Source of the DNA: Emcibacter sp. SYSU 3D8
GTDB lineage: Bacteria > Pseudomonadota > Alphaproteobacteria > SMXS01
DNA length: 64,000 bases
NCBI RefSeq assembly: GCF_039655875.1
Contig: NZ_JBBYXK010000005.1
Coordinates: 1-64,000, forward strand
Direction: 5' to 3'
The notes under the pieces: generated by a model
Databases searched by the model: none
Told to the model about the DNA's origin: nothing
Seen by the model: the letters and a program-made list of their open reading frames with translations, nothing else
Shown here: in pieces, positions 1 to 64,000 of the stretch
Numbering within the stretch: position 1 is the stretch's first letter
Layout: every line of letters begins with the position of its first letter
Program-made: the position numbers and the translations under genes

Positions 1-98
1 TTGACGCCTTCCGACGCCAGAAGATCAACTACCCGGCGACCAATGCCCTTCGTCGAGCCCGTCACGATGGCATTCTTGCCCTTTAAACCCAGATCCAT
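1..98 (-). CDS. SDR family oxidoreductase, N-terminal part only
   Basis: The first 32 codons of a short-chain dehydrogenase/reductase lie at the window edge; the rest is outside. The ATG at 98 follows a GGGAGAT ribosome site. The translation begins MDLGLKGKNAIVTG and continues STKGIGRR, which is the TGxxxGxG cofactor-binding turn of the NAD(P)-dependent SDR fold (residues 14-21). Substrate unknown. It diverges from the ferredoxin reductase gene at 344 across about 245 bases in which I see no other gene. The family call is firm; the function is not. Confidence 0.8.
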   Translation of the reverse strand, partial: MDLGLKGKNAIVTGSTKGIGRRVVDLLASEGV

Positions 99-343
99 GA
101 TTCATCTCCCAACCAGATGTGAAAAACTCGCTTCGACCCCCCGTGAGGCCGCTGCCGCGCGCCGAGACCGGCGCATTGAAGTCCCGCGAACCGGATGCGG
201 CGTGACCGCATCTGTCATGAAAAGGCGCCCGGAAGGTCTCCCCCTGCTCCGCGGGACGTAACGGCAGGATCGGAGCCATATCATAGATTTTTGCCACCGA
301 ACAGGATAAGAGCGGGCAATCACAAGACATCGGAACGGGTACC

Positions 344-1555
344 ATGACACAGACCATCATCGTCGTCGGCGCCGGCCATGCCGGAGGCCAGGCCGTGGCA
401 ACCTTGCGGCAGAAGGGATTCGACGGCCGCATCATCATGATCGGCGACGAACCCTATGTCCCCTACGAGCGCCCGCCGCTCTCGAAGGCCGTGCTGGCCG
501 GCGAACTGGAGGTCGAGCGGACCTTCCTGAAAAAGGACACGTGGTACCCGGATAAGCAGATCGATTTCCGCGCCAACACGCAGGTCACCGCCATCGACCG
601 CCGCGCGAAGACGGTCACCACGTCCCATGGCGAGAACCTTGCCTATGACAAGCTGCTGCTGGCGACCGGTACCAGGGTCCGCAAGCTGCAGGCGCCGGGC
701 GCCCACCTCGAGAACATCTTCTATCTGCGTGCCATCGACGACACGCTGGCGATCCGCAAGCAGATGAAGCCCGGCGCAAAGGTAGTGATCGTCGGCGGCG
801 GCTATATCGGTCTCGAAGTGGCCGCCGTGGCGGTGAAGATGGGCTGCGACGTCACCGTGCTCGAAGGTCTGGACCGGGTGATGAGCCGTGTCGTGGCGCC
901 GGAGGTCTCGGCATTCTACGACAAGGTGCACACCGACGCCGGTGTCAAGATCCGCACCGGCATGGCGGTGACCGGCTTCGAGGGCCATGGCAAGGTCGAG
1001 CGCGTCACCTGTGCCGATGATTCATTCTTTCCCGCCGATCTGGTCGTCATCGGTGTCGGCGTCTTGCCGAACGTCGAACTGGCAGCCGACGGCGACCTGG
1101 CCGTCGACAATGGAATCGTCGTCGACGAATACTGCCAGACCAGCGACGAGAACGTCTGGGCGGCCGGCGACTGCACCAACCATCCCAATGCGCTGCTGGG
1201 CCGTCGCCTGCGCCTGGAATCGGTCCAGAACGCCGTCGACCAGGCGAAGACCGCCGCCAACGCCATGTGCGGCGAGTTGAAGGAATATGCCGAAATACCG
1301 TGGTTCTGGTCGGATCAGTATGACCTGAAACTGCAGATCGTCGGCCTTTCCGAGCCCGGCGACGAGGTCGTGATCCGCGGCAACCCCGCCGAACGGAAAT
1401 TTTCGGCGATCTACCTTCGGCACGGCAAGTTCGTGGCCATCAACGCCATCAACATGATCAAGGATTTCATGGCGGCCAAGAAGATGATCGCCGCAGGCAC
1501 GCAGCTTGATCCGGTCCGTGCCGCCGACCCTGAAGTACCGCTGAAGGATCTGTAG
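344..1555 (+). CDS. FAD-dependent ferredoxin reductase (putidaredoxin-reductase type)
   Basis: A 403-residue flavoprotein that should pass electrons from NAD(P)H through FAD to a small iron-sulfur protein. Visible motifs: the N-terminal FAD-binding GAGHAGG (residues 9-15), the NAD-binding GGGYIG (151-156) and the second FAD motif AAGD (273-276). Length and motif order fit the putidaredoxin/rhodocoxin reductase family. A [2Fe-2S] ferredoxin gene starts 80 bases downstream, so the two probably form one chain feeding a cytochrome P450 or a Rieske-type oxygenase. No such oxygenase lies in the window, so the final acceptor is unknown. Confidence 0.9.
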   Translation: MTQTIIVVGAGHAGGQAVATLRQKGFDGRIIMIGDEPYVPYERPPLSKAVLAGELEVERTFLKKDTWYPDKQIDFRANTQVTAIDRRAKTVTTSHGENLAYDKLLLATGTRVRKLQAPGAHLENIFYLRAIDDTLAIRKQMKPGAKVVIVGGGYIGLEVAAVAVKMGCDVTVLEGLDRVMSRVVAPEVSAFYDKVHTDAGVKIRTGMAVTGFEGHGKVERVTCADDSFFPADLVVIGVGVLPNVELAADGDLAVDNGIVVDEYCQTSDENVWAAGDCTNHPNALLGRRLRLESVQNAVDQAKTAANAMCGELKEYAEIPWFWSDQYDLKLQIVGLSEPGDEVVIRGNPAERKFSAIYLRHGKFVAINAINMIKDFMAAKKMIAAGTQLDPVRAADPEVPLKDL

Positions 1556-1635
1556 TCGGCGGAATAGGTTGCAATGCTCCGCGCCTTTGGCTAGGAAGCG
1601 GCGAAAACCCGCAGCAGATACCCTCGAGGACACAC

Positions 1636-1950
1636 ATGGCAAAAATTCTCATCACCAACCGCGACGGCGAGCAGAGCGAGATCGAAGGCGAGATCGGCAT
1701 CTCGGTGATGGAGAATCTGCGCGACAACGATTACGAACTGGAGGCCATCTGCGGCGGCCAGTGCTCGTGCGCTACCTGTCACATCTATATCGACGATGCA
1801 TGGCTGTCCAAAGTCGGCGCTCGCAACGACGAAGAGAACGAGTTGCTTGAGGAACTGGACTGCGTCCAGCCCGGCTCGCGCCTGAGCTGCCAGATCGAGT
1901 TCAGCGAAGATCTGGACGGTCTGACACTGACCATCGCGCCGGACGAATGA
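1636..1950 (+). CDS. [2Fe-2S] ferredoxin, adrenodoxin/putidaredoxin type
   Basis: A 104-residue soluble electron carrier. The cluster ligands are C39, C45, C48 and C85, matching the C-x5-C-x2-C-xn-C pattern of vertebrate-type ferredoxins; C43 and C76 are extra cysteines. It is very acidic, as expected for docking to a reductase. It lies just downstream of the matching reductase and ends at a good intrinsic terminator. An Isc-type ferredoxin is an alternative, but there are no isc/hsc genes nearby, so an oxygenase electron-transfer role is more likely. Confidence 0.92.
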   Translation: MAKILITNRDGEQSEIEGEIGISVMENLRDNDYELEAICGGQCSCATCHIYIDDAWLSKVGARNDEENELLEELDCVQPGSRLSCQIEFSEDLDGLTLTIAPDE

Positions 1951-1971
1951 GCCGCACGGCTCTCTGACTGA

Positions 1972-1998
1972 AAAGCCCGGCCTTGCGCCGGGCTTTTT
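1972..1998 (+). terminator. Rho-independent terminator after the ferredoxin
   Basis: A 10-bp perfect stem (AAAGCCCGGC / GCCGGGCTTT) with a 5-base loop is followed by a T run. It starts 22 bases after the ferredoxin stop. The A run on the other side could let it also serve the convergent gene that ends at 2003. Confidence 0.85.
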
Positions 1999-2002
1999 GT
2001 TT

Positions 2003-2587
2003 CTAGAACGGCGCCGACATGAAAATGCCGCCCCGATACTCGGTATAGGACCGGCGGTCGCTGTTCGACGCGCCGCCGGCAAAGGAAAAGTTCACGGGTG
2101 GCTCGGCAGGCCGGGCCGACGCCGCGACTGGCAGGGCATTGCCATAACCATCGACCGGCGGCGTGCCGTTGTCGTAGGTCGACACGTTGTTGACCTCGCG
2201 GACATCGCTCCACAGACCGTAGCGAAGCTGGCCGTTGCCGAAAGCGAATTTCAGGCGATTGTCCGGCCTGACCCGGTAGGCGGTAAACCGCGGCATCGCC
2301 GAATAGGTGTCCCTGCCCCGGAGATTGAACGCATCGTCCTTGCAGACCGGACACGGCCGGGACTTGTAGCCGCGCGCATTGGTCACGCGCGGCAGGCCAG
2401 TCGCCCCGGCAAGCTTCAGTTTGGCGGGACGCCCCAGCAGACCGCTCGGCTCGGGAAGCCGCGCAAGCGCGTCCACCATCTGGAGAAATTCGCCACCGGC
2501 GTCGAACGCGGGCTGCGCGGCGCCCTCGCCGGCACGCACCGGCGTGACCATGAACGGAACAATGAGCAATGCCCAAAGCATCTTCAT
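2003..2587 (-). CDS. Secreted hypothetical protein
   Basis: A 194-residue protein with a clear Sec signal peptide (about residues 1-19, MKMLWALLIV... ending VRA). A GGGGGAA ribosome site precedes the ATG. The mature part carries one CPVC pair in a PCPVCKDD context and is rich in Arg, Asn and aromatic residues towards the end. I do not recognise a family. The CxxC could bind a metal or form a disulfide in the periplasm, but nothing around it suggests a function. Confidence 0.7.
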   Translation of the reverse strand: MKMLWALLIVPFMVTPVRAGEGAAQPAFDAGGEFLQMVDALARLPEPSGLLGRPAKLKLAGATGLPRVTNARGYKSRPCPVCKDDAFNLRGRDTYSAMPRFTAYRVRPDNRLKFAFGNGQLRYGLWSDVREVNNVSTYDNGTPPVDGYGNALPVAASARPAEPPVNFSFAGGASNSDRRSYTEYRGGIFMSAPF

Positions 2588-2704
2588 CTGAGTTCCCCCG
2601 TTGATGCCTTTGCAAAGGAATTAGGCCTCATTTGCCGGATTCCAACGGCGCCCTTGGCCATATCCTGCCGGTGGCATAGGCTCGGTGCAATCAAGGGGAG
2701 AGAC

Positions 2705-3232
2705 ATGACGAACCGTAAAAGCACCGTGGTTTTTCAGAACGCGTTTATCGTGAACGACATCGAGGCGGCGGTTGCCCGCTGGGTGAAAACCATGGGTGTC
2801 GGCCCATGGGTCATGCTGGAGAACATCAGCATGGCCAATGCCTTCTACAAGGGCAAGCCGACCACCATGAAGCTGCATGCCGCCCTGGCGGCGTCGGGCG
2901 GCATCCAGATGGAACTCATCCAGCCGTTGCACGACCATCCGTCGGTCTACCGGGACTACTTTCCCACCGGAAAGGAGGGCTTTCACCATATCGGTGTGCT
3001 GACCGACGACGTGCAGCGCGATGTAGAGATGTACCGGAAGCTGGGCCACGAGGTGATCGCCTCGGGAGGCAACCCGGACCAGACACACATCGCCTATGTG
3101 GACACCTGGAACACCGGCCATTGCCTGGTCGAACTGATCCACGCCGACCAGGCCTACATCAAGATGAGCCGCATGCTGGAAGACGCCGCCCGCACCTGGG
3201 ACGGCAAGACCATGACCGTACCGCGCGCCTAA
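2705..3232 (+). CDS. VOC-fold (glyoxalase/dioxygenase superfamily) protein
   Basis: A 175-residue protein with the VOC pattern: an ME-LIQ strand in the first half, FHHIGV in the middle (metal-ligand histidine) and HCLVELIH near the end (metal-ligand glutamate). A GGGGAGAG ribosome site fixes the start. A second VOC gene follows after 12 bases, and a third lies at 12.5-13.0 kb. All three end in a conserved W-D-G-K/R-T tail, which marks them as one subfamily. VOC proteins catalyse isomerisation, epimerisation or ring-cleavage reactions; the substrate here is unknown. The neighbouring dehydrogenases suggest catabolism of an organic acid or terpenoid-like compound. Confidence 0.85.
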   Translation: MTNRKSTVVFQNAFIVNDIEAAVARWVKTMGVGPWVMLENISMANAFYKGKPTTMKLHAALAASGGIQMELIQPLHDHPSVYRDYFPTGKEGFHHIGVLTDDVQRDVEMYRKLGHEVIASGGNPDQTHIAYVDTWNTGHCLVELIHADQAYIKMSRMLEDAARTWDGKTMTVPRA

Positions 3233-3244
3233 GGGGAAAGACCG

Positions 3245-3784
3245 ATGAAACAGCACCAGAATCTCGTCATCACCCAGAATGCCTGGGTGGTCCGCGACCT
3301 CGATCAAGCCATCGCCCGATTTACCCGAACCATGAAAGTGGGTCCGTGGTTCATGATCCCGAAAATCGCCCTGAACACCGTCATGTATCGGGGAAAGCCG
3401 GCTGAACTCGACATCTCGGTGGCCGTGGCCTTCGCCGGGCATGTGCAGCTGGAGCTAATCGAGCAGCACAATGACAGCCCCTCGGCCTACCGCGACACGG
3501 TGCCGAAAGGCCAGGACGGCTATCACCACATCTGCTTCTATCCCGACGACTACGACGCCGAACTGGCCCGCTACATGTCGATGGGCTACGAGGTGGCGAC
3601 CAGTGGGCAGGTCACCTCGGCCAACGACCGCCGGTTCTGCTACATCGACACCCGCAAGGACCTCAACTGCATGGTCGAGCTGGTCGATGCCCCGGAAGGC
3701 GGCAGCGTCGTCTGGGCGGCGCTGCGCGAGGCCACCGACAATTGGGACGGCAGGACCGACCCGATCCGGACCATGGGACTCTAG
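3245..3784 (+). CDS. VOC-fold protein, paralogue of the preceding gene
   Basis: A 179-residue relative of the upstream VOC protein, probably co-transcribed with it (12-base gap, GGGGAAAG ribosome site). It shares the start (QNAWVVRDLDQAI), the central YHHICF with its ligand histidine, CMVELV with its ligand glutamate, and the WDGRTDP tail. The tandem arrangement suggests duplication, with the two copies either forming a heteromer or acting on related substrates. Substrate not predictable from sequence. Confidence 0.85.
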   Translation: MKQHQNLVITQNAWVVRDLDQAIARFTRTMKVGPWFMIPKIALNTVMYRGKPAELDISVAVAFAGHVQLELIEQHNDSPSAYRDTVPKGQDGYHHICFYPDDYDAELARYMSMGYEVATSGQVTSANDRRFCYIDTRKDLNCMVELVDAPEGGSVVWAALREATDNWDGRTDPIRTMGL

Positions 3785-3793
3785 GACCGGTCC

Positions 3794-4561
3794 CTAGGGC
3801 GAGATGATCGTGCAATTATCGATCAGCATCTCGGCGCCGTTGATGAACTTGGCTTCGTCGGATGCCAGGAACAGCACTGTGTTGGCCACATCCTCCGGCT
3901 CGCCCAGGCCCGGACCGGGCGGGCCGGCGCTGGCCGGATCGGCGCCCTTTGGCGTGGTGCCGCCCTCGGCCGCCGCCTGCTTGATCATCTCGGTGGCGAT
4001 GCCGCCGGGGTGTATCGAGTTGACCCGGATCCTGTAGCCCGACTGCTGGCAGTGAACCGCCGCCGACTTGGTCATCGAGCGCACCGCGCCCTTGGCCGCC
4101 GAATAGGCGAAGAATGGCGGAAAGCCGAGGAAGGCCGCCGTCGACGACACGTTGATGATCGAGTTCAGGTCGGCGTTCTGCTTCATCAGGCCGATGCCGT
4201 ATTTCAGGCCGAAGAACACGCCGTCGGTCATGATCGAATGGACCCGCCGCCATTCCTCGGTGGTCGTGCTTTCGACCGTCTTGACCACCACGATGCCCGC
4301 ATTGTTGACCAGCACGTTCAACTTGCCGAAATGGTCGGCGGTCTGCTTCAGCACCTGCTGCCAGCCATCCTCGTCGGTCACGTCCTGGCGGATGAAGATC
4401 GCGCCGTTGCCAGCCATCTGGGCCGTTTCTTCGCCGCCCGCCACGTTGACATCGGTGATGACGACCTTGCCGCCCTCCTCCGCCAGCCGGATCGCATCCG
4501 CCCTGCCCAGACCGGCGCCGCCGCCGGTGACCAGGCACACCTTGCCCTCGATTCGTCCCAT
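3794..4561 (-). CDS. SDR family oxidoreductase
   Basis: A 255-residue classical short-chain dehydrogenase. It shows the cofactor motif TGGGAGLG near residue 12, an NNAG motif in the middle, and the catalytic Ser-Tyr-Lys set in INVSSTAAF and YSAAKGAV. An Asp at the end of the second strand (ITDVN) favours NAD over NADP. A proline/glycine-rich insert (PPGPGLGEPED) precedes the usual VANTVLFLAS helix. It may form a minus-strand unit with the DUF1330-like gene located just upstream of it (the gap is 25 bases). Likely an alcohol/ketone dehydrogenase in the same catabolic zone. Confidence 0.88.
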   Translation of the reverse strand: MGRIEGKVCLVTGGGAGLGRADAIRLAEEGGKVVITDVNVAGGEETAQMAGNGAIFIRQDVTDEDGWQQVLKQTADHFGKLNVLVNNAGIVVVKTVESTTTEEWRRVHSIMTDGVFFGLKYGIGLMKQNADLNSIINVSSTAAFLGFPPFFAYSAAKGAVRSMTKSAAVHCQQSGYRIRVNSIHPGGIATEMIKQAAAEGGTTPKGADPASAGPPGPGLGEPEDVANTVLFLASDEAKFINGAEMLIDNCTIISP

Positions 4562-4586
4562 GGAAACCTCCCCGTTTCGCTGATTG

Positions 4587-5195
4587 TCAGATGCCGCGGA
4601 CCATCATGTGCATGCCGTCCGAATTGTCTTCCCGCAGCTTCTTGTACGGGGCGTATTCGGGGCCGAACCAGAATTTCCTGAAGGCGTCCTCGGACGGATA
4701 CCGCAGGGCGATGAAAGACGCGTGCGGCCAGCTGCCGTCGAGTTGATCGTAGGTGTTGCCGGCGGCGCAGGCCTGCACGCCGAACCGGGCGCTGATCGGT
4801 GGCACTTCCGTGTAATAGGGCTTCATCGCCTCCATGTCGCGCGTGTCGCCGCCGCCGATCATGAACACGGCGCCGCTGCCGGTGGCGGGCAGCGGATCGT
4901 CGGTGAAGGCTTCCGCCAGGATGCAGTCCTGGTCGCTGGCCGCATCGCGAACCTCCTTCATCGGCTTGTATTCCGGCGAGTTCCAGAACGTCCGCGCCTG
5001 CGCCAGCGACGGAAAGCCCAGCAGCACCATGCGCTCGCGCTTGTACTTGCCGTCGAGCACTTCGGCATCGTTGTCGATGGCCAGGATCTGACCGCCATAC
5101 GAGGCGAGAATCGGCGGCGCGCCCTCGACATATTTGGCCATGCCGGCCTCGTCCTTGATGTCGATGCCGATGAACATGTAAGCGACCTTGGTCAT
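4587..5195 (-). CDS. Tandem DUF1330-like (dimeric alpha/beta barrel) protein
   Basis: A 202-residue protein made of two similar halves. Each half has an aromatic strand followed by W/FxxPEYxPxKxxR (FWNSPEYKPMKEVR at about residue 88, FWFGPEYAPYKKLR near the end), which is typical of DUF1330/EthD-like small barrels. The start at 5195 was chosen because GGGGAAACGG lies just upstream; the open frame continues further without a better site. It sits between an SDR and a peptide transporter on the same strand. Such proteins usually accompany degradation pathways; the role here is unknown. Confidence 0.75.
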   Translation of the reverse strand: MTKVAYMFIGIDIKDEAGMAKYVEGAPPILASYGGQILAIDNDAEVLDGKYKRERMVLLGFPSLAQARTFWNSPEYKPMKEVRDAASDQDCILAEAFTDDPLPATGSGAVFMIGGGDTRDMEAMKPYYTEVPPISARFGVQACAAGNTYDQLDGSWPHASFIALRYPSEDAFRKFWFGPEYAPYKKLREDNSDGMHMMVRGI

Positions 5196-5215
5196 TCCCG
5201 TTTCCCCATTCTCAG

Positions 5216-6754
<1,539 letters not shown>

Positions 6755-6780
6755 GAGTTCCCCTTCCTCGTCCGCCCGCC

Positions 6781-6841
6781 ACTATAGAGAAACGGAAGGC
6801 CTGCAAAAGAGCCTTATCATTCCGGCGTGCCGGGCTATAGT
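6781..6841. promoter_or_regulatory. Divergent promoter region, POT transporter / crotonase
   Basis: Two TATAGT boxes face outwards: one read on the minus strand at 6781-6786 towards the peptide transporter, one on the plus strand at 6836-6841 towards the crotonase gene. The plus-strand box has TTATCA 16 bases upstream as a weak -35. The short shared region suggests coordinated expression. This is pattern matching only. Confidence 0.4.
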
Positions 6842-6866
6842 CGCCGCGACACAGAGGGAGATTCCG

Positions 6867-7673
6867 ATGACCGACATCCACAAACCCGTGGACGCGACGC
6901 TGACGCTGGAAAACCGCGTCGCCGTCTTCACCTTGAACCGCCACGACGTGCGCAATGCGCTGACCGGCAACAATCTGATCCAGGACATCGTCGACACCTG
7001 CAAATGGGTCAATGCAACGCCGGAGGTGTCCGTGCTGGTCATCACCGGTGACGGCTCGGCATTCTCGGCCGGCGGCAACGTCAAGGCCATGAAAGCCCAG
7101 GGCAGCCAGACCGTCGGACACGTGGCGCAGACCTACCGCGACGGCATCCAGCGTATCCCGCAGGCGGTCCAGTCACTGGAAGTGCCGGTGATCGCCGCCG
7201 TCAACGGCCCGGCCATCGGCGCCGGCTGCGACCTCAGCCTGATGTGCGACATCCGCCTTGCCTCGACCGAAGCCATCTTCGGCGAGACCTTCGTGAATCT
7301 GGGCCTGATCTCGGGCGACGGCGGCGCATGGTTCCTGCCCAAGATCGTCGGCTACCAGCGCGCCGTCGAGCTGACCTTCTCGGGTCGCCTGGTGAAGGCC
7401 GACGAGGCGCTGACGCTGGGCATGGTGCTCGAAGTCGTCGAGCCGGACCAGTTGATGCCGCGGGCGCTCGAGATGGCCCGCCTGTTCGCCTCGAAGCCGC
7501 CGATCACCACCCGCTATACCAAGCGGCTGATGAAGCTGGCCGAGCGTGAGCAACTGAAGGACTTCCTCGACCAGTGCGCCTTCTTCCAGGGTGTCTGCCA
7601 CCAGACCGCCGACCACCAGGAAGCTGTCGACGCGTTCATCGAAAAGCGTTCGGCCAACTTCGCCGGGCGCTAA
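6867..7673 (+). CDS. Enoyl-CoA hydratase/isomerase (crotonase) family protein
   Basis: A 268-residue crotonase-fold protein. The start at 6867 follows GAGGGAG; the frame is open further upstream but has no better site. The oxyanion-hole motifs are present: SAGGNVKAM and NGPAIGAGCDLSLMCDIRLAS. At the position of the first catalytic Glu of rat hydratase there is Asp (GAGCD), and at the second (FGQPE in the classical enzyme) the sequence is FGETF, so Phe replaces Glu. It may therefore not be a simple hydratase; isomerase, hydrolase or another crotonase chemistry is possible. The substrate is an acyl-CoA by family. Confidence 0.88.
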   Translation: MTDIHKPVDATLTLENRVAVFTLNRHDVRNALTGNNLIQDIVDTCKWVNATPEVSVLVITGDGSAFSAGGNVKAMKAQGSQTVGHVAQTYRDGIQRIPQAVQSLEVPVIAAVNGPAIGAGCDLSLMCDIRLASTEAIFGETFVNLGLISGDGGAWFLPKIVGYQRAVELTFSGRLVKADEALTLGMVLEVVEPDQLMPRALEMARLFASKPPITTRYTKRLMKLAEREQLKDFLDQCAFFQGVCHQTADHQEAVDAFIEKRSANFAGR

Positions 7674-7686
7674 GGCATCCGCAGCC

Positions 7687-7715
7687 GACCCCTCTCCCGC
7701 AACGGGAGAGGGGTC
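7687..7715. repeat. Perfect intergenic palindrome
   Basis: A 13-bp perfect stem (GACCCCTCTCCCG and its complement) with a CAA loop lies just after the crotonase stop. There is no T run, so it is a weak terminator candidate. It resembles the CCCTCTCCC-type palindromes that recur between genes in many alphaproteobacterial genomes. Only one copy is seen in this window. Confidence 0.6.
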
Positions 7716-7803
7716 GGGCCGACGACGGATCGGCCATTCTCCCCTGGCCGGAATGCGCGCCGCCGCGCTGAATCCAGCCGGCCAAGATTCTCATCCCATT
7801 CGA

Positions 7804-7832
7804 TTGAACTGCGCGAACAGAGCTCCACATAC
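7804..7832 (+). promoter_or_regulatory. Candidate promoter of the first DUF481 gene
   Basis: TTGAAC (7804-7809) and ACATAC (7827-7832) are separated by 17 bases. The 13-base block TTGAACTGCGCGA ends 81 bases before the start codon. The paralogous downstream gene has nearly the same block at exactly the same distance, which supports a functional element. Confidence 0.55.
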
Positions 7833-7896
7833 TGTTGAAAGAACACGTGTTTCTGAAAACGCGTGATTCACAAAACCGCAACAGGAAGGCTGCTCG

Positions 7897-8916
7897 ATGA
7901 GACGCGAAATCGCGCTTCTCGCGATACTTCAATCCGTGCTGCCGGTCGTTGCGATGGCGCAGCAAGCCCCGCTGCCCGAAGCGGTCACGGCCATGCTGCG
8001 CATGGCCGCCGAGCGTGACGCGAAGGAACACACGACGCGTTATCTGGATGCTGCGGTGGCCATCGCCGCCGACGTCTATCCCGAAGCGCACGGCGCCGTG
8101 CTGGCCGAGGCCCAGCGCCTCGCGCCGGCCCGCGCCACCGGGCTGGCGTCGGTGATCAGCGGCGAGACGCGCAGCTCGGCGCCTCCTCAGGTCGCCGACG
8201 AGAAATCCGTGCCGCCCGCCAGCAAGGCGGCCGAGAAGGCCGCCGCACCCAAGCCCAGCGGTTTCCTGCCTGTCGATCATTGGAAGGGCGGCGTCGAACT
8301 CGGCGCGGCGATGAACAGTGGCAACGTCTCCAGCCGGTCTGTCGCCACAGCCGTCAACATGCTCAACGACCGCCAGAAATGGCGTCACAAGGTGGGCGCC
8401 ACCTTCGGGCTGATCCGGACCGACGGCGTGACCACCAAGCGGGCGGCGACCGCCAGCTACCAGCTCGACCACAAGTGGACGCCGCGTTTCTATAATTACG
8501 GTTTGTTCGACTACAGCCGTGACCGGTTCGGGACATTCCACGAGCGCTATCTGGAGACGCTGGGCTTCGGCTACCGGGTCTTGCAGGGCGAAACCTATTC
8601 GCTCGACATCGAGGGCGGCGCAGCACTGCGCCAGAGCACGCCCACGCGGACCATGATCCGCGAGGACGAGTACGGCGGCCGCGTGAATACGGTGTTCAAC
8701 TGGAATGTTTCGGACAGTTTCGCCATCAACAATACCGGGTCGGCTTTCGTGACGGACGCGCGCACATCGCTGGAGAACACCGTGGCGTTGAAAACCAAGA
8801 TCACGGACCGCATTTCCGGCAAGCTGTCGTTCAATCTGAAGCACGACACCGAGGTGCCGATGGACACCGTCAGGACCTCGACCGAGACCAAGGCGACGCT
8901 GCTCTACAGCTTTTGA
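7897..8916 (+). CDS. DUF481 outer-membrane beta-barrel protein, copy 1
   Basis: A 339-residue exported protein. A signal peptide (cleavage after about VVAMA) is followed by an alpha-helical, Ala/Pro-rich linker of about 100 residues. The DUF481/YdiY-type barrel domain then starts at the WKGGVELGAAMNSGN segment. The chain ends in Phe (LLYSF), the usual outer-membrane barrel C-terminus. Strands such as YNYGLFDYSRDRFG and ETLGFGYRV alternate polar and aromatic residues. AGGAAGG lies before the ATG. It is duplicated immediately downstream. The E. coli relative is described as salt-induced; the role here is unknown. Confidence 0.87.
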   Translation: MRREIALLAILQSVLPVVAMAQQAPLPEAVTAMLRMAAERDAKEHTTRYLDAAVAIAADVYPEAHGAVLAEAQRLAPARATGLASVISGETRSSAPPQVADEKSVPPASKAAEKAAAPKPSGFLPVDHWKGGVELGAAMNSGNVSSRSVATAVNMLNDRQKWRHKVGATFGLIRTDGVTTKRAATASYQLDHKWTPRFYNYGLFDYSRDRFGTFHERYLETLGFGYRVLQGETYSLDIEGGAALRQSTPTRTMIREDEYGGRVNTVFNWNVSDSFAINNTGSAFVTDARTSLENTVALKTKITDRISGKLSFNLKHDTEVPMDTVRTSTETKATLLYSF

Positions 8917-8950
8917 TCCGCATCAAGATCATGAATTTGCTCGGCAATGT

Positions 8951-8979
8951 TTGAATTGCGCGAGCCGGGTCCCATATTC
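8951..8979 (+). promoter_or_regulatory. Candidate promoter of the second DUF481 gene
   Basis: TTGAAT (8951-8956) and ATATTC (8974-8979) have a 17-base spacer. The block TTGAATTGCGCGA differs by one base from that upstream of copy 1 and ends the same 81 bases before its start codon, so the promoter was duplicated with the gene. Confidence 0.55.
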
Positions 8980-9043
8980 GTCTCAATCATAACGGGCACC
9001 AACCCGCCCAACTCCGGCAATTCCACGACAGCAAGGGGGTACG

Positions 9044-10075
9044 ATGCAACGCGGGCTCGCGTTTCTCGCCGCTATTCAATTCATGGCACCGGTCGCCGCC
9101 ATGGCCCAGGAGGCAAAACTGCCCGACGGCGTGGCAGTCATGCTGCGCAAGGCGGCTGACAGGGACATCCAGGAAAATACGTCGAGATATCTGGAGACGG
9201 CGGTGGTGATCGCTGCCGATGGCTATCCGAACCTGCGCGGCGAGATTCTTGCCGAAGCCGGGCGGCTGGCGCCAGGGCGGACCGGTGCGGTGACTGCCGC
9301 TGTTGCTAACCGGCAAATGCCGGCATCAGCAACGCCCGCGCCAGAGCCCCAGGCCGCCGTCAGCGTCCCAACGCCGCCCACCCCGCCCGCAAAGAAGCCA
9401 GTCCCGCCAAAACCCTCCGGTTTCGCCGGCTTCGACAACTGGACAGGTAATGTGGAGCTGGGCGCCAGCCTCAACAGCGGAAACATCTCTTCCCAGTCGA
9501 TCGTTGCTGCCCTCAGCCTGCTCAACGACCGGCATAAGTGGCGCCACAAGCTGGGCGCCAGTTTCGGACTGCTCCGGACGAGCGGCACCACCACCAAGGA
9601 ACAGGCGGCAGCCAAGTATCAGCTCGACTACAAGTGGAGCGACCGGCTCTACAATTTCGGCCTGGTCGAATACGAGCGCGACAAATACGGCGCGTTCCGC
9701 GAGCGGTTCCTGGAATCGATCGGCGTCGGCTACCGGGCGCTCGAGGGCGAAACCTATTCGCTGGACATCGAGGCCGGCGCCGCTGTGCGCCAGAGTACGC
9801 CCACTGCCACCATGATCAGCCAGACCGAGTATGGCGGGCGGCTGAATACGGTGTTCAACTGGGATGTTTCCGACACGTTCTCGATCATCAACACGGGATC
9901 GGTTTTCCTGTCCGACCGGCGAACCTCGCTGGAAGACACCGTCGCCTTCAAGACCAAGATCACCGAGACCATCTCGGGCAAGTTGTCATTCAATGTGAAG
10001 CACGACACCGATGTGCCGCTGGGGAACGCCAAGACCTCGACCGAAACCAAGGCGACGCTGCTCTACAGCTTCTAG
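9044..10075 (+). CDS. DUF481 outer-membrane beta-barrel protein, copy 2
   Basis: A 343-residue paralogue of the gene before it, with the same layout: signal peptide ending AAMA, helical linker (here Pro-rich, with TPPTPPAKKPVPPKPSG), then the barrel from WTGNVELGASLNSGN to the terminal LLYSF. Long stretches of the barrel are near-identical to copy 1, while the linker has drifted. It has its own copy of the promoter element rather than relying on read-through. Its stop codon shares the CTAG tetramer with the stop of the convergent alr gene. Confidence 0.87.
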   Translation: MQRGLAFLAAIQFMAPVAAMAQEAKLPDGVAVMLRKAADRDIQENTSRYLETAVVIAADGYPNLRGEILAEAGRLAPGRTGAVTAAVANRQMPASATPAPEPQAAVSVPTPPTPPAKKPVPPKPSGFAGFDNWTGNVELGASLNSGNISSQSIVAALSLLNDRHKWRHKLGASFGLLRTSGTTTKEQAAAKYQLDYKWSDRLYNFGLVEYERDKYGAFRERFLESIGVGYRALEGETYSLDIEAGAAVRQSTPTATMISQTEYGGRLNTVFNWDVSDTFSIINTGSVFLSDRRTSLEDTVAFKTKITETISGKLSFNVKHDTDVPLGNAKTSTETKATLLYSF

Positions 10076-11181
10076 AGGTAGCGCCGCTCGAACCGGCGCC
10101 CCAGTCCGGTGAGCAATTCGTAGGAGATCAGCCCGGCGGCGCTTGCAGCGTCGTCGAGCGTCCACTCCGGGCCGATCAGGTCGATCATGGCGCCCGGCGC
10201 GGCGGCGCTTTCCGGCGCATCCGTCACGTCCAGCGCGATCAGGTCCATGGAGACCCTGCCCGCAAACGGCACGATCACGCCGCCGGCACACGCCTTGCCT
10301 CGTCCGCTTGCAGGCGTTGGCCAGCCGTCGGCATAGCCGGCCGCGATCACCGCCAATCGCGCCGGACGCGTCGTGGTGTACGTCGCTTCATAGCCGACAG
10401 TCTCACCGGCTTCCACGAACCGCTCCTGCAGCACGCGGACGCTCAGCCGGACCACCGGTTTCATGGGATCAGGCCAGCCCTCGACAGGGTTGCCGCCATA
10501 AAGCGCGATCCCGACGCGCGCCAGATCGAAGCAATATGCCTCGCCGATCAGCACGCCGGCGGAATTGGCCAGGCTCGCCTGCGCGTCGGGGAACAGCGAC
10601 CGCACCTGCCGGAATCGCTGCAACTGCCGGGCGTTCAACGGGTGCTCTGGCCGCCGTGCGCAGGCCAGATGACTCATCACCACGGCAATCCGGAAATTCT
10701 CGGGCGCCGACGCCGCCAGCGTTGCGGCTTCCGCCATTGTCATGCCCAGCCGGTTCATGCCGGTGTCCACGTGAATCATGGCCGCGCCGCGATCGCCGGC
10801 ACGGCCACAGGCGTCGTTCCAGCGGGCGACCTGGTCCAGATCGTTCAGCACCGGCGTGAGCCGGGCTTCCCTGACGCTTTCCTCGTCGCCCGCCATCAGG
10901 CCGTTGAGCACGGCGATCTTCGCCTGGGGCAGCATGCGCCGCAGCGACAGCCCCTCGGCAATCGTGGCGACGAAGAACCGCCGGCAGCCCGCGTCCCACA
11001 GCGCCTTGCCCACCCTGCCCGCACCCAGTCCATAGGCGTCGGCCTTGACCGCGGCCGCAACCTCGGCGCCATGAGCCTGCGCCTGCATCAGCCGGTAATT
11101 GTCGGCCAGCGCGACCAAGTCGATCTCAATCACGCCCGCAGGCGGGACGGATTCCGTGTTCTGGGGATAGGAAAAGGCCAT
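10072..11181 (-). CDS. alr: Alanine racemase
   Basis: A 369-residue PLP enzyme converting L- to D-alanine for peptidoglycan. The PLP lysine is K46 in AAVKADAYGLG. Other family motifs are HVDTGMNRLG, the GYADG tyrosine motif and GRVSMD. The frame is open upstream to 11322, but the extra 47 residues do not look like Alr; the ATG at 11181 puts VIEIDLVALADNYR at the expected N-terminal position. No strong ribosome site is visible. The stop overlaps the DUF481 stop on the other strand. Confidence 0.93.
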   Translation of the reverse strand: MAFSYPQNTESVPPAGVIEIDLVALADNYRLMQAQAHGAEVAAAVKADAYGLGAGRVGKALWDAGCRRFFVATIAEGLSLRRMLPQAKIAVLNGLMAGDEESVREARLTPVLNDLDQVARWNDACGRAGDRGAAMIHVDTGMNRLGMTMAEAATLAASAPENFRIAVVMSHLACARRPEHPLNARQLQRFRQVRSLFPDAQASLANSAGVLIGEAYCFDLARVGIALYGGNPVEGWPDPMKPVVRLSVRVLQERFVEAGETVGYEATYTTTRPARLAVIAAGYADGWPTPASGRGKACAGGVIVPFAGRVSMDLIALDVTDAPESAAAPGAMIDLIGPEWTLDDAASAAGLISYELLTGLGRRFERRYL

Positions 11182-11270
11182 CACCGACAGGTAGCGCGCG
11201 CTTTGCCATTGCACAATAGCGGCCTGCGACGCGCATGCTCTATTCCCCAAATCGGCCCAAGACAATAGAG

Positions 11271-11298
11271 TTGCGACTGAGCGGGAATCGCCTAATGT
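11271..11298 (+). promoter_or_regulatory. Possible promoter of the LLM oxidoreductase
   Basis: TTGCGA (11271-11276) and TAATGT (11293-11298) with a 16-base spacer lie 56 bases before the ATG at 11355, in the divergent region shared with alr. Weak pattern match only. Confidence 0.3.
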
Positions 11299-11354
11299 GG
11301 CCGACGAACCGGCCGGTAACAAACCGCCCGCACACGATCTTGAAAGGGTTGCAC

Positions 11355-12395
11355 ATGAAATTGGGAATTCTTCTTGGCTATTCCGGTGGCCGAATGGATT
11401 TGGGCATCGAGTCCGTGAAACTGGCCGAGAGCCTGGGCTATGACAGCGCCTGGACCGCCGAGGCCTATGGCTCCGACGCGGTCACGCCCGCCGCCTGGGT
11501 GCTGGCGCAGACGACGAAGATCAAGGTCGGCACCTCGATCATGCAGATTCCCGCGCGCACGCCCGCCTGCGCCGCCATGACCGCCATGACCCTGCAGGAA
11601 TTGTCCGGCGGCCGCTTCATCCTGGGTCTCGGTCCGTCCGGCCCACAGGTCGCGGAAGGCTGGCACGGCGTGCCCTATGGCAAGCCCATGGTGAAGGTGA
11701 AGGAATATGTGGAAATCGTCCGCCAGATCCTGAAGCGCGAAAAGCCGCTCGAGTTCCACGGCGAGGAATACCGCATTCCCTATGATGGCCCCGGCGCCAC
11801 CGGTCTGGGCAAGCCGCTGAAGAGCATCCTGCACGGCGACCCCAGCATGCCGATCTATACCGCGGCGATCACGCCGGCCGGTATCCGCGCCTCGGCGGAA
11901 GTGGCCGACGGCTTCTTCCCGATCTGGATGAACCCGGAACGTTTCGACGTGTTCAGGGAAGACATCGACAAGGGCCTCGCCAAGGCTGGCAACGGCAAGA
12001 CGCTGGCCGATTTCGACGTTGCGCCGTTCGTCAACGTGGTGATGGGCGATGACGTGGACGAGTGCCGCAACAAGGTGCGGCCCGGCATGGCGCTCTATAT
12101 CGGCGGCATGGGCGCCCGGTCGAAGAACTTCTACAACGACTACGCCAAGCGGCTGGGCTACGAGGATGCGGCGGTAAAGATCCAGGACCTGTTCCTGTCC
12201 GGCCAGCGCGCCGAGGCCGCCGCCGCCATTCCCGACGCGCTTGTCGATGCCGTCGCCCTTTGCGGCCCCAAAGAGCGCATCAAGGAACGTCTTTCGGTCT
12301 GGAAGGACGCGGCGAAGAAGAACCACATCGGTTCCATGCTGATCGGCCGCACGTCGCCCGACGCGCTGAAGGTCATCGCCGAGGCGATGCTCTAG
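11355..12395 (+). CDS. LLM-class flavin-dependent oxidoreductase
   Basis: A 346-residue luciferase-like monooxygenase/F420-type TIM barrel. The start LGILLGYSGGRMDLGIESVKLAESLGYDSAW and the segment TMTLQELSGGRFILGLGPSGPQVAEGWHG are characteristic of the LLM family. The ATG follows GAAAGGG. Members use FMN or F420 to oxidise alcohols, ketones or CoA-linked substrates, and the sequence does not settle which cofactor is used. It stands alone with its own terminator, next to a third VOC gene, and extends the catabolic theme of the first 13 kb. Confidence 0.87.
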   Translation: MKLGILLGYSGGRMDLGIESVKLAESLGYDSAWTAEAYGSDAVTPAAWVLAQTTKIKVGTSIMQIPARTPACAAMTAMTLQELSGGRFILGLGPSGPQVAEGWHGVPYGKPMVKVKEYVEIVRQILKREKPLEFHGEEYRIPYDGPGATGLGKPLKSILHGDPSMPIYTAAITPAGIRASAEVADGFFPIWMNPERFDVFREDIDKGLAKAGNGKTLADFDVAPFVNVVMGDDVDECRNKVRPGMALYIGGMGARSKNFYNDYAKRLGYEDAAVKIQDLFLSGQRAEAAAAIPDALVDAVALCGPKERIKERLSVWKDAAKKNHIGSMLIGRTSPDALKVIAEAML

Positions 12396-12418
12396 GCATC
12401 GCCGCTTTTGGATACGGC

Positions 12419-12453
12419 AACGGCGCATCCGCAAGGACGCGCCGTTTCTTTTT
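12419..12453 (+). terminator. Rho-independent terminator after the LLM gene
   Basis: An 8-bp stem (AACGGCGC / GCGCCGTT) with a 12-base loop is followed by TTTCTTTTT, 23 bases beyond the stop codon. It lies between two convergent genes. Confidence 0.75.
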
Positions 12454-12468
12454 CACCTGTGCAGTGGG

Positions 12469-13029
12469 TCAGGCCGCGAGCGGCTTCACCACCGGCGTGC
12501 CCGAGGACCAGTCGATGCGCCGGACCGGGTCGGTCTTGCCGTCCCAGGTGTCGGCGCCTTCCTTGATGATCGCAAACATCTTCTCGATCATCTCGCCGCG
12601 ATACATCAGCTGCATCATCACGCCCGGCTGATCGACGGAATCGATATAGGCATGCTGATCGCCATAGGTCTGGCGAACCTCGTAGTTCATGCCCTTGGCT
12701 TTGAGTTCGTCCAGCTTCTCCTGGATGGTGCCGCCGCAGAACACCGCCAGGTGCTGCAGGCCGCCTTCAGGATGCTCCTTCAGATATTCGCTGTAGATGC
12801 TGGCCACCGGACCGATCGGCTCGATCACCTCGATCTGCTGGTCACCCGAATAGGCGAAACCGGCCTTCAGCTCCAGCTTCACCGGCTTGCCGTCCACCTC
12901 GCCGGGGAACTCCTTCAGATGTTCCATGTAGAACGGTCCGATGCCGCGGGCGATCCAGTGCTTCATCGCCGCGTCGATATCGGGCACCACATAGCCCTGC
13001 TGCAGGACCGCGCCGAATACGTTGCTCAT
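12469..13029 (-). CDS. VOC-fold protein, third family member
   Basis: A 186-residue VOC protein related to the pair at 2.7-3.8 kb. It shares the QQGYVVPDIDAAMKHW start, LQHLAVF in the middle and the WDGKTDPVRR tail. The last metal-ligand position reads GVMMQLMY, so the usual Glu is Gln; metal binding may be altered. The start at 13029 follows GGGAGACATGTC; the frame is open further upstream without a good site. Function unknown. Confidence 0.82.
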   Translation of the reverse strand: MSNVFGAVLQQGYVVPDIDAAMKHWIARGIGPFYMEHLKEFPGEVDGKPVKLELKAGFAYSGDQQIEVIEPIGPVASIYSEYLKEHPEGGLQHLAVFCGGTIQEKLDELKAKGMNYEVRQTYGDQHAYIDSVDQPGVMMQLMYRGEMIEKMFAIIKEGADTWDGKTDPVRRIDWSSGTPVVKPLAA

Positions 13030-13182
13030 GACATGTCTCCCGATTTCTGAGTCGCCGAATGGTAGACCCAACGGGACGGCCGTTGCAACGACACGGCGGA
13101 CCTGCGACTCTGGCCTGAGGATCGGCACCTCCGGCGCCAGCCAGCATTCGCTCCCCCTTCGCCCTCAACCGACGGTATTGCC

Positions 13183-14352
13183 GTGCACCTCGACCCATCG
13201 ATCACCGTACTCGTCGCCGCGATCCTCGGCATCCTGGCGATCGCCGCCGCGTCCAAACTGCTCAACCAGCCGAATGTGGTCGGTTACCTGGCAGCCGGTA
13301 TCGTGCTGGGCCCGGCGGGACTGGGCCTGATCACCGATACCGAGCTGCTCGACCGAATGGGAGCCTTCGGCGTTCTGCTACTGATGTTCTTCGTCGGCAT
13401 GGAGGTCACGCCGCGCAAGCTGCTCGCCACCTGGAAGATCGCCCTGCTGGGCACGCTGTTCCAGATCGGCGTGAGCATCGGCTTCATCACGCTGCTCAGC
13501 CCGCTCACGGACTGGTCGATCCAGCAATGCGTGTTCTACGGCTTCGTCATCAGCCTCAGCAGCACGGCCGTGGTCATCAAGCTGCTGGAAACCCGCGGCA
13601 TGCTGCAGAAGGCGCTGGGCCAGGACATCCTCAGCATCCTGCTGGCGCAGGACCTGGCCATCATCCCCATGATGATGGCCCTTTCGGCCATGAATGGCGG
13701 CGAGATCAGCAGTACCGACCTGGCGCTGCAAGGCATCGGCAGCCTGCTGTTGCTGGGCCTGCTGGCCTTCGTGCTGATCAAGAAGGAGATCCACCTCCCC
13801 TTTGCCCGGCACATCAGCAGCGACCACGAACTGCAGGTGTTCGCCGCGCTTGGACTGTGTTTCGGACTGGCGGTGATCACCTCGTTGTTCAACCTGTCCG
13901 GCGCGCTGGGCGCCTTCGTTGCCGGCATTGTGGTCTCGGCAGCCCGCGAGACCGACTGGGTGCGGGGCAGCCTGGAATCCATGCGGGCCCTGTTCCTGGC
14001 GTTCTTCTTCGTCTCCATCGGCATGCTGATCGACCCGCAATTTCTCTATGAGCACCTGTTACAGGTCTCCATCGTGGTGGTCGGCGCGTTCACGATGAAC
14101 ACGGCGATCAATGCCTTCGTGCTCCGGCTGGCAGGGTATGACTGGCGCAGCGCCGTCTACGGCTCGAGCTACCTGGCGCAGATCGGCGAGTTCAGCTTCA
14201 TGCTCGCGGCCATAGGTGTCAGCAGCCGGATCATCAACAAGGCCGACTACAATGTGATCATCGTGGCGATCGCCGTGTCGCTGATGGTCAGCCCGTTCCT
14301 GACGGCACTGGCCGGACGGCGGCTGCAATCGATCCAGCCCCACGAGGACTAG
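13183..14352 (+). CDS. CPA2 family cation:proton antiporter (KefB/RosB-like membrane domain)
   Basis: A 389-residue inner-membrane protein with about 12-13 transmembrane helices. It begins at a GTG codon. It carries typical CPA2 segments: PNVVGYLAAGIVLGPAGLGLI, MFFVGMEVTP, and an inverted second half with GAFVAGIVVS and AQIGEFSFMLA. There is no C-terminal TrkA-N or TrkA-C domain, so it lacks the nucleotide-gated regulation of full KefB/KefC. Expected role: K+ or Na+ exchange for protons. Confidence 0.88.
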   Translation: MHLDPSITVLVAAILGILAIAAASKLLNQPNVVGYLAAGIVLGPAGLGLITDTELLDRMGAFGVLLLMFFVGMEVTPRKLLATWKIALLGTLFQIGVSIGFITLLSPLTDWSIQQCVFYGFVISLSSTAVVIKLLETRGMLQKALGQDILSILLAQDLAIIPMMMALSAMNGGEISSTDLALQGIGSLLLLGLLAFVLIKKEIHLPFARHISSDHELQVFAALGLCFGLAVITSLFNLSGALGAFVAGIVVSAARETDWVRGSLESMRALFLAFFFVSIGMLIDPQFLYEHLLQVSIVVVGAFTMNTAINAFVLRLAGYDWRSAVYGSSYLAQIGEFSFMLAAIGVSSRIINKADYNVIIVAIAVSLMVSPFLTALAGRRLQSIQPHED

Positions 14353-14487
14353 GCGCCGCAAGAGAGCCGTTGCATTCGCTGGCGGACAGCTTATCTTTTC
14401 GCCATCATTGGCCTGTGTCTCCGCCTAGCGGAAAGCCTGTGCCTACGGCCATCAGTTTCCCATTTCCGCCTGAGTGCAGTTGCCTGA

Positions 14488-14901
14488 ATGACCTACCGTT
14501 CCGTCCTCCCAGCTTTCGCGTGCATCCTGGCCGTCGCCATGGCCGTCATGCTTCCCCTCGACGGCGCATTTGCCCAGAGCAAGCCGAAGGCGAAGAAGGA
14601 AGGTCCGCTGCCGCTGCAGTTGCAGTCACAATGCAGCTGGCCCGGCCAGCGGCTGGTCCACTCGCTGCTTCGGGATGATACCGTGGCGGCGAAGGACCAT
14701 CTTGCCTTCTACGAACAGTTCAATTGCCCTAACGACCATCTGGCCAAGGCATTTGCCTGCGCGGTGGATGCGCCTGCCGGCGCCGGCCGTCCACGAGCGG
14801 AAATCCTGGTCGAGAATTGCTGGGAAACCCTGTCGCCCACACGGGAAACCGAGGAAGACGCGGATGCGGCCGCCAAGCTTGGTCGCAAGCAGTCCAAATA
14901 G
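14488..14901 (+). CDS. Small secreted hypothetical protein
   Basis: A 137-residue protein with a signal peptide (about 1-30, ending GAFA|QS). A Lys-rich stretch (KPKAKKEG) and a mature domain with four cysteines (in QCSW, FNCPND, FACAVD, ENCWET) follow, which could form two periplasmic disulfides. I do not recognise a family. It lies 114 bases upstream of the GH17-GT2 gene on the same strand and could be co-expressed with the beta-glucan genes, but that is only positional. Confidence 0.6.
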   Translation: MTYRSVLPAFACILAVAMAVMLPLDGAFAQSKPKAKKEGPLPLQLQSQCSWPGQRLVHSLLRDDTVAAKDHLAFYEQFNCPNDHLAKAFACAVDAPAGAGRPRAEILVENCWETLSPTRETEEDADAAAKLGRKQSK

Positions 14902-15015
14902 GGCCGCCGGGCCTCTGCCACGCCCTCTGTTCCTGAACCGGCGGCGAGCCGGGTTCTGCATCATCGAAGCAATCCGCATGGCTACGGCCATTCAGCGCCA
15001 TAGGTTTCCACACTG

Positions 15016-17649
15016 ATGCGCAACATCTTCCTCGCCATCGTGATCGGTGCCCTGCTTCAGGCCTGGGCATGGTTCGAATCCTACGACAAGTCCGATCCGC
15101 CCGAAGTGACCAACCGCGTCCAGTCGGTGTCACTCGACGTAGGCGGCCCCAAGGCCGCAACCAGCCCGATCACCCTGGCCGAACTGGACCGGGTTGGCGG
15201 CATGCTGGACCGGGTCAAGACTGTTTCGTCCACCGTCCGGCTCTACGCGTCCACGGGACTGGCCGCAGAGGTGCCGCGCCTCGCGAACGAGCGCGACATT
15301 GCCGTGATTCTGGGCATCTGGCTTGGCCGGGATGAGGAAAACAACCGCAAGGAAATCGAATCCGCGCTCTATTTGTCCAATCTCTACCCGAATATTCGCG
15401 CCATCGTTGTCGGCAACGAAACCATCCTGCGCAACGAATGGGGCGTGACGGATGACGACAAGAAGCCGTCGGTAAAGGAACTGATCACGCATCTGCGCGA
15501 GCTGCGCCGGCGCAGCCGGGTGCCGATCACCACCGGCGAAACCTGGGACATCTGGATCGCTCACCCCGAACTGGTCAAGGAAGTCGATTTCATATCGGCG
15601 CACATCCTGCCCTATTGGGAGATGATTCCCGCCGATGGCGCTGTCGAATTCACCATGGAAAAGTACGACCGCCTGAAGCGTACCTTTCCGGGCAAGCGCA
15701 TCGTCATCATGGAGTTCGGCTGGCCCAGCCAGGGCTACAACCGGAAAAAGTCGGTGCCCACCGCCATGAACCAGGCGGAACTGATCCGCGAATTCCTGAT
15801 CGAGGCCGACAAGCGCGACGCCGAATACAATCTCATGGAGGCATACGACCAGCCCTGGAAGACCAACGAGGGCACGGTCGGACCCTATTGGGGTCTGTTC
15901 GACGCCTCCGGCAAGCCCAAGTTCCAGCTTCAGGGCGAGGTCAAGGACCAGAACCACGGCCGGACTGCCGCCATCGGCATGATCCTGGGCGCGCTGTTGA
16001 CCGCCATCGCCATCGGCCGACGCCGCACCGCGTTCGGCCACGCGCTGGCCGTCTCGCTGTCGGCCCAGGCGCTCGGCGCCGGCATGGCGCTGGCACTGGT
16101 CTATCCGTTCGACAATTATCTCAATACCGGCTCGACCATTGCCTGGATCATCGGCTTCTTGCTGATGTTCCCGCTGACGGCAATGACCCTGCTGAAGATC
16201 GACGAAGTGGCCGAGGTGACGGTCGGCAACCGGCCGATCCGACTGCTGCCGCACCACGTGAAGCCGCCCGCCAGCTTCGTCTATCCCAAGGTCTCGATCC
16301 AGGTTCCCGCCTACCGCGAGAACCCGGCCATGCTCAACGAGACGCTGAGCAGCCTGGCGAAGCTGGATTACCCCGACTTCGAAGTCATGGTGATCCTCAA
16401 CAATACCCCGGACGAGGCCCATTGGGGACCGGTCGAGCGGCATTGCCAGACGCTTGGGCCGCGTTTCAAATTCCTCAACCTGCAGGACGTGAAGGGCTTC
16501 AAGGCCGGCGCACTGACCCTGGCCATGGACCACGTGTCGCCCGACGCCCGCATCCTGGCGCTGCTCGACGCCGATTATGTGGTCGACAAGGACTGGCTGA
16601 AAGATCTGGTCCCGGCCTTCGCCGATCCCAAGATCGCCTTTGTGCAGGCGCCGCAGGATCACCGCGATGGCCCGGAATCAGCGTTCAAGACCGCCATCAA
16701 CAGCGAATATGCCGGCTTCTTCGACATCGGCATGGTGCAGCGGAACGAGCGGAACGCGCTGATCGCCCACGGCACCATGCTGCTGATCCGCCGCTCGGCC
16801 TTCGACGAGGTCGGCGGCTGGTCGACGGCGACCATCACCGAGGACACCGAACTGGGCCTGCGGCTGCTCGAAGCGGGCTACGAGGGCACCTATACGACCC
16901 GCCGCTATGGCTGGGGCCTGCTGCCCGATACCTTCGAGGCATTCAAGACCCAGCGCCATCGCTGGGCCTACGGCGCCATGCAGATCATCCGCAAGCATGC
17001 GCCGTTCATGAAGCCGTCGGCGCCTGGCCTGAATTACCGGCAGAAAAGCCAGTACATCGCCGGCTGGAGCTACTGGATTTCCGACGCGTTCGGCGTGCTG
17101 ACCGCGTTTCTGAATCTGTTCTGGGTGCCCATGATCATCTGGGCCGAACTGATGATCCCCATGTTGCCCTTTACCGTGCCTATTCTGGTTGCGTTCGGCG
17201 TCAACCTGCTCCATTGCGGCATGCTCTACGTCACCCGGGTGAAGATCCCGACACATCGCATCCTCGGCGCTGCGGCGGCCGCAATGGCGCTGCAGTTCAC
17301 CGTGGCGCACGCGGTCGGCCGCGGCCTGATCAGCGACGCGCTGCCGTTCAAGGTCACGGCCAAGGGCGGCGGCGGCAAGAAGGGCAAGGGGCCCAGCCCT
17401 ATCCGTGTCGAACTGATCGTTGGCGTTCTGCTGCTGGTGGGCTCGAGCAGCCTGTTCTACGTCAACCGGAACGAGCAGGCCACGGAACTGTATGTATTCG
17501 GCGCAACACTGATGGTCCAGAGCCTCCCCTTCCTCGCGGCGGCCCTGCTCTATGCCCTGGAGCGCGGGCACGCTTTCGCCAAGGGCGACCCGGGCGACAC
17601 CGCGACCCAGACCGCGCAACCGGCCATCATCGAGGCCAAGGCAGCGTAG
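15016..17649 (+). CDS. GH17-GT2 fusion, probable beta-(1,3)/(1,6)-glucan synthase
   Basis: An 877-residue membrane protein joining two enzymes. The N-terminal 310 residues after a signal anchor form a GH17 domain with acid/base E135 (VVGNE) and nucleophile E233 (IMEFGWPS). Two helices follow (about 318-390). A GT2 glucosyltransferase domain then carries DAD (518-520), TED (608-610) and QRHRW (646-650), with several C-terminal helices. This architecture is known from proteobacterial NdvB-type proteins that make periplasmic or cyclic beta-glucans: GT2 polymerises UDP-glucose and GH17 remodels by transglycosylation. A second GH17 gene follows after 68 bases. Confidence 0.88.
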   Translation: MRNIFLAIVIGALLQAWAWFESYDKSDPPEVTNRVQSVSLDVGGPKAATSPITLAELDRVGGMLDRVKTVSSTVRLYASTGLAAEVPRLANERDIAVILGIWLGRDEENNRKEIESALYLSNLYPNIRAIVVGNETILRNEWGVTDDDKKPSVKELITHLRELRRRSRVPITTGETWDIWIAHPELVKEVDFISAHILPYWEMIPADGAVEFTMEKYDRLKRTFPGKRIVIMEFGWPSQGYNRKKSVPTAMNQAELIREFLIEADKRDAEYNLMEAYDQPWKTNEGTVGPYWGLFDASGKPKFQLQGEVKDQNHGRTAAIGMILGALLTAIAIGRRRTAFGHALAVSLSAQALGAGMALALVYPFDNYLNTGSTIAWIIGFLLMFPLTAMTLLKIDEVAEVTVGNRPIRLLPHHVKPPASFVYPKVSIQVPAYRENPAMLNETLSSLAKLDYPDFEVMVILNNTPDEAHWGPVERHCQTLGPRFKFLNLQDVKGFKAGALTLAMDHVSPDARILALLDADYVVDKDWLKDLVPAFADPKIAFVQAPQDHRDGPESAFKTAINSEYAGFFDIGMVQRNERNALIAHGTMLLIRRSAFDEVGGWSTATITEDTELGLRLLEAGYEGTYTTRRYGWGLLPDTFEAFKTQRHRWAYGAMQIIRKHAPFMKPSAPGLNYRQKSQYIAGWSYWISDAFGVLTAFLNLFWVPMIIWAELMIPMLPFTVPILVAFGVNLLHCGMLYVTRVKIPTHRILGAAAAAMALQFTVAHAVGRGLISDALPFKVTAKGGGGKKGKGPSPIRVELIVGVLLLVGSSSLFYVNRNEQATELYVFGATLMVQSLPFLAAALLYALERGHAFAKGDPGDTATQTAQPAIIEAKAA

Positions 17650-17717
17650 CGCCTTCCTAAAATCGGCGGGGTCGGATAAACCCCTCCTGCCCGACATTTT
17701 CGCTGACAGGCCAGCCA

Positions 17718-19370
17718 ATGCATCGCACAGCCGCCATTCCCGCGTTTCTGATCGCCGCAGCCATTTCCTGGTTTCTGTGGTCGTGGCTGGGTCGTCCCAT
17801 CGACATCGTCGACGTTCCGCGCGGCCATTTGCAGTGCCTGTCCTATACGCCGGCGACCGACGAGTCCTCGCCGCTCAACGCCAAGGACGGCCTGTTTCAT
17901 GTGCCCGACGGCATGGTCGAGCGCGATCTGAAGATCCTGTCCCGCTACACCGACTGCATCCGCACCTATTCCATGCTCGGCGACCAGGGCAAGACCATGA
18001 AGGCCGCCCACGAAGCCGGGATCAAGGTGCTGGTGGGCATCTGGATCGGCTCCGAGGACCGGCGCAACGAACTGGAGATCGACCGGGCGCTGGAGTTGGC
18101 CCACCAATATCCGGAGAACGTCCGCGCCATCGTCATCGGCAACGAGGTGATGCTGCGCCGGGAAATGACCGCCGAACGGCTGGCCGGCATCATCCGGTCG
18201 GTGAAGGCACGGACCCACCTGCCCGTCACCTATGCCGACATCTACGAGTTCTGGCGGCGCAACCCGGTGCTGGGCGAGGCTGTCGACCTGGTGACGGTGC
18301 ACGTGCTGCCTTACTGGGACGACCCCCATCCAGTGGCCATCGACCAGGTGCAGGCCCATGCGCGCCGCATCATCGAGGACACCCAGAAGCTGTTTCCCGG
18401 CAAGACCGTCCAGATCGGCGAGATCGGCTGGCCGTCGGCGGGCCGCACGCGGTCGGGCGCCGTGCCGTCGCGGGTCAACGAAGCCCGGTTCGTGCGCGAA
18501 TTCGCCGCCCAGGCGGAATCCATCGGCGTGCCCTACAACCTGATCGAGGCCATCGACCAGCCGTGGAAGCGCATGCCGGAAGGCACCGTGGGTGGTTATT
18601 GGGGCATGCTCGACAAGGACCGCAACCTGAAGTTCCCGCTGACCGGTCCGGTGAGCGAATGGCCGCAATGGCGGCTGGCGGCAGCCTTTACGGCGGCCGT
18701 CTCGCTGGTCGCCTTTGCCTGGGCGCTGCTGTGGCGCAGGCCGATCATGCCCGCGCGCTGGCTCGGCCTCGGCATCACCGCGCCGCTGGTCGGCGCGACC
18801 TGGTGGGCGCTGGGCGCCCAACTCGGCACGATCATGCTGAACAATTGGTGGGGATGGGCATGGATCGGCCTGTTGACGCTGATCGCCGTCATCGGCGGCG
18901 CGCTGCTGGTCTACACCGTCGCCGGCGGCCGTAACGTGCCCAGGCCAGCCGGTTTCGACGGCGTGCTGGCGGCGATCCGCACCCGCCGGTTCGATGGTTC
19001 GCAGGCGATCGGCGCCTATCATTGGGTGGTGATGCTGACCGCCGCGATCCTTGCCGTGTCCATGGCCATCGACGGCCGTCACCGGGACTTCCTGCAATTG
19101 GCCTTCTGGCTGCCGGCGGCCGCGTTCCTGCTGCTCTACATCCAGCCGGCGACGCGCGAACTGGTCCGCGAGCCCCAACCCGAGGAGGCCTGGATCGCGG
19201 CATTGATCCTGATCGCCGGTCCGTTCGCCATCGACCAGTTCACCAACCTGGAAGCGTGCATCTGGGCCGCGACCTGCGTGGTGCTGTCGGTGCCGTGGCT
19301 GGAGTTCGTGTTGCGCGAAGGAGCGCGGATCCGCGGCGCATTCCGCCGTCCGGAAGCTGCGGGGAACTAG
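17718..19370 (+). CDS. Membrane-anchored GH17 beta-glucanosyltransferase-like protein
   Basis: A 550-residue protein. A signal anchor (about 6-24) is followed by a GH17 catalytic domain with E143 (VIGNE) and E235 (IGEIGWPS), then a C-terminal half with about 8 hydrophobic segments (from about residue 315). Family knowledge: bacterial GH17 domains of this kind branch or cyclise beta-1,3-glucan rather than simply hydrolyse it. It lies directly downstream of the GH17-GT2 fusion, so both probably act on the same glucan. Its stop codon overlaps that of the small membrane protein on the opposite strand (CTAG). Confidence 0.85.
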   Translation: MHRTAAIPAFLIAAAISWFLWSWLGRPIDIVDVPRGHLQCLSYTPATDESSPLNAKDGLFHVPDGMVERDLKILSRYTDCIRTYSMLGDQGKTMKAAHEAGIKVLVGIWIGSEDRRNELEIDRALELAHQYPENVRAIVIGNEVMLRREMTAERLAGIIRSVKARTHLPVTYADIYEFWRRNPVLGEAVDLVTVHVLPYWDDPHPVAIDQVQAHARRIIEDTQKLFPGKTVQIGEIGWPSAGRTRSGAVPSRVNEARFVREFAAQAESIGVPYNLIEAIDQPWKRMPEGTVGGYWGMLDKDRNLKFPLTGPVSEWPQWRLAAAFTAAVSLVAFAWALLWRRPIMPARWLGLGITAPLVGATWWALGAQLGTIMLNNWWGWAWIGLLTLIAVIGGALLVYTVAGGRNVPRPAGFDGVLAAIRTRRFDGSQAIGAYHWVVMLTAAILAVSMAIDGRHRDFLQLAFWLPAAAFLLLYIQPATRELVREPQPEEAWIAALILIAGPFAIDQFTNLEACIWAATCVVLSVPWLEFVLREGARIRGAFRRPEAAGN

Positions 19371-19795
19371 CGCGCCCGGATCAGGCAGATCAGCGCCAGG
19401 ATCGCGGCCGGCACCGACATGGTGTTGTTGTAGAGGATCATGCCCAGACCGGCCGCGGCCAGCCCGGCAATGGCGAGCCAGCGCGCGGCCCTTGCGCCGC
19501 CCTTTGCGAGCACCGCAATCGCCACCACCGCCAGCAGCAGCGACAGCCAACCGAAACCGTTCCCCTGGGTGAACATGATGAAGCCGGTGCGTAGCGGGCA
19601 CCACCAGGGATCGCCGCGCTCGCACGCGGCGCCCATCGCTTCGGGCTCGACAAACCGGTAGCGGATGGCATAGCCGGCGCCAAATCCGAGCGCACAGACG
19701 ACGATGCCGCCGACCGCCCGGGCATCGCCCCACAGCGCCGCGATGCCGCCTTTCGCCGCTCCTGCCTGCGCCGCATCGCCCTTGCCTGCCGCCAT
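19367..19795 (-). CDS. Small multi-pass membrane protein, unknown function
   Basis: A 142-residue protein with about four hydrophobic helices (near 29-44, 82-97, 104-120 and 125-140) and a loop holding CERGDPWWCPLRTG between the first two, where two cysteines could pair. The start at 19795 follows GGAAGGAA. The open frame extends to 20503 but has no better initiation site and runs into the SnoaL gene. It converges on the GH17 gene. No family recognised; a link with glucan synthesis is possible but unproven. Confidence 0.65.
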   Translation of the reverse strand: MAAGKGDAAQAGAAKGGIAALWGDARAVGGIVVCALGFGAGYAIRYRFVEPEAMGAACERGDPWWCPLRTGFIMFTQGNGFGWLSLLLAVVAIAVLAKGGARAARWLAIAGLAAAGLGMILYNNTMSVPAAILALICLIRAR

Positions 19796-19996
19796 CCGGG
19801 TGTTCCTTCCGCCGATCCGCCGTGGTTGCGCATGGTTACGGCCCGGACCCGCCGTGGTCAACTGTCCCGACGGGCGGGACCAGTCGATTGCGTCGATGAA
19901 CGTGCGTTGCCCCATCGGTGCGCCAACAGACGTTTGACCGGGCTTGCCGATCCCGCCATTGTGTCGTCCGGAACCGACGCTAGGGAGACGATCGCC

Positions 19997-20536
19997 ATGT
20001 ATCTGAAATGGTCCGAAGAGAAGCGGCTGCACGAAGTGCTGGCACGCGACGAGATCATGCAGCTTGTCCAGAACTACATGCGGGCCCAGGACCGGCTCGA
20101 TCCGAAGCTGCACCGTTCGGTGTTCTTCGATGACGCATGGCTGTCCTACGGCATCTACGAAGGCGGGCCGGACGGCTTCGTGGAATTCGCACAGAACGCG
20201 CTGCGCCCGCACAAGGCCAACCACCATTTCATCGGCCAGGTGCAGATCGACGTCAACGACCTGGAGGCATTCGGCGAGGTCTATTATCAGGCCCATCACC
20301 GCATCGTCGAGGACGGCAAGGAATATGACTATTTCGTCAGCGGCCGCTATGTGGACCGCTACGAGTGCCGCTTCGGGGTGTGGAAGATCGCCTATCGCAG
20401 CGAACTGGTCGACTGGGTCCGCAAGGACGAGGCCGCCGACGCCTTCTTCAAGGACAGCAAGATGATCCCGGGCGCGCGCAAGCCCGCCGATCCGCTGTAT
20501 CACCGCGACAAGATGCGCAAGCCAAAGGGGAAGTAA
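19997..20536 (+). CDS. SnoaL/NTF2-like (nuclear transport factor 2 fold) protein
   Basis: A 179-residue protein of the SnoaL-like domain type seen in ring-hydroxylating dioxygenase small subunits, ketosteroid isomerase and scytalone dehydratase relatives. It has an N-terminal helix (VLARDEIMQLVQNYMRAQDRLD), FFDDAWLSYG, HHFIGQ, then strands with YDYFVSGRYVDRYEC. TAGGGAG precedes the ATG. A crotonase gene follows after 62 bases on the same strand, so the pair may act on one acyl-CoA or cyclic substrate. No specific reaction can be assigned. Confidence 0.82.
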   Translation: MYLKWSEEKRLHEVLARDEIMQLVQNYMRAQDRLDPKLHRSVFFDDAWLSYGIYEGGPDGFVEFAQNALRPHKANHHFIGQVQIDVNDLEAFGEVYYQAHHRIVEDGKEYDYFVSGRYVDRYECRFGVWKIAYRSELVDWVRKDEAADAFFKDSKMIPGARKPADPLYHRDKMRKPKGK

Positions 20537-20598
20537 CCCCTGCCCGCAGGCGGCGCGGCAAGAGCATCGGTCTCAACCTGGGTAACGGGGAGCAACCC

Positions 20599-21387
20599 AT
20601 GAGCGAGTTCATCAAGACCAGCGTCGACGAACGGGGCATCGCCACGCTGCTGATCGACCGAAACGACCGGCGCAATGCCATGTCGTTCGCCATGCTGAAC
20701 AGCTTCATCAACCGGATCGCCGAACTGGGCGACGACCCGGCCGTGCACGTCGTGGTGGTGACCGGCGGCGATCAGGGCTCGTTCTGCGCCGGCACCGATC
20801 TGAGCGACCTGGATTCGATTCCCGGCAAGGACCGGGGCCTGCGCGGGACAGCTCAGGAAAGCAACAAATGGTGGCCGCTGCTGAAGTGTCCCAAGCCGGT
20901 CATCGGCGCCATCGACGGGCCGGCGGTCGGCATGGGCGCCGAATATACCAGCCAGTGCGACATCCGCATCGCCACCACCCGCGCCCGGTTCGCCTGGAAC
21001 TTCGTCCACCGCGGACTGGTCCCCGACACCGGGGCCGGCACCTGGCTGCTGCCCCGCCTTGTCGGCCCGCAGAAGGCGCTTCAACTGCTCTATTCGGGCG
21101 ATTTCCTGTCGGCAGAGGAAGCCTATGCCATCGGCTACGTTTCGCAGCTGGTGGCGCCGGAGAACCTGCTGGCCGCCGCCTATGCCGAGGCCGAGAAATA
21201 TCTGAGGGGCTCGCCCTTCGCCCTCACCCGGATCAAGGCCCTGGTCTATGAAGGCCTGGAGCGGGATGCCGCCGATCACATGGCGGCGCACACGGCGGCG
21301 CTGAAGGAGTGCTTCGGCTCGAACGATCACCACGAGGGGGTGCGGTCATTCCTTGAGAAGCGCACGCCACGCTTTACCGGCACCTGA
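20599..21387 (+). CDS. Enoyl-CoA hydratase/isomerase (crotonase) family protein
   Basis: A 262-residue crotonase-fold protein. GGGGAG lies upstream of the ATG. The motifs are CAGTDLSDL and DGPAVGMGAEYTSQCDIRIA. The first catalytic Glu position is kept (GMGAE), whereas the second reads FAWNF, so Phe replaces Glu. This differs from classical hydratases and suggests isomerase, dehalogenase or hydrolase-like chemistry. It is probably co-transcribed with the SnoaL-like gene before it. Confidence 0.87.
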   Translation: MSEFIKTSVDERGIATLLIDRNDRRNAMSFAMLNSFINRIAELGDDPAVHVVVVTGGDQGSFCAGTDLSDLDSIPGKDRGLRGTAQESNKWWPLLKCPKPVIGAIDGPAVGMGAEYTSQCDIRIATTRARFAWNFVHRGLVPDTGAGTWLLPRLVGPQKALQLLYSGDFLSAEEAYAIGYVSQLVAPENLLAAAYAEAEKYLRGSPFALTRIKALVYEGLERDAADHMAAHTAALKECFGSNDHHEGVRSFLEKRTPRFTGT

Positions 21388-21457
21388 AATTGCAGCACGG
21401 CACGGCGGCCCGCGCCGGTTATAAGCCAGCACGTCACGCAACCGCCGGAACCGCGCC

Positions 21458-22282
21458 ATGCCCGCTCAACCCGACCTGATCCTGCTCGGCGCCCTGCTGG
21501 TGGGCGTCGGCCTGTTCGGCGGCGTGCTGTCCGGGCTGCTGGGTGTCGGCGGCGGCATTGTCATCGTGCCGGCGCTCTATCACGTGTTCGCCTATCTCGA
21601 TGTCGATCCCTCCATCCGCATGCATCTGGCGGTCGGCACCTCGCTCGCCACCATCATCCCCACCTCGATCCGCTCGGTTCGAGGCCACTACAGGCGCGGC
21701 GCCGTCGACCTGACGCTGATGCGCCAGTGGGGCATTCCGCTGGCCATCGGGGTGCTGATCGGCACCTGTCTCGCCGCCTTCGCGCGCGGGCGCGAATTGA
21801 CCATGGTGTTCGCCGCCGTCGCGCTGATCGTCGCCCTGCAGATGGTCCTCATGCGCCACGACTGGAAACTGCGGGATACCATCCCTCGCGGCCTGCCGGG
21901 CGCGCTGCCGCCGGTCGGCATCGGCACGCTGTCGGCGATGATGGGCATTGGCGGCGGCACACTGGCCGTACCGACATTGTCCATGTTCGGCGTGCCGATC
22001 CACCGGGCCGTGGCCACGGCATCGGGGTTCGGACTGATCATCTCGGTCCCCGGCGCGATCGGCTTCATGGTCGCCGGCTGGGCCAACCCGCTGCTGCCGC
22101 TGCCCTGGTACCTGGGCTATGTCAGCCTGCTGGGCTTCGTGGTGCTGGTGCCGGCCACGCTGATTGCGGTGCCCTGGGGCGTCGCACTGGCCCATTGGCT
22201 GAAGCCGCGGCCGCTGCGCTGGGCCTTCGCCGGGTTCCTGGCGCTGACCTCGGCCCGGATGTTCATCGACCTGTTCGCCTAG
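21458..22282 (+). CDS. TSUP family (TauE/SafE, DUF81) membrane permease
   Basis: A 274-residue inner-membrane protein of about 8 helices with the two TSUP half-repeats. The first starts GGVLSGLLGVGGGIVIVPAL and the second GIGTLSAMMGIGGGTLAVPTL. The family exports or imports small sulfur-containing or organic anions such as sulfite, sulfoacetate or taurine products. No sulfur genes are nearby, so the substrate is unknown. Its stop shares CTAG with the convergent cyclase-like gene. Confidence 0.9.
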   Translation: MPAQPDLILLGALLVGVGLFGGVLSGLLGVGGGIVIVPALYHVFAYLDVDPSIRMHLAVGTSLATIIPTSIRSVRGHYRRGAVDLTLMRQWGIPLAIGVLIGTCLAAFARGRELTMVFAAVALIVALQMVLMRHDWKLRDTIPRGLPGALPPVGIGTLSAMMGIGGGTLAVPTLSMFGVPIHRAVATASGFGLIISVPGAIGFMVAGWANPLLPLPWYLGYVSLLGFVVLVPATLIAVPWGVALAHWLKPRPLRWAFAGFLALTSARMFIDLFA

Positions 22283-23412
22283 GCCGTATCGCCCAGCGCC
22301 AGTTCCATCATGTTGCTGTCGATGGCATGGACGGCCGCCTGCGTGACATAGCGGAACCGGCCGTAGCCGCCATCCACCGGGAATGAGCCGCGCACACCGC
22401 CCGCCTGGTCGGCGTCGGCAGTGACCGGCAGGGTGCGGCGGATGAAGCGATTGGCGGCTTTGGCCGCCGAGAGGAACGCCTCATCCTTCGTCGCCTCGAA
22501 CAGCAGAAGCCAGCATGCGGCAGCCTGGGCATCGCCCGACAGGCCGCTCCAGCGCGCCGCCGGCTCCCATTTTTCGGTCAACCGGCCAGGCAACGACCCG
22601 TCGCCGCGCCGCTGCACGGCGAGAAGTGCCCAGCCGGCCATTACCGCCGCGTCCAGGTGGCGCAGCACATGGCCGATCCGGTACGCTTCCAGAAATCCCC
22701 GCACCGCCGTCCCGATGGTGACGGTGAGCGGCTTCGTGGCATCGTCGGTACAGCAATTGGCCAGCCAGCCGTTGCCGCGCTGCTGGCTCAGGGCCCAGCG
22801 CAGGTTGGCCTGTGCCGCGTCGGCGAGACCACGATGCGGCACCTGCTGGTCCGCCTCGAGCAGCGACCAGGCGATCTGGGTATCCTGGGCGCGCCCGGCA
22901 GCCCAGCTTCCGTCGCCATGCTGCACGGCAAGCAGGTAGCCCGCCGCCCGAGCCGCCGCGTCCCCTGCGGCCTTGACCACGCCGTGTCCGGCCAGTAATC
23001 CGAGCAGCGCCTGCCCGGTGGCAAACGGCGAGGATTGCGCGCCGCCGGCCTCGCCGAAGCCGCCGTCGGCATGCTGGGCGCCGCAGAGCCATTCGAGGCC
23101 CCAGGTGGCGCGCTGGCGCAGGGAATGGTCGCCCCAGCGCGCGTCGGCGCGCAGCATGGCGCGCGCCGCGAGCCCTGTACTGCCGGGGCACGACAGGCTC
23201 CAGCCCCGGATGAGATCAAAATGACCGGCGAACCCGCCTTCACCCGACGCCGAGCGATCCTGCGCACGGCCCAACCAGGCCAACATGGCATTGACCGCCG
23301 CTTCGGCGCACGGATCCCGTTCCGGCAGACCGCGGGCATCGGCACGGCGCAGACGGCGCGCCGGCGCCGGCAGGGTCAGCCATTCCCAGGTGCGGCTCAG
23401 CCCCGCGCGCAT
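22279..23412 (-). CDS. Terpene-cyclase/prenyltransferase-repeat-like (alpha/alpha-barrel) protein
   Basis: A 377-residue protein with repeated helical units that carry aromatic-glycine turns: HADGGFGEAGG, HGDGSWAAG, RGNGWLANC and RRGDGSLPG. These resemble the QW repeats of squalene-hopene cyclase and prenyltransferase alpha/alpha barrels. There is no DxDD acid motif of a class II cyclase, so a cyclase activity is doubtful. The start at 23412 lies 19 bases after the pssA stop, giving an apparent ABC-psd-pssA-this gene run. The context suggests envelope lipid or polysaccharide metabolism; the reaction is unknown. Confidence 0.65.
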   Translation of the reverse strand: MRAGLSRTWEWLTLPAPARRLRRADARGLPERDPCAEAAVNAMLAWLGRAQDRSASGEGGFAGHFDLIRGWSLSCPGSTGLAARAMLRADARWGDHSLRQRATWGLEWLCGAQHADGGFGEAGGAQSSPFATGQALLGLLAGHGVVKAAGDAAARAAGYLLAVQHGDGSWAAGRAQDTQIAWSLLEADQQVPHRGLADAAQANLRWALSQQRGNGWLANCCTDDATKPLTVTIGTAVRGFLEAYRIGHVLRHLDAAVMAGWALLAVQRRGDGSLPGRLTEKWEPAARWSGLSGDAQAAACWLLLFEATKDEAFLSAAKAANRFIRRTLPVTADADQAGGVRGSFPVDGGYGRFRYVTQAAVHAIDSNMMELALGDTA

Positions 23413-23431
23413 GCGGCCATCAGGCGGACAT

Positions 23432-24217
23432 CTATTCGAGCGGGCCGGCCGGCTGTTCCGGCGGCTCATCCTGCCGCTGGCGCATCGCCACGATCGCGAC
23501 AACCGGCAGCAATCCGGCATAGATCATCGCCAGACCGACATAGGTGGCCCAGAAGGACGAGGCCAGCAAAGCTGCCAGGATCACCGCGCCAACCAGCAGC
23601 GGCAGCACCAGGTGCCGGTTGATGCGAACGTGCTTGGTCGACAGGGTCGGCACCCGGCTGACCATCATCAGGGCCAGAACCGCCAGATAGACCGCGCACA
23701 CTTCCGGTTGCCGGAAATAGTCGGACTCGGTGTGGAATGTCAGCGCGAACGGCACCAGGGCAAGCCCCGCCGCCGCCGGCGCGGGCATGCCCATGAAGTG
23801 GCTGTGAACCGTGCCGTCCTCGGCCGCGCTCTGGTCCATGATGTTGAAACGCGCCAGGCGCAGGGCGCAGCATACGCAATACATCAGCGTCACGGCCCAA
23901 CCGAAACGCGGGACCTCGTGGAGCGTCCAGAAATAGAGGATGATGGCCGGCGCCACGCCGAAACAGATCACGTCGGACAGGGAATCCAGTTCGGCGCCGA
24001 ACTTTGTGGTGCCCTTGATCATCCGCGCCACCCGGCCATCCAGCAAATCGAACAGGCTCGCAAGCAGGATGGCGATCACCGCCGCCTCCCAGCGCTCCTG
24101 GAAGGCGAAGCGGATCGAGCTGACGCCCGAACACAGCGCCAGCACGGTCAGCACCGTGGGCGCCAGCACCCGGATCGGCACGAACGGCGGCAACCGGCGA
24201 TGCAGGGGAGCCTTCAT
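23432..24217 (-). CDS. pssA: CDP-diacylglycerol-serine O-phosphatidyltransferase
   Basis: A 261-residue membrane enzyme that joins CDP-diacylglycerol and L-serine to make phosphatidylserine. The CDP-alcohol phosphatidyltransferase motif is complete: D60-G61, A64-R65, G74, D78 and D82 (DG-x2-AR-x8-G-x3-D-x3-D). About eight helices are visible. The ATG at 24217 is two bases after the psd stop (TGACCATG), so translation is probably coupled. With psd next door this forms the complete phosphatidylserine to phosphatidylethanolamine route. Confidence 0.95.
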   Translation of the reverse strand: MKAPLHRRLPPFVPIRVLAPTVLTVLALCSGVSSIRFAFQERWEAAVIAILLASLFDLLDGRVARMIKGTTKFGAELDSLSDVICFGVAPAIILYFWTLHEVPRFGWAVTLMYCVCCALRLARFNIMDQSAAEDGTVHSHFMGMPAPAAAGLALVPFALTFHTESDYFRQPEVCAVYLAVLALMMVSRVPTLSTKHVRINRHLVLPLLVGAVILAALLASSFWATYVGLAMIYAGLLPVVAIVAMRQRQDEPPEQPAGPLE

Positions 24218-24219
24218 GG

Positions 24220-24942
24220 TCAGCGAACCTCGCCCAGCACCAGAGGCTCGACGGCCTTCTCGTCGGCCAGGATGGTCTCGCCAGCCACGGCCTGCTGCCC
24301 GACGACGACCATGGGGGACATGCCCTCGTCCAGATAGACGTCGACCCGGCTGCCGAAGCGGATGATACCGATGCGCTCGCCGGTCTTCAGCATGTCGCCT
24401 TCCGCGATCTTGCACACGATGCGCCGCGCGACCAGTCCGGCGATCTGGACGAAGGCCACGTCCTTGCCGGTCACCGTGGTCATGCGCAGCGCCATGCGCT
24501 CATTGTCGTCGCTGGCCTTGTCGAGCGTGGCGTTGAGGAACAGGCCGGGGCTGTACACCTTCCTGGTGATCGTCCCTTCGCAGGGCGAGCGGTTCACGTG
24601 GCAGTCGAACACGTTCATGAAGATGGCGATGCGCATGCGCGGCTCGGTGCCCATCTCCAGTTCCGGCGGCGGCGGTGCCGGGCGGATCGACACGACGAGG
24701 CCGTCGGCCGGGCTGATGACGAGGCCTTCGCGTACCGGCGTGGTCCTGTCGGGGTCACGGAAAAAATAGACGCACCAGACCGTCAGCACGAAGGCGATCA
24801 GGCCCAGCGGCGGCCAGGCCCACATCAGCAGCAACGTAACCACCGCGAAGATCGCGATGAAAGGATAGCCTTCCCGGTGGATCGGGACGAATACGGACTT
24901 GATGCTGTCCAGGATGTTGTGGTTTTCCATCGCCTCGCTCAT
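24220..24942 (-). CDS. psd: Phosphatidylserine decarboxylase, small soluble-type precursor
   Basis: A 240-residue precursor that makes phosphatidylethanolamine by decarboxylating phosphatidylserine. The self-cleavage site that yields the pyruvoyl group is G197-S198 in RFGSRVDVYL. Two N-terminal hydrophobic stretches (about 27-60) anchor it, and SPADG and MNVFDCHVNRSP are family motifs. The start is taken at the ATG at 24942, 18 bases after the ABC gene stop. An in-frame TTG at 24960 and an ATG at 24930 are alternatives. It is the short alpha/Gram-positive-like form rather than the 320-residue E. coli form. Confidence 0.93.
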   Translation of the reverse strand: MSEAMENHNILDSIKSVFVPIHREGYPFIAIFAVVTLLLMWAWPPLGLIAFVLTVWCVYFFRDPDRTTPVREGLVISPADGLVVSIRPAPPPPELEMGTEPRMRIAIFMNVFDCHVNRSPCEGTITRKVYSPGLFLNATLDKASDDNERMALRMTTVTGKDVAFVQIAGLVARRIVCKIAEGDMLKTGERIGIIRFGSRVDVYLDEGMSPMVVVGQQAVAGETILADEKAVEPLVLGEVR

Positions 24943-24960
24943 TCCATCATTGTCCGGCAA

Positions 24961-26811
24961 TTAGTAGTCGGCGGCCAGCGTTTCCAGCTTCTCGGCGGCA
25001 GCGACCGCTTCCTGCTGGCGCTGCCACATGGTGCCATAGAGTCCGCCGGGCAACGCGAGAAGCGCTGCATGCGTTCCGCGCTCGGCGATCCGTCCGTGCT
25101 CCAGCACGATGATCTCGTCGGCATCGACCACGGTCGACAGCCGGTGCGCGATCACCAGCGTGGTCCGGTCGCGCGACACGCTCTTGAGCGCCACCTGGAT
25201 ATCTTTTTCCGTGTTGGTATCGAGCGCCGAGGTCGCTTCGTCCAGGATCAGGATCGGCGGATTTTTCATGATCGTCCGGGCAATGGCGATTCGCTGTTTC
25301 TCGCCGCCCGACACCTTCAGACCGCGCTCGCCCACATTGGTGTCATAGCCCATGGGCAGCGAGGTGATGAAGTCGTCGATCGCGGCCATGGCGGCAGCCT
25401 CGCGCACCTGCTCGAACGGCGCCTCGGGACGGCCATAACCGATATTATAGCCGATCGTGTCGTTGAACAGGACCGTATCCTGCGGGACGATGCCAATGGC
25501 GCCCCGCAGGCTTGCCTGGGTGATCTCGGCGATGTTCTGGCCGTCGATCCTGATGGCGCCGCCGGTCACGTCGTAGAAGCGGTAGAGCAGCCTCGAGATG
25601 GTCGACTTGCCCGCACCGCTATGTCCCACGATGGCCACGGTTTTGCCGGCCGGCACGGTGAAACTCACCCCAAACAGGATCTGCCGGTCCGGCTTGTACG
25701 CGAACGACACGTCATCGAACACGATTTCGCCGCCTTTGGCGACCAGCGCTGGCGCGTCCGGCCTGTCCTCGACCTCCCGCGGCTGGCCCAGCAGATCGAA
25801 CATGGCCTCCATGTCGATCAGTGACTGGCGCATCTCGCGGTAGACGAAGCCCAGGAAGTTGAGCGGCAGGAACAGCTGGATCAGCAGCATGTTGACGAAC
25901 ACGAAGTCGTCAATACCGTGTCTCCCCGCCGCCATGTCGTTGGCTGACATCAGCATCACCACGCCAAGGCCGATGGAGATGATCGTGCCCTGCCCGGCAT
26001 TGAGCAGCGAGAGGCTGCTCTGGTTCAACACGGCGGCCCGCTCATAGCGCTGCATGGCCATGTCGAAGCGCCGGGCCTCGTGCTCCTCGTTGTTGAAGTA
26101 TTTCACCGTCTCGTAGTTCAGCAGGCTGTCGACGGCCTTGGTGTTCGCCTCGGTATCCTGCCGGTTCATCTCGCGGCGCAGCTTGAGACGGCGCTCGGTG
26201 ACGCCGAAAGTGAAGATCACGTAGACGACGATCGAGGCCACCGTGGCCGCCGCATAGCGCCAGTCCAGCACGCCCCACATCATGGCGGCGACGAAACCGA
26301 TCTCCAGAATCGTCGGGATGATGTTGAAGATCATGAACCGCAGGGCAAAGTCGATGCCCTGGGTGCCGCGCTCGATCACCCGGCTCAATCCGCCGGTGCG
26401 GCGATCCAGGTGAAAGCGCAGCGACAGCGCATGAATGTGGCGGAAAACCCGCATCGCCACCCGCCGCAACGCCTGCTGGCCGACCTTGGCGAAAATCATG
26501 TCGCGCAACTCGCCCAGCGCCGGCGCCACCGCCCTGGCAATGCCATAGCCGAGGATCAGGAACACCGGCACCGCGAAGGCGGCCGAACCGACCGTGCCAC
26601 CTTGCCGGGTCAACGCGGCGACCACCTCCTTGTAGACCAGTGGTATCGCCACCGTCAGGCCCTTCGACGCGGCCAGCAGCACCAGCGCCACCACCACGCG
26701 CGCCTTCATGTCCGGCTCGCCCGCCGGCCACAGATAGGGCAGCAGTGTCTTGACCGTCTTCCAGTGGTGCCGCTCGCGCCGTGGCGGACGGTTGTCGAAA
26801 TCAGGATCCAT
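24961..26811 (-). CDS. ABC exporter, Atm1/ABCB7 type
   Basis: A 616-residue half-transporter: six transmembrane helices (about 35-320) followed by an ATPase domain with Walker A GHSGAGKST, signature VSGGEKQR, Walker B ILILDEATS and switch VIAHRLSTV. The membrane part holds the Atm1-like stretch YFNNEEHEARRFDMAMQRYE and a late AGQGTIISIGLG helix. Atm1 proteins export glutathione-bound sulfur or metal conjugates. The start at 26811 gives MDPDFDNRPPRRERHHW, a normal cytosolic N-terminus for this family. It heads the minus-strand run containing psd and pssA. Confidence 0.88.
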   Translation of the reverse strand: MDPDFDNRPPRRERHHWKTVKTLLPYLWPAGEPDMKARVVVALVLLAASKGLTVAIPLVYKEVVAALTRQGGTVGSAAFAVPVFLILGYGIARAVAPALGELRDMIFAKVGQQALRRVAMRVFRHIHALSLRFHLDRRTGGLSRVIERGTQGIDFALRFMIFNIIPTILEIGFVAAMMWGVLDWRYAAATVASIVVYVIFTFGVTERRLKLRREMNRQDTEANTKAVDSLLNYETVKYFNNEEHEARRFDMAMQRYERAAVLNQSSLSLLNAGQGTIISIGLGVVMLMSANDMAAGRHGIDDFVFVNMLLIQLFLPLNFLGFVYREMRQSLIDMEAMFDLLGQPREVEDRPDAPALVAKGGEIVFDDVSFAYKPDRQILFGVSFTVPAGKTVAIVGHSGAGKSTISRLLYRFYDVTGGAIRIDGQNIAEITQASLRGAIGIVPQDTVLFNDTIGYNIGYGRPEAPFEQVREAAAMAAIDDFITSLPMGYDTNVGERGLKVSGGEKQRIAIARTIMKNPPILILDEATSALDTNTEKDIQVALKSVSRDRTTLVIAHRLSTVVDADEIIVLEHGRIAERGTHAALLALPGGLYGTMWQRQQEAVAAAEKLETLAADY

Positions 26812-26883
26812 GGCGGGTATATAGCACAGGCTTGGCTGCTTGACGCGAGAGCCATCCGGCGCCGTGCGCACCGAACGGCAAGA

Positions 26884-26907
26884 GGCCCCGGCAATAAAAC
26901 CGGGGCC
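26884..26907 (-). terminator. Hairpin after the SH3-like gene
   Basis: An 8-bp GC stem (GGCCCCGG / CCGGGGCC) with an 8-base loop lies between the SH3-like gene and the ABC gene. Read on the minus strand it is followed by CTCTTG, so the T run is poor. It probably separates the two transcripts. Confidence 0.5.
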
Positions 26908-26946
26908 CCTGCTTCAGTCAGTCAGATTGCTGACGGACGGTCCGCC

Positions 26947-27507
26947 TCAGCGCCGCGGACCGTCGCGATCCCGGTCGCGGCCATCCCGGTCGCGGCCATC
27001 CCGGTCGCGGCCATCATGGTCACGGCCGCGGGGACCGCGGTCATGGTCCCGGCCATGACGGTCGCGACCGTCATGGTCACGCCACCAGTTGCGTTTCGGA
27101 CCATAGGCGTTCCAGCGGCGATCCCAATGATCGCGGTCCCGATAGAAGCCCCGGCCCCGGTAATGATTATCCCAGTAACTGCCGACGCTGAACGTCACGT
27201 TCGGCACGCCCCACGGCATGCCGTAGACGAGACGGCGGCCGCTCCGCTCGGCAACGATGTCCTCGCCGATGACCCAGCCCCGGCCACGATGGGTGGTGAC
27301 GTCGCACCACGACCAGTCGCGCAGGCAGCCGTTGATCTCGAGCCGACTGCCACTGCGCGCATAGGCCACAGTCGGATAGTCGTAGTCCGGGCCAGCCTTC
27401 ACATCGAGGCGGTCGGTCGCATAGCCCGGCATCGCATTGGCCGGCGCGCTGACAAACAGGGCCGCACCCAGGGCAAGCGCCGCGGCGGTAACAGTTCTCT
27501 TGAGCAT
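26947..27507 (-). CDS. Secreted SH3-like (SH3b) protein with basic/acidic repeat tail, paralogue A
   Basis: A 186-residue protein. A signal peptide ends APANA; an SH3b-like domain follows (DRLDVKAGPDYDYPTVAYARSGSRLEI, then GCLRDWSWCDV with a likely disulfide between the two cysteines). After YWDNHYRGR the tail (from about 128) is almost only Arg, Asp, His and Gly, including a perfect DNA triplication. A strong AGGAGAG ribosome site precedes the ATG at 27507. Bacterial SH3b domains often bind cell-wall peptides; the tail could bind polyanions or metals. Two paralogues lie across the next intergenic region. Confidence 0.82.
   Translation of the reverse strand: MLKRTVTAAALALGAALFVSAPANAMPGYATDRLDVKAGPDYDYPTVAYARSGSRLEINGCLRDWSWCDVTTHRGRGWVIGEDIVAERSGRRLVYGMPWGVPNVTFSVGSYWDNHYRGRGFYRDRDHWDRRWNAYGPKRNWWRDHDGRDRHGRDHDRGPRGRDHDGRDRDGRDRDGRDRDRDGPRR
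26971..27015. repeat. Three perfect 15-bp tandem repeats in coding sequence
   Basis: CCGGTCGCGGCCATC occurs three times in a row (26971, 26986, 27001). Read on the minus strand it encodes DGRDR units in the tail of the SH3-like protein. This is prone to slippage, so repeat number may vary between strains. Confidence 0.9.
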
Positions 27508-28038
27508 TTCAATCTCTCCTGTGACCTTGTTTTTGTCCGAACGGGCTTCGACACATTGCAGTCTTCCCAGACACGTTCGTGCATCGCAAAACGACACCCT
27601 TGCCGGTAAGTTCCCCGCCATCGGACAGGGACAAGGAAAAAGTACTTCCTGACAAGCGTGAAAGTAAACCGCGTGTTCACTTATCGTTCATGTGCTGGAA
27701 TTTAGAAAGGGACGAAGCCCATTTATCGGCGCCTTGTTGTTGCACCACAGACAGATTTCAGGACACGTTTTTCTATTATATCTCTCCGTTATGCGCGCCT
27801 TTACAAAAATATTCGGGGCGTTATCGCAGATATAATCTGATATTATTTTCTTTTGTCGTTTTTTGTAAAATTACATATCTTTTAACGAACAGCCTTTCCT
27901 CGCCGTTTATTTACGAATAATGTCCTTCATTCAAAGGAACTTCCAAAAAATCCGTACGTTTATTTAGCGAGGACGATCTCCTAAGCGAAGGAATTTTCGC
28001 CGGCGCCCGTTCCACGCTCATCATCACTGGAGATAGAC
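27508..28038. other. AT-rich divergent intergenic region, no gene seen
   Basis: This 531-base stretch separates two divergent SH3-like genes. It is markedly AT-rich compared with the rest of the window: 27841-27900 has 15 G/C in 60 bases by hand count. It holds runs such as TTTTCTTTTGTCG and an ATAAT-CTGAT-ATTAT inverted repeat near 27832-27846. No convincing coding frame is seen. It must contain both promoters and could bind a silencer or nucleoid protein. Confidence 0.7.
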
Positions 28039-28527
28039 ATGTTGAAGAAAACACTTACCGCCACCGCCCTCGCTCTCGGCGCCACCATCATGATCGCGGC
28101 GCCAGCCAGCGCCGTACCAGGCTACTCGACCGACCGGCTCGACGTGAAGGCCGGCCCGGACTACGACTACCCGACAGTGGCCTATGCACGCAGCGGCAGC
28201 CGCATCGAAATCAACGGCTGTCTGCGCGATTGGTCGTGGTGCGACGTAACCACCCATCGGGGCCGCGGCTGGGTGCTGGGTGAAGACCTCCAGGCCGAGC
28301 GCGCCGGCCGTCGGATTTCCTACGGTGCGCCATGGGGCGTCGCGAACGTGACCTTCAGCATCGGTAACTACTGGGACAATCACTACAAGGGCCGCAGTTT
28401 CTATGGCGACCGGGACAATTGGAGCCGCCGCGGCGGCAAGAGCAACGGCCATGGACGCAATGACCACGACGGCCGCGACCGGGATGGCGACGGCCGCGAT
28501 CGCGACCGCGATCACCCCAAGCGTTAA
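28039..28527 (+). CDS. Secreted SH3-like (SH3b) protein, paralogue B
   Basis: A 162-residue protein nearly identical over its first 110 residues to paralogue A: MLKKTLTATALALG signal peptide ending APASA, DRLDVKAGPDYDYPTV, GCLRDWSWCDV, and the GRGWVLGEDL and NYWDNHYKGR segments. The tail is shorter but again rich in D, R, G and H (HDGRDRDGDGRDRD). GGAGAT precedes the ATG. The head-to-head arrangement with A implies an inverted duplication. Expected location: periplasm or cell surface. Confidence 0.82.
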   Translation: MLKKTLTATALALGATIMIAAPASAVPGYSTDRLDVKAGPDYDYPTVAYARSGSRIEINGCLRDWSWCDVTTHRGRGWVLGEDLQAERAGRRISYGAPWGVANVTFSIGNYWDNHYKGRSFYGDRDNWSRRGGKSNGHGRNDHDGRDRDGDGRDRDRDHPKR

Positions 28528-28695
28528 GGGAAGTTTCGGCCGTGACAAGCCGCGGCAGGCAGACGGAGGTCCTGGGCTCATCCAGGGCCTCCTGAGGCCA
28601 GCCGGAACCAACGGCGCGCGCTGACGTTCAGTGCCGGATACCATCTTCATGTAACCGGCCACGCCGGAAACACCGAAAAATTCTTGGAGAGAACC

Positions 28696-29694
28696 ATGTT
28701 TCGCAAGTCAATCGCCGCTGCGGTGCTTGTTGCCGGCGCGGCGCTCGTTCCGGCCGCGGCCCAGGCTGCGACAGGCTTTACCGTGGAACGTACCGAACTG
28801 TTTGCTGGTCCCGACTACGATTATCCTACAATCCGGCACATCGCCGACAACCGGCGCGTCGAGATATTCGGCTGCCTCAACGACTGGAGCTTCTGCGACG
28901 TCGGCTATCGCTCCGAACGCGGCTGGGTCAATGGCCGCGATATCGTCGTCGATTATCGCAGCCGCCGCGTCCGCCTGGTCGACGCCGGTCCGTATGTGGG
29001 CATCGGATTCCTGTCGTTCAGCTTCGGGAATTATTGGGACAACCATTACCGAGGGCGCCCGTTCTATCGTGAACGCGGCCGCTGGGAGCGCCACTACCAC
29101 GATCACTACCGTTCAAGCTGGGGCCCGCGCAGGGGCGGCCATGACCGCGACCGGCACGACCGCGATCGCCGCGACCACAACGGGCGGGACCGGCACGACA
29201 ACGACCGGCATGACCGTGGCGACCGCGACCGGACTGACAATAACCGCCATGATCGGGGCGACCGTGACCGGACCGACAACAACCGCCGTGACAACGACAA
29301 TCGCGTCATCCACCGGGGCACCCAGAGCCCGGCCGCTGTGACGCCTACTCCCCGGCCGCGAGCGAGCGACCGCAATGACCAGCGCCGTGATGACGTTCGC
29401 AAGGGCGACAACCGGTCGCCGGACAGGGATCGGAATGTTCGCAATCCTGCGCCGACGCCCGGTGCGGCCATCGCGCCGACCGCCGCGCCCAGGGGCCCGG
29501 CTGCCGGCAATGACCGCCCGGACAGGAACAGGCCCGACCGGAAGGCCGTAGAGCGTCCCGATCGGCCGGATCGCAAGGACGCTGCAGAACGCCGCGCCCC
29601 GCGTGAGACTCCGGCAAGACAGCGCGATGATCGCGAGCCCCGGAACAAGCGGGGCCCGGTCGACCCGGATGACGAGAATCGTCCCGGCCGCTAG
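28696..29694 (+). CDS. Secreted SH3-like (SH3b) protein with long charged tail, paralogue C
   Basis: A 332-residue protein. The ATG at 28696 follows GGAGAG (an in-frame TTG lies four codons earlier). After a signal peptide ending AAQA comes a diverged copy of the SH3b domain (ERTELFAGPDYDYPTI, GCLNDWSFCDV, NYWDNHYRGR). About 190 residues of low-complexity tail follow: first HDRDRHDRDRR-type, with a duplicated 13-residue RHDRGDRDRTDNN unit, then Pro/Arg/Asp-rich. It is likely intrinsically disordered. It lies downstream of paralogue B by 168 bases. Confidence 0.8.
   Translation: MFRKSIAAAVLVAGAALVPAAAQAATGFTVERTELFAGPDYDYPTIRHIADNRRVEIFGCLNDWSFCDVGYRSERGWVNGRDIVVDYRSRRVRLVDAGPYVGIGFLSFSFGNYWDNHYRGRPFYRERGRWERHYHDHYRSSWGPRRGGHDRDRHDRDRRDHNGRDRHDNDRHDRGDRDRTDNNRHDRGDRDRTDNNRRDNDNRVIHRGTQSPAAVTPTPRPRASDRNDQRRDDVRKGDNRSPDRDRNVRNPAPTPGAAIAPTAAPRGPAAGNDRPDRNRPDRKAVERPDRPDRKDAAERRAPRETPARQRDDREPRNKRGPVDPDDENRPGR
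29206..29283. repeat. 39-bp imperfect tandem duplication in coding sequence
   Basis: Two adjacent 39-base units (29206-29244 and 29245-29283) differ at a few wobble positions only, and encode RHDRGDRDRTDNN twice in the tail of the third SH3-like protein. The synonymous differences suggest the duplication is not recent or that the peptide is under selection. Confidence 0.85.
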
Positions 29695-29720
29695 GCTCCA
29701 GACGTGATGATCTGAGAGGC

Positions 29721-29748
29721 ACGAGGCCCCGGTCCGCCGGGGCCTCGT
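29721..29748. terminator. Bidirectional GC hairpin between convergent genes
   Basis: A 12-bp perfect stem (ACGAGGCCCCGG and complement) with a TCCG loop lies between the third SH3-like gene and the convergent Ig-like gene. No T run is present. It could act as a transcription barrier for both. Confidence 0.5.
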
Positions 29749-29760
29749 TGCGTTCGGGAA

Positions 29761-30747
29761 TCAGATGTCCGAGCCAGGCTTGAGAATGCCAGGCATCTTG
29801 ACGCCGTCTCCGTCCTTTTCCTGGGCCACACCCTGATCTGCCCGGAATACCTGGGCGTAGCGCAGCGCGCCGCCCGGCTGGCGCCTCACCACGTGCCAGA
29901 CGGTCCTGGCGGGCAGGATGGTCGCGGCGGCGCCGCCATCGTCGACAGCCAGGGTAATCGCGGGATTGAACGCCTGGTCCACGTTCTGCACCACGGCATT
30001 GCCCGCATCGATCTCCTCGAGCCGGATATTGTGCGGGCCAGCCGTGACGTGCGGAACGGTCAGACTCCACCGGGATTCGTCACCGGCCTTTGCCGTGCCG
30101 GCCGGCCGGCCGTCGATGTAGACATTGACCGTATTGCCCGCATTGGCGCGGCCCCGCAGCACGGTTTTGCCCGAGTCATCGAAATCGGCCAGGTCGATGC
30201 CCAGCGCCAGGGTCGGCTTGAGCAGGCCCGGTCGCTGCAGGACCCGGCCCGTCCCGGCACCCTGACGCGGCAGCAATACCGCCAGCACGCCCTCGTCGGC
30301 CACTGGCTTCTTTTCCCCTTTGGCGGTCTTCAGCGCGGGGCCCTCGGACGGCGGCGGCGGCACGCCCACCAGGGCAAGATTGGCGGACCTGACGTCTCCG
30401 CCATTGCCGTCGGTAGCGGTGAGACTGAGGACATGGGTGCCCGGCGACAGCGAACTGTCGACCACGATCTCCCAGGCACCGGTTTCCGAAGCCCGCGACT
30501 TTCCGATCGACCGGCCCTCCGACATCACGTCGACAAAGCCGCCCGGCGCGGCGCTGCCCGCGATGACGCCCATGCCTTCGCGGCTGAGCCGGACCAGATC
30601 GAATTCTACCGGTACAGGAGCGGCAAGGCTTACCGCCTTCACCGGCGTGGCCTCGGGCGTGGCCGGTTTGTCGGCGCCGAACTGGCTCCAGCCCAGCCCC
30701 CCGGCAAGGGCCAGCACGATCAGGACGAGAATGAGTCGGTTGCGCAC
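29761..30747 (-). CDS. Membrane-anchored Ig-like envelope protein with decayed LysM-like end
   Basis: A 328-residue protein starting at GTG behind GGAAG. An N-terminal hydrophobic anchor (about 5-22) is followed by a linker and two bacterial Ig-like beta domains (about 48-128 with GAWEIVVDSSLSPGTHVLSLTATDGNG, and about 190-255). The last 50 residues (TVWHVVRRQPGGALRYAQVFRADQ ... PGILKPG) read like a LysM module that has lost its core glycine/asparagine pattern. Related alphaproteobacterial proteins carry a full LysM. Probably a periplasmic, peptidoglycan-facing protein. It diverges from the LOG gene. Confidence 0.7.
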   Translation of the reverse strand: MRNRLILVLIVLALAGGLGWSQFGADKPATPEATPVKAVSLAAPVPVEFDLVRLSREGMGVIAGSAAPGGFVDVMSEGRSIGKSRASETGAWEIVVDSSLSPGTHVLSLTATDGNGGDVRSANLALVGVPPPPSEGPALKTAKGEKKPVADEGVLAVLLPRQGAGTGRVLQRPGLLKPTLALGIDLADFDDSGKTVLRGRANAGNTVNVYIDGRPAGTAKAGDESRWSLTVPHVTAGPHNIRLEEIDAGNAVVQNVDQAFNPAITLAVDDGGAAATILPARTVWHVVRRQPGGALRYAQVFRADQGVAQEKDGDGVKMPGILKPGSDI

Positions 30748-30934
30748 AATGATGCTTCCGGTACGGGACTGACCGAGGGCGGCGTCGCGCGGCCGCCCGA
30801 TGATGACTTAGACCCTCTCGCAGCCGGGTCAAATCCGCCGCACTTTATGCGGCAGCCTCTGGTGCGCCGCAACCGAATCCTCCTATAAGGAGACACCCCC
30901 GGAGCCGGCATCCAGGAACGTACCAGGAGCGCCC

Positions 30935-31519
30935 ATGTCCCGTCCCCAGTCCATCTGTGTATTCTGCGGCTCGCGCCGCGGCACCGATCCGGCGCTGGCA
31001 CACGCCGCTGCCGAGCTGGGACGGACCCTGGCGGAAAACGGCATTACGCTGGTCTATGGCGCCGGCGGGATCGGCCTGATGGATGTGCTGGCGCAGGCCG
31101 CGCTGGATGCGGGCGGCAAGGTCACGGGCGTCATGCCGCGGCACCTGGCGCGCGAGGAACTGCTGAAGGACGGCCTGACAGACCTGCACATCGTCGAGAC
31201 CATGCACGACCGGAAACGGGTGATGTTCGAGTTGTCCGGCGCCTTCGTCGCCCTGCCCGGCGGCATCGGCACCCTGGAGGAAACCGTGGAAATCCTGAGC
31301 TGGCGCCAGTTGGGCATCCACGACAAGCCGATTGTGCTGCTCAATGCGGGCGGCGCCTGGGATCACTTCGAGGCGCTGATGCGCGGCCGGGTCGCCGCCG
31401 GCTTCTGCGCTCCGTCGGACCTGGAACTGTATGAAATCGTCGACCGGGTTGACCAGTTGCTGCCGGCGCTGGATATGGCAAGGCCGCCCAGGATTCCCAG
31501 CTTCACGGACTGGACCTGA
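30935..31519 (+). CDS. LOG family nucleotide 5'-monophosphate phosphoribohydrolase
   Basis: A 194-residue protein of the lysine-decarboxylase-like fold now assigned as LOG. It has the CVFCGSRRG start, LVYGAGGIGLMD, and the diagnostic PGGIGTLEE motif, with R/D/K residues (HDRKRVM) before it. The family releases free base from cytokinin-type or other purine nucleoside monophosphates. ACCAGGAGCG precedes the ATG. It stands alone between the envelope protein and icd. True cytokinin production is not implied; many bacteria use LOG as a general nucleotidase. Confidence 0.9.
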   Translation: MSRPQSICVFCGSRRGTDPALAHAAAELGRTLAENGITLVYGAGGIGLMDVLAQAALDAGGKVTGVMPRHLAREELLKDGLTDLHIVETMHDRKRVMFELSGAFVALPGGIGTLEETVEILSWRQLGIHDKPIVLLNAGGAWDHFEALMRGRVAAGFCAPSDLELYEIVDRVDQLLPALDMARPPRIPSFTDWT

Positions 31520-31649
31520 CGTGGCGCGGCGGCTGCATTCCAGCCATCCCGAAATAGGCCGGGACCGCGCTTTTCCGGCCCGAACTCCAATGCTATGGTG
31601 CCGCGACTTTTGCGCCCCGTTCATGCGCGCTTAGAGAGGAACAAGAAAA

Positions 31650-32864
31650 ATGGCGAAGATCAAAGTCAAGAATCCCGTGGTCGATCTGGACGGCGACGAG
31701 ATGACCCGGATCATCTGGAGCTTCATCAAGGAGCGCCTGATCCTTCCCTATCTCGACATCGACCTGAAATATTACGATCTGGGCATGGAGCACCGCGACG
31801 CCACCGACGACCAGGTGACGATCGACGCCGCCAACGCGATCAAGAAATATGGCGTGGGCGTGAAGTGCGCGACCATCACCCCCGACGAGGCGCGGGTCGA
31901 GGAATTCAAGCTGAAGAAGATGTGGCGCTCGCCCAACGGCACCATTCGCAACATTCTGGGCGGCACCGTGTTCCGCGAGCCCATCGTGTGCTCGAACATT
32001 CCGCGGCTGGTGCCGGGCTGGACCAAGCCGATCGTCATCGGCCGTCACGCGTTCGGCGACCAGTACCGCGCCACCGATTTCAAGGTGCCCGGTCCCGGCA
32101 AGCTGACCATGAAGTTCGAGCCCGAGGGCGGCGGCGAGCCGACCGAATACGAGATTTTCCAGTTCCCCGGCAGCGGCGTCGCCATGGGCATGTATAATCT
32201 CGACGACAGCATCAGGGACTTCGCCCGCGCCTGCCTGAACTACGGTCTCGACCGCAAGTGGCCGGTCTACCTGTCGACCAAGAACACGATCCTCAAGGCC
32301 TATGACGGCCGTTTCAAGGATCTGTTCCAGGAAGTGTTCGACGCGGAATTCGCCGACAAGTTCAAGGCCGCCGGCACCACCTACGAGCATCGCCTGATCG
32401 ACGACATGGTCGCGTCCGCCCTGAAGTGGGACGGTGCGTTCGTCTGGGCCTGCAAGAACTATGATGGCGACGTGCAGTCCGACACCGTCGCGCAGGGTTA
32501 TGGCTCGCTAGGCATGATGAGCTCGGTGCTGATGACGCCCGACGGCAAGACCTGCGAGGCCGAGGCCGCGCACGGTACCGTCACGCGCCACTACCGCCAG
32601 CACCAGCGCGGCGAGAAGACCTCGACCAACCCGGTCGCGTCGATCTTCGCCTGGACCCGCGGTCTCGCGCACCGCGGCAAGCTCGATGAAACTCCCGAGG
32701 TGATCCGCTTTGCCGAGACGCTGGAGAAGGTCTGTGTCGACGCCATCCAGTCCGGACACATGACCAAGGATCTGGCCATTCTGGTCAGCCCCGACCAGGC
32801 CTGGCTCACCACCGAGGATTTCCTCGCCAAGCTGGACGCCGACCTGCAGAAGGCGCTGGCATAA
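31650..32864 (+). CDS. icd: NADP-dependent isocitrate dehydrogenase
   Basis: A 404-residue TCA-cycle enzyme of the homodimeric, eukaryote-like type common in alphaproteobacteria. It oxidises isocitrate to 2-oxoglutarate, making NADPH. Recognisable segments are [19 protein letters not shown] (isocitrate binding), [14 protein letters not shown] with the metal aspartate, and [11 protein letters not shown] followed by [11 protein letters not shown] (NADP site). GAGAGGAAC precedes the ATG and a GC hairpin follows. In several alphaproteobacteria icd lies next to alaS and recA; here it is convergent with a channel-alaS unit. Confidence 0.96.
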
Positions 32865-32888
32865 GCACCAGCACATCCTGACGGCAAC

Positions 32889-32919
32889 AGGCCGGCGCGA
32901 GACGATCGCGCCGGCCTTT
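32889..32919 (+). terminator. GC-rich hairpin after icd
   Basis: A 12-bp perfect stem (AGGCCGGCGCGA and complement) with a 5-base loop is followed only by TTTG, 24 bases after the icd stop. It lies between convergent genes and probably terminates both. Confidence 0.65.
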
Positions 32920-32952
32920 GCATGTTTACGGCATCGCATATTTCCGGCGGTG

Positions 32953-34194
32953 TCAGCCCAGCTGGTTCAACGCCCGGTCGATAGCGCGCCTCGAGCGGGC
33001 GATTTCCTCTTCGTCGAGCAGCGCCTCGCCATCCGCACCGACCGCGCCAAGACGGGCCGAGGCCTGCTCCAGAATGACCCGGCCAATATCCGGGCTTTGC
33101 CCGATAAGATGCAGGAAATCAGCCTTCTGGAGCATCATCAGCTGGCAACGCGAGCGCGCGGTCGCCGTGAAATTGCGTTCCTTGTCGACCAACAACCCCA
33201 ATTCGCCAAAGAACTCCCCGGAGGTCATGCGCACACGCTGGTATTCGGTCGCGACTTCCACCTCGCCCGACAGGACGATGAACATGCTGTCGGCATAATC
33301 GCCCGCACGGGTGATGACGTCGCTGACATTGAATATCCGCGCCTTGAGCAGGCTGGCGATGCGCGACAGCGGCAACGGCCCCAGGCTGGAAAATACCGGT
33401 ATCTGGCCCAGCACGTCCTTGTTGACCACGAACTCCCGTTGCCGGATTTCGGTGGCGAAGCCCGATGCGAGGATGCCGACCGGCAGCGCGAACATACCCA
33501 GCCCGCAGATCATCATGAAGCCGCCGAACATCCGGCCTTCGGTCGTGATCGGTGTCATGTCGCCGTAACCGACGGTCGTCAGGGTCGCCACCGCCCACCA
33601 CATGGCGTGCGGTATACTGGCGAACACCGCCGGCTGGGCATCGTGCTCCAGGTAATAGATGATGGTCGCCGCGACCACCATCAGTCCGACCATGATGATG
33701 CCGGCGGCCAGCAGCCCGCGCCGCTCCGAATAGAATACGCGGCCAAGGGTCGCGAGCGCCGGCGAATAGCGGAACAGCTTGAGCAGCCGCACCAGCCGGA
33801 ACAGCCGGAGAATGCGCAGGTCCCAGTAGAGGCCGAGATAGAACGGCAGGATGGCGACCAGGTCGATCAGCGCATAGGGCGAGACTATATAGCGCAGGCG
33901 GGCACGCCACGGCTTGTTTCGCGGATAGTGCCCATGCATGTCGCTGACCCAGATGCGCGCCAGATACTCGATTGTGAACACCCCGATGGTGAACAGGTCG
34001 AAGGCGTGGAACACGGTCTTGTACTGGCTGAACAGGGGCTCGGAGGTCTCGAACACCACGAGCGCCACGTTGAGCACGATCATCGTGATGATGAAGGCGT
34101 CGAAGATCGACGACACCTTGTCGTCCATCGCGCTGATCTCGAGAATCTCGAACAGCCGGCGGCGGATCCGTTGGATTCCCGACCGGCCTGTCAT
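32953..34194 (-). CDS. Six-helix K+ channel with voltage-sensor-like S4 and cNMP-binding domain
   Basis: A 413-residue inner-membrane channel. Helices S1-S6 span about 30-250. S4 (127-142) carries a regular R-x-x-R-x-x-R-x-x-K pattern (LRILRLFRLVRLLKLF). The selectivity filter is TTVGYGD (206-212). A C-terminal cyclic-nucleotide-binding fold (about 262-390) shows GEFFGELGLLV, the phosphate-binding cassette position. It resembles bacterial MlotiK1-type channels but keeps more S4 charges. The start at 34194 is four bases after the alaS stop, so it is very likely translated with alaS. Expected role: K+ flux and membrane potential. Confidence 0.88.
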   Translation of the reverse strand: MTGRSGIQRIRRRLFEILEISAMDDKVSSIFDAFIITMIVLNVALVVFETSEPLFSQYKTVFHAFDLFTIGVFTIEYLARIWVSDMHGHYPRNKPWRARLRYIVSPYALIDLVAILPFYLGLYWDLRILRLFRLVRLLKLFRYSPALATLGRVFYSERRGLLAAGIIMVGLMVVAATIIYYLEHDAQPAVFASIPHAMWWAVATLTTVGYGDMTPITTEGRMFGGFMMICGLGMFALPVGILASGFATEIRQREFVVNKDVLGQIPVFSSLGPLPLSRIASLLKARIFNVSDVITRAGDYADSMFIVLSGEVEVATEYQRVRMTSGEFFGELGLLVDKERNFTATARSRCQLMMLQKADFLHLIGQSPDIGRVILEQASARLGAVGADGEALLDEEEIARSRRAIDRALNQLG

Positions 34195-34198
34195 GGCC

Positions 34199-36859
34199 TT
34201 ACGCCGCCGCCGCCACGGCGGCCTCGATAGCGGCAAGCGCATCCTGCGCCTTCCCGGTGTCCGGGCCGCCCGCCTGGGCCATGTCGGGACGGCCACCGCC
34301 GCCCTTGCCGCCCAGCGCCTCGGCGCCGGCGCGCACCAGGTCGACGGCACTGACACGCGCCGTCAGATCGTCGGTGACGCCCACCGCGACAGACGCCTTG
34401 CCATCGGCCACGGCAACGAATGCCGCGACGCCCGAGCCCAGTGATTTCTTCGCGTCGTCGATCAGGCCCCGCAAATCCTTGGCCGACACGCCTTCAAGCA
34501 CGCGGGCCAGCATCTTCACCGAACCGACCGCGCGGATATCGTCATCCGCCGCGCGCGCCCCGCCGCCGCCCATGGCCAGCGCCTTCTTGGCATCGGCAAG
34601 CTCCCGCTCCAACCGCCGCCGGTCCGCGATCAGCGCAGTGATGCGCTCGGGCAACTCGGCCGGCGCGGCCTTCACCGCCATGGCCGCCTGGGTCAGCAGA
34701 CGCTCCTGCTCATTGACATACTCGACCGCGCCCGCACCGGTCATCGCCTCGATGCGCCTGACGCCGGCGGACACGGCGCCCTGGCCGACGATCTTGAACA
34801 GGCCGATATCGCCAGTGCGCCGAACATGGGTGCCGCCGCACAGCTCGACCGAATAGCTCGGGCGCGACGGTTCCTCGCCCAGGCCCATGCCGACAACCCT
34901 CACCTCGTCGCCGTACTTCTCGCCGAACAGGGCCAGCGCACCGGCTTCCACCGCTTCGTCGGGCGTCATCAGCCTGGTCGTCACTTCCACATTCCGGCGG
35001 ACCTGACGGTTGACCTTGTCCTCGACCAGCGCGATCTGTTCGGGCGTCAGCGGCGCCTGGTGCGAGATATCGAAGCGCAGCCGCTCGGGCGCGACCAGCG
35101 AGCCCTTCTGGGTGACGTGGGCGCCCAGCACCTGCCGCAACGCCTCATGCGCCAGATGGGTGGCCGAATGATTGGCGCGCAGCCGGTCGCGGCGTTCGAC
35201 GTCCACATGCATCTGCACCACGTCGCCGACCCTGACCGGGCCGGCATGGACCTTGCCCATATGCGCGTGTAGCGCACCGAGCATCTTGCGGGTATCGGTG
35301 ATCTCGACCGTGCCGACATCGCCGGCAAGCGACCCGGTATCGCCCATCTGGCCGCCGGATTCGCCGTAGAACGGCGTCTGGTTGGTGACGATGGCCACCT
35401 CCTGGCCCGGCTCGGCCGTATCGACAAGCTGGCCATCCCGGATGATGGCGACGATCTTGCCATCGGCGTCGGTGGCATCGTAACCGAGGAATTCGGTCGC
35501 GCCATGCTCCTCACGGATCTCGAACCACAGGGCCTCGGTCGCCGTCTCGCCTGAACCGGCCCAGGCCTTGCGCGCCTCGGCCCGCTGCCGGGCCATGGCC
35601 GCCTTGAAGCCATCATGTTCGACCGTGCGGCCCATGGCGCGCAGCGCGTCCTCGGTCAGGTCCAGCGGGAAGCCATAGGTATCGTACAGCTTGAACGCCA
35701 CCTCGCCGGGCAGTTGCGCGCCGGACGGCAGCCGGTTCAACTCGTCGTCGAGCAGCCGCAGGCCGCGCTCCAGCGTGACCCGGAAACGAGTCTCCTCCAG
35801 CCGGAACGTCTCGCTGATCAGCGCTTCGGCGCGGTTCAGTTCGGGATAGGCCTGCCCCATTTCCAGGGTAAGCGCCGGCACCAGCCGGTACATCAGCGGA
35901 TCCTGGGCGCCCAGCATATGGGCATGGCGCATGGCGCGCCGCATGATCCGGCGCAGCACGTAACCCCGGCCTTCATTGGATGGCAGCACGCCATCCGCCA
36001 CCAGGAACGAACAGGCGCGCAGATGGTCGGCGATCACCCGGTGCGAGACTTTCTGGGCGCCGTCGGGATCGGTGCCGGTCGCCTCGGCCGAGGCCTCGAT
36101 CAGCACGCGCAGCAGGTCGGTGTCGTAATTGTCGTGCACGCCCTGCAGCACGGCGGTGACGCGCTCGAGGCCGGCTCCCGTGTCGATGCTGGGCCTGGGC
36201 AGCGCAATGCGCTTGTCCGGCGTGACCTGCTCGAACTGCATGAACACCAGGTTCCATATCTCGACGAACCGGTCACCGTTCTCGTCCGGCGAACCGGGCG
36301 GGCCACCGGCAATATGCGCGCCGTGATCGTAGAAGATCTCCGAACACGGCCCGCACGGGCCGGTATCGCCCATGGACCAGAAATTGTCCGAGGTCGCGAT
36401 GCGGATGATGCGGTCGTCGGACAGGCCGGCGATCTTTCGCCACAGGGCGGCGGCTTCCTCGTCCTCGTGATAGACGGTGACGGTCAGCCGCTTCGGGTCG
36501 ATGGCGAAGTCCTGCGTCAGCAGGTTCCAGGCGAATTCGATGGCCTCGGGCTTGAAATAGTCGCCGAACGAGAAATTGCCGAGCATCTCGAAGAAGGTGT
36601 GGTGGCGCGCCGTATAGCCCACATTGTCCAGGTCGTTGTGCTTGCCGCCGGCGCGGACACATTTCTGGCTGGACGCCGCGCGGACATAGTCGCGCGTCTC
36701 GTTGCCGGTGAACACGTTCTTGAACGGCACCATGCCGGCATTGGTGAACATCAGGGTCGGGTCATTGTGCGGCACGAGCGGCGCCGACGGCACGGCGGTG
36801 TGGCCGTGGCGTGCAAAGAAATCCAGAAATGCCCGCCTGATCTCGTTGGCGCTCTTCAC
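34199..36859 (-). CDS. alaS: Alanyl-tRNA synthetase
   Basis: An 886-residue class II synthetase that charges tRNA-Ala. The order is: catalytic core from the start ([30 protein letters not shown]), the editing domain with [11 protein letters not shown] (metal histidines) and CGGTHV, and the C-terminal oligomerisation/DHHA1 part with [12 protein letters not shown]. Length is normal for the family. It lies downstream of recA on the same strand, the usual alphaproteobacterial order, with a hairpin between them. Confidence 0.97.
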
Positions 36860-36971
36860 GTCAGTCCAATCCCCTTGCCCCAGAACCGGCTTTTGCCGGG
36901 CGTTTCGCTTTTAGCGTCTGGCCTTAAGCCTGTCCAGCGCACCGGCGCAAAGCTGCGCCGATGGAAACGAA

Positions 36972-36999
36972 ACGGCCGGCACGAGGATCGTGCCGGCCG
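36972..36999 (-). terminator. Hairpin after recA
   Basis: A perfect GC stem (CGGCCGGCACGA and complement, about 12 bp, GGA loop) lies 24 bases beyond the recA stop. On the minus strand it is followed by TTTCGTTTCC, an interrupted T run. It should reduce read-through from recA into alaS. Confidence 0.65.
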
Positions 37000-37022
37000 C
37001 CCTGAGATAATGCGATAGAGCC

Positions 37023-38111
<1,089 letters not shown>

Positions 38112-38161
38112 GGCTTTGTCCCCTTGTTATTCCATACGCCCGCAGGCTATTCAACGAGGGA

Positions 38162-38190
38162 TATGTACCTGTTTTGTTCCGTTTCGGCAA
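38162..38190 (-). promoter_or_regulatory. recA promoter
   Basis: Read on the minus strand: TTGCCG (-35, 38190-38185) and TACATA (-10, 38167-38162) with a 17-base spacer, about 50 bases before the recA ATG. The SOS-box-like element lies inside the spacer and -10, as expected for LexA repression. Confidence 0.6.
38165..38179. promoter_or_regulatory. LexA (SOS) box-like element of recA
   Basis: On the plus strand GTAC, seven bases, GTTC (GTACCTGTTTTGTTC). The alphaproteobacterial LexA consensus is GTTC-N7-GTTC, so one half-site is exact and the other has one mismatch. It overlaps the predicted promoter. A second, weaker match (GTTC-N7-GTCC) is at 38233-38247. Confidence 0.6.
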
Positions 38191-38271
38191 GCAATTTGTA
38201 ACTGACTGAACCGCATTGATGAATTTCAGTTTGTTCTCGCTATGTCCGGGACGGCGCCATCCGCCGGCGCC

Positions 38272-38304
38272 AAAAAGGAAAGGCCGGTCCTGGGACCGGC
38301 CTTT
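38272..38304 (-). terminator. Rho-independent terminator after dksA
   Basis: A 12-bp perfect stem (AAAGGCCGGTCC and complement) with a 2-base loop. Read on the minus strand it is followed by CCTTTTTG. It lies 25 bases beyond the dksA-like stop and isolates that gene from recA. Confidence 0.8.
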
Positions 38305-38329
38305 CTGACCTTTACCTCTCCCCAAGGCG

Positions 38330-38905
38330 TCAGTCGTCTCGGTGCACGCGCTCCTTGCGCTCGTGGGCTTCCTGCGCCTCGAGCGTCATGGTGGCAACCG
38401 GCCGCGCCTCCAGCCGCTTCAGGCCGATGGGTTCTCCGGTGACTTCGCAATAGCCGTATTCGCCGGTGTCGACCCGCCGCAATGCCGCATCGATCTTGGA
38501 AATCAGCTTGCGCTGGCGATCACGGGTGCGCAGCTCCAGCGACCAGTCGGTCTCGGTGGAGGCGCGGTCGGCGAGATCGGGTTCCTGGATGCCGCCTTCC
38601 TGGAGATGGTCCAGCGTCTCACGGCTCTCGCGGAGTATTTCCGCCTTCCAGTCCAGCAGCTTCTTTTTGAAGTACGCCAGCTGGGTGGGATTCATGAATT
38701 CTTCGTCGGATGAAGGCGCATAGCCTTCGGGAAGCTTTATGCCGTTGGCCTTGTGACCAGAGACCGGAGAGTCTTTTTGATCCACAACCTTGTCCACGTG
38801 GTCTAACCCGCCCATGCAGTTGATGAGGCTTTTCAAGCGGCCAGACATATACTCAACGTCAAAAAGCCCTGCAACCGCTTTTACGACTTCTTTCGGGATA
38901 GACAT
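38330..38905 (-). CDS. dksA: DksA-type RNA polymerase secondary-channel regulator, cysteine-poor form
   Basis: A 191-residue DksA family protein: coiled-coil region (about 75-135, FMNPTQLAYFKKKLLDWKAEILRES) and the C-terminal globular part (GEYGYCEVTGEPIGLKRLEARPVATMTLEAQEAHE). Of the four zinc cysteines of E. coli DksA only the first is kept; the others are Thr, Thr and Ala. The coiled-coil tip DRAS resembles the DxxDxA signature (EPDLADRASTE). The N-terminus is about 55 residues longer than the usual start near GIKLPEGYAP. The ATG at 38905 has only a distant AAGG, so a downstream GTG (38785) is possible. It binds RNA polymerase with ppGpp. Confidence 0.85.
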   Translation of the reverse strand: MSIPKEVVKAVAGLFDVEYMSGRLKSLINCMGGLDHVDKVVDQKDSPVSGHKANGIKLPEGYAPSSDEEFMNPTQLAYFKKKLLDWKAEILRESRETLDHLQEGGIQEPDLADRASTETDWSLELRTRDRQRKLISKIDAALRRVDTGEYGYCEVTGEPIGLKRLEARPVATMTLEAQEAHERKERVHRDD

Positions 38906-39215
38906 GCAATTTTTGCACCTTGACACTCCCCTCCCCGGCTGCGGCCGCGCGGTTTCCAGGCATCCACGCAGAGCGCGGACACCGACGGTTTGTAATCGGT
39001 CCATGTTACCGCAAGAGTAGTTTTCCGGCGCGCGGTACGGCCAAAAATACGGACAAGGATTGAATGGCTTCACGGCATCGCGCCTGCAAAACGGCACGGA
39101 CCGATTGCAGCCCTGCCCAGCGGCTTCTGGGACGGGTCGGTCCTTATTTCTTGATCCCCCCAGCACGCACGCCTAATTTGCGGGGCAACAACAGCTTTCA
39201 TCTGGAAACGAGTCC
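38906..39215. other. Divergent intergenic region, dksA / moxR
   Basis: A stretch of 310 bases without a supported gene. The dksA frame stays open upstream to about 39166 but contains no convincing initiation site and no family sequence. The moxR-proximal part holds a promoter candidate (listed separately). No repeat or RNA gene is seen. Confidence 0.6.
39151..39179 (+). promoter_or_regulatory. Candidate promoter of the moxR-vwa operon
   Basis: TTGATC (39151-39156) and TAATTT (39174-39179) are spaced by exactly 17 bases, 36 bases before the moxR ATG. Good fit to a housekeeping sigma promoter by eye. Confidence 0.5.
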
Positions 39216-40058
39216 ATGAAATTCAAAGGCACCGACAGCTACATCGCCACCCAGGATCTGAAGGTGGCGGTGAATGCGGCGATCACCCTGCAGCGCCCGC
39301 TGCTGATCAAGGGCGAACCGGGTACCGGCAAGACGGTGCTGGCCATCGAAGTGGCGAAGGCGCTGAACAAGCCCCTGATCCAGTGGCACATCAAGTCGAC
39401 CACCAAGGCGCAGCAGGGCCTGTACGAATACGACGCCGTGTCCCGCCTGCGCGACAGCCAGCTGGGCGACGCCAAGGTGCACGACATCTCCAACTACATC
39501 ATCAAGGGCAAATTGTGGGAAGCCTTCACGGGCGATGACTCGCCGGTGCTGCTGATCGACGAGATCGACAAGGCCGACATCGAGTTTCCGAACGATCTGC
39601 TGCTCGAGCTCGATCGCATGGAGTTCTTCGTCTACGAGACCCAGGAGCGAGTCATCGCCGTCAACCGGCCGATCGTGATCATCACCTCGAACAACGAGAA
39701 AGAGCTGCCCGACGCCTTCCTGCGCCGCTGCTTCTTCCACTACATCCAGTTCCCGGACCCGGACACGATGAAGGAAATCATCGACGTCCACTTCCCCGAC
39801 ATCCAGAAGAAACTGGTCAGCGAGGCGCTGCGAATCTTCTATGAAATCCGCGATGTGCCGGGCCTGAAGAAGAAGCCCTCCACGTCCGAGCTGCTCGACT
39901 GGCTCAAGCTGCTGATGGCCGAGGACATGACCCCCGAGATGCTGCGCGAGCGCGATCCCAACAAGCTTATCCCACCGCTGCACGGCGCGCTGCTGAAGAA
40001 CGAGCAGGACGTGCATCTGTTCGAGCGCCTCGCTTTCCTCAGCCGTCGCCAGAGCTAG
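39216..40058 (+). CDS. MoxR-type AAA+ ATPase
   Basis: A 280-residue AAA+ ATPase of the MoxR/RavA clade. Walker A is GEPGTGKT (33-40), Walker B VLLIDEID (111-118), the sensor-1 region is IVIITSNNEKELPDAF, followed by the arginine finger pair LRRC. MoxR ATPases act as chaperones that mature metal- or cofactor-containing complexes, nearly always with a VWA partner. That partner is encoded 35 bases downstream. The clade with YEYDAVSRLRDSQLG is widespread in alphaproteobacteria; the client protein is not known from sequence. Confidence 0.92.
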   Translation: MKFKGTDSYIATQDLKVAVNAAITLQRPLLIKGEPGTGKTVLAIEVAKALNKPLIQWHIKSTTKAQQGLYEYDAVSRLRDSQLGDAKVHDISNYIIKGKLWEAFTGDDSPVLLIDEIDKADIEFPNDLLLELDRMEFFVYETQERVIAVNRPIVIITSNNEKELPDAFLRRCFFHYIQFPDPDTMKEIIDVHFPDIQKKLVSEALRIFYEIRDVPGLKKKPSTSELLDWLKLLMAEDMTPEMLRERDPNKLIPPLHGALLKNEQDVHLFERLAFLSRRQS

Positions 40059-40093
40059 TTAGAAGGAAACGGCATCAACCGGAACCAACCGTC

Positions 40094-41269
40094 ATGTTCA
40101 CCAACTTCTTCTACGAGCTCAAGGAAGCGAAGATTCCCGTCACCCTGCGGGAATACCTCACCCTGATGGAGGCGCTCGACAAGGGCGTGGCCGACTACAA
40201 GGTCGAGGACTTCTATTATCTGTCCCGGGCTTGCCTGGTGAAGGACGAGAAGAACCTCGACAAGTTCGACCGGGTGTTCGGCAGGTGTTTCGAGGGTATC
40301 GAGTTCAGCGCCGATGCCGAAAAGATCGACATTCCCGAGGATTGGCTGAAGCAGCTGGTCGAGAAATTCTTCTCCGAGGAGGAGAAGGCCGCGCTCGAGG
40401 CCATGGACTGGGACGAGCTCATGGAAACCCTCAAGAAGCGCATGGAAGAGCAGAAGGCGCGGCACGAGGGCGGCAACAAGTGGATCGGCACGTCGGGCAC
40501 CTCGCCTTACGGCGCCTACGGCTACAATCCGGCGGGCGTGCGCATCGGCCAGAAGGAAAGCCGCAACCAGAAGGCGGTCAAGGTCTGGGACAAGCGCGAG
40601 TTCAAGAATCTCGATGATTCGCTGGAACTCGGCACCCGCAACATCAAGGTCGCGCTGCGCCGCCTGCGCCGCTGGGCGCGCGAGGGCAATGCCGAGGAAC
40701 TGGACCTGCCCGATACCATCCGCGCCACGGCCAAGAACGCCGGCTATCTCGACCTGAAGATGGTGCCCGAGCGGCACAACAACGTGAAAGTGCTGCTGTT
40801 CTTCGACGTCGGCGGCTCCATGGACCCGCATATCAAGGTGTGCCAGGAGCTGTTCTCGGCCGCCCGGTCCGAGTTCAAGAACATGGAATATTTCTACTTC
40901 CACAATTGCGTGTACGAGGAAGTGTGGCAGGACAACGTCCGCCGCCGCGCCGACAAGCTCAACACCTTCCAGGTGCTGCATACCTATCCGCACGACTACA
41001 AGGTCATCTTCGTCGGCGACGCCACCATGAGCCCCTACGAGATCGTCCATCCCGGCGGCTCGGTGGAGCATTGGAACGAGGAATCCGGCGAGGTCTGGAT
41101 GCATCGGGTGCTCGACGTCTATCACAAGGCGGTCTGGCTCAATCCGGTGCCGGAAGGCTATTGGGAAACCTCGCCGTCGATCCGCCTGATGAAGCAGATC
41201 ATGGGCCACCGCATGTTCCCCATGACCCTTGCGGGTCTGGAAAACGCGATGAAGGCACTGAGCCGCTAG
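40094..41269 (+). CDS. VWA-domain (CoxE-like) partner of the MoxR ATPase
   Basis: A 391-residue protein with a long helical, charged N-terminal half and a C-terminal von Willebrand A-like domain. The MIDAS metal motif is D238-V-G-G-S242 (FFDVGGSMD), with a later threonine/aspartate region FVGDATMSP. The N-terminal region contains KKRMEEQKARHEGGNKWIGTSGTSPYGAYG, conserved in this MoxR-linked family. It presumably recruits the client protein while the MoxR ATPase remodels it. Co-transcribed with moxR. Confidence 0.9.
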   Translation: MFTNFFYELKEAKIPVTLREYLTLMEALDKGVADYKVEDFYYLSRACLVKDEKNLDKFDRVFGRCFEGIEFSADAEKIDIPEDWLKQLVEKFFSEEEKAALEAMDWDELMETLKKRMEEQKARHEGGNKWIGTSGTSPYGAYGYNPAGVRIGQKESRNQKAVKVWDKREFKNLDDSLELGTRNIKVALRRLRRWAREGNAEELDLPDTIRATAKNAGYLDLKMVPERHNNVKVLLFFDVGGSMDPHIKVCQELFSAARSEFKNMEYFYFHNCVYEEVWQDNVRRRADKLNTFQVLHTYPHDYKVIFVGDATMSPYEIVHPGGSVEHWNEESGEVWMHRVLDVYHKAVWLNPVPEGYWETSPSIRLMKQIMGHRMFPMTLAGLENAMKALSR

Positions 41270-41303
41270 AACCGTCATTTCCCGTCTGGAAGGAGAGCCC
41301 GCG

Positions 41304-42773
41304 ATGCTCAAGGGCAAGGTGCGCGCGCCGGAGATCGACCGTCCGGGTCTGGAATGGTTCAACGTCGAGCGGCCGCTGTCGCTCAAGGATCTGGAAGGCA
41401 AGATCGTCCTGCTGGATTTCTGGACGTTCTGCTGCATCAACTGCATCCACGTTTTGCCTACCCTGGCGATCCTCGAGGAGGCATTCCCGGAAGAGGTGGT
41501 CGTGATCGGCGTCCATTCGCCCAAGTTCGAGGCGGAAAAGGACAGCGCGAATCTGCGCCAGGCCATTGCCCGATACGGCATCACCCATCCGGTCATCCAG
41601 GATCCGGAGCACGTGCTGTGGCAGCAATATGCGGTGCGGGCGTGGCCGACCATCGTGTTCCTGGCGCCCGACGGCACCGTGCTGGGCCAGACATCCGGCG
41701 AGCCGTCGCGCGACAAGCTGCTGCGTTTCGTGGCCGACCTGCTGCAGCAGGCGGCTGGCGCCGACCAGCTTCGGCCATCGTTGCTGGCGCTGGCGCCCGA
41801 GCCCCGGCCCGCGGGCGCGCTGTCGTTTCCCGGCAAGATGCGCAGAATCCCGGGCACGGCGCTATGGGCGCTGGCCGATTCAGGCCATAACCAGATCGCG
41901 CTGCTGGACGAGGACGGCGAAATCGTCAGACGCTTCGGTTCGGGCGCAAACGGCTTCGACGACGGCACCGCCGAGGATGCCTCGTTCAGCGCGCCGCAGG
42001 GCCTTGCCTGCGGCGAGGCTGTGATCTACGTGGCCGACACCGGCAACCATGCGCTCCGCCGGATCGACATGGATACGGGCACCGTCGAGACGCTGGCCGG
42101 CACCGGCCAGCGCGGCATGATCCTCGGCGGCTTGGAAGACGCCGCCAAGACCGCCCTCGCCTCGCCGTGGGACCTGGTGCTCGCCGGCGACGCGGTCTAT
42201 TTCGCCAATGCCGGAACCCATCAGCTCGGCGTGCTCGACCTGTCAGGGTCCACGATCCAGCCGATCGCGGGCAGCGGCGCCGAGGACATCGCCGACGGTC
42301 CGGCACTGGAGGCCGCCCTTGCCCAGCCAAGCGGCCTGGCGATCAGCCCCGATCACGGCACCCTCTATTTCGCCGACAGCGAGACCTCGTCGATCCGGGC
42401 GGTGGGCCTGCGAGAGCCGCGCATGGTCTCAACCCTGGTGGGCGCCGGCCTGTTCGAGTTCGGTCACGTCAACGGCCCGTTCGCCGAGGCCAGGCTGCAA
42501 CACGCCCTGGGCATCGATTTGCTGGGCGATGGCAGCCCCATCGTCGCCGACAGCTACAACGGCGCCATCCGGGTGCTCGATCTGGCGGCGGGCGAGGTAA
42601 GCGACCTGGACGACGGCACCTATACCTGCACCGATACCCTGTGCATCCCCGCCGCGGAACCGGCTGGCGTCACCGTCGCCGAGGATGGCCGCATCTTCCT
42701 GGTCGACACCAACAACCACCGGGTGCTGGTCTATCACCCCGAAAACCGCACCTATCGGACCTGGGCTGCCTGA
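41304..42773 (+). CDS. Thioredoxin-fold plus NHL-repeat protein (NHLRC2-like)
   Basis: A 489-residue protein. An N-terminal thioredoxin-like domain (about 1-150) has the active site C44-I-N-C47 in DFWTFCCINC, and cis-Pro context AWPTIVF. A six-bladed NHL beta-propeller follows (about 165-485), with repeated segments such as YVADTGNHALRRID, YFADSETSSIRAV and VADSYNGAIRVLD. There is no signal peptide, so it is cytosolic. This matches the architecture of animal NHLRC2. It sits 34 bases after the MoxR/VWA pair and may be part of the same operon; substrate unknown. Confidence 0.9.
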   Translation: MLKGKVRAPEIDRPGLEWFNVERPLSLKDLEGKIVLLDFWTFCCINCIHVLPTLAILEEAFPEEVVVIGVHSPKFEAEKDSANLRQAIARYGITHPVIQDPEHVLWQQYAVRAWPTIVFLAPDGTVLGQTSGEPSRDKLLRFVADLLQQAAGADQLRPSLLALAPEPRPAGALSFPGKMRRIPGTALWALADSGHNQIALLDEDGEIVRRFGSGANGFDDGTAEDASFSAPQGLACGEAVIYVADTGNHALRRIDMDTGTVETLAGTGQRGMILGGLEDAAKTALASPWDLVLAGDAVYFANAGTHQLGVLDLSGSTIQPIAGSGAEDIADGPALEAALAQPSGLAISPDHGTLYFADSETSSIRAVGLREPRMVSTLVGAGLFEFGHVNGPFAEARLQHALGIDLLGDGSPIVADSYNGAIRVLDLAAGEVSDLDDGTYTCTDTLCIPAAEPAGVTVAEDGRIFLVDTNNHRVLVYHPENRTYRTWAA

Positions 42774-42779
42774 AAGGGA

Positions 42780-43472
42780 TTAGCGGTGCAGCACATCCAC
42801 GCCGAATATCCAGCCGTGAAAATATAGGATCGCGGCGTAAACGATCAGGCCCGCCAGGATTTTCGGCCATCCGATTTCAGCGACCTTCAGGGAATTGCGT
42901 CCCTTCAGGATCGCCGCGAATGGCGTCCGCGATGTTCTGGCCGCGAACCTGGCCCAGCCTTCGGGATCACGTCTTGCACGCTTGGCATCAATGTTGGGCA
43001 TGCCGATCAGCGACACCAGCAGAAATGTGCCGAAGAAGATCAACGAGCCCAGATCGCCATTGGCCAGCAGGTGCGCGGCGGCCCACAGGACGACGCCGAC
43101 CAGGAACGGGTGGCGGGTAATGCGGACAATACCGGTTGCCGGATCGTCGGCGGCCAGCAGGCCTTCCTGCTGCATGGCCGTCGGATTCTTTGTCGCCACC
43201 CCGATAACCGCGAACATCAGCCCCAGGAACACCAGCAACAGGGCGATGCCATGCCCGGCATTGCCCAGGTTCCAGAGATACCGGGAGCCGGTTTCCGATA
43301 CCGCATTGTAGCTCATCGCCATCCAGACGATGGCGCCCAGCGATACCAGACTGAAAATACCCCGATAGGTCTTCTCGCCGATAGCGTCGGTAATCGTGGC
43401 GCGCAGGCCCGTCCCCGAAATCAGCGAATGGATCAGCAGGAACAAGGCGCAGGCGGCGATCAGACTGGTCAT
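42780..43472 (-). CDS. NnrU family membrane protein
   Basis: A 230-residue inner-membrane protein with about six helices and family segments LLIHSLISG, SLGAIVWMAMSYNAV, VRITRHPFLVGVVLWAAAHLLANGD. It resembles NnrU (and the related isoprenylcysteine methyltransferase-like fold), first linked with nitric oxide reductase expression in Rhodobacter. No nor or nir genes are in the window, so the role here may be different. CGGGGAGATT precedes the ATG at 43472. It converges on the NHLRC2-like gene with a 6-base gap. Confidence 0.87.
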   Translation of the reverse strand: MTSLIAACALFLLIHSLISGTGLRATITDAIGEKTYRGIFSLVSLGAIVWMAMSYNAVSETGSRYLWNLGNAGHGIALLLVFLGLMFAVIGVATKNPTAMQQEGLLAADDPATGIVRITRHPFLVGVVLWAAAHLLANGDLGSLIFFGTFLLVSLIGMPNIDAKRARRDPEGWARFAARTSRTPFAAILKGRNSLKVAEIGWPKILAGLIVYAAILYFHGWIFGVDVLHR

Positions 43473-43700
43473 GGCAATCTCCCCGTGGCGACTCTGGCGA
43501 AAAACAATTATGTCCTTGCCGCCAGCCGTTGCACCCGAATATGACAGGCTGCGGTGGACGGACAGCAGAATACGCCAGCGCCGCAATGCTAACAACCTGT
43601 CGCCAGAAGTGCCGCTGAGTATCGGAAATCATTAGACTTTGCCGATTGACCGGCAGGCGGTGTTGGGGGAAAATCGCGTCACGGACGCGATGGAGGATGA

Positions 43701-46646
43701 GTGGCGCAGCTCGACGCCGATGCGGCGAACGTACGAACGGTCCAGGAGCAGCTAGCCGCGTCCAGCGCGGCCCGCGCCGTTGCGCCTTCTCCCCCTCCAC
43801 CTCCGCCTCCTGCCCCAGCGCGTTCGCTGCTGTGGGGCGCTGCTGCCGTCTCGGCGGTCTGGCTGATCCTGTGCGCGGCCTACCTGCTGACGAGGCTCGA
43901 TGTCCCGCCCTATCCGGGCATCGAGCACGGCATCCTTTACGGCATGGCCGCCATCCTGCCTGTCATGGCCGTCTGGCTGCTGGCGATCAGCCTGACCCAG
44001 ATGCGGGTGTTGAACCACACCAGCCGGCTGATGAATGACAGTCTTGTCGCCATGACCTATCCCGGCGACGACGCCCAGCAGCGGGTCGCCGGCCTCGTCC
44101 ACAGCCTGAAAGCGCAGGCGGCCGAACTGGCCGGGGCCAGCGACATGGCGCGGCACCGGGCCGAGGACATGGAACGGGTGTTGCAGCGCCAGATGGAGGC
44201 GCTGGCCCAGGCCTCGGCCAGCGTCGACGCGGGCAGCGTCCAGGCTGGTACCGCCCTGACGGCGCAGGCGACAGCGCTCGACGGCGCGCTCGAGGCCCTG
44301 CGCCAGCGCGCCGGCGACATCGAGACCGCCATCGCCGGTGCAGCCGAGACTCTCTCACGCATCTCCAGCCAATCGCTGGAGAACACCCGCTCGGCCGAGG
44401 CCGCCCTCGCCACCCGCTCCGAAAATCTGCTGAATGCCGCCGAGCGCGCCGCGCAGCGCACCGATGAGATCAGCGAGACCTACATGGCAATCGTCGGCCG
44501 GCTCGACGCGGCGACCAGCAACGCGGCCCGGCAAATCGACGAAATCAACCAGGGCTATGAACGTCAGGCCCAGGCCATGATGGCGGTCGGCGATGCGCTG
44601 GCGGCGAAAATGCGCGGCATCACCGAACTGGCGCGCAAGGAAGTCGCCGCTATCGAGGAAGCCGGCGACCGGACCCAGGAGCGGACGGAGCGGATCGAAC
44701 AGACAGTCGCCGCCCATGGCAAGCGCCTGAACGGACTTGCCGAGGAAACCAGGGCATTGATCGCCCAGACCGCCGACCATTTCACCCTGCAGGCCGAGTT
44801 CATGAAGAACCTGTCCGCAGAAGCCCTGCAGGGCCTCAACAACGGCATCGGCGATGCCGTCAGCAAGATCGACGACGCCGGCAACCGTTTCGTGTCGCTT
44901 GCCGCCTCGTTGCAGGCGCGCAGCGGCGAAGCGACCAGTTTCATGGACCAGTCCGGCGAGCGGGTGCGCCAGAACGCCCAGCAGATCACAGCCGAATGGC
45001 AATCCGCCGCCGCGGCGGCCGCGGAACTGGCGGCCCGCTCGGCGGACTCGTTCCGCGACCGCGCCGCCGAAATCGAGAAAGCCGCCACCGGCGCTGCCAA
45101 CGGCATCGCCGGGGCATCCCGGTCCATGGGGGAGAAAGTAGCGGAAGACACGGCCGCGATGTCCCGCTCCGTGGACGCCGCCATGAACCGTGCCGAAGCC
45201 CTTCGGCAAGCCCTCGGGCAGGCATCGGGCGACGTGGAGACGGCCTCGGCCGCCGCTGCCGGTTCACTGGACAAGGCACGGGAACTGCTGGCTGACCAGA
45301 TCGGCCAGCTGGAAGCCGCGGCCGATAATGCCGCGGCCCGGACCAAAACCCTCGGCGACGAATTCGCCGCCGAGACAGACCGGTTCTCGGGCACCATCGG
45401 GCAGACCGAAACCAGCATCTCGTCGTTGCGCCAGACCGTGGACGGCGCCGTCAGCATGCTGCGGGAGATGGCTGACGAGATCGCCGAGAAGTCGCGGACG
45501 CTGGACGAATCCGTCTCCAGCGGCTCAGGCGCCATCTCCAAAGTAATGCAGGACACGCTGGCCGAGGCCAAACAGGTCGAGTCGGCACTGGGCGCCGCGG
45601 CGGCAAGCCTGACCGAGGCGAGCGAGGGCACGCGCGGACGCATCACCGACGCCACCGCCGACATGCTGGAGCAGATCAGGCAATTGCAGGCCGCGTCGGC
45701 GGACGGGCTGCGCGAACTGGCCGCCGCCTCCGCCGGCATCGGCCAGCACACGGCCGCTCTGGGTGAAAACAGCGAAACCGCCACAAAGCGGCTGGAGCGG
45801 CTGGGCGAGGTTCTGACACAACGCGACGCGGACGCGCAGGCGGCGAGCGGCAGCACGCTGGCGCGCATGAATGCGGCTGGAGACGCCATAGACGCGGCCG
45901 GGCAGCGCCTCAGCTCCGTAGCCGGTGATGCCGCCGGACAGATCGGCCGCTCGGCGGAAAGTTTCGACGAGCGCAGCCGGCAGGTCCGGGAGGCCGCGGA
46001 CGCCGCCGCAGGCAGCGTGGCCCGGACCGGCGAAGTGCTGGAGACCAACGCGGCCCGCATCGCCGACTTCGCCCGCGAGGCAGAGCAATTCCGGGCCCGC
46101 GCCGACGCCCTCATCGACGGCGCGCGCGAGCTATCCAGCGCCGCCGTGCAGGCCAGGGACCGGGTCGGGCAAACCGACGAAGCCGTCCGCGACCGCGCCG
46201 ACCGGCTGCTGGCCCTTGCCGAAAGCCTGGGTCAGCGCCTGTCGTCCATGGAGGACCTCGAGCGCAAGGCGACCGGCGCGGCGTTCGCGCGTACCGCCAG
46301 CAAGGTCATGGAGACGCTGGGCACGCTGTCGATCGATCTGAACCGCCTGATGGAGGCGGAGATTCCGCAGAAGGTATGGCGTCAGTACCGCGATGGCGAC
46401 ACCCAGGCGTTTGCCCGGCACATCGTGAAGTCCGGCAAGTCGGACTGGAACCGGACGATCACCGCCCGGTTCGAGACCGAGCCGGCCTTCCGCGAGAACG
46501 TGATGCGCTTCATCGCCCACTTCGAGGGTCTGATGCACCAGGCCATGGACAGCGAACATACCGACACCCTGTCGGCGTCGCTGCTGTCGTCGGACATGGG
46601 CAAGCTCTATGTCGTGCTGGCGCGGGCCATCAATCGGCTGAACTGA
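43701..46646 (+). CDS. Large coiled-coil inner-membrane protein, possibly TipN-like
   Basis: A 981-residue protein starting at GTG behind GGAGG. A short Pro-rich cytosolic N-terminus (PPPPPPPAPA) precedes two transmembrane helices (about 44-65 and 77-98). Roughly 750 residues of Ala/Glu/Asp-rich, methyl-accepting-chemoreceptor-like coiled coil follow, and a compact conserved-looking C-terminal domain (about 860-981, with MEAEIPQKVWRQYRDGD and FIAHFEGLMHQAM). The layout is like the Caulobacter pole marker TipN, but coiled coils give misleading similarity, so this is a suggestion only. A structural or polarity role in the envelope is likely. Confidence 0.75.
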   Translation: MAQLDADAANVRTVQEQLAASSAARAVAPSPPPPPPPAPARSLLWGAAAVSAVWLILCAAYLLTRLDVPPYPGIEHGILYGMAAILPVMAVWLLAISLTQMRVLNHTSRLMNDSLVAMTYPGDDAQQRVAGLVHSLKAQAAELAGASDMARHRAEDMERVLQRQMEALAQASASVDAGSVQAGTALTAQATALDGALEALRQRAGDIETAIAGAAETLSRISSQSLENTRSAEAALATRSENLLNAAERAAQRTDEISETYMAIVGRLDAATSNAARQIDEINQGYERQAQAMMAVGDALAAKMRGITELARKEVAAIEEAGDRTQERTERIEQTVAAHGKRLNGLAEETRALIAQTADHFTLQAEFMKNLSAEALQGLNNGIGDAVSKIDDAGNRFVSLAASLQARSGEATSFMDQSGERVRQNAQQITAEWQSAAAAAAELAARSADSFRDRAAEIEKAATGAANGIAGASRSMGEKVAEDTAAMSRSVDAAMNRAEALRQALGQASGDVETASAAAAGSLDKARELLADQIGQLEAAADNAAARTKTLGDEFAAETDRFSGTIGQTETSISSLRQTVDGAVSMLREMADEIAEKSRTLDESVSSGSGAISKVMQDTLAEAKQVESALGAAAASLTEASEGTRGRITDATADMLEQIRQLQAASADGLRELAAASAGIGQHTAALGENSETATKRLERLGEVLTQRDADAQAASGSTLARMNAAGDAIDAAGQRLSSVAGDAAGQIGRSAESFDERSRQVREAADAAAGSVARTGEVLETNAARIADFAREAEQFRARADALIDGARELSSAAVQARDRVGQTDEAVRDRADRLLALAESLGQRLSSMEDLERKATGAAFARTASKVMETLGTLSIDLNRLMEAEIPQKVWRQYRDGDTQAFARHIVKSGKSDWNRTITARFETEPAFRENVMRFIAHFEGLMHQAMDSEHTDTLSASLLSSDMGKLYVVLARAINRLN

Positions 46647-46651
46647 CCGCC

Positions 46652-47959
46652 CTAGTCGATGTCCGGTTCGTCGGGCATCAGGGGCATGACCAGCAGCTTG
46701 TCGACGCGCAAGCCATCCATGTCGATCACCTCGAAACGGTGCCGCGCAAAGGTAAAGTGCTCGCCGGGCGACGGCAGGTGCCCCAGCTCGTAGATCGCAA
46801 AGCCTGCGATCGTATGGAAATCGCCCTTGCCGCGCAGCTTGCGGATATTGGTGCGGTCCTCGAATTCGTCCACCGGCATGGTGCCGTCGACCAGCCACGA
46901 ACCGTCATCCCGCTTCACCAGCATGGCCGAGCCTTCCTCGCCCCGCTCGGGCAGATCGCCGGCAATGGCCTCGAGCACATCGGTGACGCTGACCACGCCC
47001 TCGAGACTGGAATATTCGTCGATCACCACGCCGATATGCACACCCTCGCGCTGGAACCGCTCCAGCAGCGCCAGCACGGGCGTACGGTCGGGCACCACCA
47101 GCGGCGACGTCATGACTTCCCGGAGATCGAAATGCTGACCGCGCAGCGCGAGGGGCAGCAGGTCCTTGGTCTGCAGGAAGCCGACCGGCTTGTCGACCAC
47201 ACCCTCGCAGACCAGCAGGCGCGAATGGCGGTGCTCCTCGATGGCCCGCAGGATGCCCTCGGGCCCGGCATCCACGTCGATCCAGGCCACGTCCACGCGC
47301 GGCGTCATGATCGCCATCACCGAACGGTCGGCAAGGCGCAGCACGCCCTCGATCATCTCCTTCTCGCGCGGCACGAAAATGCCTTCGCGGGTACCCTCGG
47401 CGATCAGCGTCTTGACCTCGTCTTCGGTGATCGCCGATTGCCTCTCATGGGCCAGCCCGACGAGGCGAAGGATGAAGTCGGTCGATCCCTTGAGCAGCCA
47501 GACGGCCGGCGCCGCGACCCGGGCGACGATCTGCATCGGGCGCGATACCACCACCGCGATCCGCTCGGCATTCGCCATGGCGATGCGCTTGGGCACCAAC
47601 TCGCCCAACACCAGCGTCACATAGGTGATGCCAGACACCACAATGATCATGGCGGCGGTGTCACCATGGCCCTCGATCACCTTGTACTGGTTGAGCCAGA
47701 TGCCGAGGCGCGCCGCCAGCGTGGCGCCGGAGACGGTGCCGGCCAGGATACCCACCAGGGTGATGCCGATCTGGACACTCGAGAGGAACCGGCTCGGCTC
47801 CTCGATCAGTTTCAGCGCGGCGCGCGCGCCCCTGTTGCCCCGGCTGGCCTGGTCTTTCAGCCGGACGCTGCGGGAAGAAACGACCGCCAGTTCCGACATG
47901 GAAAGGACGCCGTTGATCACCGTCAGAAGCAGCACAAAGAGTAGCTCGAAATACAACAT
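46652..47959 (-). CDS. HlyC/CorC family protein: DUF21, two CBS domains, CorC_HlyC
   Basis: A 435-residue protein. A DUF21 membrane domain with about four helices (1-140; FFVLLLTVINGVLSMSELAVVSS-type start) is followed by a CBS pair (about 210-330; IMTPRVDVAWIDVD, GVHIGVVIDEYSSLEGVVSVTD) and a C-terminal transporter-associated domain (about 345-430; WLVDGTMPVDEFED). The family is linked with Mg2+/Co2+ efflux and resistance. The start at 47959 gives the normal MLYFELLFVLLL beginning; no strong ribosome site is seen. Confidence 0.9.
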   Translation of the reverse strand: MLYFELLFVLLLTVINGVLSMSELAVVSSRSVRLKDQASRGNRGARAALKLIEEPSRFLSSVQIGITLVGILAGTVSGATLAARLGIWLNQYKVIEGHGDTAAMIIVVSGITYVTLVLGELVPKRIAMANAERIAVVVSRPMQIVARVAAPAVWLLKGSTDFILRLVGLAHERQSAITEDEVKTLIAEGTREGIFVPREKEMIEGVLRLADRSVMAIMTPRVDVAWIDVDAGPEGILRAIEEHRHSRLLVCEGVVDKPVGFLQTKDLLPLALRGQHFDLREVMTSPLVVPDRTPVLALLERFQREGVHIGVVIDEYSSLEGVVSVTDVLEAIAGDLPERGEEGSAMLVKRDDGSWLVDGTMPVDEFEDRTNIRKLRGKGDFHTIAGFAIYELGHLPSPGEHFTFARHRFEVIDMDGLRVDKLLVMPLMPDEPDID

Positions 47960-48187
47960 TGGCTCGCAATGACCCCAGTTGGGACTGCCCGCAATTATGG
48001 GCCTCCCGGATGATGTAACGGATAGACGGCAGAAAAGCGAGAATCGCGCCGCATTACGCCTTCGGAACACCCTGCGGCAGGGTGGCGTTCCCGTCCGGCG
48101 CACCGTCGGGATTGGACGATGCGGTTCGCACTCCTAACTGTTATCACTGGTTCCCAGACGATGCCGACATAGCGGAGAAACGACATA

Positions 48188-48805
48188 ATGAAGACCCTCA
48201 GAGGCCTGGTTCTGGTACTCGTGACAGTGCTGGCGCTGCCCGCCCTGCCCGCTGCCGCGCAGAGTTCTGACCCGGCAGCACTGTTTGTGCAGAAGCTGGC
48301 CGACGACACGATCGATCTGCTGAGGTCCCAGACGAGGGGCGCGGCGCGCGACGCACAGTTCCGCAAGTTGATGGGCGCCGGCATGGATGTCGAATTCCTC
48401 GGCAGGCAGGTGCTGGCGCGGTACTGGCGGACGGCGACCGAAGCCGAGCGCCAGCAATACCAGACCATTTTCCGCGACTACATGCTGCGCACCATCACCT
48501 CGCGCCTCGCCCGCTTCGAGCAGGAGGCGCTCAAGGTCACCGGCACCACCAAAGGGCCGAAGGACGACACCATTGTCTCGAGCGACGTTGTCGGCAAGGG
48601 CGAACCGATCCGCATGGACTGGCAGGTGCGCCCCATGGATAGCGGCCTGAAGATCATCGACGTGAAGATCGAGGGCATCAGCATGCTGATCACCACCCGC
48701 GAGGAATTCGGCGGCATCGTCCAGCAGCGGGGCATGTCCGGCCTGCTCGATGCCATGAAGAACAAGATCGAGGTCATGAAGGCGCAGTCGGCCGGCGCGC
48801 TCTAG
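48188..48805 (+). CDS. MlaC/Ttg2D family periplasmic phospholipid-binding protein
   Basis: A 205-residue exported protein. A signal peptide (ending PAAAQ) is followed by the MlaC fold: FRKLMGAGMDVEFLGRQVLARYWRTATEAERQQY, FRDYMLRTITSRL, and late strands KIIDVKIEGISML. MlaC shuttles phospholipid between outer-membrane MlaA and the inner-membrane MlaFEDB transporter. The partners are not adjacent, so it is an orphan copy. Given the sphingolipid locus 3 kb away it might carry another lipid, but that is speculation. GCGGAGAAACG precedes the ATG. Confidence 0.88.
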   Translation: MKTLRGLVLVLVTVLALPALPAAAQSSDPAALFVQKLADDTIDLLRSQTRGAARDAQFRKLMGAGMDVEFLGRQVLARYWRTATEAERQQYQTIFRDYMLRTITSRLARFEQEALKVTGTTKGPKDDTIVSSDVVGKGEPIRMDWQVRPMDSGLKIIDVKIEGISMLITTREEFGGIVQQRGMSGLLDAMKNKIEVMKAQSAGAL

Positions 48806-48835
48806 GCTGGCGGTTGCCCCGCAGTCGCCCGCCGC

Positions 48836-48853
48836 GACGGAAAAGCTTCCGTC
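48836..48853. terminator. Small hairpin between convergent genes
   Basis: A 7-bp stem (GACGGAA / TTCCGTC) with an AAGC loop, flanked by further complementary CGCC/GGCG bases, lies between the mlaC-like and the ACT genes. No T run; weak candidate. Confidence 0.4.
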
Positions 48854-48875
48854 AAAGGCGGCGAGACGGTGGAAA

Positions 48876-49406
48876 TCAGGCGTCCTGCCAGCGGCAGCTG
48901 CAGAACAGCTGCCGGGCCGAATTGTCGATGGCCGCCAGGCAGGCTTCGGCGCGTTCCGGGATGTAAACCTCGAAACGGGTTACATAATCGGCGTCGGCGC
49001 CGCTGCCGGGCAGCCGCGCCGAACTCATCCGGACAATATTGGCGTCATAGTCCTGGAATGCCTCGGTCAGCCGGGCGATCAGGCCGGGGCGATCACCGCC
49101 GACAACATCGATCACATGGGTAATACGGGCATTTTCAGCCGGTACGGCCGCATGGGTGAACGGCGCCACGGACACGTCGGCGCCGTCGAGTTGCGGGAGC
49201 GCGCGCAAGTCGGCGGCGATCGCCTCCAGGCCCACATCCGCCGGCACGTCGCATACCGCGTTGAATTCGAAACCCGTGCCCAGCACGGCGAAGTTGGTGT
49301 CGGCAAGGTTGGCGCCCAGGTCGAACAGCCGGGCGGTGACCGCCGAGATCAGGCCAATCCGGTCGGGGCCGGTCATCGACACATAGGCAATCTGGCTCTT
49401 GGCCAT
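48876..49406 (-). CDS. Double-ACT-domain protein (GcvR-like)
   Basis: A 176-residue protein consisting of two ACT domains (about 5-80, VSMTGPDRIGLISAVTARLFDLGANL; about 92-170, IDVVGGDRPGLIARLTEAFQDYDANIVRMSS). This is the layout of the E. coli glycine-cleavage regulator GcvR, which binds an amino acid and modulates a transcription factor. No gcv genes are present here, so the ligand is unknown. GGAGGGGAG precedes the ATG. It lies immediately downstream of tRNA-Arg. Confidence 0.87.
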   Translation of the reverse strand: MAKSQIAYVSMTGPDRIGLISAVTARLFDLGANLADTNFAVLGTGFEFNAVCDVPADVGLEAIAADLRALPQLDGADVSVAPFTHAAVPAENARITHVIDVVGGDRPGLIARLTEAFQDYDANIVRMSSARLPGSGADADYVTRFEVYIPERAEACLAAIDNSARQLFCSCRWQDA

Positions 49407-49424
49407 CGCTCTCCCCTCCGATCG

Positions 49425-49501
49425 TGGCGACCCCGGCGTGACTCGAACACGCAACATCCTGCTTAGAAGGCAGGTGCTCTATCCAGTTGAGCTACGGGGC
49501 C
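49425..49501 (-). tRNA. tRNA-Arg (anticodon TCT)
   Basis: A 77-base gene including an encoded 3' CCA. Cloverleaf by eye: acceptor GGCCCCG/CGGGGTC (one G-T pair), D stem GCTC/GAGC, anticodon stem CCTGC/GCAGG with loop CTTCTAA, T arm GCGTG-TTCGAGT-CACGC, discriminator G. The TCT anticodon reads AGA and AGG arginine codons. Confidence 0.95.
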
Positions 49502-49509
49502 CTTGATGG

Positions 49510-49812
49510 TCAGGCAGACCGGGTCTGCCGCGTGTACTTGAAGTTGTCGGCGTAGGCCTTGATTCTCAGCTGGCGCACATGCGGCTCCTGCACCTGGTAG
49601 GAAAGGCCGTGCTTCTCGGCATAGGCGACCGCCTCTTCCTGGGTATCGAAGCTCAGGCGAACCTGGCGCGATGTATCGTCCGAACTGGTATAGCCCATCA
49701 GATCGTCGATGCGCTTGGGGCGCTGCGGTTCGTACACCAGCAGCCATTTGCGTGTGTTCGCCCAGCCCGACTGCATGGCGTTCTTGGCCGGCTTGTAGAT
49801 CTTTGCCTGCAT
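49510..49812 (-). CDS. NADH dehydrogenase accessory subunit, NDUFS4-like (ETC_C1_NDUFA4 family)
   Basis: A 100-residue protein of the mitochondrial/alphaproteobacterial complex I 18-kDa subunit family: MQAKIYKPAKNAMQSG, TRKWLLVYEP, LMGYTSSDDTSRQVRLSFDTQEEAVAYAEKHG, KAYADNFKYTR. It stabilises the N-module of respiratory complex I on the cytosolic side. The start at 49812 matches the family start. It lies between two tRNA genes on the same strand, as it does in other alphaproteobacteria, apart from the nuo operon. Confidence 0.92.
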   Translation of the reverse strand: MQAKIYKPAKNAMQSGWANTRKWLLVYEPQRPKRIDDLMGYTSSDDTSRQVRLSFDTQEEAVAYAEKHGLSYQVQEPHVRQLRIKAYADNFKYTRQTRSA

Positions 49813-49833
49813 GTCCGTCGTCCTGCGTTTTCC

Positions 49834-49910
49834 TGGTCGGGGTGGCCGGATTCGAACCGACGACATCCTGCTCCCAAAGCAGGCACTCTACCAGGCTGAG
49901 CTACACCCCG
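49834..49910 (-). tRNA. tRNA-Pro (anticodon TGG)
   Basis: A 77-base gene with encoded CCA. Acceptor CGGGGTG/CACCCCG, D arm with GCTC/GAGT, anticodon stem CCTGC/GCAGG with loop TTTGGGA (anticodon TGG), T arm containing GGTTCGAATCC, discriminator A. It reads CCA and, by wobble, other proline codons. Confidence 0.95.
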
Positions 49911-49984
49911 AGAAATCCATGCGAGGAGATACACGAACTGCACCGCCGCCTCAAGGCCGCGAGCACGGCTCTCCGACGAAGCGG

Positions 49985-50485
49985 CTAGGGCAACCGGACC
50001 AACGGCTCGAAGACAACCCGGTCGCCCACGCCGATACCGAGACGGGCGCTGGCGCCGGCATTGAGTTCCAGGACGGCTTTCGTGGGGCCATCCGACGTAA
50101 TCGGCCGCAGCGAAAAGGGCGTGGTGCCGGCGGCGATGTTCATGATCCTGCCCGCAGCATCGACGAAGATGATGTCGAGCGGAAGAATCGTATTCTTCAT
50201 CCAGAACGCCACCGGATGCACGTGCGGGAAGATGAACAGCATGCCCTCCCGCTCGGGCATGGACGTTCGGTACATCAATCCGGTCTGGCGAGTCGTGTCG
50301 GTATCCGCAACCTGCACCTGCAGCGCCACGCGCCCCTTCCGGGTCTCGACCGTCAGCGGCGCCAGCGGCAGGGTCTGGGCCGTGCCCATCTCCGGCGGAT
50401 CCGGCTGAAACGCCGCGGCCATGCCGGTCCAGGCCAGCAGCATCATGCAAACAGCCGCAGCCCGAAAACCCATGGCTCCGCTCAC
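49985..50485 (-). CDS. DUF192 family secreted protein
   Basis: A 166-residue protein with a signal peptide (cleavage near MAAA|FQ) and the DUF192 domain: RQTGLMYRTSMPEREGMLFIF, FWMKNTILPLDIIFVD, GASARLGIGVGDRV. The family is common in alphaproteobacteria and of unknown biochemical function. The GTG at 50485 overlaps the recX stop (GTGA), which suggests coupled translation; an ATG four codons later is the alternative. Confidence 0.87.
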   Translation of the reverse strand: MSGAMGFRAAAVCMMLLAWTGMAAAFQPDPPEMGTAQTLPLAPLTVETRKGRVALQVQVADTDTTRQTGLMYRTSMPEREGMLFIFPHVHPVAFWMKNTILPLDIIFVDAAGRIMNIAAGTTPFSLRPITSDGPTKAVLELNAGASARLGIGVGDRVVFEPLVRLP

Positions 50486-51066
50486 GGTTCACCCCGGAGC
50501 ACGCGCCGTGCGAGCTGGTAGGAGAATCCCGCCCGGGCGAAAGCGGCCAGTTGCTTGTGGTGGCGCTCCTCGGTGACATCTGTCGGGCCGTAAGGGCCCA
50601 GCCGCTTGCGACGGGCGAAGGCGACGGCCGCGTCGAGATCAGGATCGTCAGACTGGCTGGACAGCGCCTCGACCGCGTCGGAGGCCATTTCGGCCGTCAC
50701 ACCCTTGGCCACCAGTGCCGCGCGGATCACCCGCCGCGGCTTGCCGCGCCGAAGCAGCGATCCGGCGCGCGCATGGGCAAAGACCTCGTCGTTCAGAAGG
50801 CCAAGCGCGACGAACCGCTCGGCGATACGGTCGATCCATTCCTGCGCCGTCGCCTTTTCCACGCCATCGGCGAGACCCCGGCGCTCGACCTTGCGCCACA
50901 GCACATCCTTGAAATTGCCAACGCTGGAGGCGAAGCGGGCGAGATAATGCGCCGCGGCGCGCTCCAGATAGGCTTCGTCGGCCGGGCGGCGCGTTCCGGC
51001 GCGGTTTTTCGCACCCGACGCAGGACGGTCTTGCTTCCTGGACTCTTGCCTTTCCAGCGGTTTCAC
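50482..51066 (-). CDS. recX: Regulatory protein RecX
   Basis: A protein of about 194 residues with the RecX three-helix repeats: LERAAAHYLARFASSVGNFKDVLWRKVERR, IAERFVALGLLNDEVFAHARAGSLLRRGKPRRVIRAALVAKGV, and the end FARAGFSYQLARRVL. RecX inhibits RecA filament growth. The start is uncertain: GTG at 51066 is used here, and a TTG at 51111 would add 15 residues; neither has a strong ribosome site. It is coupled to the DUF192 gene, not to recA. Confidence 0.85.
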   Translation of the reverse strand: MKPLERQESRKQDRPASGAKNRAGTRRPADEAYLERAAAHYLARFASSVGNFKDVLWRKVERRGLADGVEKATAQEWIDRIAERFVALGLLNDEVFAHARAGSLLRRGKPRRVIRAALVAKGVTAEMASDAVEALSSQSDDPDLDAAVAFARRKRLGPYGPTDVTEERHHKQLAAFARAGFSYQLARRVLRGEP

Positions 51067-51258
51067 CTTAATAACCGGCGCCCTTGCCCCACCGGGGACC
51101 AAGTATGGCAAATTTTTGAACCCGCTGCGCTCAAAAGTGAGCTAGGCTTTCGCCCCTCGGAGACGAAGGTGAAAACGGCGGGAAGGACTTGAGTTTTCGG
51201 ACGAAGGCGCTCCGTTTAGCCCGATACGACGGACCAGGGAAGACCGATACAGCCGCAT

Positions 51259-53043
51259 ATGCTGACACCATTACCGACGGATGACCCCGGCCTGCCCAGG
51301 CGCATGGCCGACTTTGCCACTTTGCTCGACGCGCTGGATTATGCCGCGCGCGGCATCAGGGGCTTCAATTTCTATTCGGCGCGCGGCGACCTTGTCGATG
51401 TCCTGAGCTTCGCGGAACTGCGCGAACGGGCGTTGATCACGGCCCGGCAGCTGATCACCGCCGGTCTTGAGCGCGGCTGCCGTGTGGCGCTGATCGCCGA
51501 TACGACCCCCGACTTCATCGTCGCGTTCTTTGGCTGCCAGTATGCCGGCCTGCTGCCCGTGCCATTGCCGCTGCCGACATCGTTTGGCGGCAAGGACGGC
51601 TATGTCGAACAGCTGGGCAAGCAGATGACGAGCTGCCACGCCGCCGCCGCCATCGCGCCAACCGGCATGTCGGAGCTGCTGGCTCAGGCCACGGAAGGGC
51701 TCGAGATGGCGTTGGTCATGACCAGCGAGGAATTGGCGACACTGCCCGAGGGCAATCCGGAGCTGCGTCCGCAGGCGCGCAACGATATCTGCTACCTGCA
51801 ATATTCGTCGGGCAGCACCCGCTTCCCGCATGGCGTGGCCGTGACCCAGGCGTCGGTGATGTCCAACTGCCATGGCAACGGCGTGCACGGTATCGAGGTG
51901 CGCGACGGCGACAGGATGATGTCGTGGCTGCCGTTCTACCATGACATGGGCCTGGTGGGCGCCATGCTGACGCTGGTGGCCGTCCAGGTAACCGCCGATT
52001 ATCTGCCTACCGAATTCTTCGCGCGCCGTCCGCTGCTGTGGCTTGAGCTGATCAGCCGCAACAAGGCGACCGTCACTTACAGCCCGACCTTCGGATACGA
52101 ATTGTGCGCCCGCCGGGTCAAACCCGAGCAGGTCGCCGAGCTGGATCTGCGGTCGTGGCGCGTCGCTGGCCTGGGCGCCGAAATGATCCGCGCCGATTCC
52201 ATGCGTGAATTCAGCCGGACATTCGCCCCCGCCGGATTCAACGACAAGGCGTTCCTGTCCAGCTACGGGCTGGCCGAATGCACCCTCGCCGTGAGCTTCA
52301 TGCCGCTCGAGCGCGGCATCGAGGTGGATGTTGTCGACGAAAGCCTGCTTTCGCTCGAGCACCGTGCGGTTGCGCCCACCAGCGACAAGGCGAAGATCCG
52401 GGAGGTCGTGAATTGCGGCATCCCGATGCCGGAATACGACATCGTGATTCGTGACGAAAACGGCGATTCGCTAAGCGATCGCGGCGTTGGTCAGATATAT
52501 GTGCGCGGTCCGTCGGTCATGTCGGGCTATTTCAACGACCCTGAAGGCACCCGCAACGTGCTGGACGAGGCCGGCTGGCTGGATACGGGCGACATGGGCT
52601 ACATGGTCGGCCGGTCGCTCTACATTGTCGGCCGCGCCAAGGACCTGATCATCCTCAATGGCCGCAACCACTGGCCGCAGGATATCGAATGGACCGTCGA
52701 ACAGATCGAAGGCCTGCGTTCGGGCGACAGCGCCGCCATTTCTGTCCCCGGCCGTGACAACGAGGAAGTCGCCATGATCCTGGTACAGCCACGGGTCAGC
52801 GAACTGGAAGAACGGCGCAAGCTGGTCGGCGAGGTCAAGCGCCGCGTCCAGAAGGAAGTGGGCATCGCCTGCCGTGTGGCGATGGTCAAGCCGCGCAGCC
52901 TGCCGCGTACCTCGTCGGGCAAGCTGAGCCGGGTGAAGGCCCGCGCCAACTACATGTCCGGCCTGCTGGAGCCGCTCGAGGGCAGCGATCCCTATCCCTG
53001 GGAAGACGCCGCGCCGCTGAAAGCCGCCGCCGCGGGGGAGTGA
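51259..53043 (+). CDS. aasR: Fatty acyl-AMP ligase / acyl-ACP synthetase of sphingolipid synthesis
   Basis: A 594-residue adenylating enzyme of the FAAL clade. The ATP loop is YSSGSTRFPHGV (182-193), SSYGLAECTLAVSF is the A5 region, YLDTGDMGY-like WLDTGDMGYM follows, and the C-terminal LPRTSSGKLSR holds the catalytic lysine. FAALs activate a fatty acid as acyl-AMP and load it on an acyl carrier protein. It is followed by cerR, acpR and spt, the same set and order (read in reverse) as in Caulobacter, where AasR charges the dedicated carrier AcpR for Spt. Start ATG accepted although no clear ribosome site is seen. Confidence 0.9.
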   Translation: MLTPLPTDDPGLPRRMADFATLLDALDYAARGIRGFNFYSARGDLVDVLSFAELRERALITARQLITAGLERGCRVALIADTTPDFIVAFFGCQYAGLLPVPLPLPTSFGGKDGYVEQLGKQMTSCHAAAAIAPTGMSELLAQATEGLEMALVMTSEELATLPEGNPELRPQARNDICYLQYSSGSTRFPHGVAVTQASVMSNCHGNGVHGIEVRDGDRMMSWLPFYHDMGLVGAMLTLVAVQVTADYLPTEFFARRPLLWLELISRNKATVTYSPTFGYELCARRVKPEQVAELDLRSWRVAGLGAEMIRADSMREFSRTFAPAGFNDKAFLSSYGLAECTLAVSFMPLERGIEVDVVDESLLSLEHRAVAPTSDKAKIREVVNCGIPMPEYDIVIRDENGDSLSDRGVGQIYVRGPSVMSGYFNDPEGTRNVLDEAGWLDTGDMGYMVGRSLYIVGRAKDLIILNGRNHWPQDIEWTVEQIEGLRSGDSAAISVPGRDNEEVAMILVQPRVSELEERRKLVGEVKRRVQKEVGIACRVAMVKPRSLPRTSSGKLSRVKARANYMSGLLEPLEGSDPYPWEDAAPLKAAAAGE

Positions 53044-53047
53044 GCCC

Positions 53048-53980
53048 ATGACCGGCGCCGACAGACACGTCGCGCTGACCGGTGCGACCGGCTTTGTCGG
53101 CACGGCGGTGCTTGAGGAATTGCTGCAGCAGGGTTTCCGGGTCTCCGCGCTGGCGCGCCGCGACCAGCCTGCCCGTGACGGCGTGACATGGATTCCCGGC
53201 GACCTGACCGACGAGACCGCGCTCTCTACGCTGGTTGCCGGCGCTGACGCTGTCATCCATGTAGCCGGGCTGATCAAGGCACGGCGCCGGACCGAGTTCT
53301 TCGATATCAACAAGGGCGGCACCGCGCGCCTGATCGCGGCGCTGGACGGCCGTCCGGCGCGGTTCATTCACCTGTCGTCCCTCGCCGCCCGCGAGCCGGC
53401 CCTGTCCGGCTATGCGGCCAGCAAGGCCGCGGCCGAGGTTCTGGTCCGGTCGGCGCCGGCGCTGGACTGGACTATCCTGCGTCCGCCCGCCGTCTATGGG
53501 CCCGGCGACCGCGAGACACTGGTATTCTTCAAGGCCGCGCGTGAGCGCCGTCCGTTCCTGCCGGGCGGCACGGCGCACCGCACATCCCTCGTCCACGTGG
53601 CAGACCTCGCGGCCGCCCTTGTCGCCGCCATCGACCTGCCGGGCATCTCCGCACGGATCGCCGAGGTCCATGACGGAGAGCCCAAGGGCTATGCCATACG
53701 CGAGGTCCTGGCGATGATCGACGGCCGGCCAGACTTTCACCACCCGATCTTTCTTCCCGGCGGCCTCCTGCAGGTGGTGGGCGGCGCGATCTGGCTCGCC
53801 AGCACCATTTCCGGCACCGTCCCCATGCTGACGCCCGGCAAGGCGCGAGAATTGACCCATGTGGACTGGGTCTGCCGCGACACGGTGCTGGCCGACGCGG
53901 GCTGGCGGGCGGCGATTCCGGCGGCGCGCGGTCTGCCCGAGACCCGCGCCTGGTATGAGGCGCATGGCGACCTTCCCTGA
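53048..53980 (+). CDS. cerR: NAD-dependent epimerase-type reductase, ceramide reductase CerR
   Basis: A 310-residue extended-SDR protein. The nucleotide-binding motif is TGATGFVG (11-18); the catalytic set is S110/S111, Y122 and K126 (YAASK). A hydrophobic segment near 235-255 (FLPGGLLQVVGGAIWLASTISG) may associate with the membrane. In Caulobacter the gene in this position reduces the 3-oxo group of the ceramide precursor after N-acylation. It starts four bases after aasR and is followed by the carrier protein gene, so the pathway assignment is strong by context. Confidence 0.88.
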   Translation: MTGADRHVALTGATGFVGTAVLEELLQQGFRVSALARRDQPARDGVTWIPGDLTDETALSTLVAGADAVIHVAGLIKARRRTEFFDINKGGTARLIAALDGRPARFIHLSSLAAREPALSGYAASKAAAEVLVRSAPALDWTILRPPAVYGPGDRETLVFFKAARERRPFLPGGTAHRTSLVHVADLAAALVAAIDLPGISARIAEVHDGEPKGYAIREVLAMIDGRPDFHHPIFLPGGLLQVVGGAIWLASTISGTVPMLTPGKARELTHVDWVCRDTVLADAGWRAAIPAARGLPETRAWYEAHGDLP

Positions 53981-54056
53981 GCCAATCGCGGGTTGGGCTT
54001 CATTCCGCCCGGTGTTATAACGCGCGCTCCGGACAATTGCAGGCAGGCCGCCCTTC

Positions 54057-54302
54057 ATGAGCAACGCGCTTGACGAGATCGTTACCCTGATCGCGCCCCT
54101 CAACCGCAAAGGCGTGGCCGTGACGCCGTCAACCACGTTCGCCACCGACCTGGAGTGGGATTCCCTGACCGTGATGGATTTCGTCGCAGAGATGGAAGAC
54201 CACTTCGACATCATCATTCCGCTGAACCTGTTGCCCGATCTGGAAACCGTCGGCCAGGTTGCCGATGCGGTGAACGGGCTGATCGAGAAGAAGAATGGCT
54301 GA
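54057..54302 (+). CDS. acpR: Specialised acyl carrier protein AcpR
   Basis: An 81-residue carrier protein. The phosphopantetheine serine is S36 in EWDSLTVMDFV. Overall acidic, four-helix pattern as expected. Its last codons overlap the spt start by eight bases (AAGAATGGCTGA region), so the two are translated together. It should hold the long-chain acyl group that Spt condenses with serine. Confidence 0.92.
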   Translation: MSNALDEIVTLIAPLNRKGVAVTPSTTFATDLEWDSLTVMDFVAEMEDHFDIIIPLNLLPDLETVGQVADAVNGLIEKKNG

Positions 54303-55500
54303 TCTGTTCGACAAGTTCGACGGCATGATCCGGGCCCGTGAAGCCCTGAATTTCGAACATGCCAGCCCCATCGACGTGGTCATGGAGCAGATCATTTCGC
54401 CCACCGAGGCGGTGATCAAGGGCAAGCGGACGATCCTCGCCGGCACCAACAACTACCTGGGGCTGACCTTCGACCCGCGCTGCATCCAGGCGGCGCACGA
54501 GGCGCTCGATAAAGCCGGTACGGGCACCACCGGATCGCGGGTGCTCAACGGCACCTATTCCGGCCACAAGGCGCTTGAAGCCGCCATCGCCAAGCTCTAC
54601 GGCACCGAGCACTGCATGGTGTTCAGCACCGGCTTCCTTGCCAACATGGCAAGCATCGGCACCCTGGCCGGCAAGGACGACGTCATCGTTATCGACGCCG
54701 ACAGCCATGCCAGCATATACGACGCCTGCAAGATGTCGGACGCCACCATCGTCCGCTTCAAGCACAACGATCCGGACGACCTGGACAAGCGCCTGCGCCG
54801 GCTCGGGACCGGCTCGAATGTGCTGATCGTCGTGGAAGGTCTCTATTCCATGCTGGGCGACAAGGCGCCCATGAAGGAACTGGTCGAGGTCAAGAACCGG
54901 CATGGCGCCGCGCTGATGGTCGACGAGGCCCATTCCATCGGCGTGTTCGGAGAGACCGGCTGCGGCGTGGCGCAGGAAGCCGGCGTCATGCACGACGTGG
55001 AGTTCATGGTCGGCACGTTCAGCAAGAGCGTGGGCACCATCGGCGGCTATTGCGTCTCGAACCATCCCAAGTTCGAGATTCTGCGGCTGGCCGCCCGCCC
55101 CTACATGTTCACCGCGTCGCTGCCACCGTCGGTGGTCGCATCGGCACTGAAGGCGGTTGAAATTCTGGGGTCGGAACCGCAACACCGGGAAAAGCTGTGG
55201 CGCAACGCCCGGCAGCTCCATGAGGGTCTGACGCGCGCCGGATTCAACCTGGGCGCCGCGCCCAGTCCGGTGGTTGCCGTGAAGATCGACGACCGCGACA
55301 TGACGGTCAGGCTGTGGGAGCAACTGCTCAACAACGGCGTCTACGTCAACCTGGCCATGCCGCCGGCAACGCCGCAAGGCCTGAACCTGCTTCGTTGCAG
55401 CCTCAGCGCAGCGCATACCGAGGAGCAGGTGAGCACCATCGTGGATACGTTCGAGCGCCTGGCGCGGTCCAACAGCATCCTGAGCAAGCCTGCCGCCTAG
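54295..55500 (+). CDS. spt: Serine palmitoyltransferase
   Basis: A 401-residue PLP enzyme of the alpha-oxoamine synthase family that condenses serine with an acyl thioester to give 3-oxo-sphinganine. Key residues: H138 (DADSHAS), D210 and H213 (VDEAHS) and the PLP lysine K244 in GTFSKSVG. AONS and KBL are close relatives, but the aasR-cerR-acpR neighbours and the lipid kinase opposite make Spt the best reading. It overlaps acpR and ends convergent with the nucleotidyltransferase-like gene, sharing the CTAG. Confidence 0.94.
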   Translation: MADLFDKFDGMIRAREALNFEHASPIDVVMEQIISPTEAVIKGKRTILAGTNNYLGLTFDPRCIQAAHEALDKAGTGTTGSRVLNGTYSGHKALEAAIAKLYGTEHCMVFSTGFLANMASIGTLAGKDDVIVIDADSHASIYDACKMSDATIVRFKHNDPDDLDKRLRRLGTGSNVLIVVEGLYSMLGDKAPMKELVEVKNRHGAALMVDEAHSIGVFGETGCGVAQEAGVMHDVEFMVGTFSKSVGTIGGYCVSNHPKFEILRLAARPYMFTASLPPSVVASALKAVEILGSEPQHREKLWRNARQLHEGLTRAGFNLGAAPSPVVAVKIDDRDMTVRLWEQLLNNGVYVNLAMPPATPQGLNLLRCSLSAAHTEEQVSTIVDTFERLARSNSILSKPAA

Positions 55501-56453
55501 CGAAAGCCGCCCTTGCGCCGCGCCTTCCGGATCAGCACCAGTCCGCCGATAATCGGATGGCGGCGGTGCCACGGCTTGATCTTGATGTCGACACCGGAAT
55601 GGCGGCGCATTTTCCAGGCCAGGTAATCGAGCCCGCCGGTGAAGGTGAACGCGCCCTTGATCAGCCGCAGCAGGCTGAGCGTCTTGCCCTGCAGCCGCCG
55701 TGTGCGCCACCGGCCGATTTCCTGTCTCGCACGGGAGGCCGGCACGGCGGTGCGCAGGAAGCCGTGTTCGTCAACGCTCACCTCGATGCCGCTTGCCCGC
55801 ATGGCCGGCACCGCCAACTCGCGGTAGCGGTCCGGGTATTCTCGGAAAATCTCCCCGCCCTTGGTGGCGGCGTTTTCCGACCGAAATTCGGCCGCATAGG
55901 TCATCTGGAATACGTGCGACCACAATTCGTCGGGTGTGAACGGCGATGGATGGACCGGAGCCACCGTGGATACCGCGGTAATCACCGCCTGCGCCACCGC
56001 ATCGGCCACAAGACCGCCGGTGCGCGGGTCGCGGACCCAGGCGAGCGCGCAGGGCTGGGCGAATCGGGCCCAGAAGCTGGGATTGAGGCAATCCAGCCGC
56101 ATGGATTCGGCGAAGCCCTCGGTCGACATCAGCGCGTATTTGGTGCGCACCATACGGCCCTCGAACGGCGTTTCGCGGTAGAACACATTCGGTGGCAGGA
56201 CGCGATTGAAGAAGCCCAGCAGCGCGCTGCCATTCGCCTCGGCCAGGTCGTCGGCCAGCACATAGAAATCCAGGATCTTGTCGTCGTCCGCGCCTGACCG
56301 CAGGCAGGACCCGTAGAACAGGATGGCCGCAGCGCCCGGATGCGCAGCCAGAAGATCCCTGCAAGCGGCCTCGGCGGCCGGAAATATCGGTTGGGAAAGT
56401 TCGGCCAGGACCCGGTCTGCAACACGCCGGAAGTCCTCGCCCTCGCTGGTCAT
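55497..56453 (-). CDS. Nucleotidyltransferase-fold protein of the sphingolipid locus
   Basis: A 318-residue protein. Near the start AAAILFYGSCLRSGADDDKILDFYVL resembles the G-S motif and following acidic strand of the nucleotidyltransferase superfamily (G48-S49, then D62-F-Y), although the usual D-x-D is imperfect. The rest is mostly helical with a basic C-terminus (KPWHRRHPIIGGLVLIRKARRKGG). Its ATG overlaps the lipid kinase stop (ATGA). In Caulobacter a comparable gene stands beside spt among those needed for ceramide phosphoglycerate; that recollection supports a head-group role but not the exact reaction. Confidence 0.75.
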   Translation of the reverse strand: MTSEGEDFRRVADRVLAELSQPIFPAAEAACRDLLAAHPGAAAILFYGSCLRSGADDDKILDFYVLADDLAEANGSALLGFFNRVLPPNVFYRETPFEGRMVRTKYALMSTEGFAESMRLDCLNPSFWARFAQPCALAWVRDPRTGGLVADAVAQAVITAVSTVAPVHPSPFTPDELWSHVFQMTYAAEFRSENAATKGGEIFREYPDRYRELAVPAMRASGIEVSVDEHGFLRTAVPASRARQEIGRWRTRRLQGKTLSLLRLIKGAFTFTGGLDYLAWKMRRHSGVDIKIKPWHRRHPIIGGLVLIRKARRKGGFR

Positions 56454-57418
56454 GCGTCTTCCAGCCTGACGAAGGTGAATGGCGGCGTCGCCTCCAGTTT
56501 CACCGGATGGGCCGGATCGGGAACAAAAAACTCACCGTCGAGGGTCACCGGGCTGGGGGTGCGGATTTCGACGCCGTGCATGCGCCGGCGGACCAGGCCG
56601 CGTACCAGCTTGCTCGACGGCCGGCCGAACAGGAACGTCCAGGCCGCACGGGCCGCAGCCGAGACGGTGTATTCGATGCTGGTATAGCGCAAGGCGCCCT
56701 CACCCACCGCCGAAGCCGCCGAAAGGCCCAGAATGAGGCGATTCAGCGTGGTCACCAGCACGATCATATAGGCCTTGGGCTCGGGCGTGCTGTCGCCGAA
56801 ATTGACATGCATGGGCTCGCGCCGCATGGGCGATCGGGCGCTCTTGAAAGGCCATGCCGCCATCGCGAGCAACCAGACAATGGCAAGCGAATGCGCCAGG
56901 AAGTTTGGCATGCCCAGCGGATAGATCACCCGTCGCGTGAACTCGATGCCCCGAACCACCGTCGCCGCACCGAAAAACGCGCCATAGACCGGCGCCGATC
57001 CCGGCGTCACCTGCAGGCGAATGAACGGCAGGGCGACGGTCTTGAGCCGGTCGCCGAGGGCTCCTTCGATCACGTCCCTCAGGCACTCGCTGGGCGTGCC
57101 ATGCATGCCCAGCGCCTCGGCCACCATGTTGGTGCGGCCCCCCGGCAAGATACAGATCACCGGCGGCTCGTCGAAGATGCCATGGTTCATCAGCGCCGTC
57201 ACGCCGAGCTGGAGCGTGCCGTCACCGCCGCTGAGGATGACCAGCCGGACACCTTGCGCGGCAAAGTCGCGCAGGATGTGCTCCATGTCGTCGATACTGG
57301 AGAGTTCGCGGTACGCAACACCCGAAAATCCACCGACCACCTGACGGAAGTCGTGCAACATCTTGTTCATCCGGGTACTGCCCGGATTGCTGACGATGCC
57401 GATTTCTTCGAATGTCAC
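56450..57418 (-). CDS. cpgB: Diacylglycerol-kinase-family lipid kinase, probable ceramide kinase
   Basis: A 322-residue kinase of the DAGK/YegS fold. The nucleotide motif is SGGDGT (63-68) followed by CILPGGRTNMVAEALG. It has the two-domain pattern, with a C-terminal beta domain ending in SPVTLDGEFFVPD. The middle part (GMPNFLAHSLAIVWLLAMAAWPF) is unusually hydrophobic, suggesting membrane contact. In Caulobacter the equivalent CpgB phosphorylates ceramide as the first step to anionic sphingolipids. Operon: DUF2141 gene, 79 bases, this gene, then an ATGA overlap with the nucleotidyltransferase-like gene. The cpgB name is by context. Confidence 0.82.
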   Translation of the reverse strand: MTFEEIGIVSNPGSTRMNKMLHDFRQVVGGFSGVAYRELSSIDDMEHILRDFAAQGVRLVILSGGDGTLQLGVTALMNHGIFDEPPVICILPGGRTNMVAEALGMHGTPSECLRDVIEGALGDRLKTVALPFIRLQVTPGSAPVYGAFFGAATVVRGIEFTRRVIYPLGMPNFLAHSLAIVWLLAMAAWPFKSARSPMRREPMHVNFGDSTPEPKAYMIVLVTTLNRLILGLSAASAVGEGALRYTSIEYTVSAAARAAWTFLFGRPSSKLVRGLVRRRMHGVEIRTPSPVTLDGEFFVPDPAHPVKLEATPPFTFVRLEDA

Positions 57419-57497
57419 CGGAACCTGTCCAAGCGGCTGGAAAGGCGCGAACTTAGGCAGCTATCGGTTCCGGGTCAAATGACAACAGACGGAGGCG

Positions 57498-58073
57498 TCA
57501 GTAGCGGATGTCGATGGTGAGATCGGTGGTCCCGTCACCCGTCGTGAACACCGCGTCCTTGTGCGACGCGGGACCGAACATGCCGGCCTTCGCGTTGTTG
57601 GAAAAACCATAGCCTTCGCTGGCGAAACCGTATTTTCCGTTGGCGTTCTCGTCATGATAGAGGCCCACGGCGTAGATTCCCCGGCCGTTCGGCAACGGCA
57701 TGCAGGCTTCCATGCGGCCCTGGCTTGCCGGAACATCGAACCGGATGAGCTTGCCACCCTTCTTGCCGACCCACTGGTCCGGATCGGGACCGTGCAGACT
57801 GAGCCTGATGTTGCCCTTGGAATTGCGCACATTGGGCAGGATGACCCGGATTCGGGGCGCCTTGTCGGCCGGGTCGCACCAGCCAAGCGGCTTCGAGGGA
57901 TCAATGCGCTCTGCCACGGATTCGAGCGCCTTGCCGGAAAGGGGCAGCCCCCGCAATCGCTCGGGCAGGGCATGCGGCTGATCGTCCTCGGCGTACGCAG
58001 CCCCCGCCGCCAGTGCGGCGCAAGCCGCCAGCATGGCGATGATCCGTTGGTGCGGTCGCGACGTCGAAGCCAA
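57498..58073 (-). CDS. DUF2141 secreted protein of the sphingolipid locus
   Basis: A 191-residue exported protein with a DUF2141 domain, recognised from IRVILPNVRNSKGNIRLSLHG and the strongly conserved YAVGLYHDENANGKYGFASEGYGFSNNA. The start is set at TTG 58073 because AGGAG lies exactly seven bases upstream; it gives a clean signal peptide (MASTSRPHQRIIAMLAACAALAAGAAYA). ATG codons further upstream lack a ribosome site. DUF2141 proteins are periplasmic beta-sandwiches of unknown function. As first gene of the operon with the lipid kinase, it probably acts on the phosphorylated sphingolipid outside the cytosol. Confidence 0.85.
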   Translation of the reverse strand: MASTSRPHQRIIAMLAACAALAAGAAYAEDDQPHALPERLRGLPLSGKALESVAERIDPSKPLGWCDPADKAPRIRVILPNVRNSKGNIRLSLHGPDPDQWVGKKGGKLIRFDVPASQGRMEACMPLPNGRGIYAVGLYHDENANGKYGFASEGYGFSNNAKAGMFGPASHKDAVFTTGDGTTDLTIDIRY

Positions 58074-58285
58074 ACCGTGTCTCCTGTTCTCAAGTATCGT
58101 CATAGCGTGCGCCATCCTATGGCGCGAGGATGAACCTAGGCCGAACGCCCTCGGGCTGGATATGTTCACTGCAGAATTCGTTTGCAATCAACGGGTGGCA
58201 CTCTTTACTTGAACCCGCTGCCGCGTGATCGCATGGCACCGGGTCCACCATATCCATGCGTATCTGCCGAAAGGATTGCCCGACC

Positions 58286-59497
58286 GTGTTCAGGAAGGTC
58301 GACATCTACATCCTGCGCCAGGTGATGACGCCGCTGCTGATGACGGTCGGCGTGTCGGCCATGTTGCTGCTGCTCGAAAAGATGCTGCGCCTGTTCGACC
58401 TGGTGGCCAATCAGGGCGGTCCGGTCGGCGTGGTGTTCAAGATGCTGGGCAACCTGATCCCGCAATATATCGGCCTGGCCCTGCCGCTCGGCTTTCTGCT
58501 GGGCGTATTGCTCGCCTTCCGCAAGCTGACCAACAACAGCGAGCTCGAGGCGTTGCAGGGCGGCGGATTGAGCCTGTTCCGGCTGATGCGCGGCCCCATC
58601 GCCCTGTCCGGCGTGCTGATGATGATCAATCTGGCGCTGCTGGGCTTCATTCAGCCGCGTTCGTTCTACACCTATCAGAGCCTGCTGTTCGACCTTACCT
58701 CGGGCGCATTCGGCACCAGCATCCGGCCGGGCGAGTACAGCTATCTGGGCGATGGATTTACCCTGCGCATCGAAAAGGCTTTTGACGGCGGACAACGCCT
58801 TGATGGTATTTTCGCGCAGAAGGAGCGGCCCGACGGTCACATCACCACGATCACCGCCAAGCAAGGCTCGTTCCTTGCGACACCAGACGGCCGAACGGTC
58901 CTGATGCGCCTGCGGGACGGCGTGATCGTCGACGTCGAACCCCGCAAGCCCGCGCCGCGGGTGTTTACCTTTACCCAGCACGACTATCCATTCGAGATGC
59001 CACAGATCGCCGAATTCCGCGCCCGCGGCAACAAGGAACGCGAGTTGACGCTGAACGAACTTTGGTCGCAGTCGCACACCACCACCGATCAACGCGAGTC
59101 GCGCACCTTCCTGTCGGCATTCTTCGACCGTATCCTGCGCTCGCTGACCATCCTGGTCCTGCCGTTCATGGCGGTGGGACTTGGCGTGGGAGCAAAACGG
59201 CAACAGAAGCAGTTGGGACTGGTCGTCGGCGTCATCATGCTGCTGACCCTGCACAAGACGCTGGAGTTCGGCACCGCAGCCGCGAGCCTCGGTGAGGGCT
59301 CGGGATTGGTCAATCTTTTCGTCCCGTTCGTCGTTTTCATCGGACTGGCCGGATTCTTCTTCTACACGACGGCCTTCCGGGTCGGGGTGAAGCCGTTGGC
59401 CTGGATCGAGAACGGCTGGGATCTGCTGCTCGGCTCGGTACAGAAGATCAGCTTCTTCCGGCGCAAGAAGGACGGCACAGAGGGCCAGCCGGCATGA
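58286..59497 (+). CDS. lptF: LptF-type permease (LptF/LptG family)
   Basis: A 403-residue inner-membrane protein. The start IYILRQVMTPLLMTVGVSAMLLLLEKMLRL is typical of LptF/LptG; there are three N-terminal and three C-terminal helices with a periplasmic beta-jellyroll domain between (about 150-270), and NSELEALQGGGLSLFRLMRG is the cytosolic coupling helix. With LptB2 and LptG it lifts lipopolysaccharide from the membrane. The GTG at 58286 follows AAGGA; an ATG at 58256 would add ten residues. It lies beside sphingolipid genes rather than lptD, so it could serve LPS, sphingolipid or both. Confidence 0.9.
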   Translation: MFRKVDIYILRQVMTPLLMTVGVSAMLLLLEKMLRLFDLVANQGGPVGVVFKMLGNLIPQYIGLALPLGFLLGVLLAFRKLTNNSELEALQGGGLSLFRLMRGPIALSGVLMMINLALLGFIQPRSFYTYQSLLFDLTSGAFGTSIRPGEYSYLGDGFTLRIEKAFDGGQRLDGIFAQKERPDGHITTITAKQGSFLATPDGRTVLMRLRDGVIVDVEPRKPAPRVFTFTQHDYPFEMPQIAEFRARGNKERELTLNELWSQSHTTTDQRESRTFLSAFFDRILRSLTILVLPFMAVGLGVGAKRQQKQLGLVVGVIMLLTLHKTLEFGTAAASLGEGSGLVNLFVPFVVFIGLAGFFFYTTAFRVGVKPLAWIENGWDLLLGSVQKISFFRRKKDGTEGQPA

Positions 59498-60594
59498 CAA
59501 GACTGCAGCAACACCGCCTGTCGATCCCCGTCCTGCTGGAATACATCGCCAAGATGTTTCTGGTGCGGTTTCTGGTGCTGCTGTTCGGCATCGCCTTGAT
59601 CATGCAGGCGCTGGACGTGCTGTCCCAGAGCGGCGACGTGCTCGAGCCCGCCGGCGCCGGCATGGATTCCATCTGGCGATTCACCATTTTGCGGTTTCCG
59701 CAGATGGTATCGAACGTCATCGGCTTCTCGGCGCTGCTGGCCACGCTGATCACCTGCACCACCCTGGCGCAAAGCAGCGAGGTGGCGGTAATGCAGTCGA
59801 GCGGCCTGTCGTCATTCAGAATCATCTTCCCGATGATGGGCGTCTGCGCGGTGGCCGCCGTCTTCCACTTCGCCATGAACGAGACCATCGTCGCCCAGTC
59901 CAATGACGAGTACAACCGCTGGCGCGCCAGCGGATTCGCCATTGGCGACACGACCTTGCCACCCTCCAAGTCCGACGCCTGGGCCATCGAGGGCGACACC
60001 CGGGTGCGGGCGCAGGCGGTGACCCGCGACGGCACCATCCTGGACAAGGTCACCCTCTACAAGCTGGACAACGGCCGGATCAAACAGATCACCTCGGCCA
60101 ACTTCGCGGCCTATTCCAATGGCCAGTGGACCATGTTCGACGTGACCGTCTTCGACGTCGACGAAATGAAGGTGACCTCGACGCCCCGCTTCAACTGGGA
60201 CACCAAGATCCCGCCGGCCCGGTTTCGCGCCCTGTCCATCGATCCCGAGACCGTGCCCATCGGACGCCTGGCGACGGCGGTCGACCAGTTGAAGGGCGAA
60301 GGCATGAGCGTCAACCGGCTGACCGCCTGGCTGCACCACAAGATTTCGGGACCGCTCGGCACCATCCTGATGCCGCTGCTGGGCGCCATGGCCGCCTTCG
60401 GCGCACAGCGCTCGGGCACCATGTTCTTGCGGGTGATCGGCGGCATGGCATTCGGCTTCAGCTATTTCGTGGTCGACAATCTGCTGCTGGCCGTGGGTCA
60501 GTTCGGCACGATTCCGCCGGTCCTCGCGGCCTGGACGCCGCTGTTCCTGTTCTTCTTCCTGGGAACGTCCGTGCTGTTCTACACGGAGGCATAG
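59494..60594 (+). CDS. lptG: LptG-type permease (LptF/LptG family)
   Basis: A 366-residue inner-membrane protein, partner of the preceding LptF. The ATG overlaps the lptF stop (ATGA). It has the family layout: helices at about 16-40, 55-80 and 95-120, jellyroll (about 140-260), then three helices (GTILMPLLGAMAAFGA onward). SSEVAVMQSSGLSSFRII is the coupling helix. The two proteins should form one transporter with the ATPase LptB, which is not in the window. A flippase gene follows seven bases later. Confidence 0.92.
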   Translation: MTRLQQHRLSIPVLLEYIAKMFLVRFLVLLFGIALIMQALDVLSQSGDVLEPAGAGMDSIWRFTILRFPQMVSNVIGFSALLATLITCTTLAQSSEVAVMQSSGLSSFRIIFPMMGVCAVAAVFHFAMNETIVAQSNDEYNRWRASGFAIGDTTLPPSKSDAWAIEGDTRVRAQAVTRDGTILDKVTLYKLDNGRIKQITSANFAAYSNGQWTMFDVTVFDVDEMKVTSTPRFNWDTKIPPARFRALSIDPETVPIGRLATAVDQLKGEGMSVNRLTAWLHHKISGPLGTILMPLLGAMAAFGAQRSGTMFLRVIGGMAFGFSYFVVDNLLLAVGQFGTIPPVLAAWTPLFLFFFLGTSVLFYTEA

Positions 60595-60601
60595 CGCTTC
60601 C

Positions 60602-62173
60602 ATGTCCACGCCGCCGCCCGGCCCCTCCACAAAGGCAGTGATGGCGCGCGGCGCCGGTCTTGCCCTGCTGGGACGCAGCGGTGCGCTGATCGAACTGGTG
60701 AGCTTCTTCCTGTTCACCCAGATGTACGGCGCGCAGACCTTCGGCCTGTTCATGACCATGTGGGGCCTGGTGCAGGGCCTCGCCATCGTCTCCGACTTCG
60801 GCATGACCATGGCGCTACAGCGCTTCATTCCCGGCGCCGAGAACGAAGTGGCGGCCGGCCGGGTGCTCAAATACGCCGTCAACACCACGCTGGGGATCTC
60901 GTGCCTGATCGGGCTGGGCATGTTCCTCGCCGCGCCCGCGCTTGCCGGCGTGATCAATGCCAACGAGCAGGACGCGGCCCACCTGGTCACCATCATCCGC
61001 ATCTATTCGCTGGCTGTGCCGCTGTGGTCGATGATCGAGGTCGCCACCGGCGCCATCCGGGCCCGCAGCATCTTCGGTCCCGAGGTGAAGGTTCGGATTT
61101 TCTACGAGCAGGGCTTCCGGCTGATTTTCGGCGTGCTGCTCTGGACACTGGGCATGCTGTCGCTGGGCCTGTTCGTCTCGCACCTGATCGGCCTCGCGGT
61201 CACCGCCGCCTTCGCCTTCCGGCTTGTCCACAAGCATTACGGCCTGGGCCACCTTGTCGCCCGGACCGGCCTGGGCCGGGCGCTGGGCAAGGAGATGGTG
61301 GCCTATTCATCGAGCATGATGCTGCCCAACTTCGCCAAGAAGTGGCATTCGTGGCTGCCGGTGATCTTCCTGAACATCATGCTGCCCGGCGCGCGCGGCG
61401 CCGAAGCGGCCGGCGTCTATGCCGCGGCGCGCAAGCTGGTCAGCGTGCTCAATGTCTTCCGCGAGAGCTTCGAATACGTCCTCGCGCCGCTGGCGTCGGC
61501 CAACAGCGGCCAGGCCGACCGGGGCAAGCTGCGCGAGATGCTGGCCTTCGCCACCCGCGTCTCGGTGCCCGCCTTCATCCCGATGGCGACGCTGGTGATC
61601 TGCTACCGGCACGAATTGCTGCGCCAGAGCGGATCGGAATTTGTCGCTGGCGCCGGCGCGCTGCTGATACTGGTCGTCGGCCGGAGCCTGGAAGTCACCT
61701 GGGGCCCCTCGACGTCGATCCTCGCCATGATCGGCAGGTACCGTATCCCGTTCCTCAATGCCCTGGCGGGTGTGGCCGCCACCGCGCTGCTCGCATTCTG
61801 GCTGATCCCGCGGCCGGAATTTTTTGGCGGCGGCCTGCGCGGCAGCATGATCGCGGCGGCCATCGCCGCGGCGGGCGGCATCAACGTCTCGGCGGTGCTG
61901 GGCTTCCTGCAGGTGCGCTACATTTACGGCCTCAAGCCATATGACCGGCGCCTGTTCCGGCCTGTCGCCGTATCGGCCGGCATCTCGCTCGCCATGGCGC
62001 TGCTGTTCGACCTGACCGAGGGCATGTGGCGCACCGGCTATTTCATCCTGGGTCTGGTGACCCTGATCGTCGCCATGCTGACGCTGATGCGCTTCGGTTT
62101 CACCCGCGAGGACGCCCAACTCGTGGTGCCGAAAAAGCTCGCCAAGCGGCTGCCCTTCCTGGTGCGCAGGTAA
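60602..62173 (+). CDS. MOP-superfamily lipid/oligosaccharide flippase (Wzx/MurJ-like)
   Basis: A 523-residue membrane protein with 12-14 helices. It shows the polysaccharide-transporter pattern: GLALLGRSGALIELVSFFLFTQMYG at the start, SDFGMTMALQRFIP at helix 2-3, and a central cytosolic loop with Arg/Lys. It starts seven bases after lptG, so it is co-transcribed. Such proteins flip lipid-linked sugars across the inner membrane. In this setting a glycosylated or phosphorylated sphingolipid, or an LPS/O-antigen precursor, is a reasonable cargo; sequence alone does not decide. Confidence 0.85.
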   Translation: MSTPPPGPSTKAVMARGAGLALLGRSGALIELVSFFLFTQMYGAQTFGLFMTMWGLVQGLAIVSDFGMTMALQRFIPGAENEVAAGRVLKYAVNTTLGISCLIGLGMFLAAPALAGVINANEQDAAHLVTIIRIYSLAVPLWSMIEVATGAIRARSIFGPEVKVRIFYEQGFRLIFGVLLWTLGMLSLGLFVSHLIGLAVTAAFAFRLVHKHYGLGHLVARTGLGRALGKEMVAYSSSMMLPNFAKKWHSWLPVIFLNIMLPGARGAEAAGVYAAARKLVSVLNVFRESFEYVLAPLASANSGQADRGKLREMLAFATRVSVPAFIPMATLVICYRHELLRQSGSEFVAGAGALLILVVGRSLEVTWGPSTSILAMIGRYRIPFLNALAGVAATALLAFWLIPRPEFFGGGLRGSMIAAAIAAAGGINVSAVLGFLQVRYIYGLKPYDRRLFRPVAVSAGISLAMALLFDLTEGMWRTGYFILGLVTLIVAMLTLMRFGFTREDAQLVVPKKLAKRLPFLVRR

Positions 62174-62276
62174 GCCTTCCGGTGTTTCAGGTTGGATATT
62201 GCCGCCGGCAGGACTATTTTCCGCCCGTCCGTGATAGAGTACGGACACCGGTCAGGCTATCTGGGACAACGCTATC

Positions 62277-63041
62277 GTGATCCTCAAGCTCGGTTTCTGG
62301 AGTCGGCGGCGCCATCACCTCGACAAGATGACGCTGGGAGAGCTGGTGAAGGCCTATTTCCAGTATTACGCCATCCAGGCCTACATCGTGGTCGCCATCG
62401 TCGGCTACGCCTACTCGCTGACGTCCGGCGCGCCGCTGCGCGGGCTCGCGCTGACGGGACTGGCCGCGGTGCTGCTCTATCCGCTTGCCTGGTACGGCAT
62501 CCACCGGTTCATCCTGCATGGCAACTGGCTGGCCAAGTCGCCGCTGACCGCGTCGGTGTGGAAACGCATTCATTACGATCACCACCAGGACCCGCACGAC
62601 CTGCACATCCTATTCGGCGCGCTTTACACCACGCTGCCGACGGTTGCCGCCGTCACCATGCCGGTGGGCTACTATTTCGCGGGCTGGCCGGGCGCGGCGT
62701 TCGGCCTGGCGACCGGCTGCGCGATCACCTGCTTCTACGAGTTCTGCCACTGCATCGAACATCTGTCCTACAAGCCGAAGAATCCGATCCTGATCCGGAT
62801 GAAGCAGCTGCACATGGCGCACCATTTCCACAACGAACAGGGCAATTTCGGCATCACAAACTTCCTGTGGGACCGGGTATTCGCCACGCTCTACACCAAC
62901 GAACGGCGGCCGCCCAAGAGCGCCACCGTATTCAACCTGGGCTATGACGACGCCATGGCCGCGCGCTATCCGTGGGTGGCCGAGCTTTCCGGTGGTGTCG
63001 CAAAGGGCACACCCCGCGACCGCCGACGCGACGCGGCCTGA
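62277..63041 (+). CDS. Fatty acid hydroxylase/sterol desaturase superfamily protein
   Basis: A 254-residue integral membrane di-iron enzyme, starting at GTG. It has hydrophobic helices near 33-75 and 120-155 and the four histidine boxes of the family: H76-x4-H81 (HRFILH), H99-x2-HH (HYDHH), H158-x3-H162 (HCIEH) and H179-x2-HH (HMAHH). Members hydroxylate fatty acids, sphingoid bases, ceramides or sterols using O2. It is placed five bases before the ceramide-synthase-like gene, so a hydroxy-ceramide or hydroxy-acyl product is the simplest hypothesis. The ATG at 62328 is a possible shorter start. Confidence 0.87.
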   Translation: MILKLGFWSRRRHHLDKMTLGELVKAYFQYYAIQAYIVVAIVGYAYSLTSGAPLRGLALTGLAAVLLYPLAWYGIHRFILHGNWLAKSPLTASVWKRIHYDHHQDPHDLHILFGALYTTLPTVAAVTMPVGYYFAGWPGAAFGLATGCAITCFYEFCHCIEHLSYKPKNPILIRMKQLHMAHHFHNEQGNFGITNFLWDRVFATLYTNERRPPKSATVFNLGYDDAMAARYPWVAELSGGVAKGTPRDRRRDAA

Positions 63042-63046
63042 TCTCC

Positions 63047-64000
63047 ATGAGCTTTGGCGAGGGCGGCGTTCAGGTCGCCGAGGTCACCACGAAGGCTGAC
63101 CTCGAAGCTTTCATCGACGTTCCCTGGACCATCTACCGGGGCGATCCCTATTGGGTGCCGCCGTTGCGGTTCGAACGGCGCGACATGCTGAACCGGGACA
63201 AGAACCCCTACTTCCAGCACGCCGAGGCCGCCTATTTCATCGCCCGCATGGACGGCCGGCCTGTGGGACGCATCAGCGCCCAGGTGGATCAGCTTGCCCA
63301 GACCCACCAGGGTCCGGGCACCGGCCATTTCGGTTTCCTGGAAGCCGTCGACGACCCGCTGGTATTCGACGCCCTGTTCGAGGCCGCCGAGACCTGGCTG
63401 CGCGAGCGCGGCATGACCCGGATCATCGGTCCGTTCTGCCCGTCGATCAACGAGGAGTCCGGCCTGCTGGTCGAAGGCTTCGATGAGCCGCCGCGGGTGA
63501 TGATGGGCCATGCGCGGCCGTATTACGGCGAACACGTGGAAGAGTTGGGATACGCCAAGATCCAGGACCTGTGGGCCTACGACCTGAACATCACCCACGA
63601 ATTCCCGGCCAGCGTTCAGCGCATCCTGGCCAAGGCCCGCAAGCAGGAGAAGCTGAAGCTTCGCCGGATACGCAAGAAGGACTTCGACAGCGAGTTGAAG
63701 ATCATCATCGATATCTTCAACGACGCCTGGCAGGACAATTGGGGCTTCATCCCCATGACCGAAGCCGAGATCGAGAAGATGGGCAAGGACCTGAAGCCGT
63801 TCATCAAGGAACAGGGCTGCATGATCGCCGAATGGGACGGCGTGCCCACGGCCTTCATGCTGACCGTGCCCGACATCAACCAGGCCGCCGCCGACCTCGA
63901 CGGCAACATGCTGCCGTTCGGCTGGGCAAAGCTGGCCTGGCGCCTGCTGGTGAAATCGCCGACCCGCTGCCGGGTGCCGCTGATGGGCGTGCGCCAGCAA
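63047..64000 (+). CDS. GNAT-fold protein, probable bacterial ceramide synthase (3' end missing)
   Basis: The first 318 residues of a plus-strand gene cut by the window end. The sequence has YRGDPYWVPPLRFERRDML near residue 30, PYFQHAEAAYFIARMDGRPVGRISAQ, and IIGPFCPSINEESGLLVEGFDEPP (about residue 135-160). This is the YghO-like N-acyltransferase pattern described for the bacterial ceramide synthase bCerS of Caulobacter. That enzyme transfers an acyl group from acyl-CoA to the amino group of 3-oxo-sphinganine. The hydroxylase gene ends five bases upstream. With spt, acpR, aasR and cerR in the window, all five known ceramide genes would be present. Confidence 0.8.
   Translation, partial: MSFGEGGVQVAEVTTKADLEAFIDVPWTIYRGDPYWVPPLRFERRDMLNRDKNPYFQHAEAAYFIARMDGRPVGRISAQVDQLAQTHQGPGTGHFGFLEAVDDPLVFDALFEAAETWLRERGMTRIIGPFCPSINEESGLLVEGFDEPPRVMMGHARPYYGEHVEELGYAKIQDLWAYDLNITHEFPASVQRILAKARKQEKLKLRRIRKKDFDSELKIIIDIFNDAWQDNWGFIPMTEAEIEKMGKDLKPFIKEQGCMIAEWDGVPTAFMLTVPDINQAAADLDGNMLPFGWAKLAWRLLVKSPTRCRVPLMGVRQQ

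Follow-up and report, generated by a model that had tools for sequence, protein, structure and literature searches.

Towards the end of the window, by which we mean the whole 64,000-nucleotide stretch of DNA analysed, three minus-strand genes for a DUF2141 protein, a lipid kinase and a nucleotidyltransferase-like protein of 318 amino acids converge on a serine palmitoyltransferase gene (spt), as the original prediction had described and the ORF positions bear out. The ATGA overlap claimed at the same time was confirmed for the kinase and the 318-aa gene: bases 56450-56453 of the minus strand read ATGA, so that cpgC begins within the stop codon region of the kinase gene. At the far side, CTAG at 55497-55500 joins the stop codons of spt and cpgC tail to tail. 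The DUF2141 ORF ends at 57498, and its start is uncertain because the TTG at 58073 (the start in the original prediction) and ATG codons at 58103 and 58115 are all in frame. For comparison we used a C. crescentus-type locus (L178, genome G655), which was recognised through published cpgD primers and gene order. The genes considered are:

23435..24163, minus strand: PssA (TIGR00473, 118.9 bits, cut-off 107; PF01066 genome search)
51259..53043, plus strand: AasR-like fatty acyl-AMP ligase (NF006624, 821 bits, cut-off 600)
53048..53980, plus strand: CerR-like SDR/epimerase (PF01370, 5.4e-28; positioned as CerR in Caulobacter-type loci)
54057..54302, plus strand: acyl carrier protein, AcpR-like, 81 aa (ORF; precedes spt likewise in relatives)
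54295..55500, plus strand: serine palmitoyltransferase, spt, convergent (NF047599, 627 bits, NCBIfam equivalog cut-off 500)
55497..56453, minus strand: cpgC orthologue, Tam41-like nucleotidyltransferase, 318 aa, predicted CTP:ceramide-1-phosphate cytidylyltransferase with CDP-ceramide as product (37% identity to L178; Tam41 top in Foldseek and VIA)
56450..57418, minus strand: cpgB orthologue, predicted ceramide kinase, 322 aa, GTG start (PF00781, DAGK_cat, 2.7e-14; GGDG; L178 tblastn)
57498..58103, minus strand: DUF2141 protein, start uncertain (PF09912, 1.1e-16)
58256..59497, plus strand: LptF homologue, divergent from DUF2141 (PF03739, 1.3e-59)
59494..60594, plus strand: LptG homologue (PF03739, 1e-64)
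60602..62173, plus strand: putative lipid flippase (PF01943, 1.8e-12)
62277..63041, plus strand: fatty acid hydroxylase family protein (PF04116, 5.6e-20)
63047..64000, plus strand: ceramide synthase (bCerS) homologue, extending beyond the window end (1.7e-29 with a 120-aa query; start picked by eye)

The three genes had been likened to the Caulobacter genes for ceramide phosphoglycerate (CPG), and by position and sequence the kinase and the 318-aa gene do correspond to cpgB and cpgC, while DUF2141 is not a Cpg protein. The 318-aa protein shares 37% identity (170 bits) with the protein at the cpgC position of L178, has one match in its own genome and one in G655, being single-copy on both sides, and its gene sits between spt and a ceramide kinase homologue as cpgC does in the Caulobacter-type locus. 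The kinase, with a DAGK catalytic domain and a GGDG motif in its translation, matches the cpgB-position product adjoining cpgC in L178 (tblastn, 26% identity, 64 bits). Orthology to the Caulobacter Cpg proteins thus extended to these two proteins, whereas no DUF2141 match was found in L178. The counterparts in Caulobacter crescentus are CC_1160-CC_1161 (CCNA_01218-01219), the same pair of homologous proteins in the same order by a convergent spt and surrounded by the same ceramide genes in both organisms; the window differs in having DUF2141 before the kinase and its genome in having no cpgA or cpgD orthologue that we could find. Ceramide phosphorylation by Caulobacter CpgB has been demonstrated (reported in PMC10331486), and CPG formation is described in the accessible text of PMC11324152 as requiring CC_1160 and CC_1161 but not CC_1159, with loss of CC_1161 abolishing CPG. 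We also considered CpgD (CTP:phosphoglycerate cytidylyltransferase), likewise a CTP-dependent nucleotidyltransferase of this lipid pathway, as an identity for the 318-aa protein and ruled it out, because CpgD is a COG1213-domain protein (according to PMC12275187) with relatives present as separate genes in the same clusters.

We surveyed the loci of the best 80 of at least 571 confirmed relatives of the 318-aa protein, a choice that makes them lean to close kin, and found a same-strand kinase immediately upstream in 73 of the 80 and a convergent spt downstream in 47 of the 50 where spt was found; the cpgC start lay -20 to +30 bp from the kinase stop in 63 of 72 measured loci. This arrangement is more than chance. 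In a class sample of 385 genomes, spt occurred in 41 of 42 with a strong cpgC match (G003, at 8.3e-4, was left out of the cpgC count) against 7 of the 343 others. The spt threshold of 1e-120 was passed by 48 of the 385 genomes in a family search that is not fully specific, as an E. coli control also matched. An acyl carrier protein match adjoins spt in the seven spt genomes without cpgC, and in G334, the only cpgC genome to lack an spt match, a stretch resembling spt (35% identity) lies next to cpgC.

The structure prediction that had been suggested for 55497-56453 gave an AF2 model (pLDDT 92.2) with the Tam41 fold as best match. The best four PDB chains in Foldseek were Tam41 (6ig4_A, E 4.7e-8), with the next family at 2.2e-4, and VIA aligned the model to the CTP-Mg complex of Tam41 (7ecd) at Z 19.4 over 229 residues (rmsd 3.0, 13% identity), followed by 6ig4_A, also Tam41 (Z 16.5), and ANT(4')-IIb (Z 8.2), and placed the nucleotidyltransferase domain and a second domain in the Tam41 arrangement. 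On the strength of this model, the CpgC fold is that of Tam41, a CTP:phosphatidate cytidylyltransferase known from mitochondria. The metal motif had been called degenerate, and it is indeed reduced, D62 being the sole invariant acid in the family's nucleotidyltransferase motif; this is explained by Tam41 itself, which has only one of the fold's three acidic residues (as given in PMC11646218). Fifteen residues are invariant in all 84 CpgC family members, seven of them within the stretch aligned to SpTam41, where K105, R130 and R191 are identical and the other four positions differ. Fold, three invariant residues and a reduced acidic metal set are common to CpgC and the Tam41/TAMM41 CDP-diacylglycerol synthases, including the bacterial one (PDB 7ecd); the differences are that the window protein lies below Pfam detection and that its expected substrate is ceramide-1-phosphate, that of Tam41 being phosphatidic acid.

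Sequence searches reached Tam41 from some members of the family. PF09139 (Tam41_Mmp37) matched 24 of the 84 CpgC members at E≤0.1 (best 2.7e-9), and 5 of 10 chosen relatives exceeded its 24-bit cut-off. The 318-aa protein had no Pfam match up to E 0.1 and did not reach the PF09139 cut-off, nor did the L178 CpgC match Tam41 in Pfam. PF09139 found nothing in the Emcibacter genome or in the Caulobacter vibrioides control, Methanocaldococcus being the only one of 14 controls to match. PDB sequence searches with the window protein and with 30- and 84-member profiles did not return Tam41, the two profiles yielding a weak nucleotidyltransferase match (9xbd, E 0.13 and 0.03), while two single members from other phyla, titled Desulfobacterota, reached Tam41 at E 0.011 and 0.026.

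Tam41, the bacterial form included, makes CDP-diacylglycerol (PMC7018664 and PMC11646218, as far as their accessible text goes), and CpgC might accordingly be a further synthase of this kind, with phosphatidic acid as its substrate and only an indirect link to sphingolipids. We regard this as very improbable: the genome already has a CdsA-family gene (PF01148, 5.0e-55), so that CpgC is not needed for CDP-diacylglycerol, cpgC is coupled to a ceramide-kinase homologue and co-occurs with spt, and no CPG was reported after loss of CC_1161 (PMC11324152).

We instead favour, with a probability of roughly 0.6, that the locus represents the cpgB-cpgC part of the phosphosphingolipid pathway of bacteria and that CpgC forms CDP-ceramide. 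CpgB would phosphorylate ceramide with ATP, and CpgC would add the CMP moiety of CTP to the resulting ceramide-1-phosphate, forming CDP-ceramide with release of pyrophosphate, the reaction that Tam41 carries out on phosphatidic acid. The head-group alcohol, which in Caulobacter is glycerate, would then take the place of CMP through a CDP-alcohol phosphotransferase or some other enzyme. These substrates and this product are deduced from the comparison with Tam41. The chemistry after ceramide phosphorylation, which had been left open, is less so given the Tam41 fold and the earlier proposal of 2024, based on a domain hit, that CC_1161 activates ceramide with a nucleotide (in the text seen of PMC11324152). 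With similar, moderate confidence we place a Tam41-like, CDP-ceramide-making CpgC in a sphingolipid CDP-lipid route parallel to that of phospholipids.

The sequence searches that missed Tam41 and the four invariant positions that differ in SpTam41 count against this reading, as do two further points. Ceramide reduction has been placed in the periplasm (by PMC11087976, in its accessible portion), an awkward place from which to supply a cytoplasmic CTP-dependent CpgC. Further, the step after CDP-ceramide lacks an enzyme, as a PF01066 search of the genome gave PssA and PgsA as its only CDP-alcohol phosphotransferases, and no cluster gene is an obvious user of CDP-ceramide. A CpgA-type protein gave no match at E≤0.001 in the genome, and for CpgD all matches were partial and N-terminal (best 5.9e-9, spanning residues 19-95 of the 260 in the query). 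The CPG2 pathway, which adds a second phosphoglycerate and needs CpgA and CpgD, is thus incomplete here as far as these searches go, and the head group should stop at one unit. Two CofC-like genes outside this region were set aside as head-group enzymes because the 14-16 kb around each gave no match to the sphingolipid genes tried and because a Caulobacter CC_1153 mutant still made CPG (as stated in PMC11324152). It is a tentative extension, and rather doubtful, that PssA or PgsA uses CDP-ceramide where no CpgA is found, yielding a phosphatidyl-type ceramide phosphate head group.

As another possibility, CpgC would be a direct transferase that employs its nucleotidyltransferase-type fold to link glycerate or phosphoglycerate to ceramide-1-phosphate, and no separate user of CDP-ceramide would be needed. 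This would suit a linked core of kinase and CpgC, the want of a CpgA-like gene in the flanks of 42 of the 68 loci with more than 4 kb upstream, and the finding of no extra PF01066 enzyme here; however, the model has the fold of an established cytidylyltransferase, and CDP-glycerate is an unlikely donor because no CpgD was found in the genome, which leaves this alternative unlikely in our view.

The DUF2141 protein (PF09912, 61.2 bits, cut-off 24.4) has by eye a signal-peptide-like N terminus and two cysteines that are present in every one of 39 aligned proteins. Its predicted structure, another model originally called for, is mostly beta (pLDDT 85.1) and had no Foldseek match at E≤0.001; no enzyme-like relative stood out (best VIA Z 7.3), and we read the pilotins, fimbrial proteins, dioxygenases, transthyretin and fibronectin-like domains in the fold-search lists as sharing only a common beta-sandwich. 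That all three genes form one head-group operon, as first envisaged, appears improbable. They share a strand, 79 bp separate the kinase start from the DUF2141 stop, 22 of the 28 loci with DUF2141 (best 80 of at least 571) have it less than 300 bp away from the kinase gene, and in L122, outside the survey, it stands beside cpgC with no lptF or lptG match in 18 kb. Yet in 28 of those 28 loci no more than 800 bp separate it from lptF or lptG, and this holds for the 6 in which the kinase is distant or none was detected. Against a single operon also count the fold searches, in which no enzyme-like relative stood out, and the lack of a DUF2141 match in L178, where the gene beside lptF encodes a HIT-domain protein. 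That gene also led us to drop an equation with the CC_1157 product, which had rested on both adjoining lptF2. The control genome of Caulobacter vibrioides does contain a PF09912 match, and in 9 of 15 Caulobacteraceae-type loci DUF2141 lies between lptF and the gene for a phosphoesterase, at a distance of 535 to 653 bp from the former. DUF2141 probably acts in the periplasm as an accessory of the second LptF/LptG pair, and so in export and not in head-group chemistry.

Among other systems, Zymomonas mobilis has its 14 orthologues spread over 10 regions, in contrast to the one compact cluster in the window, and a phosphosphingolipid set without CC_1159, from which CPG but not CPG2 is predicted (both according to the available text of PMC11324152). 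The mechanism leading from ceramide-1-phosphate to ceramide phosphoglycerate was called 'yet unidentified' in 2025 (in the part seen of PMC12275187), and the term 'CDP-ceramide' was absent from the literature searched, which covered few subscription papers. If true, a Tam41-like CDP-ceramide synthase would be a concrete, assayable reaction for this step, and CDP-ceramide would join the activated lipids. Caulobacter anionic sphingolipids are reported to support survival without LPS and to confer polymyxin B sensitivity (PMC12275187 and PMC11324152, in the passages available). As a two-gene core, the kinase and cpgC could serve to search for organisms likely to make anionic sphingolipids in Alphaproteobacteria and, judging by record titles among the matches listed, also in Desulfobacterota and Nitrospirota.

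The three minus-strand genes claimed in the original prediction were all seen as open reading frames, with an ATGA overlap between the kinase gene and the gene of the 318-aa protein.

Genes in the window, by position
51259-55500, flank on one side: AasR-, CerR- and AcpR-like genes and spt
55497-56453, minus strand: ORF, 318-aa protein in the place of cpgC
56450-57418, minus strand: ORF, kinase of 322 aa (PF00781) in the place of cpgB
Ending at 57498, minus strand: DUF2141 ORF
Opposite flank of the three genes: LptF, LptG, flippase-like protein, fatty acid hydroxylase and ceramide synthase

The convergent spt and cpgC genes overlap tail to tail by four bases, their stops sharing the palindrome CTAG at 55497-55500. 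Directly after the ceramide synthase and past the window end lies a 910-aa ORF (L144:4305-7037) with a long repetitive, helix-rich-looking middle.

For comparison with Caulobacter, a family of 390 genomes was picked by an MreB near-identical to PDB 4cze (97% at best); a profile built on 84 members of the 318-aa family matched 92 of them, and 15 loci were fetched. One of these, L178, carries CpgD, CofC-like, CerS, LptG, LptF, HIT, phosphoesterase, CpgA, kinase, CpgC, Spt, ACP, CerR and AasR genes in this order, in agreement with CC_1152 to CC_1165 as laid out in the available part of PMC11324152. Its CpgD begins with MQPVKTL and matches the published protein at G12, R16 and K26. Five of the eight cpgD primers accessible from PMC12275187 match L178 exactly, two with two mismatches, and one is absent at ≤3 mismatches (L180: four exact, the rest with ≤2 mismatches). 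Primers and gene order suggest that L178 belongs to C. crescentus itself or to a very closely related bacterium. The window kinase shares 26% identity with the protein in the cpgB place of L178, and the 318-aa protein 37% with that in the cpgC place. Thus, by homology and place, two of the three window genes are orthologous to Cpg genes with published mutants, and the predicted match to Caulobacter holds for these two but not for DUF2141, which we read as an export accessory. In the available text of PMC11324152, CC_1160 (CpgB) and CC_1161 (CpgC) are required for ceramide phosphoglycerate (CPG), while CC_1159 (CpgA) is required for CPG2 only; Caulobacter CpgB is described as the maker of ceramide-1-phosphate in the accessible part of PMC10331486.

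Sequence searches with the 318-aa protein gave no match in Pfam, NCBIfam or PDB. Its AlphaFold model, built with 30 homologues, is confident (pLDDT 92.2, pTM 0.89), and when the PDB was searched with it in Foldseek, Tam41 chains took the first four places; Tam41 is the CDP-diacylglycerol synthase of mitochondria. In VIA, the model reaches Z 19.4 over 229 residues against bacterial Tam41 with bound CTP-Mg (7ecd) and Z 16.5 against SpTam41, with the next family at Z 8.2. The Pfam model Tam41_Mmp37 matched neither the window protein nor the L178 CpgC; it matched 24 of the 84 family members at E≤0.1 (best 2.7e-9) and, at E≤0.0025, all ten members picked from loci titled as Desulfobacterota, Nitrospirales and the like, five of which exceed the curated cut-off. 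Fifteen residues are invariant across the 84 members, among them D62 of the nucleotidyltransferase motif, K105, R130, E189 and R191. A weak alignment to SpTam41 (E 0.011) covers seven of the 15, with K105, R130 and R191 identical and four differing. The metal motif, rightly called degenerate in the original prediction, is accounted for by Tam41, which keeps just one of the three acidic residues of its fold and holds CTP by basic residues (PMC11646218, as far as available).

The 318-aa family occurs in 43 of 385 genomes of the class (one weak match, 8.3e-4). Spt (NF047603) was found in 41 of the 42 genomes where cpgC matched strongly versus 7 of the 343 others (Fisher p 9e-47, a guide only because the genomes are related; the spt search also matched the E. 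coli control). At least 571 relatives were confirmed when the GTDB genome collection was scanned; the best 80, biased to near relatives, were kept with flanks. Among these 80 loci, the kinase is present in 74 and directly upstream of cpgC on the same strand in 73. Spt is present in 50 and convergent and downstream in 47; kinase stop and cpgC start lie -20 to +30 bp apart in 63 of 72 measured pairs. Going by their record titles, some loci come from Desulfobacterota and Nitrospirota. One title, Candidatus Kuenenia stuttgartiensis (L032), looks wrong, as contig and coordinates fit a genome listed in the window's own genus (G167). Three genomes of one genus (G066, G280, G358) carry ceramide genes and a metallophosphoesterase in a single run (L135, L136, L137); neither kinase nor CpgC was matched in these runs, so the sphingolipid head group of that genus should differ.

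All 28 surveyed loci that carry DUF2141 have it at most 800 bp away from lptF or lptG, divergent from lptF by coordinates in all except L109; in 22 the distance to the kinase is below 300 bp. Two loci count against a strict lpt link: in L138 the gene adjoins spt, and in L122, outside the survey, it adjoins cpgC and the kinase (8131-9505) with no lptF/lptG or spt match within the 18 kb fetched, the sphingolipid genes of that genome being scattered. The protein has a signal-peptide-like start, two cysteines conserved in every one of 39 aligned sequences and a mostly beta predicted model, for which structure searches gave no clear relative. Its neighbourhood suggests a periplasmic protein that helps a second Lpt system to export sphingolipids. 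The family also adjoins carotenoid genes in Sphingomonadales (available part of PMC5989583) and is therefore not specific to sphingolipids.

Protein searches found neither CpgA-type nor CpgD-type proteins in the Emcibacter assembly (17 contigs, rated 100% complete). A CdsA-family gene is present, and PgsA and PssA are the only PF01066 enzymes found. Two MobA-like NTP transferases related to CC_1153 (CofC-like) lie away from the sphingolipid cluster.

MobA-like NTP transferases in the Emcibacter genome
L142:7747-8667, contig C9: overlaps an ORF whose sulfotransferase match (E 0.0019) stays below threshold
L143:5560-6474, contig C1

In the CpgA-type proteins L091:7662-8867 and L178:7407-8510, about 170 to 180 residues precede the CDP-alcohol transferase domain, and the L178 protein matches the bifunctional inositol-phosphate cytidylyltransferase/transferase model far below cut-off. 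At E≤1e-60, CpgA-type proteins occur in four of 19 genomes picked for their DUF2141-type cluster (L048, L054, L079, L092; the set counts our own genome and includes L034, which lacks DUF2141 in its flank) compared to nine of 11 chosen from other clusters. Kinase and CpgC thus form a core that is often found without CpgA; CC_1159 is likewise described as missing from Z. mobilis in the accessible text of PMC11324152.

Ceramide-1-phosphate relates to ceramide as phosphatidic acid does to diacylglycerol. The kinase (CpgB) would form ceramide-1-phosphate, and CpgC, Tam41-like and coupled to the kinase, would then yield CDP-ceramide, most simply the product of such an enzyme, whose substrate we infer. 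In the literature searched, we found no paper using the term CDP-ceramide and none since 2021 treating Tam41, Caulobacter and sphingolipid jointly. Nucleotide activation of ceramide by CC_1161 was already raised, from an InterPro CDP-DAG synthase hit given without its entry, in the available part of PMC11324152, and the fold, family and linkage evidence supports this proposal.
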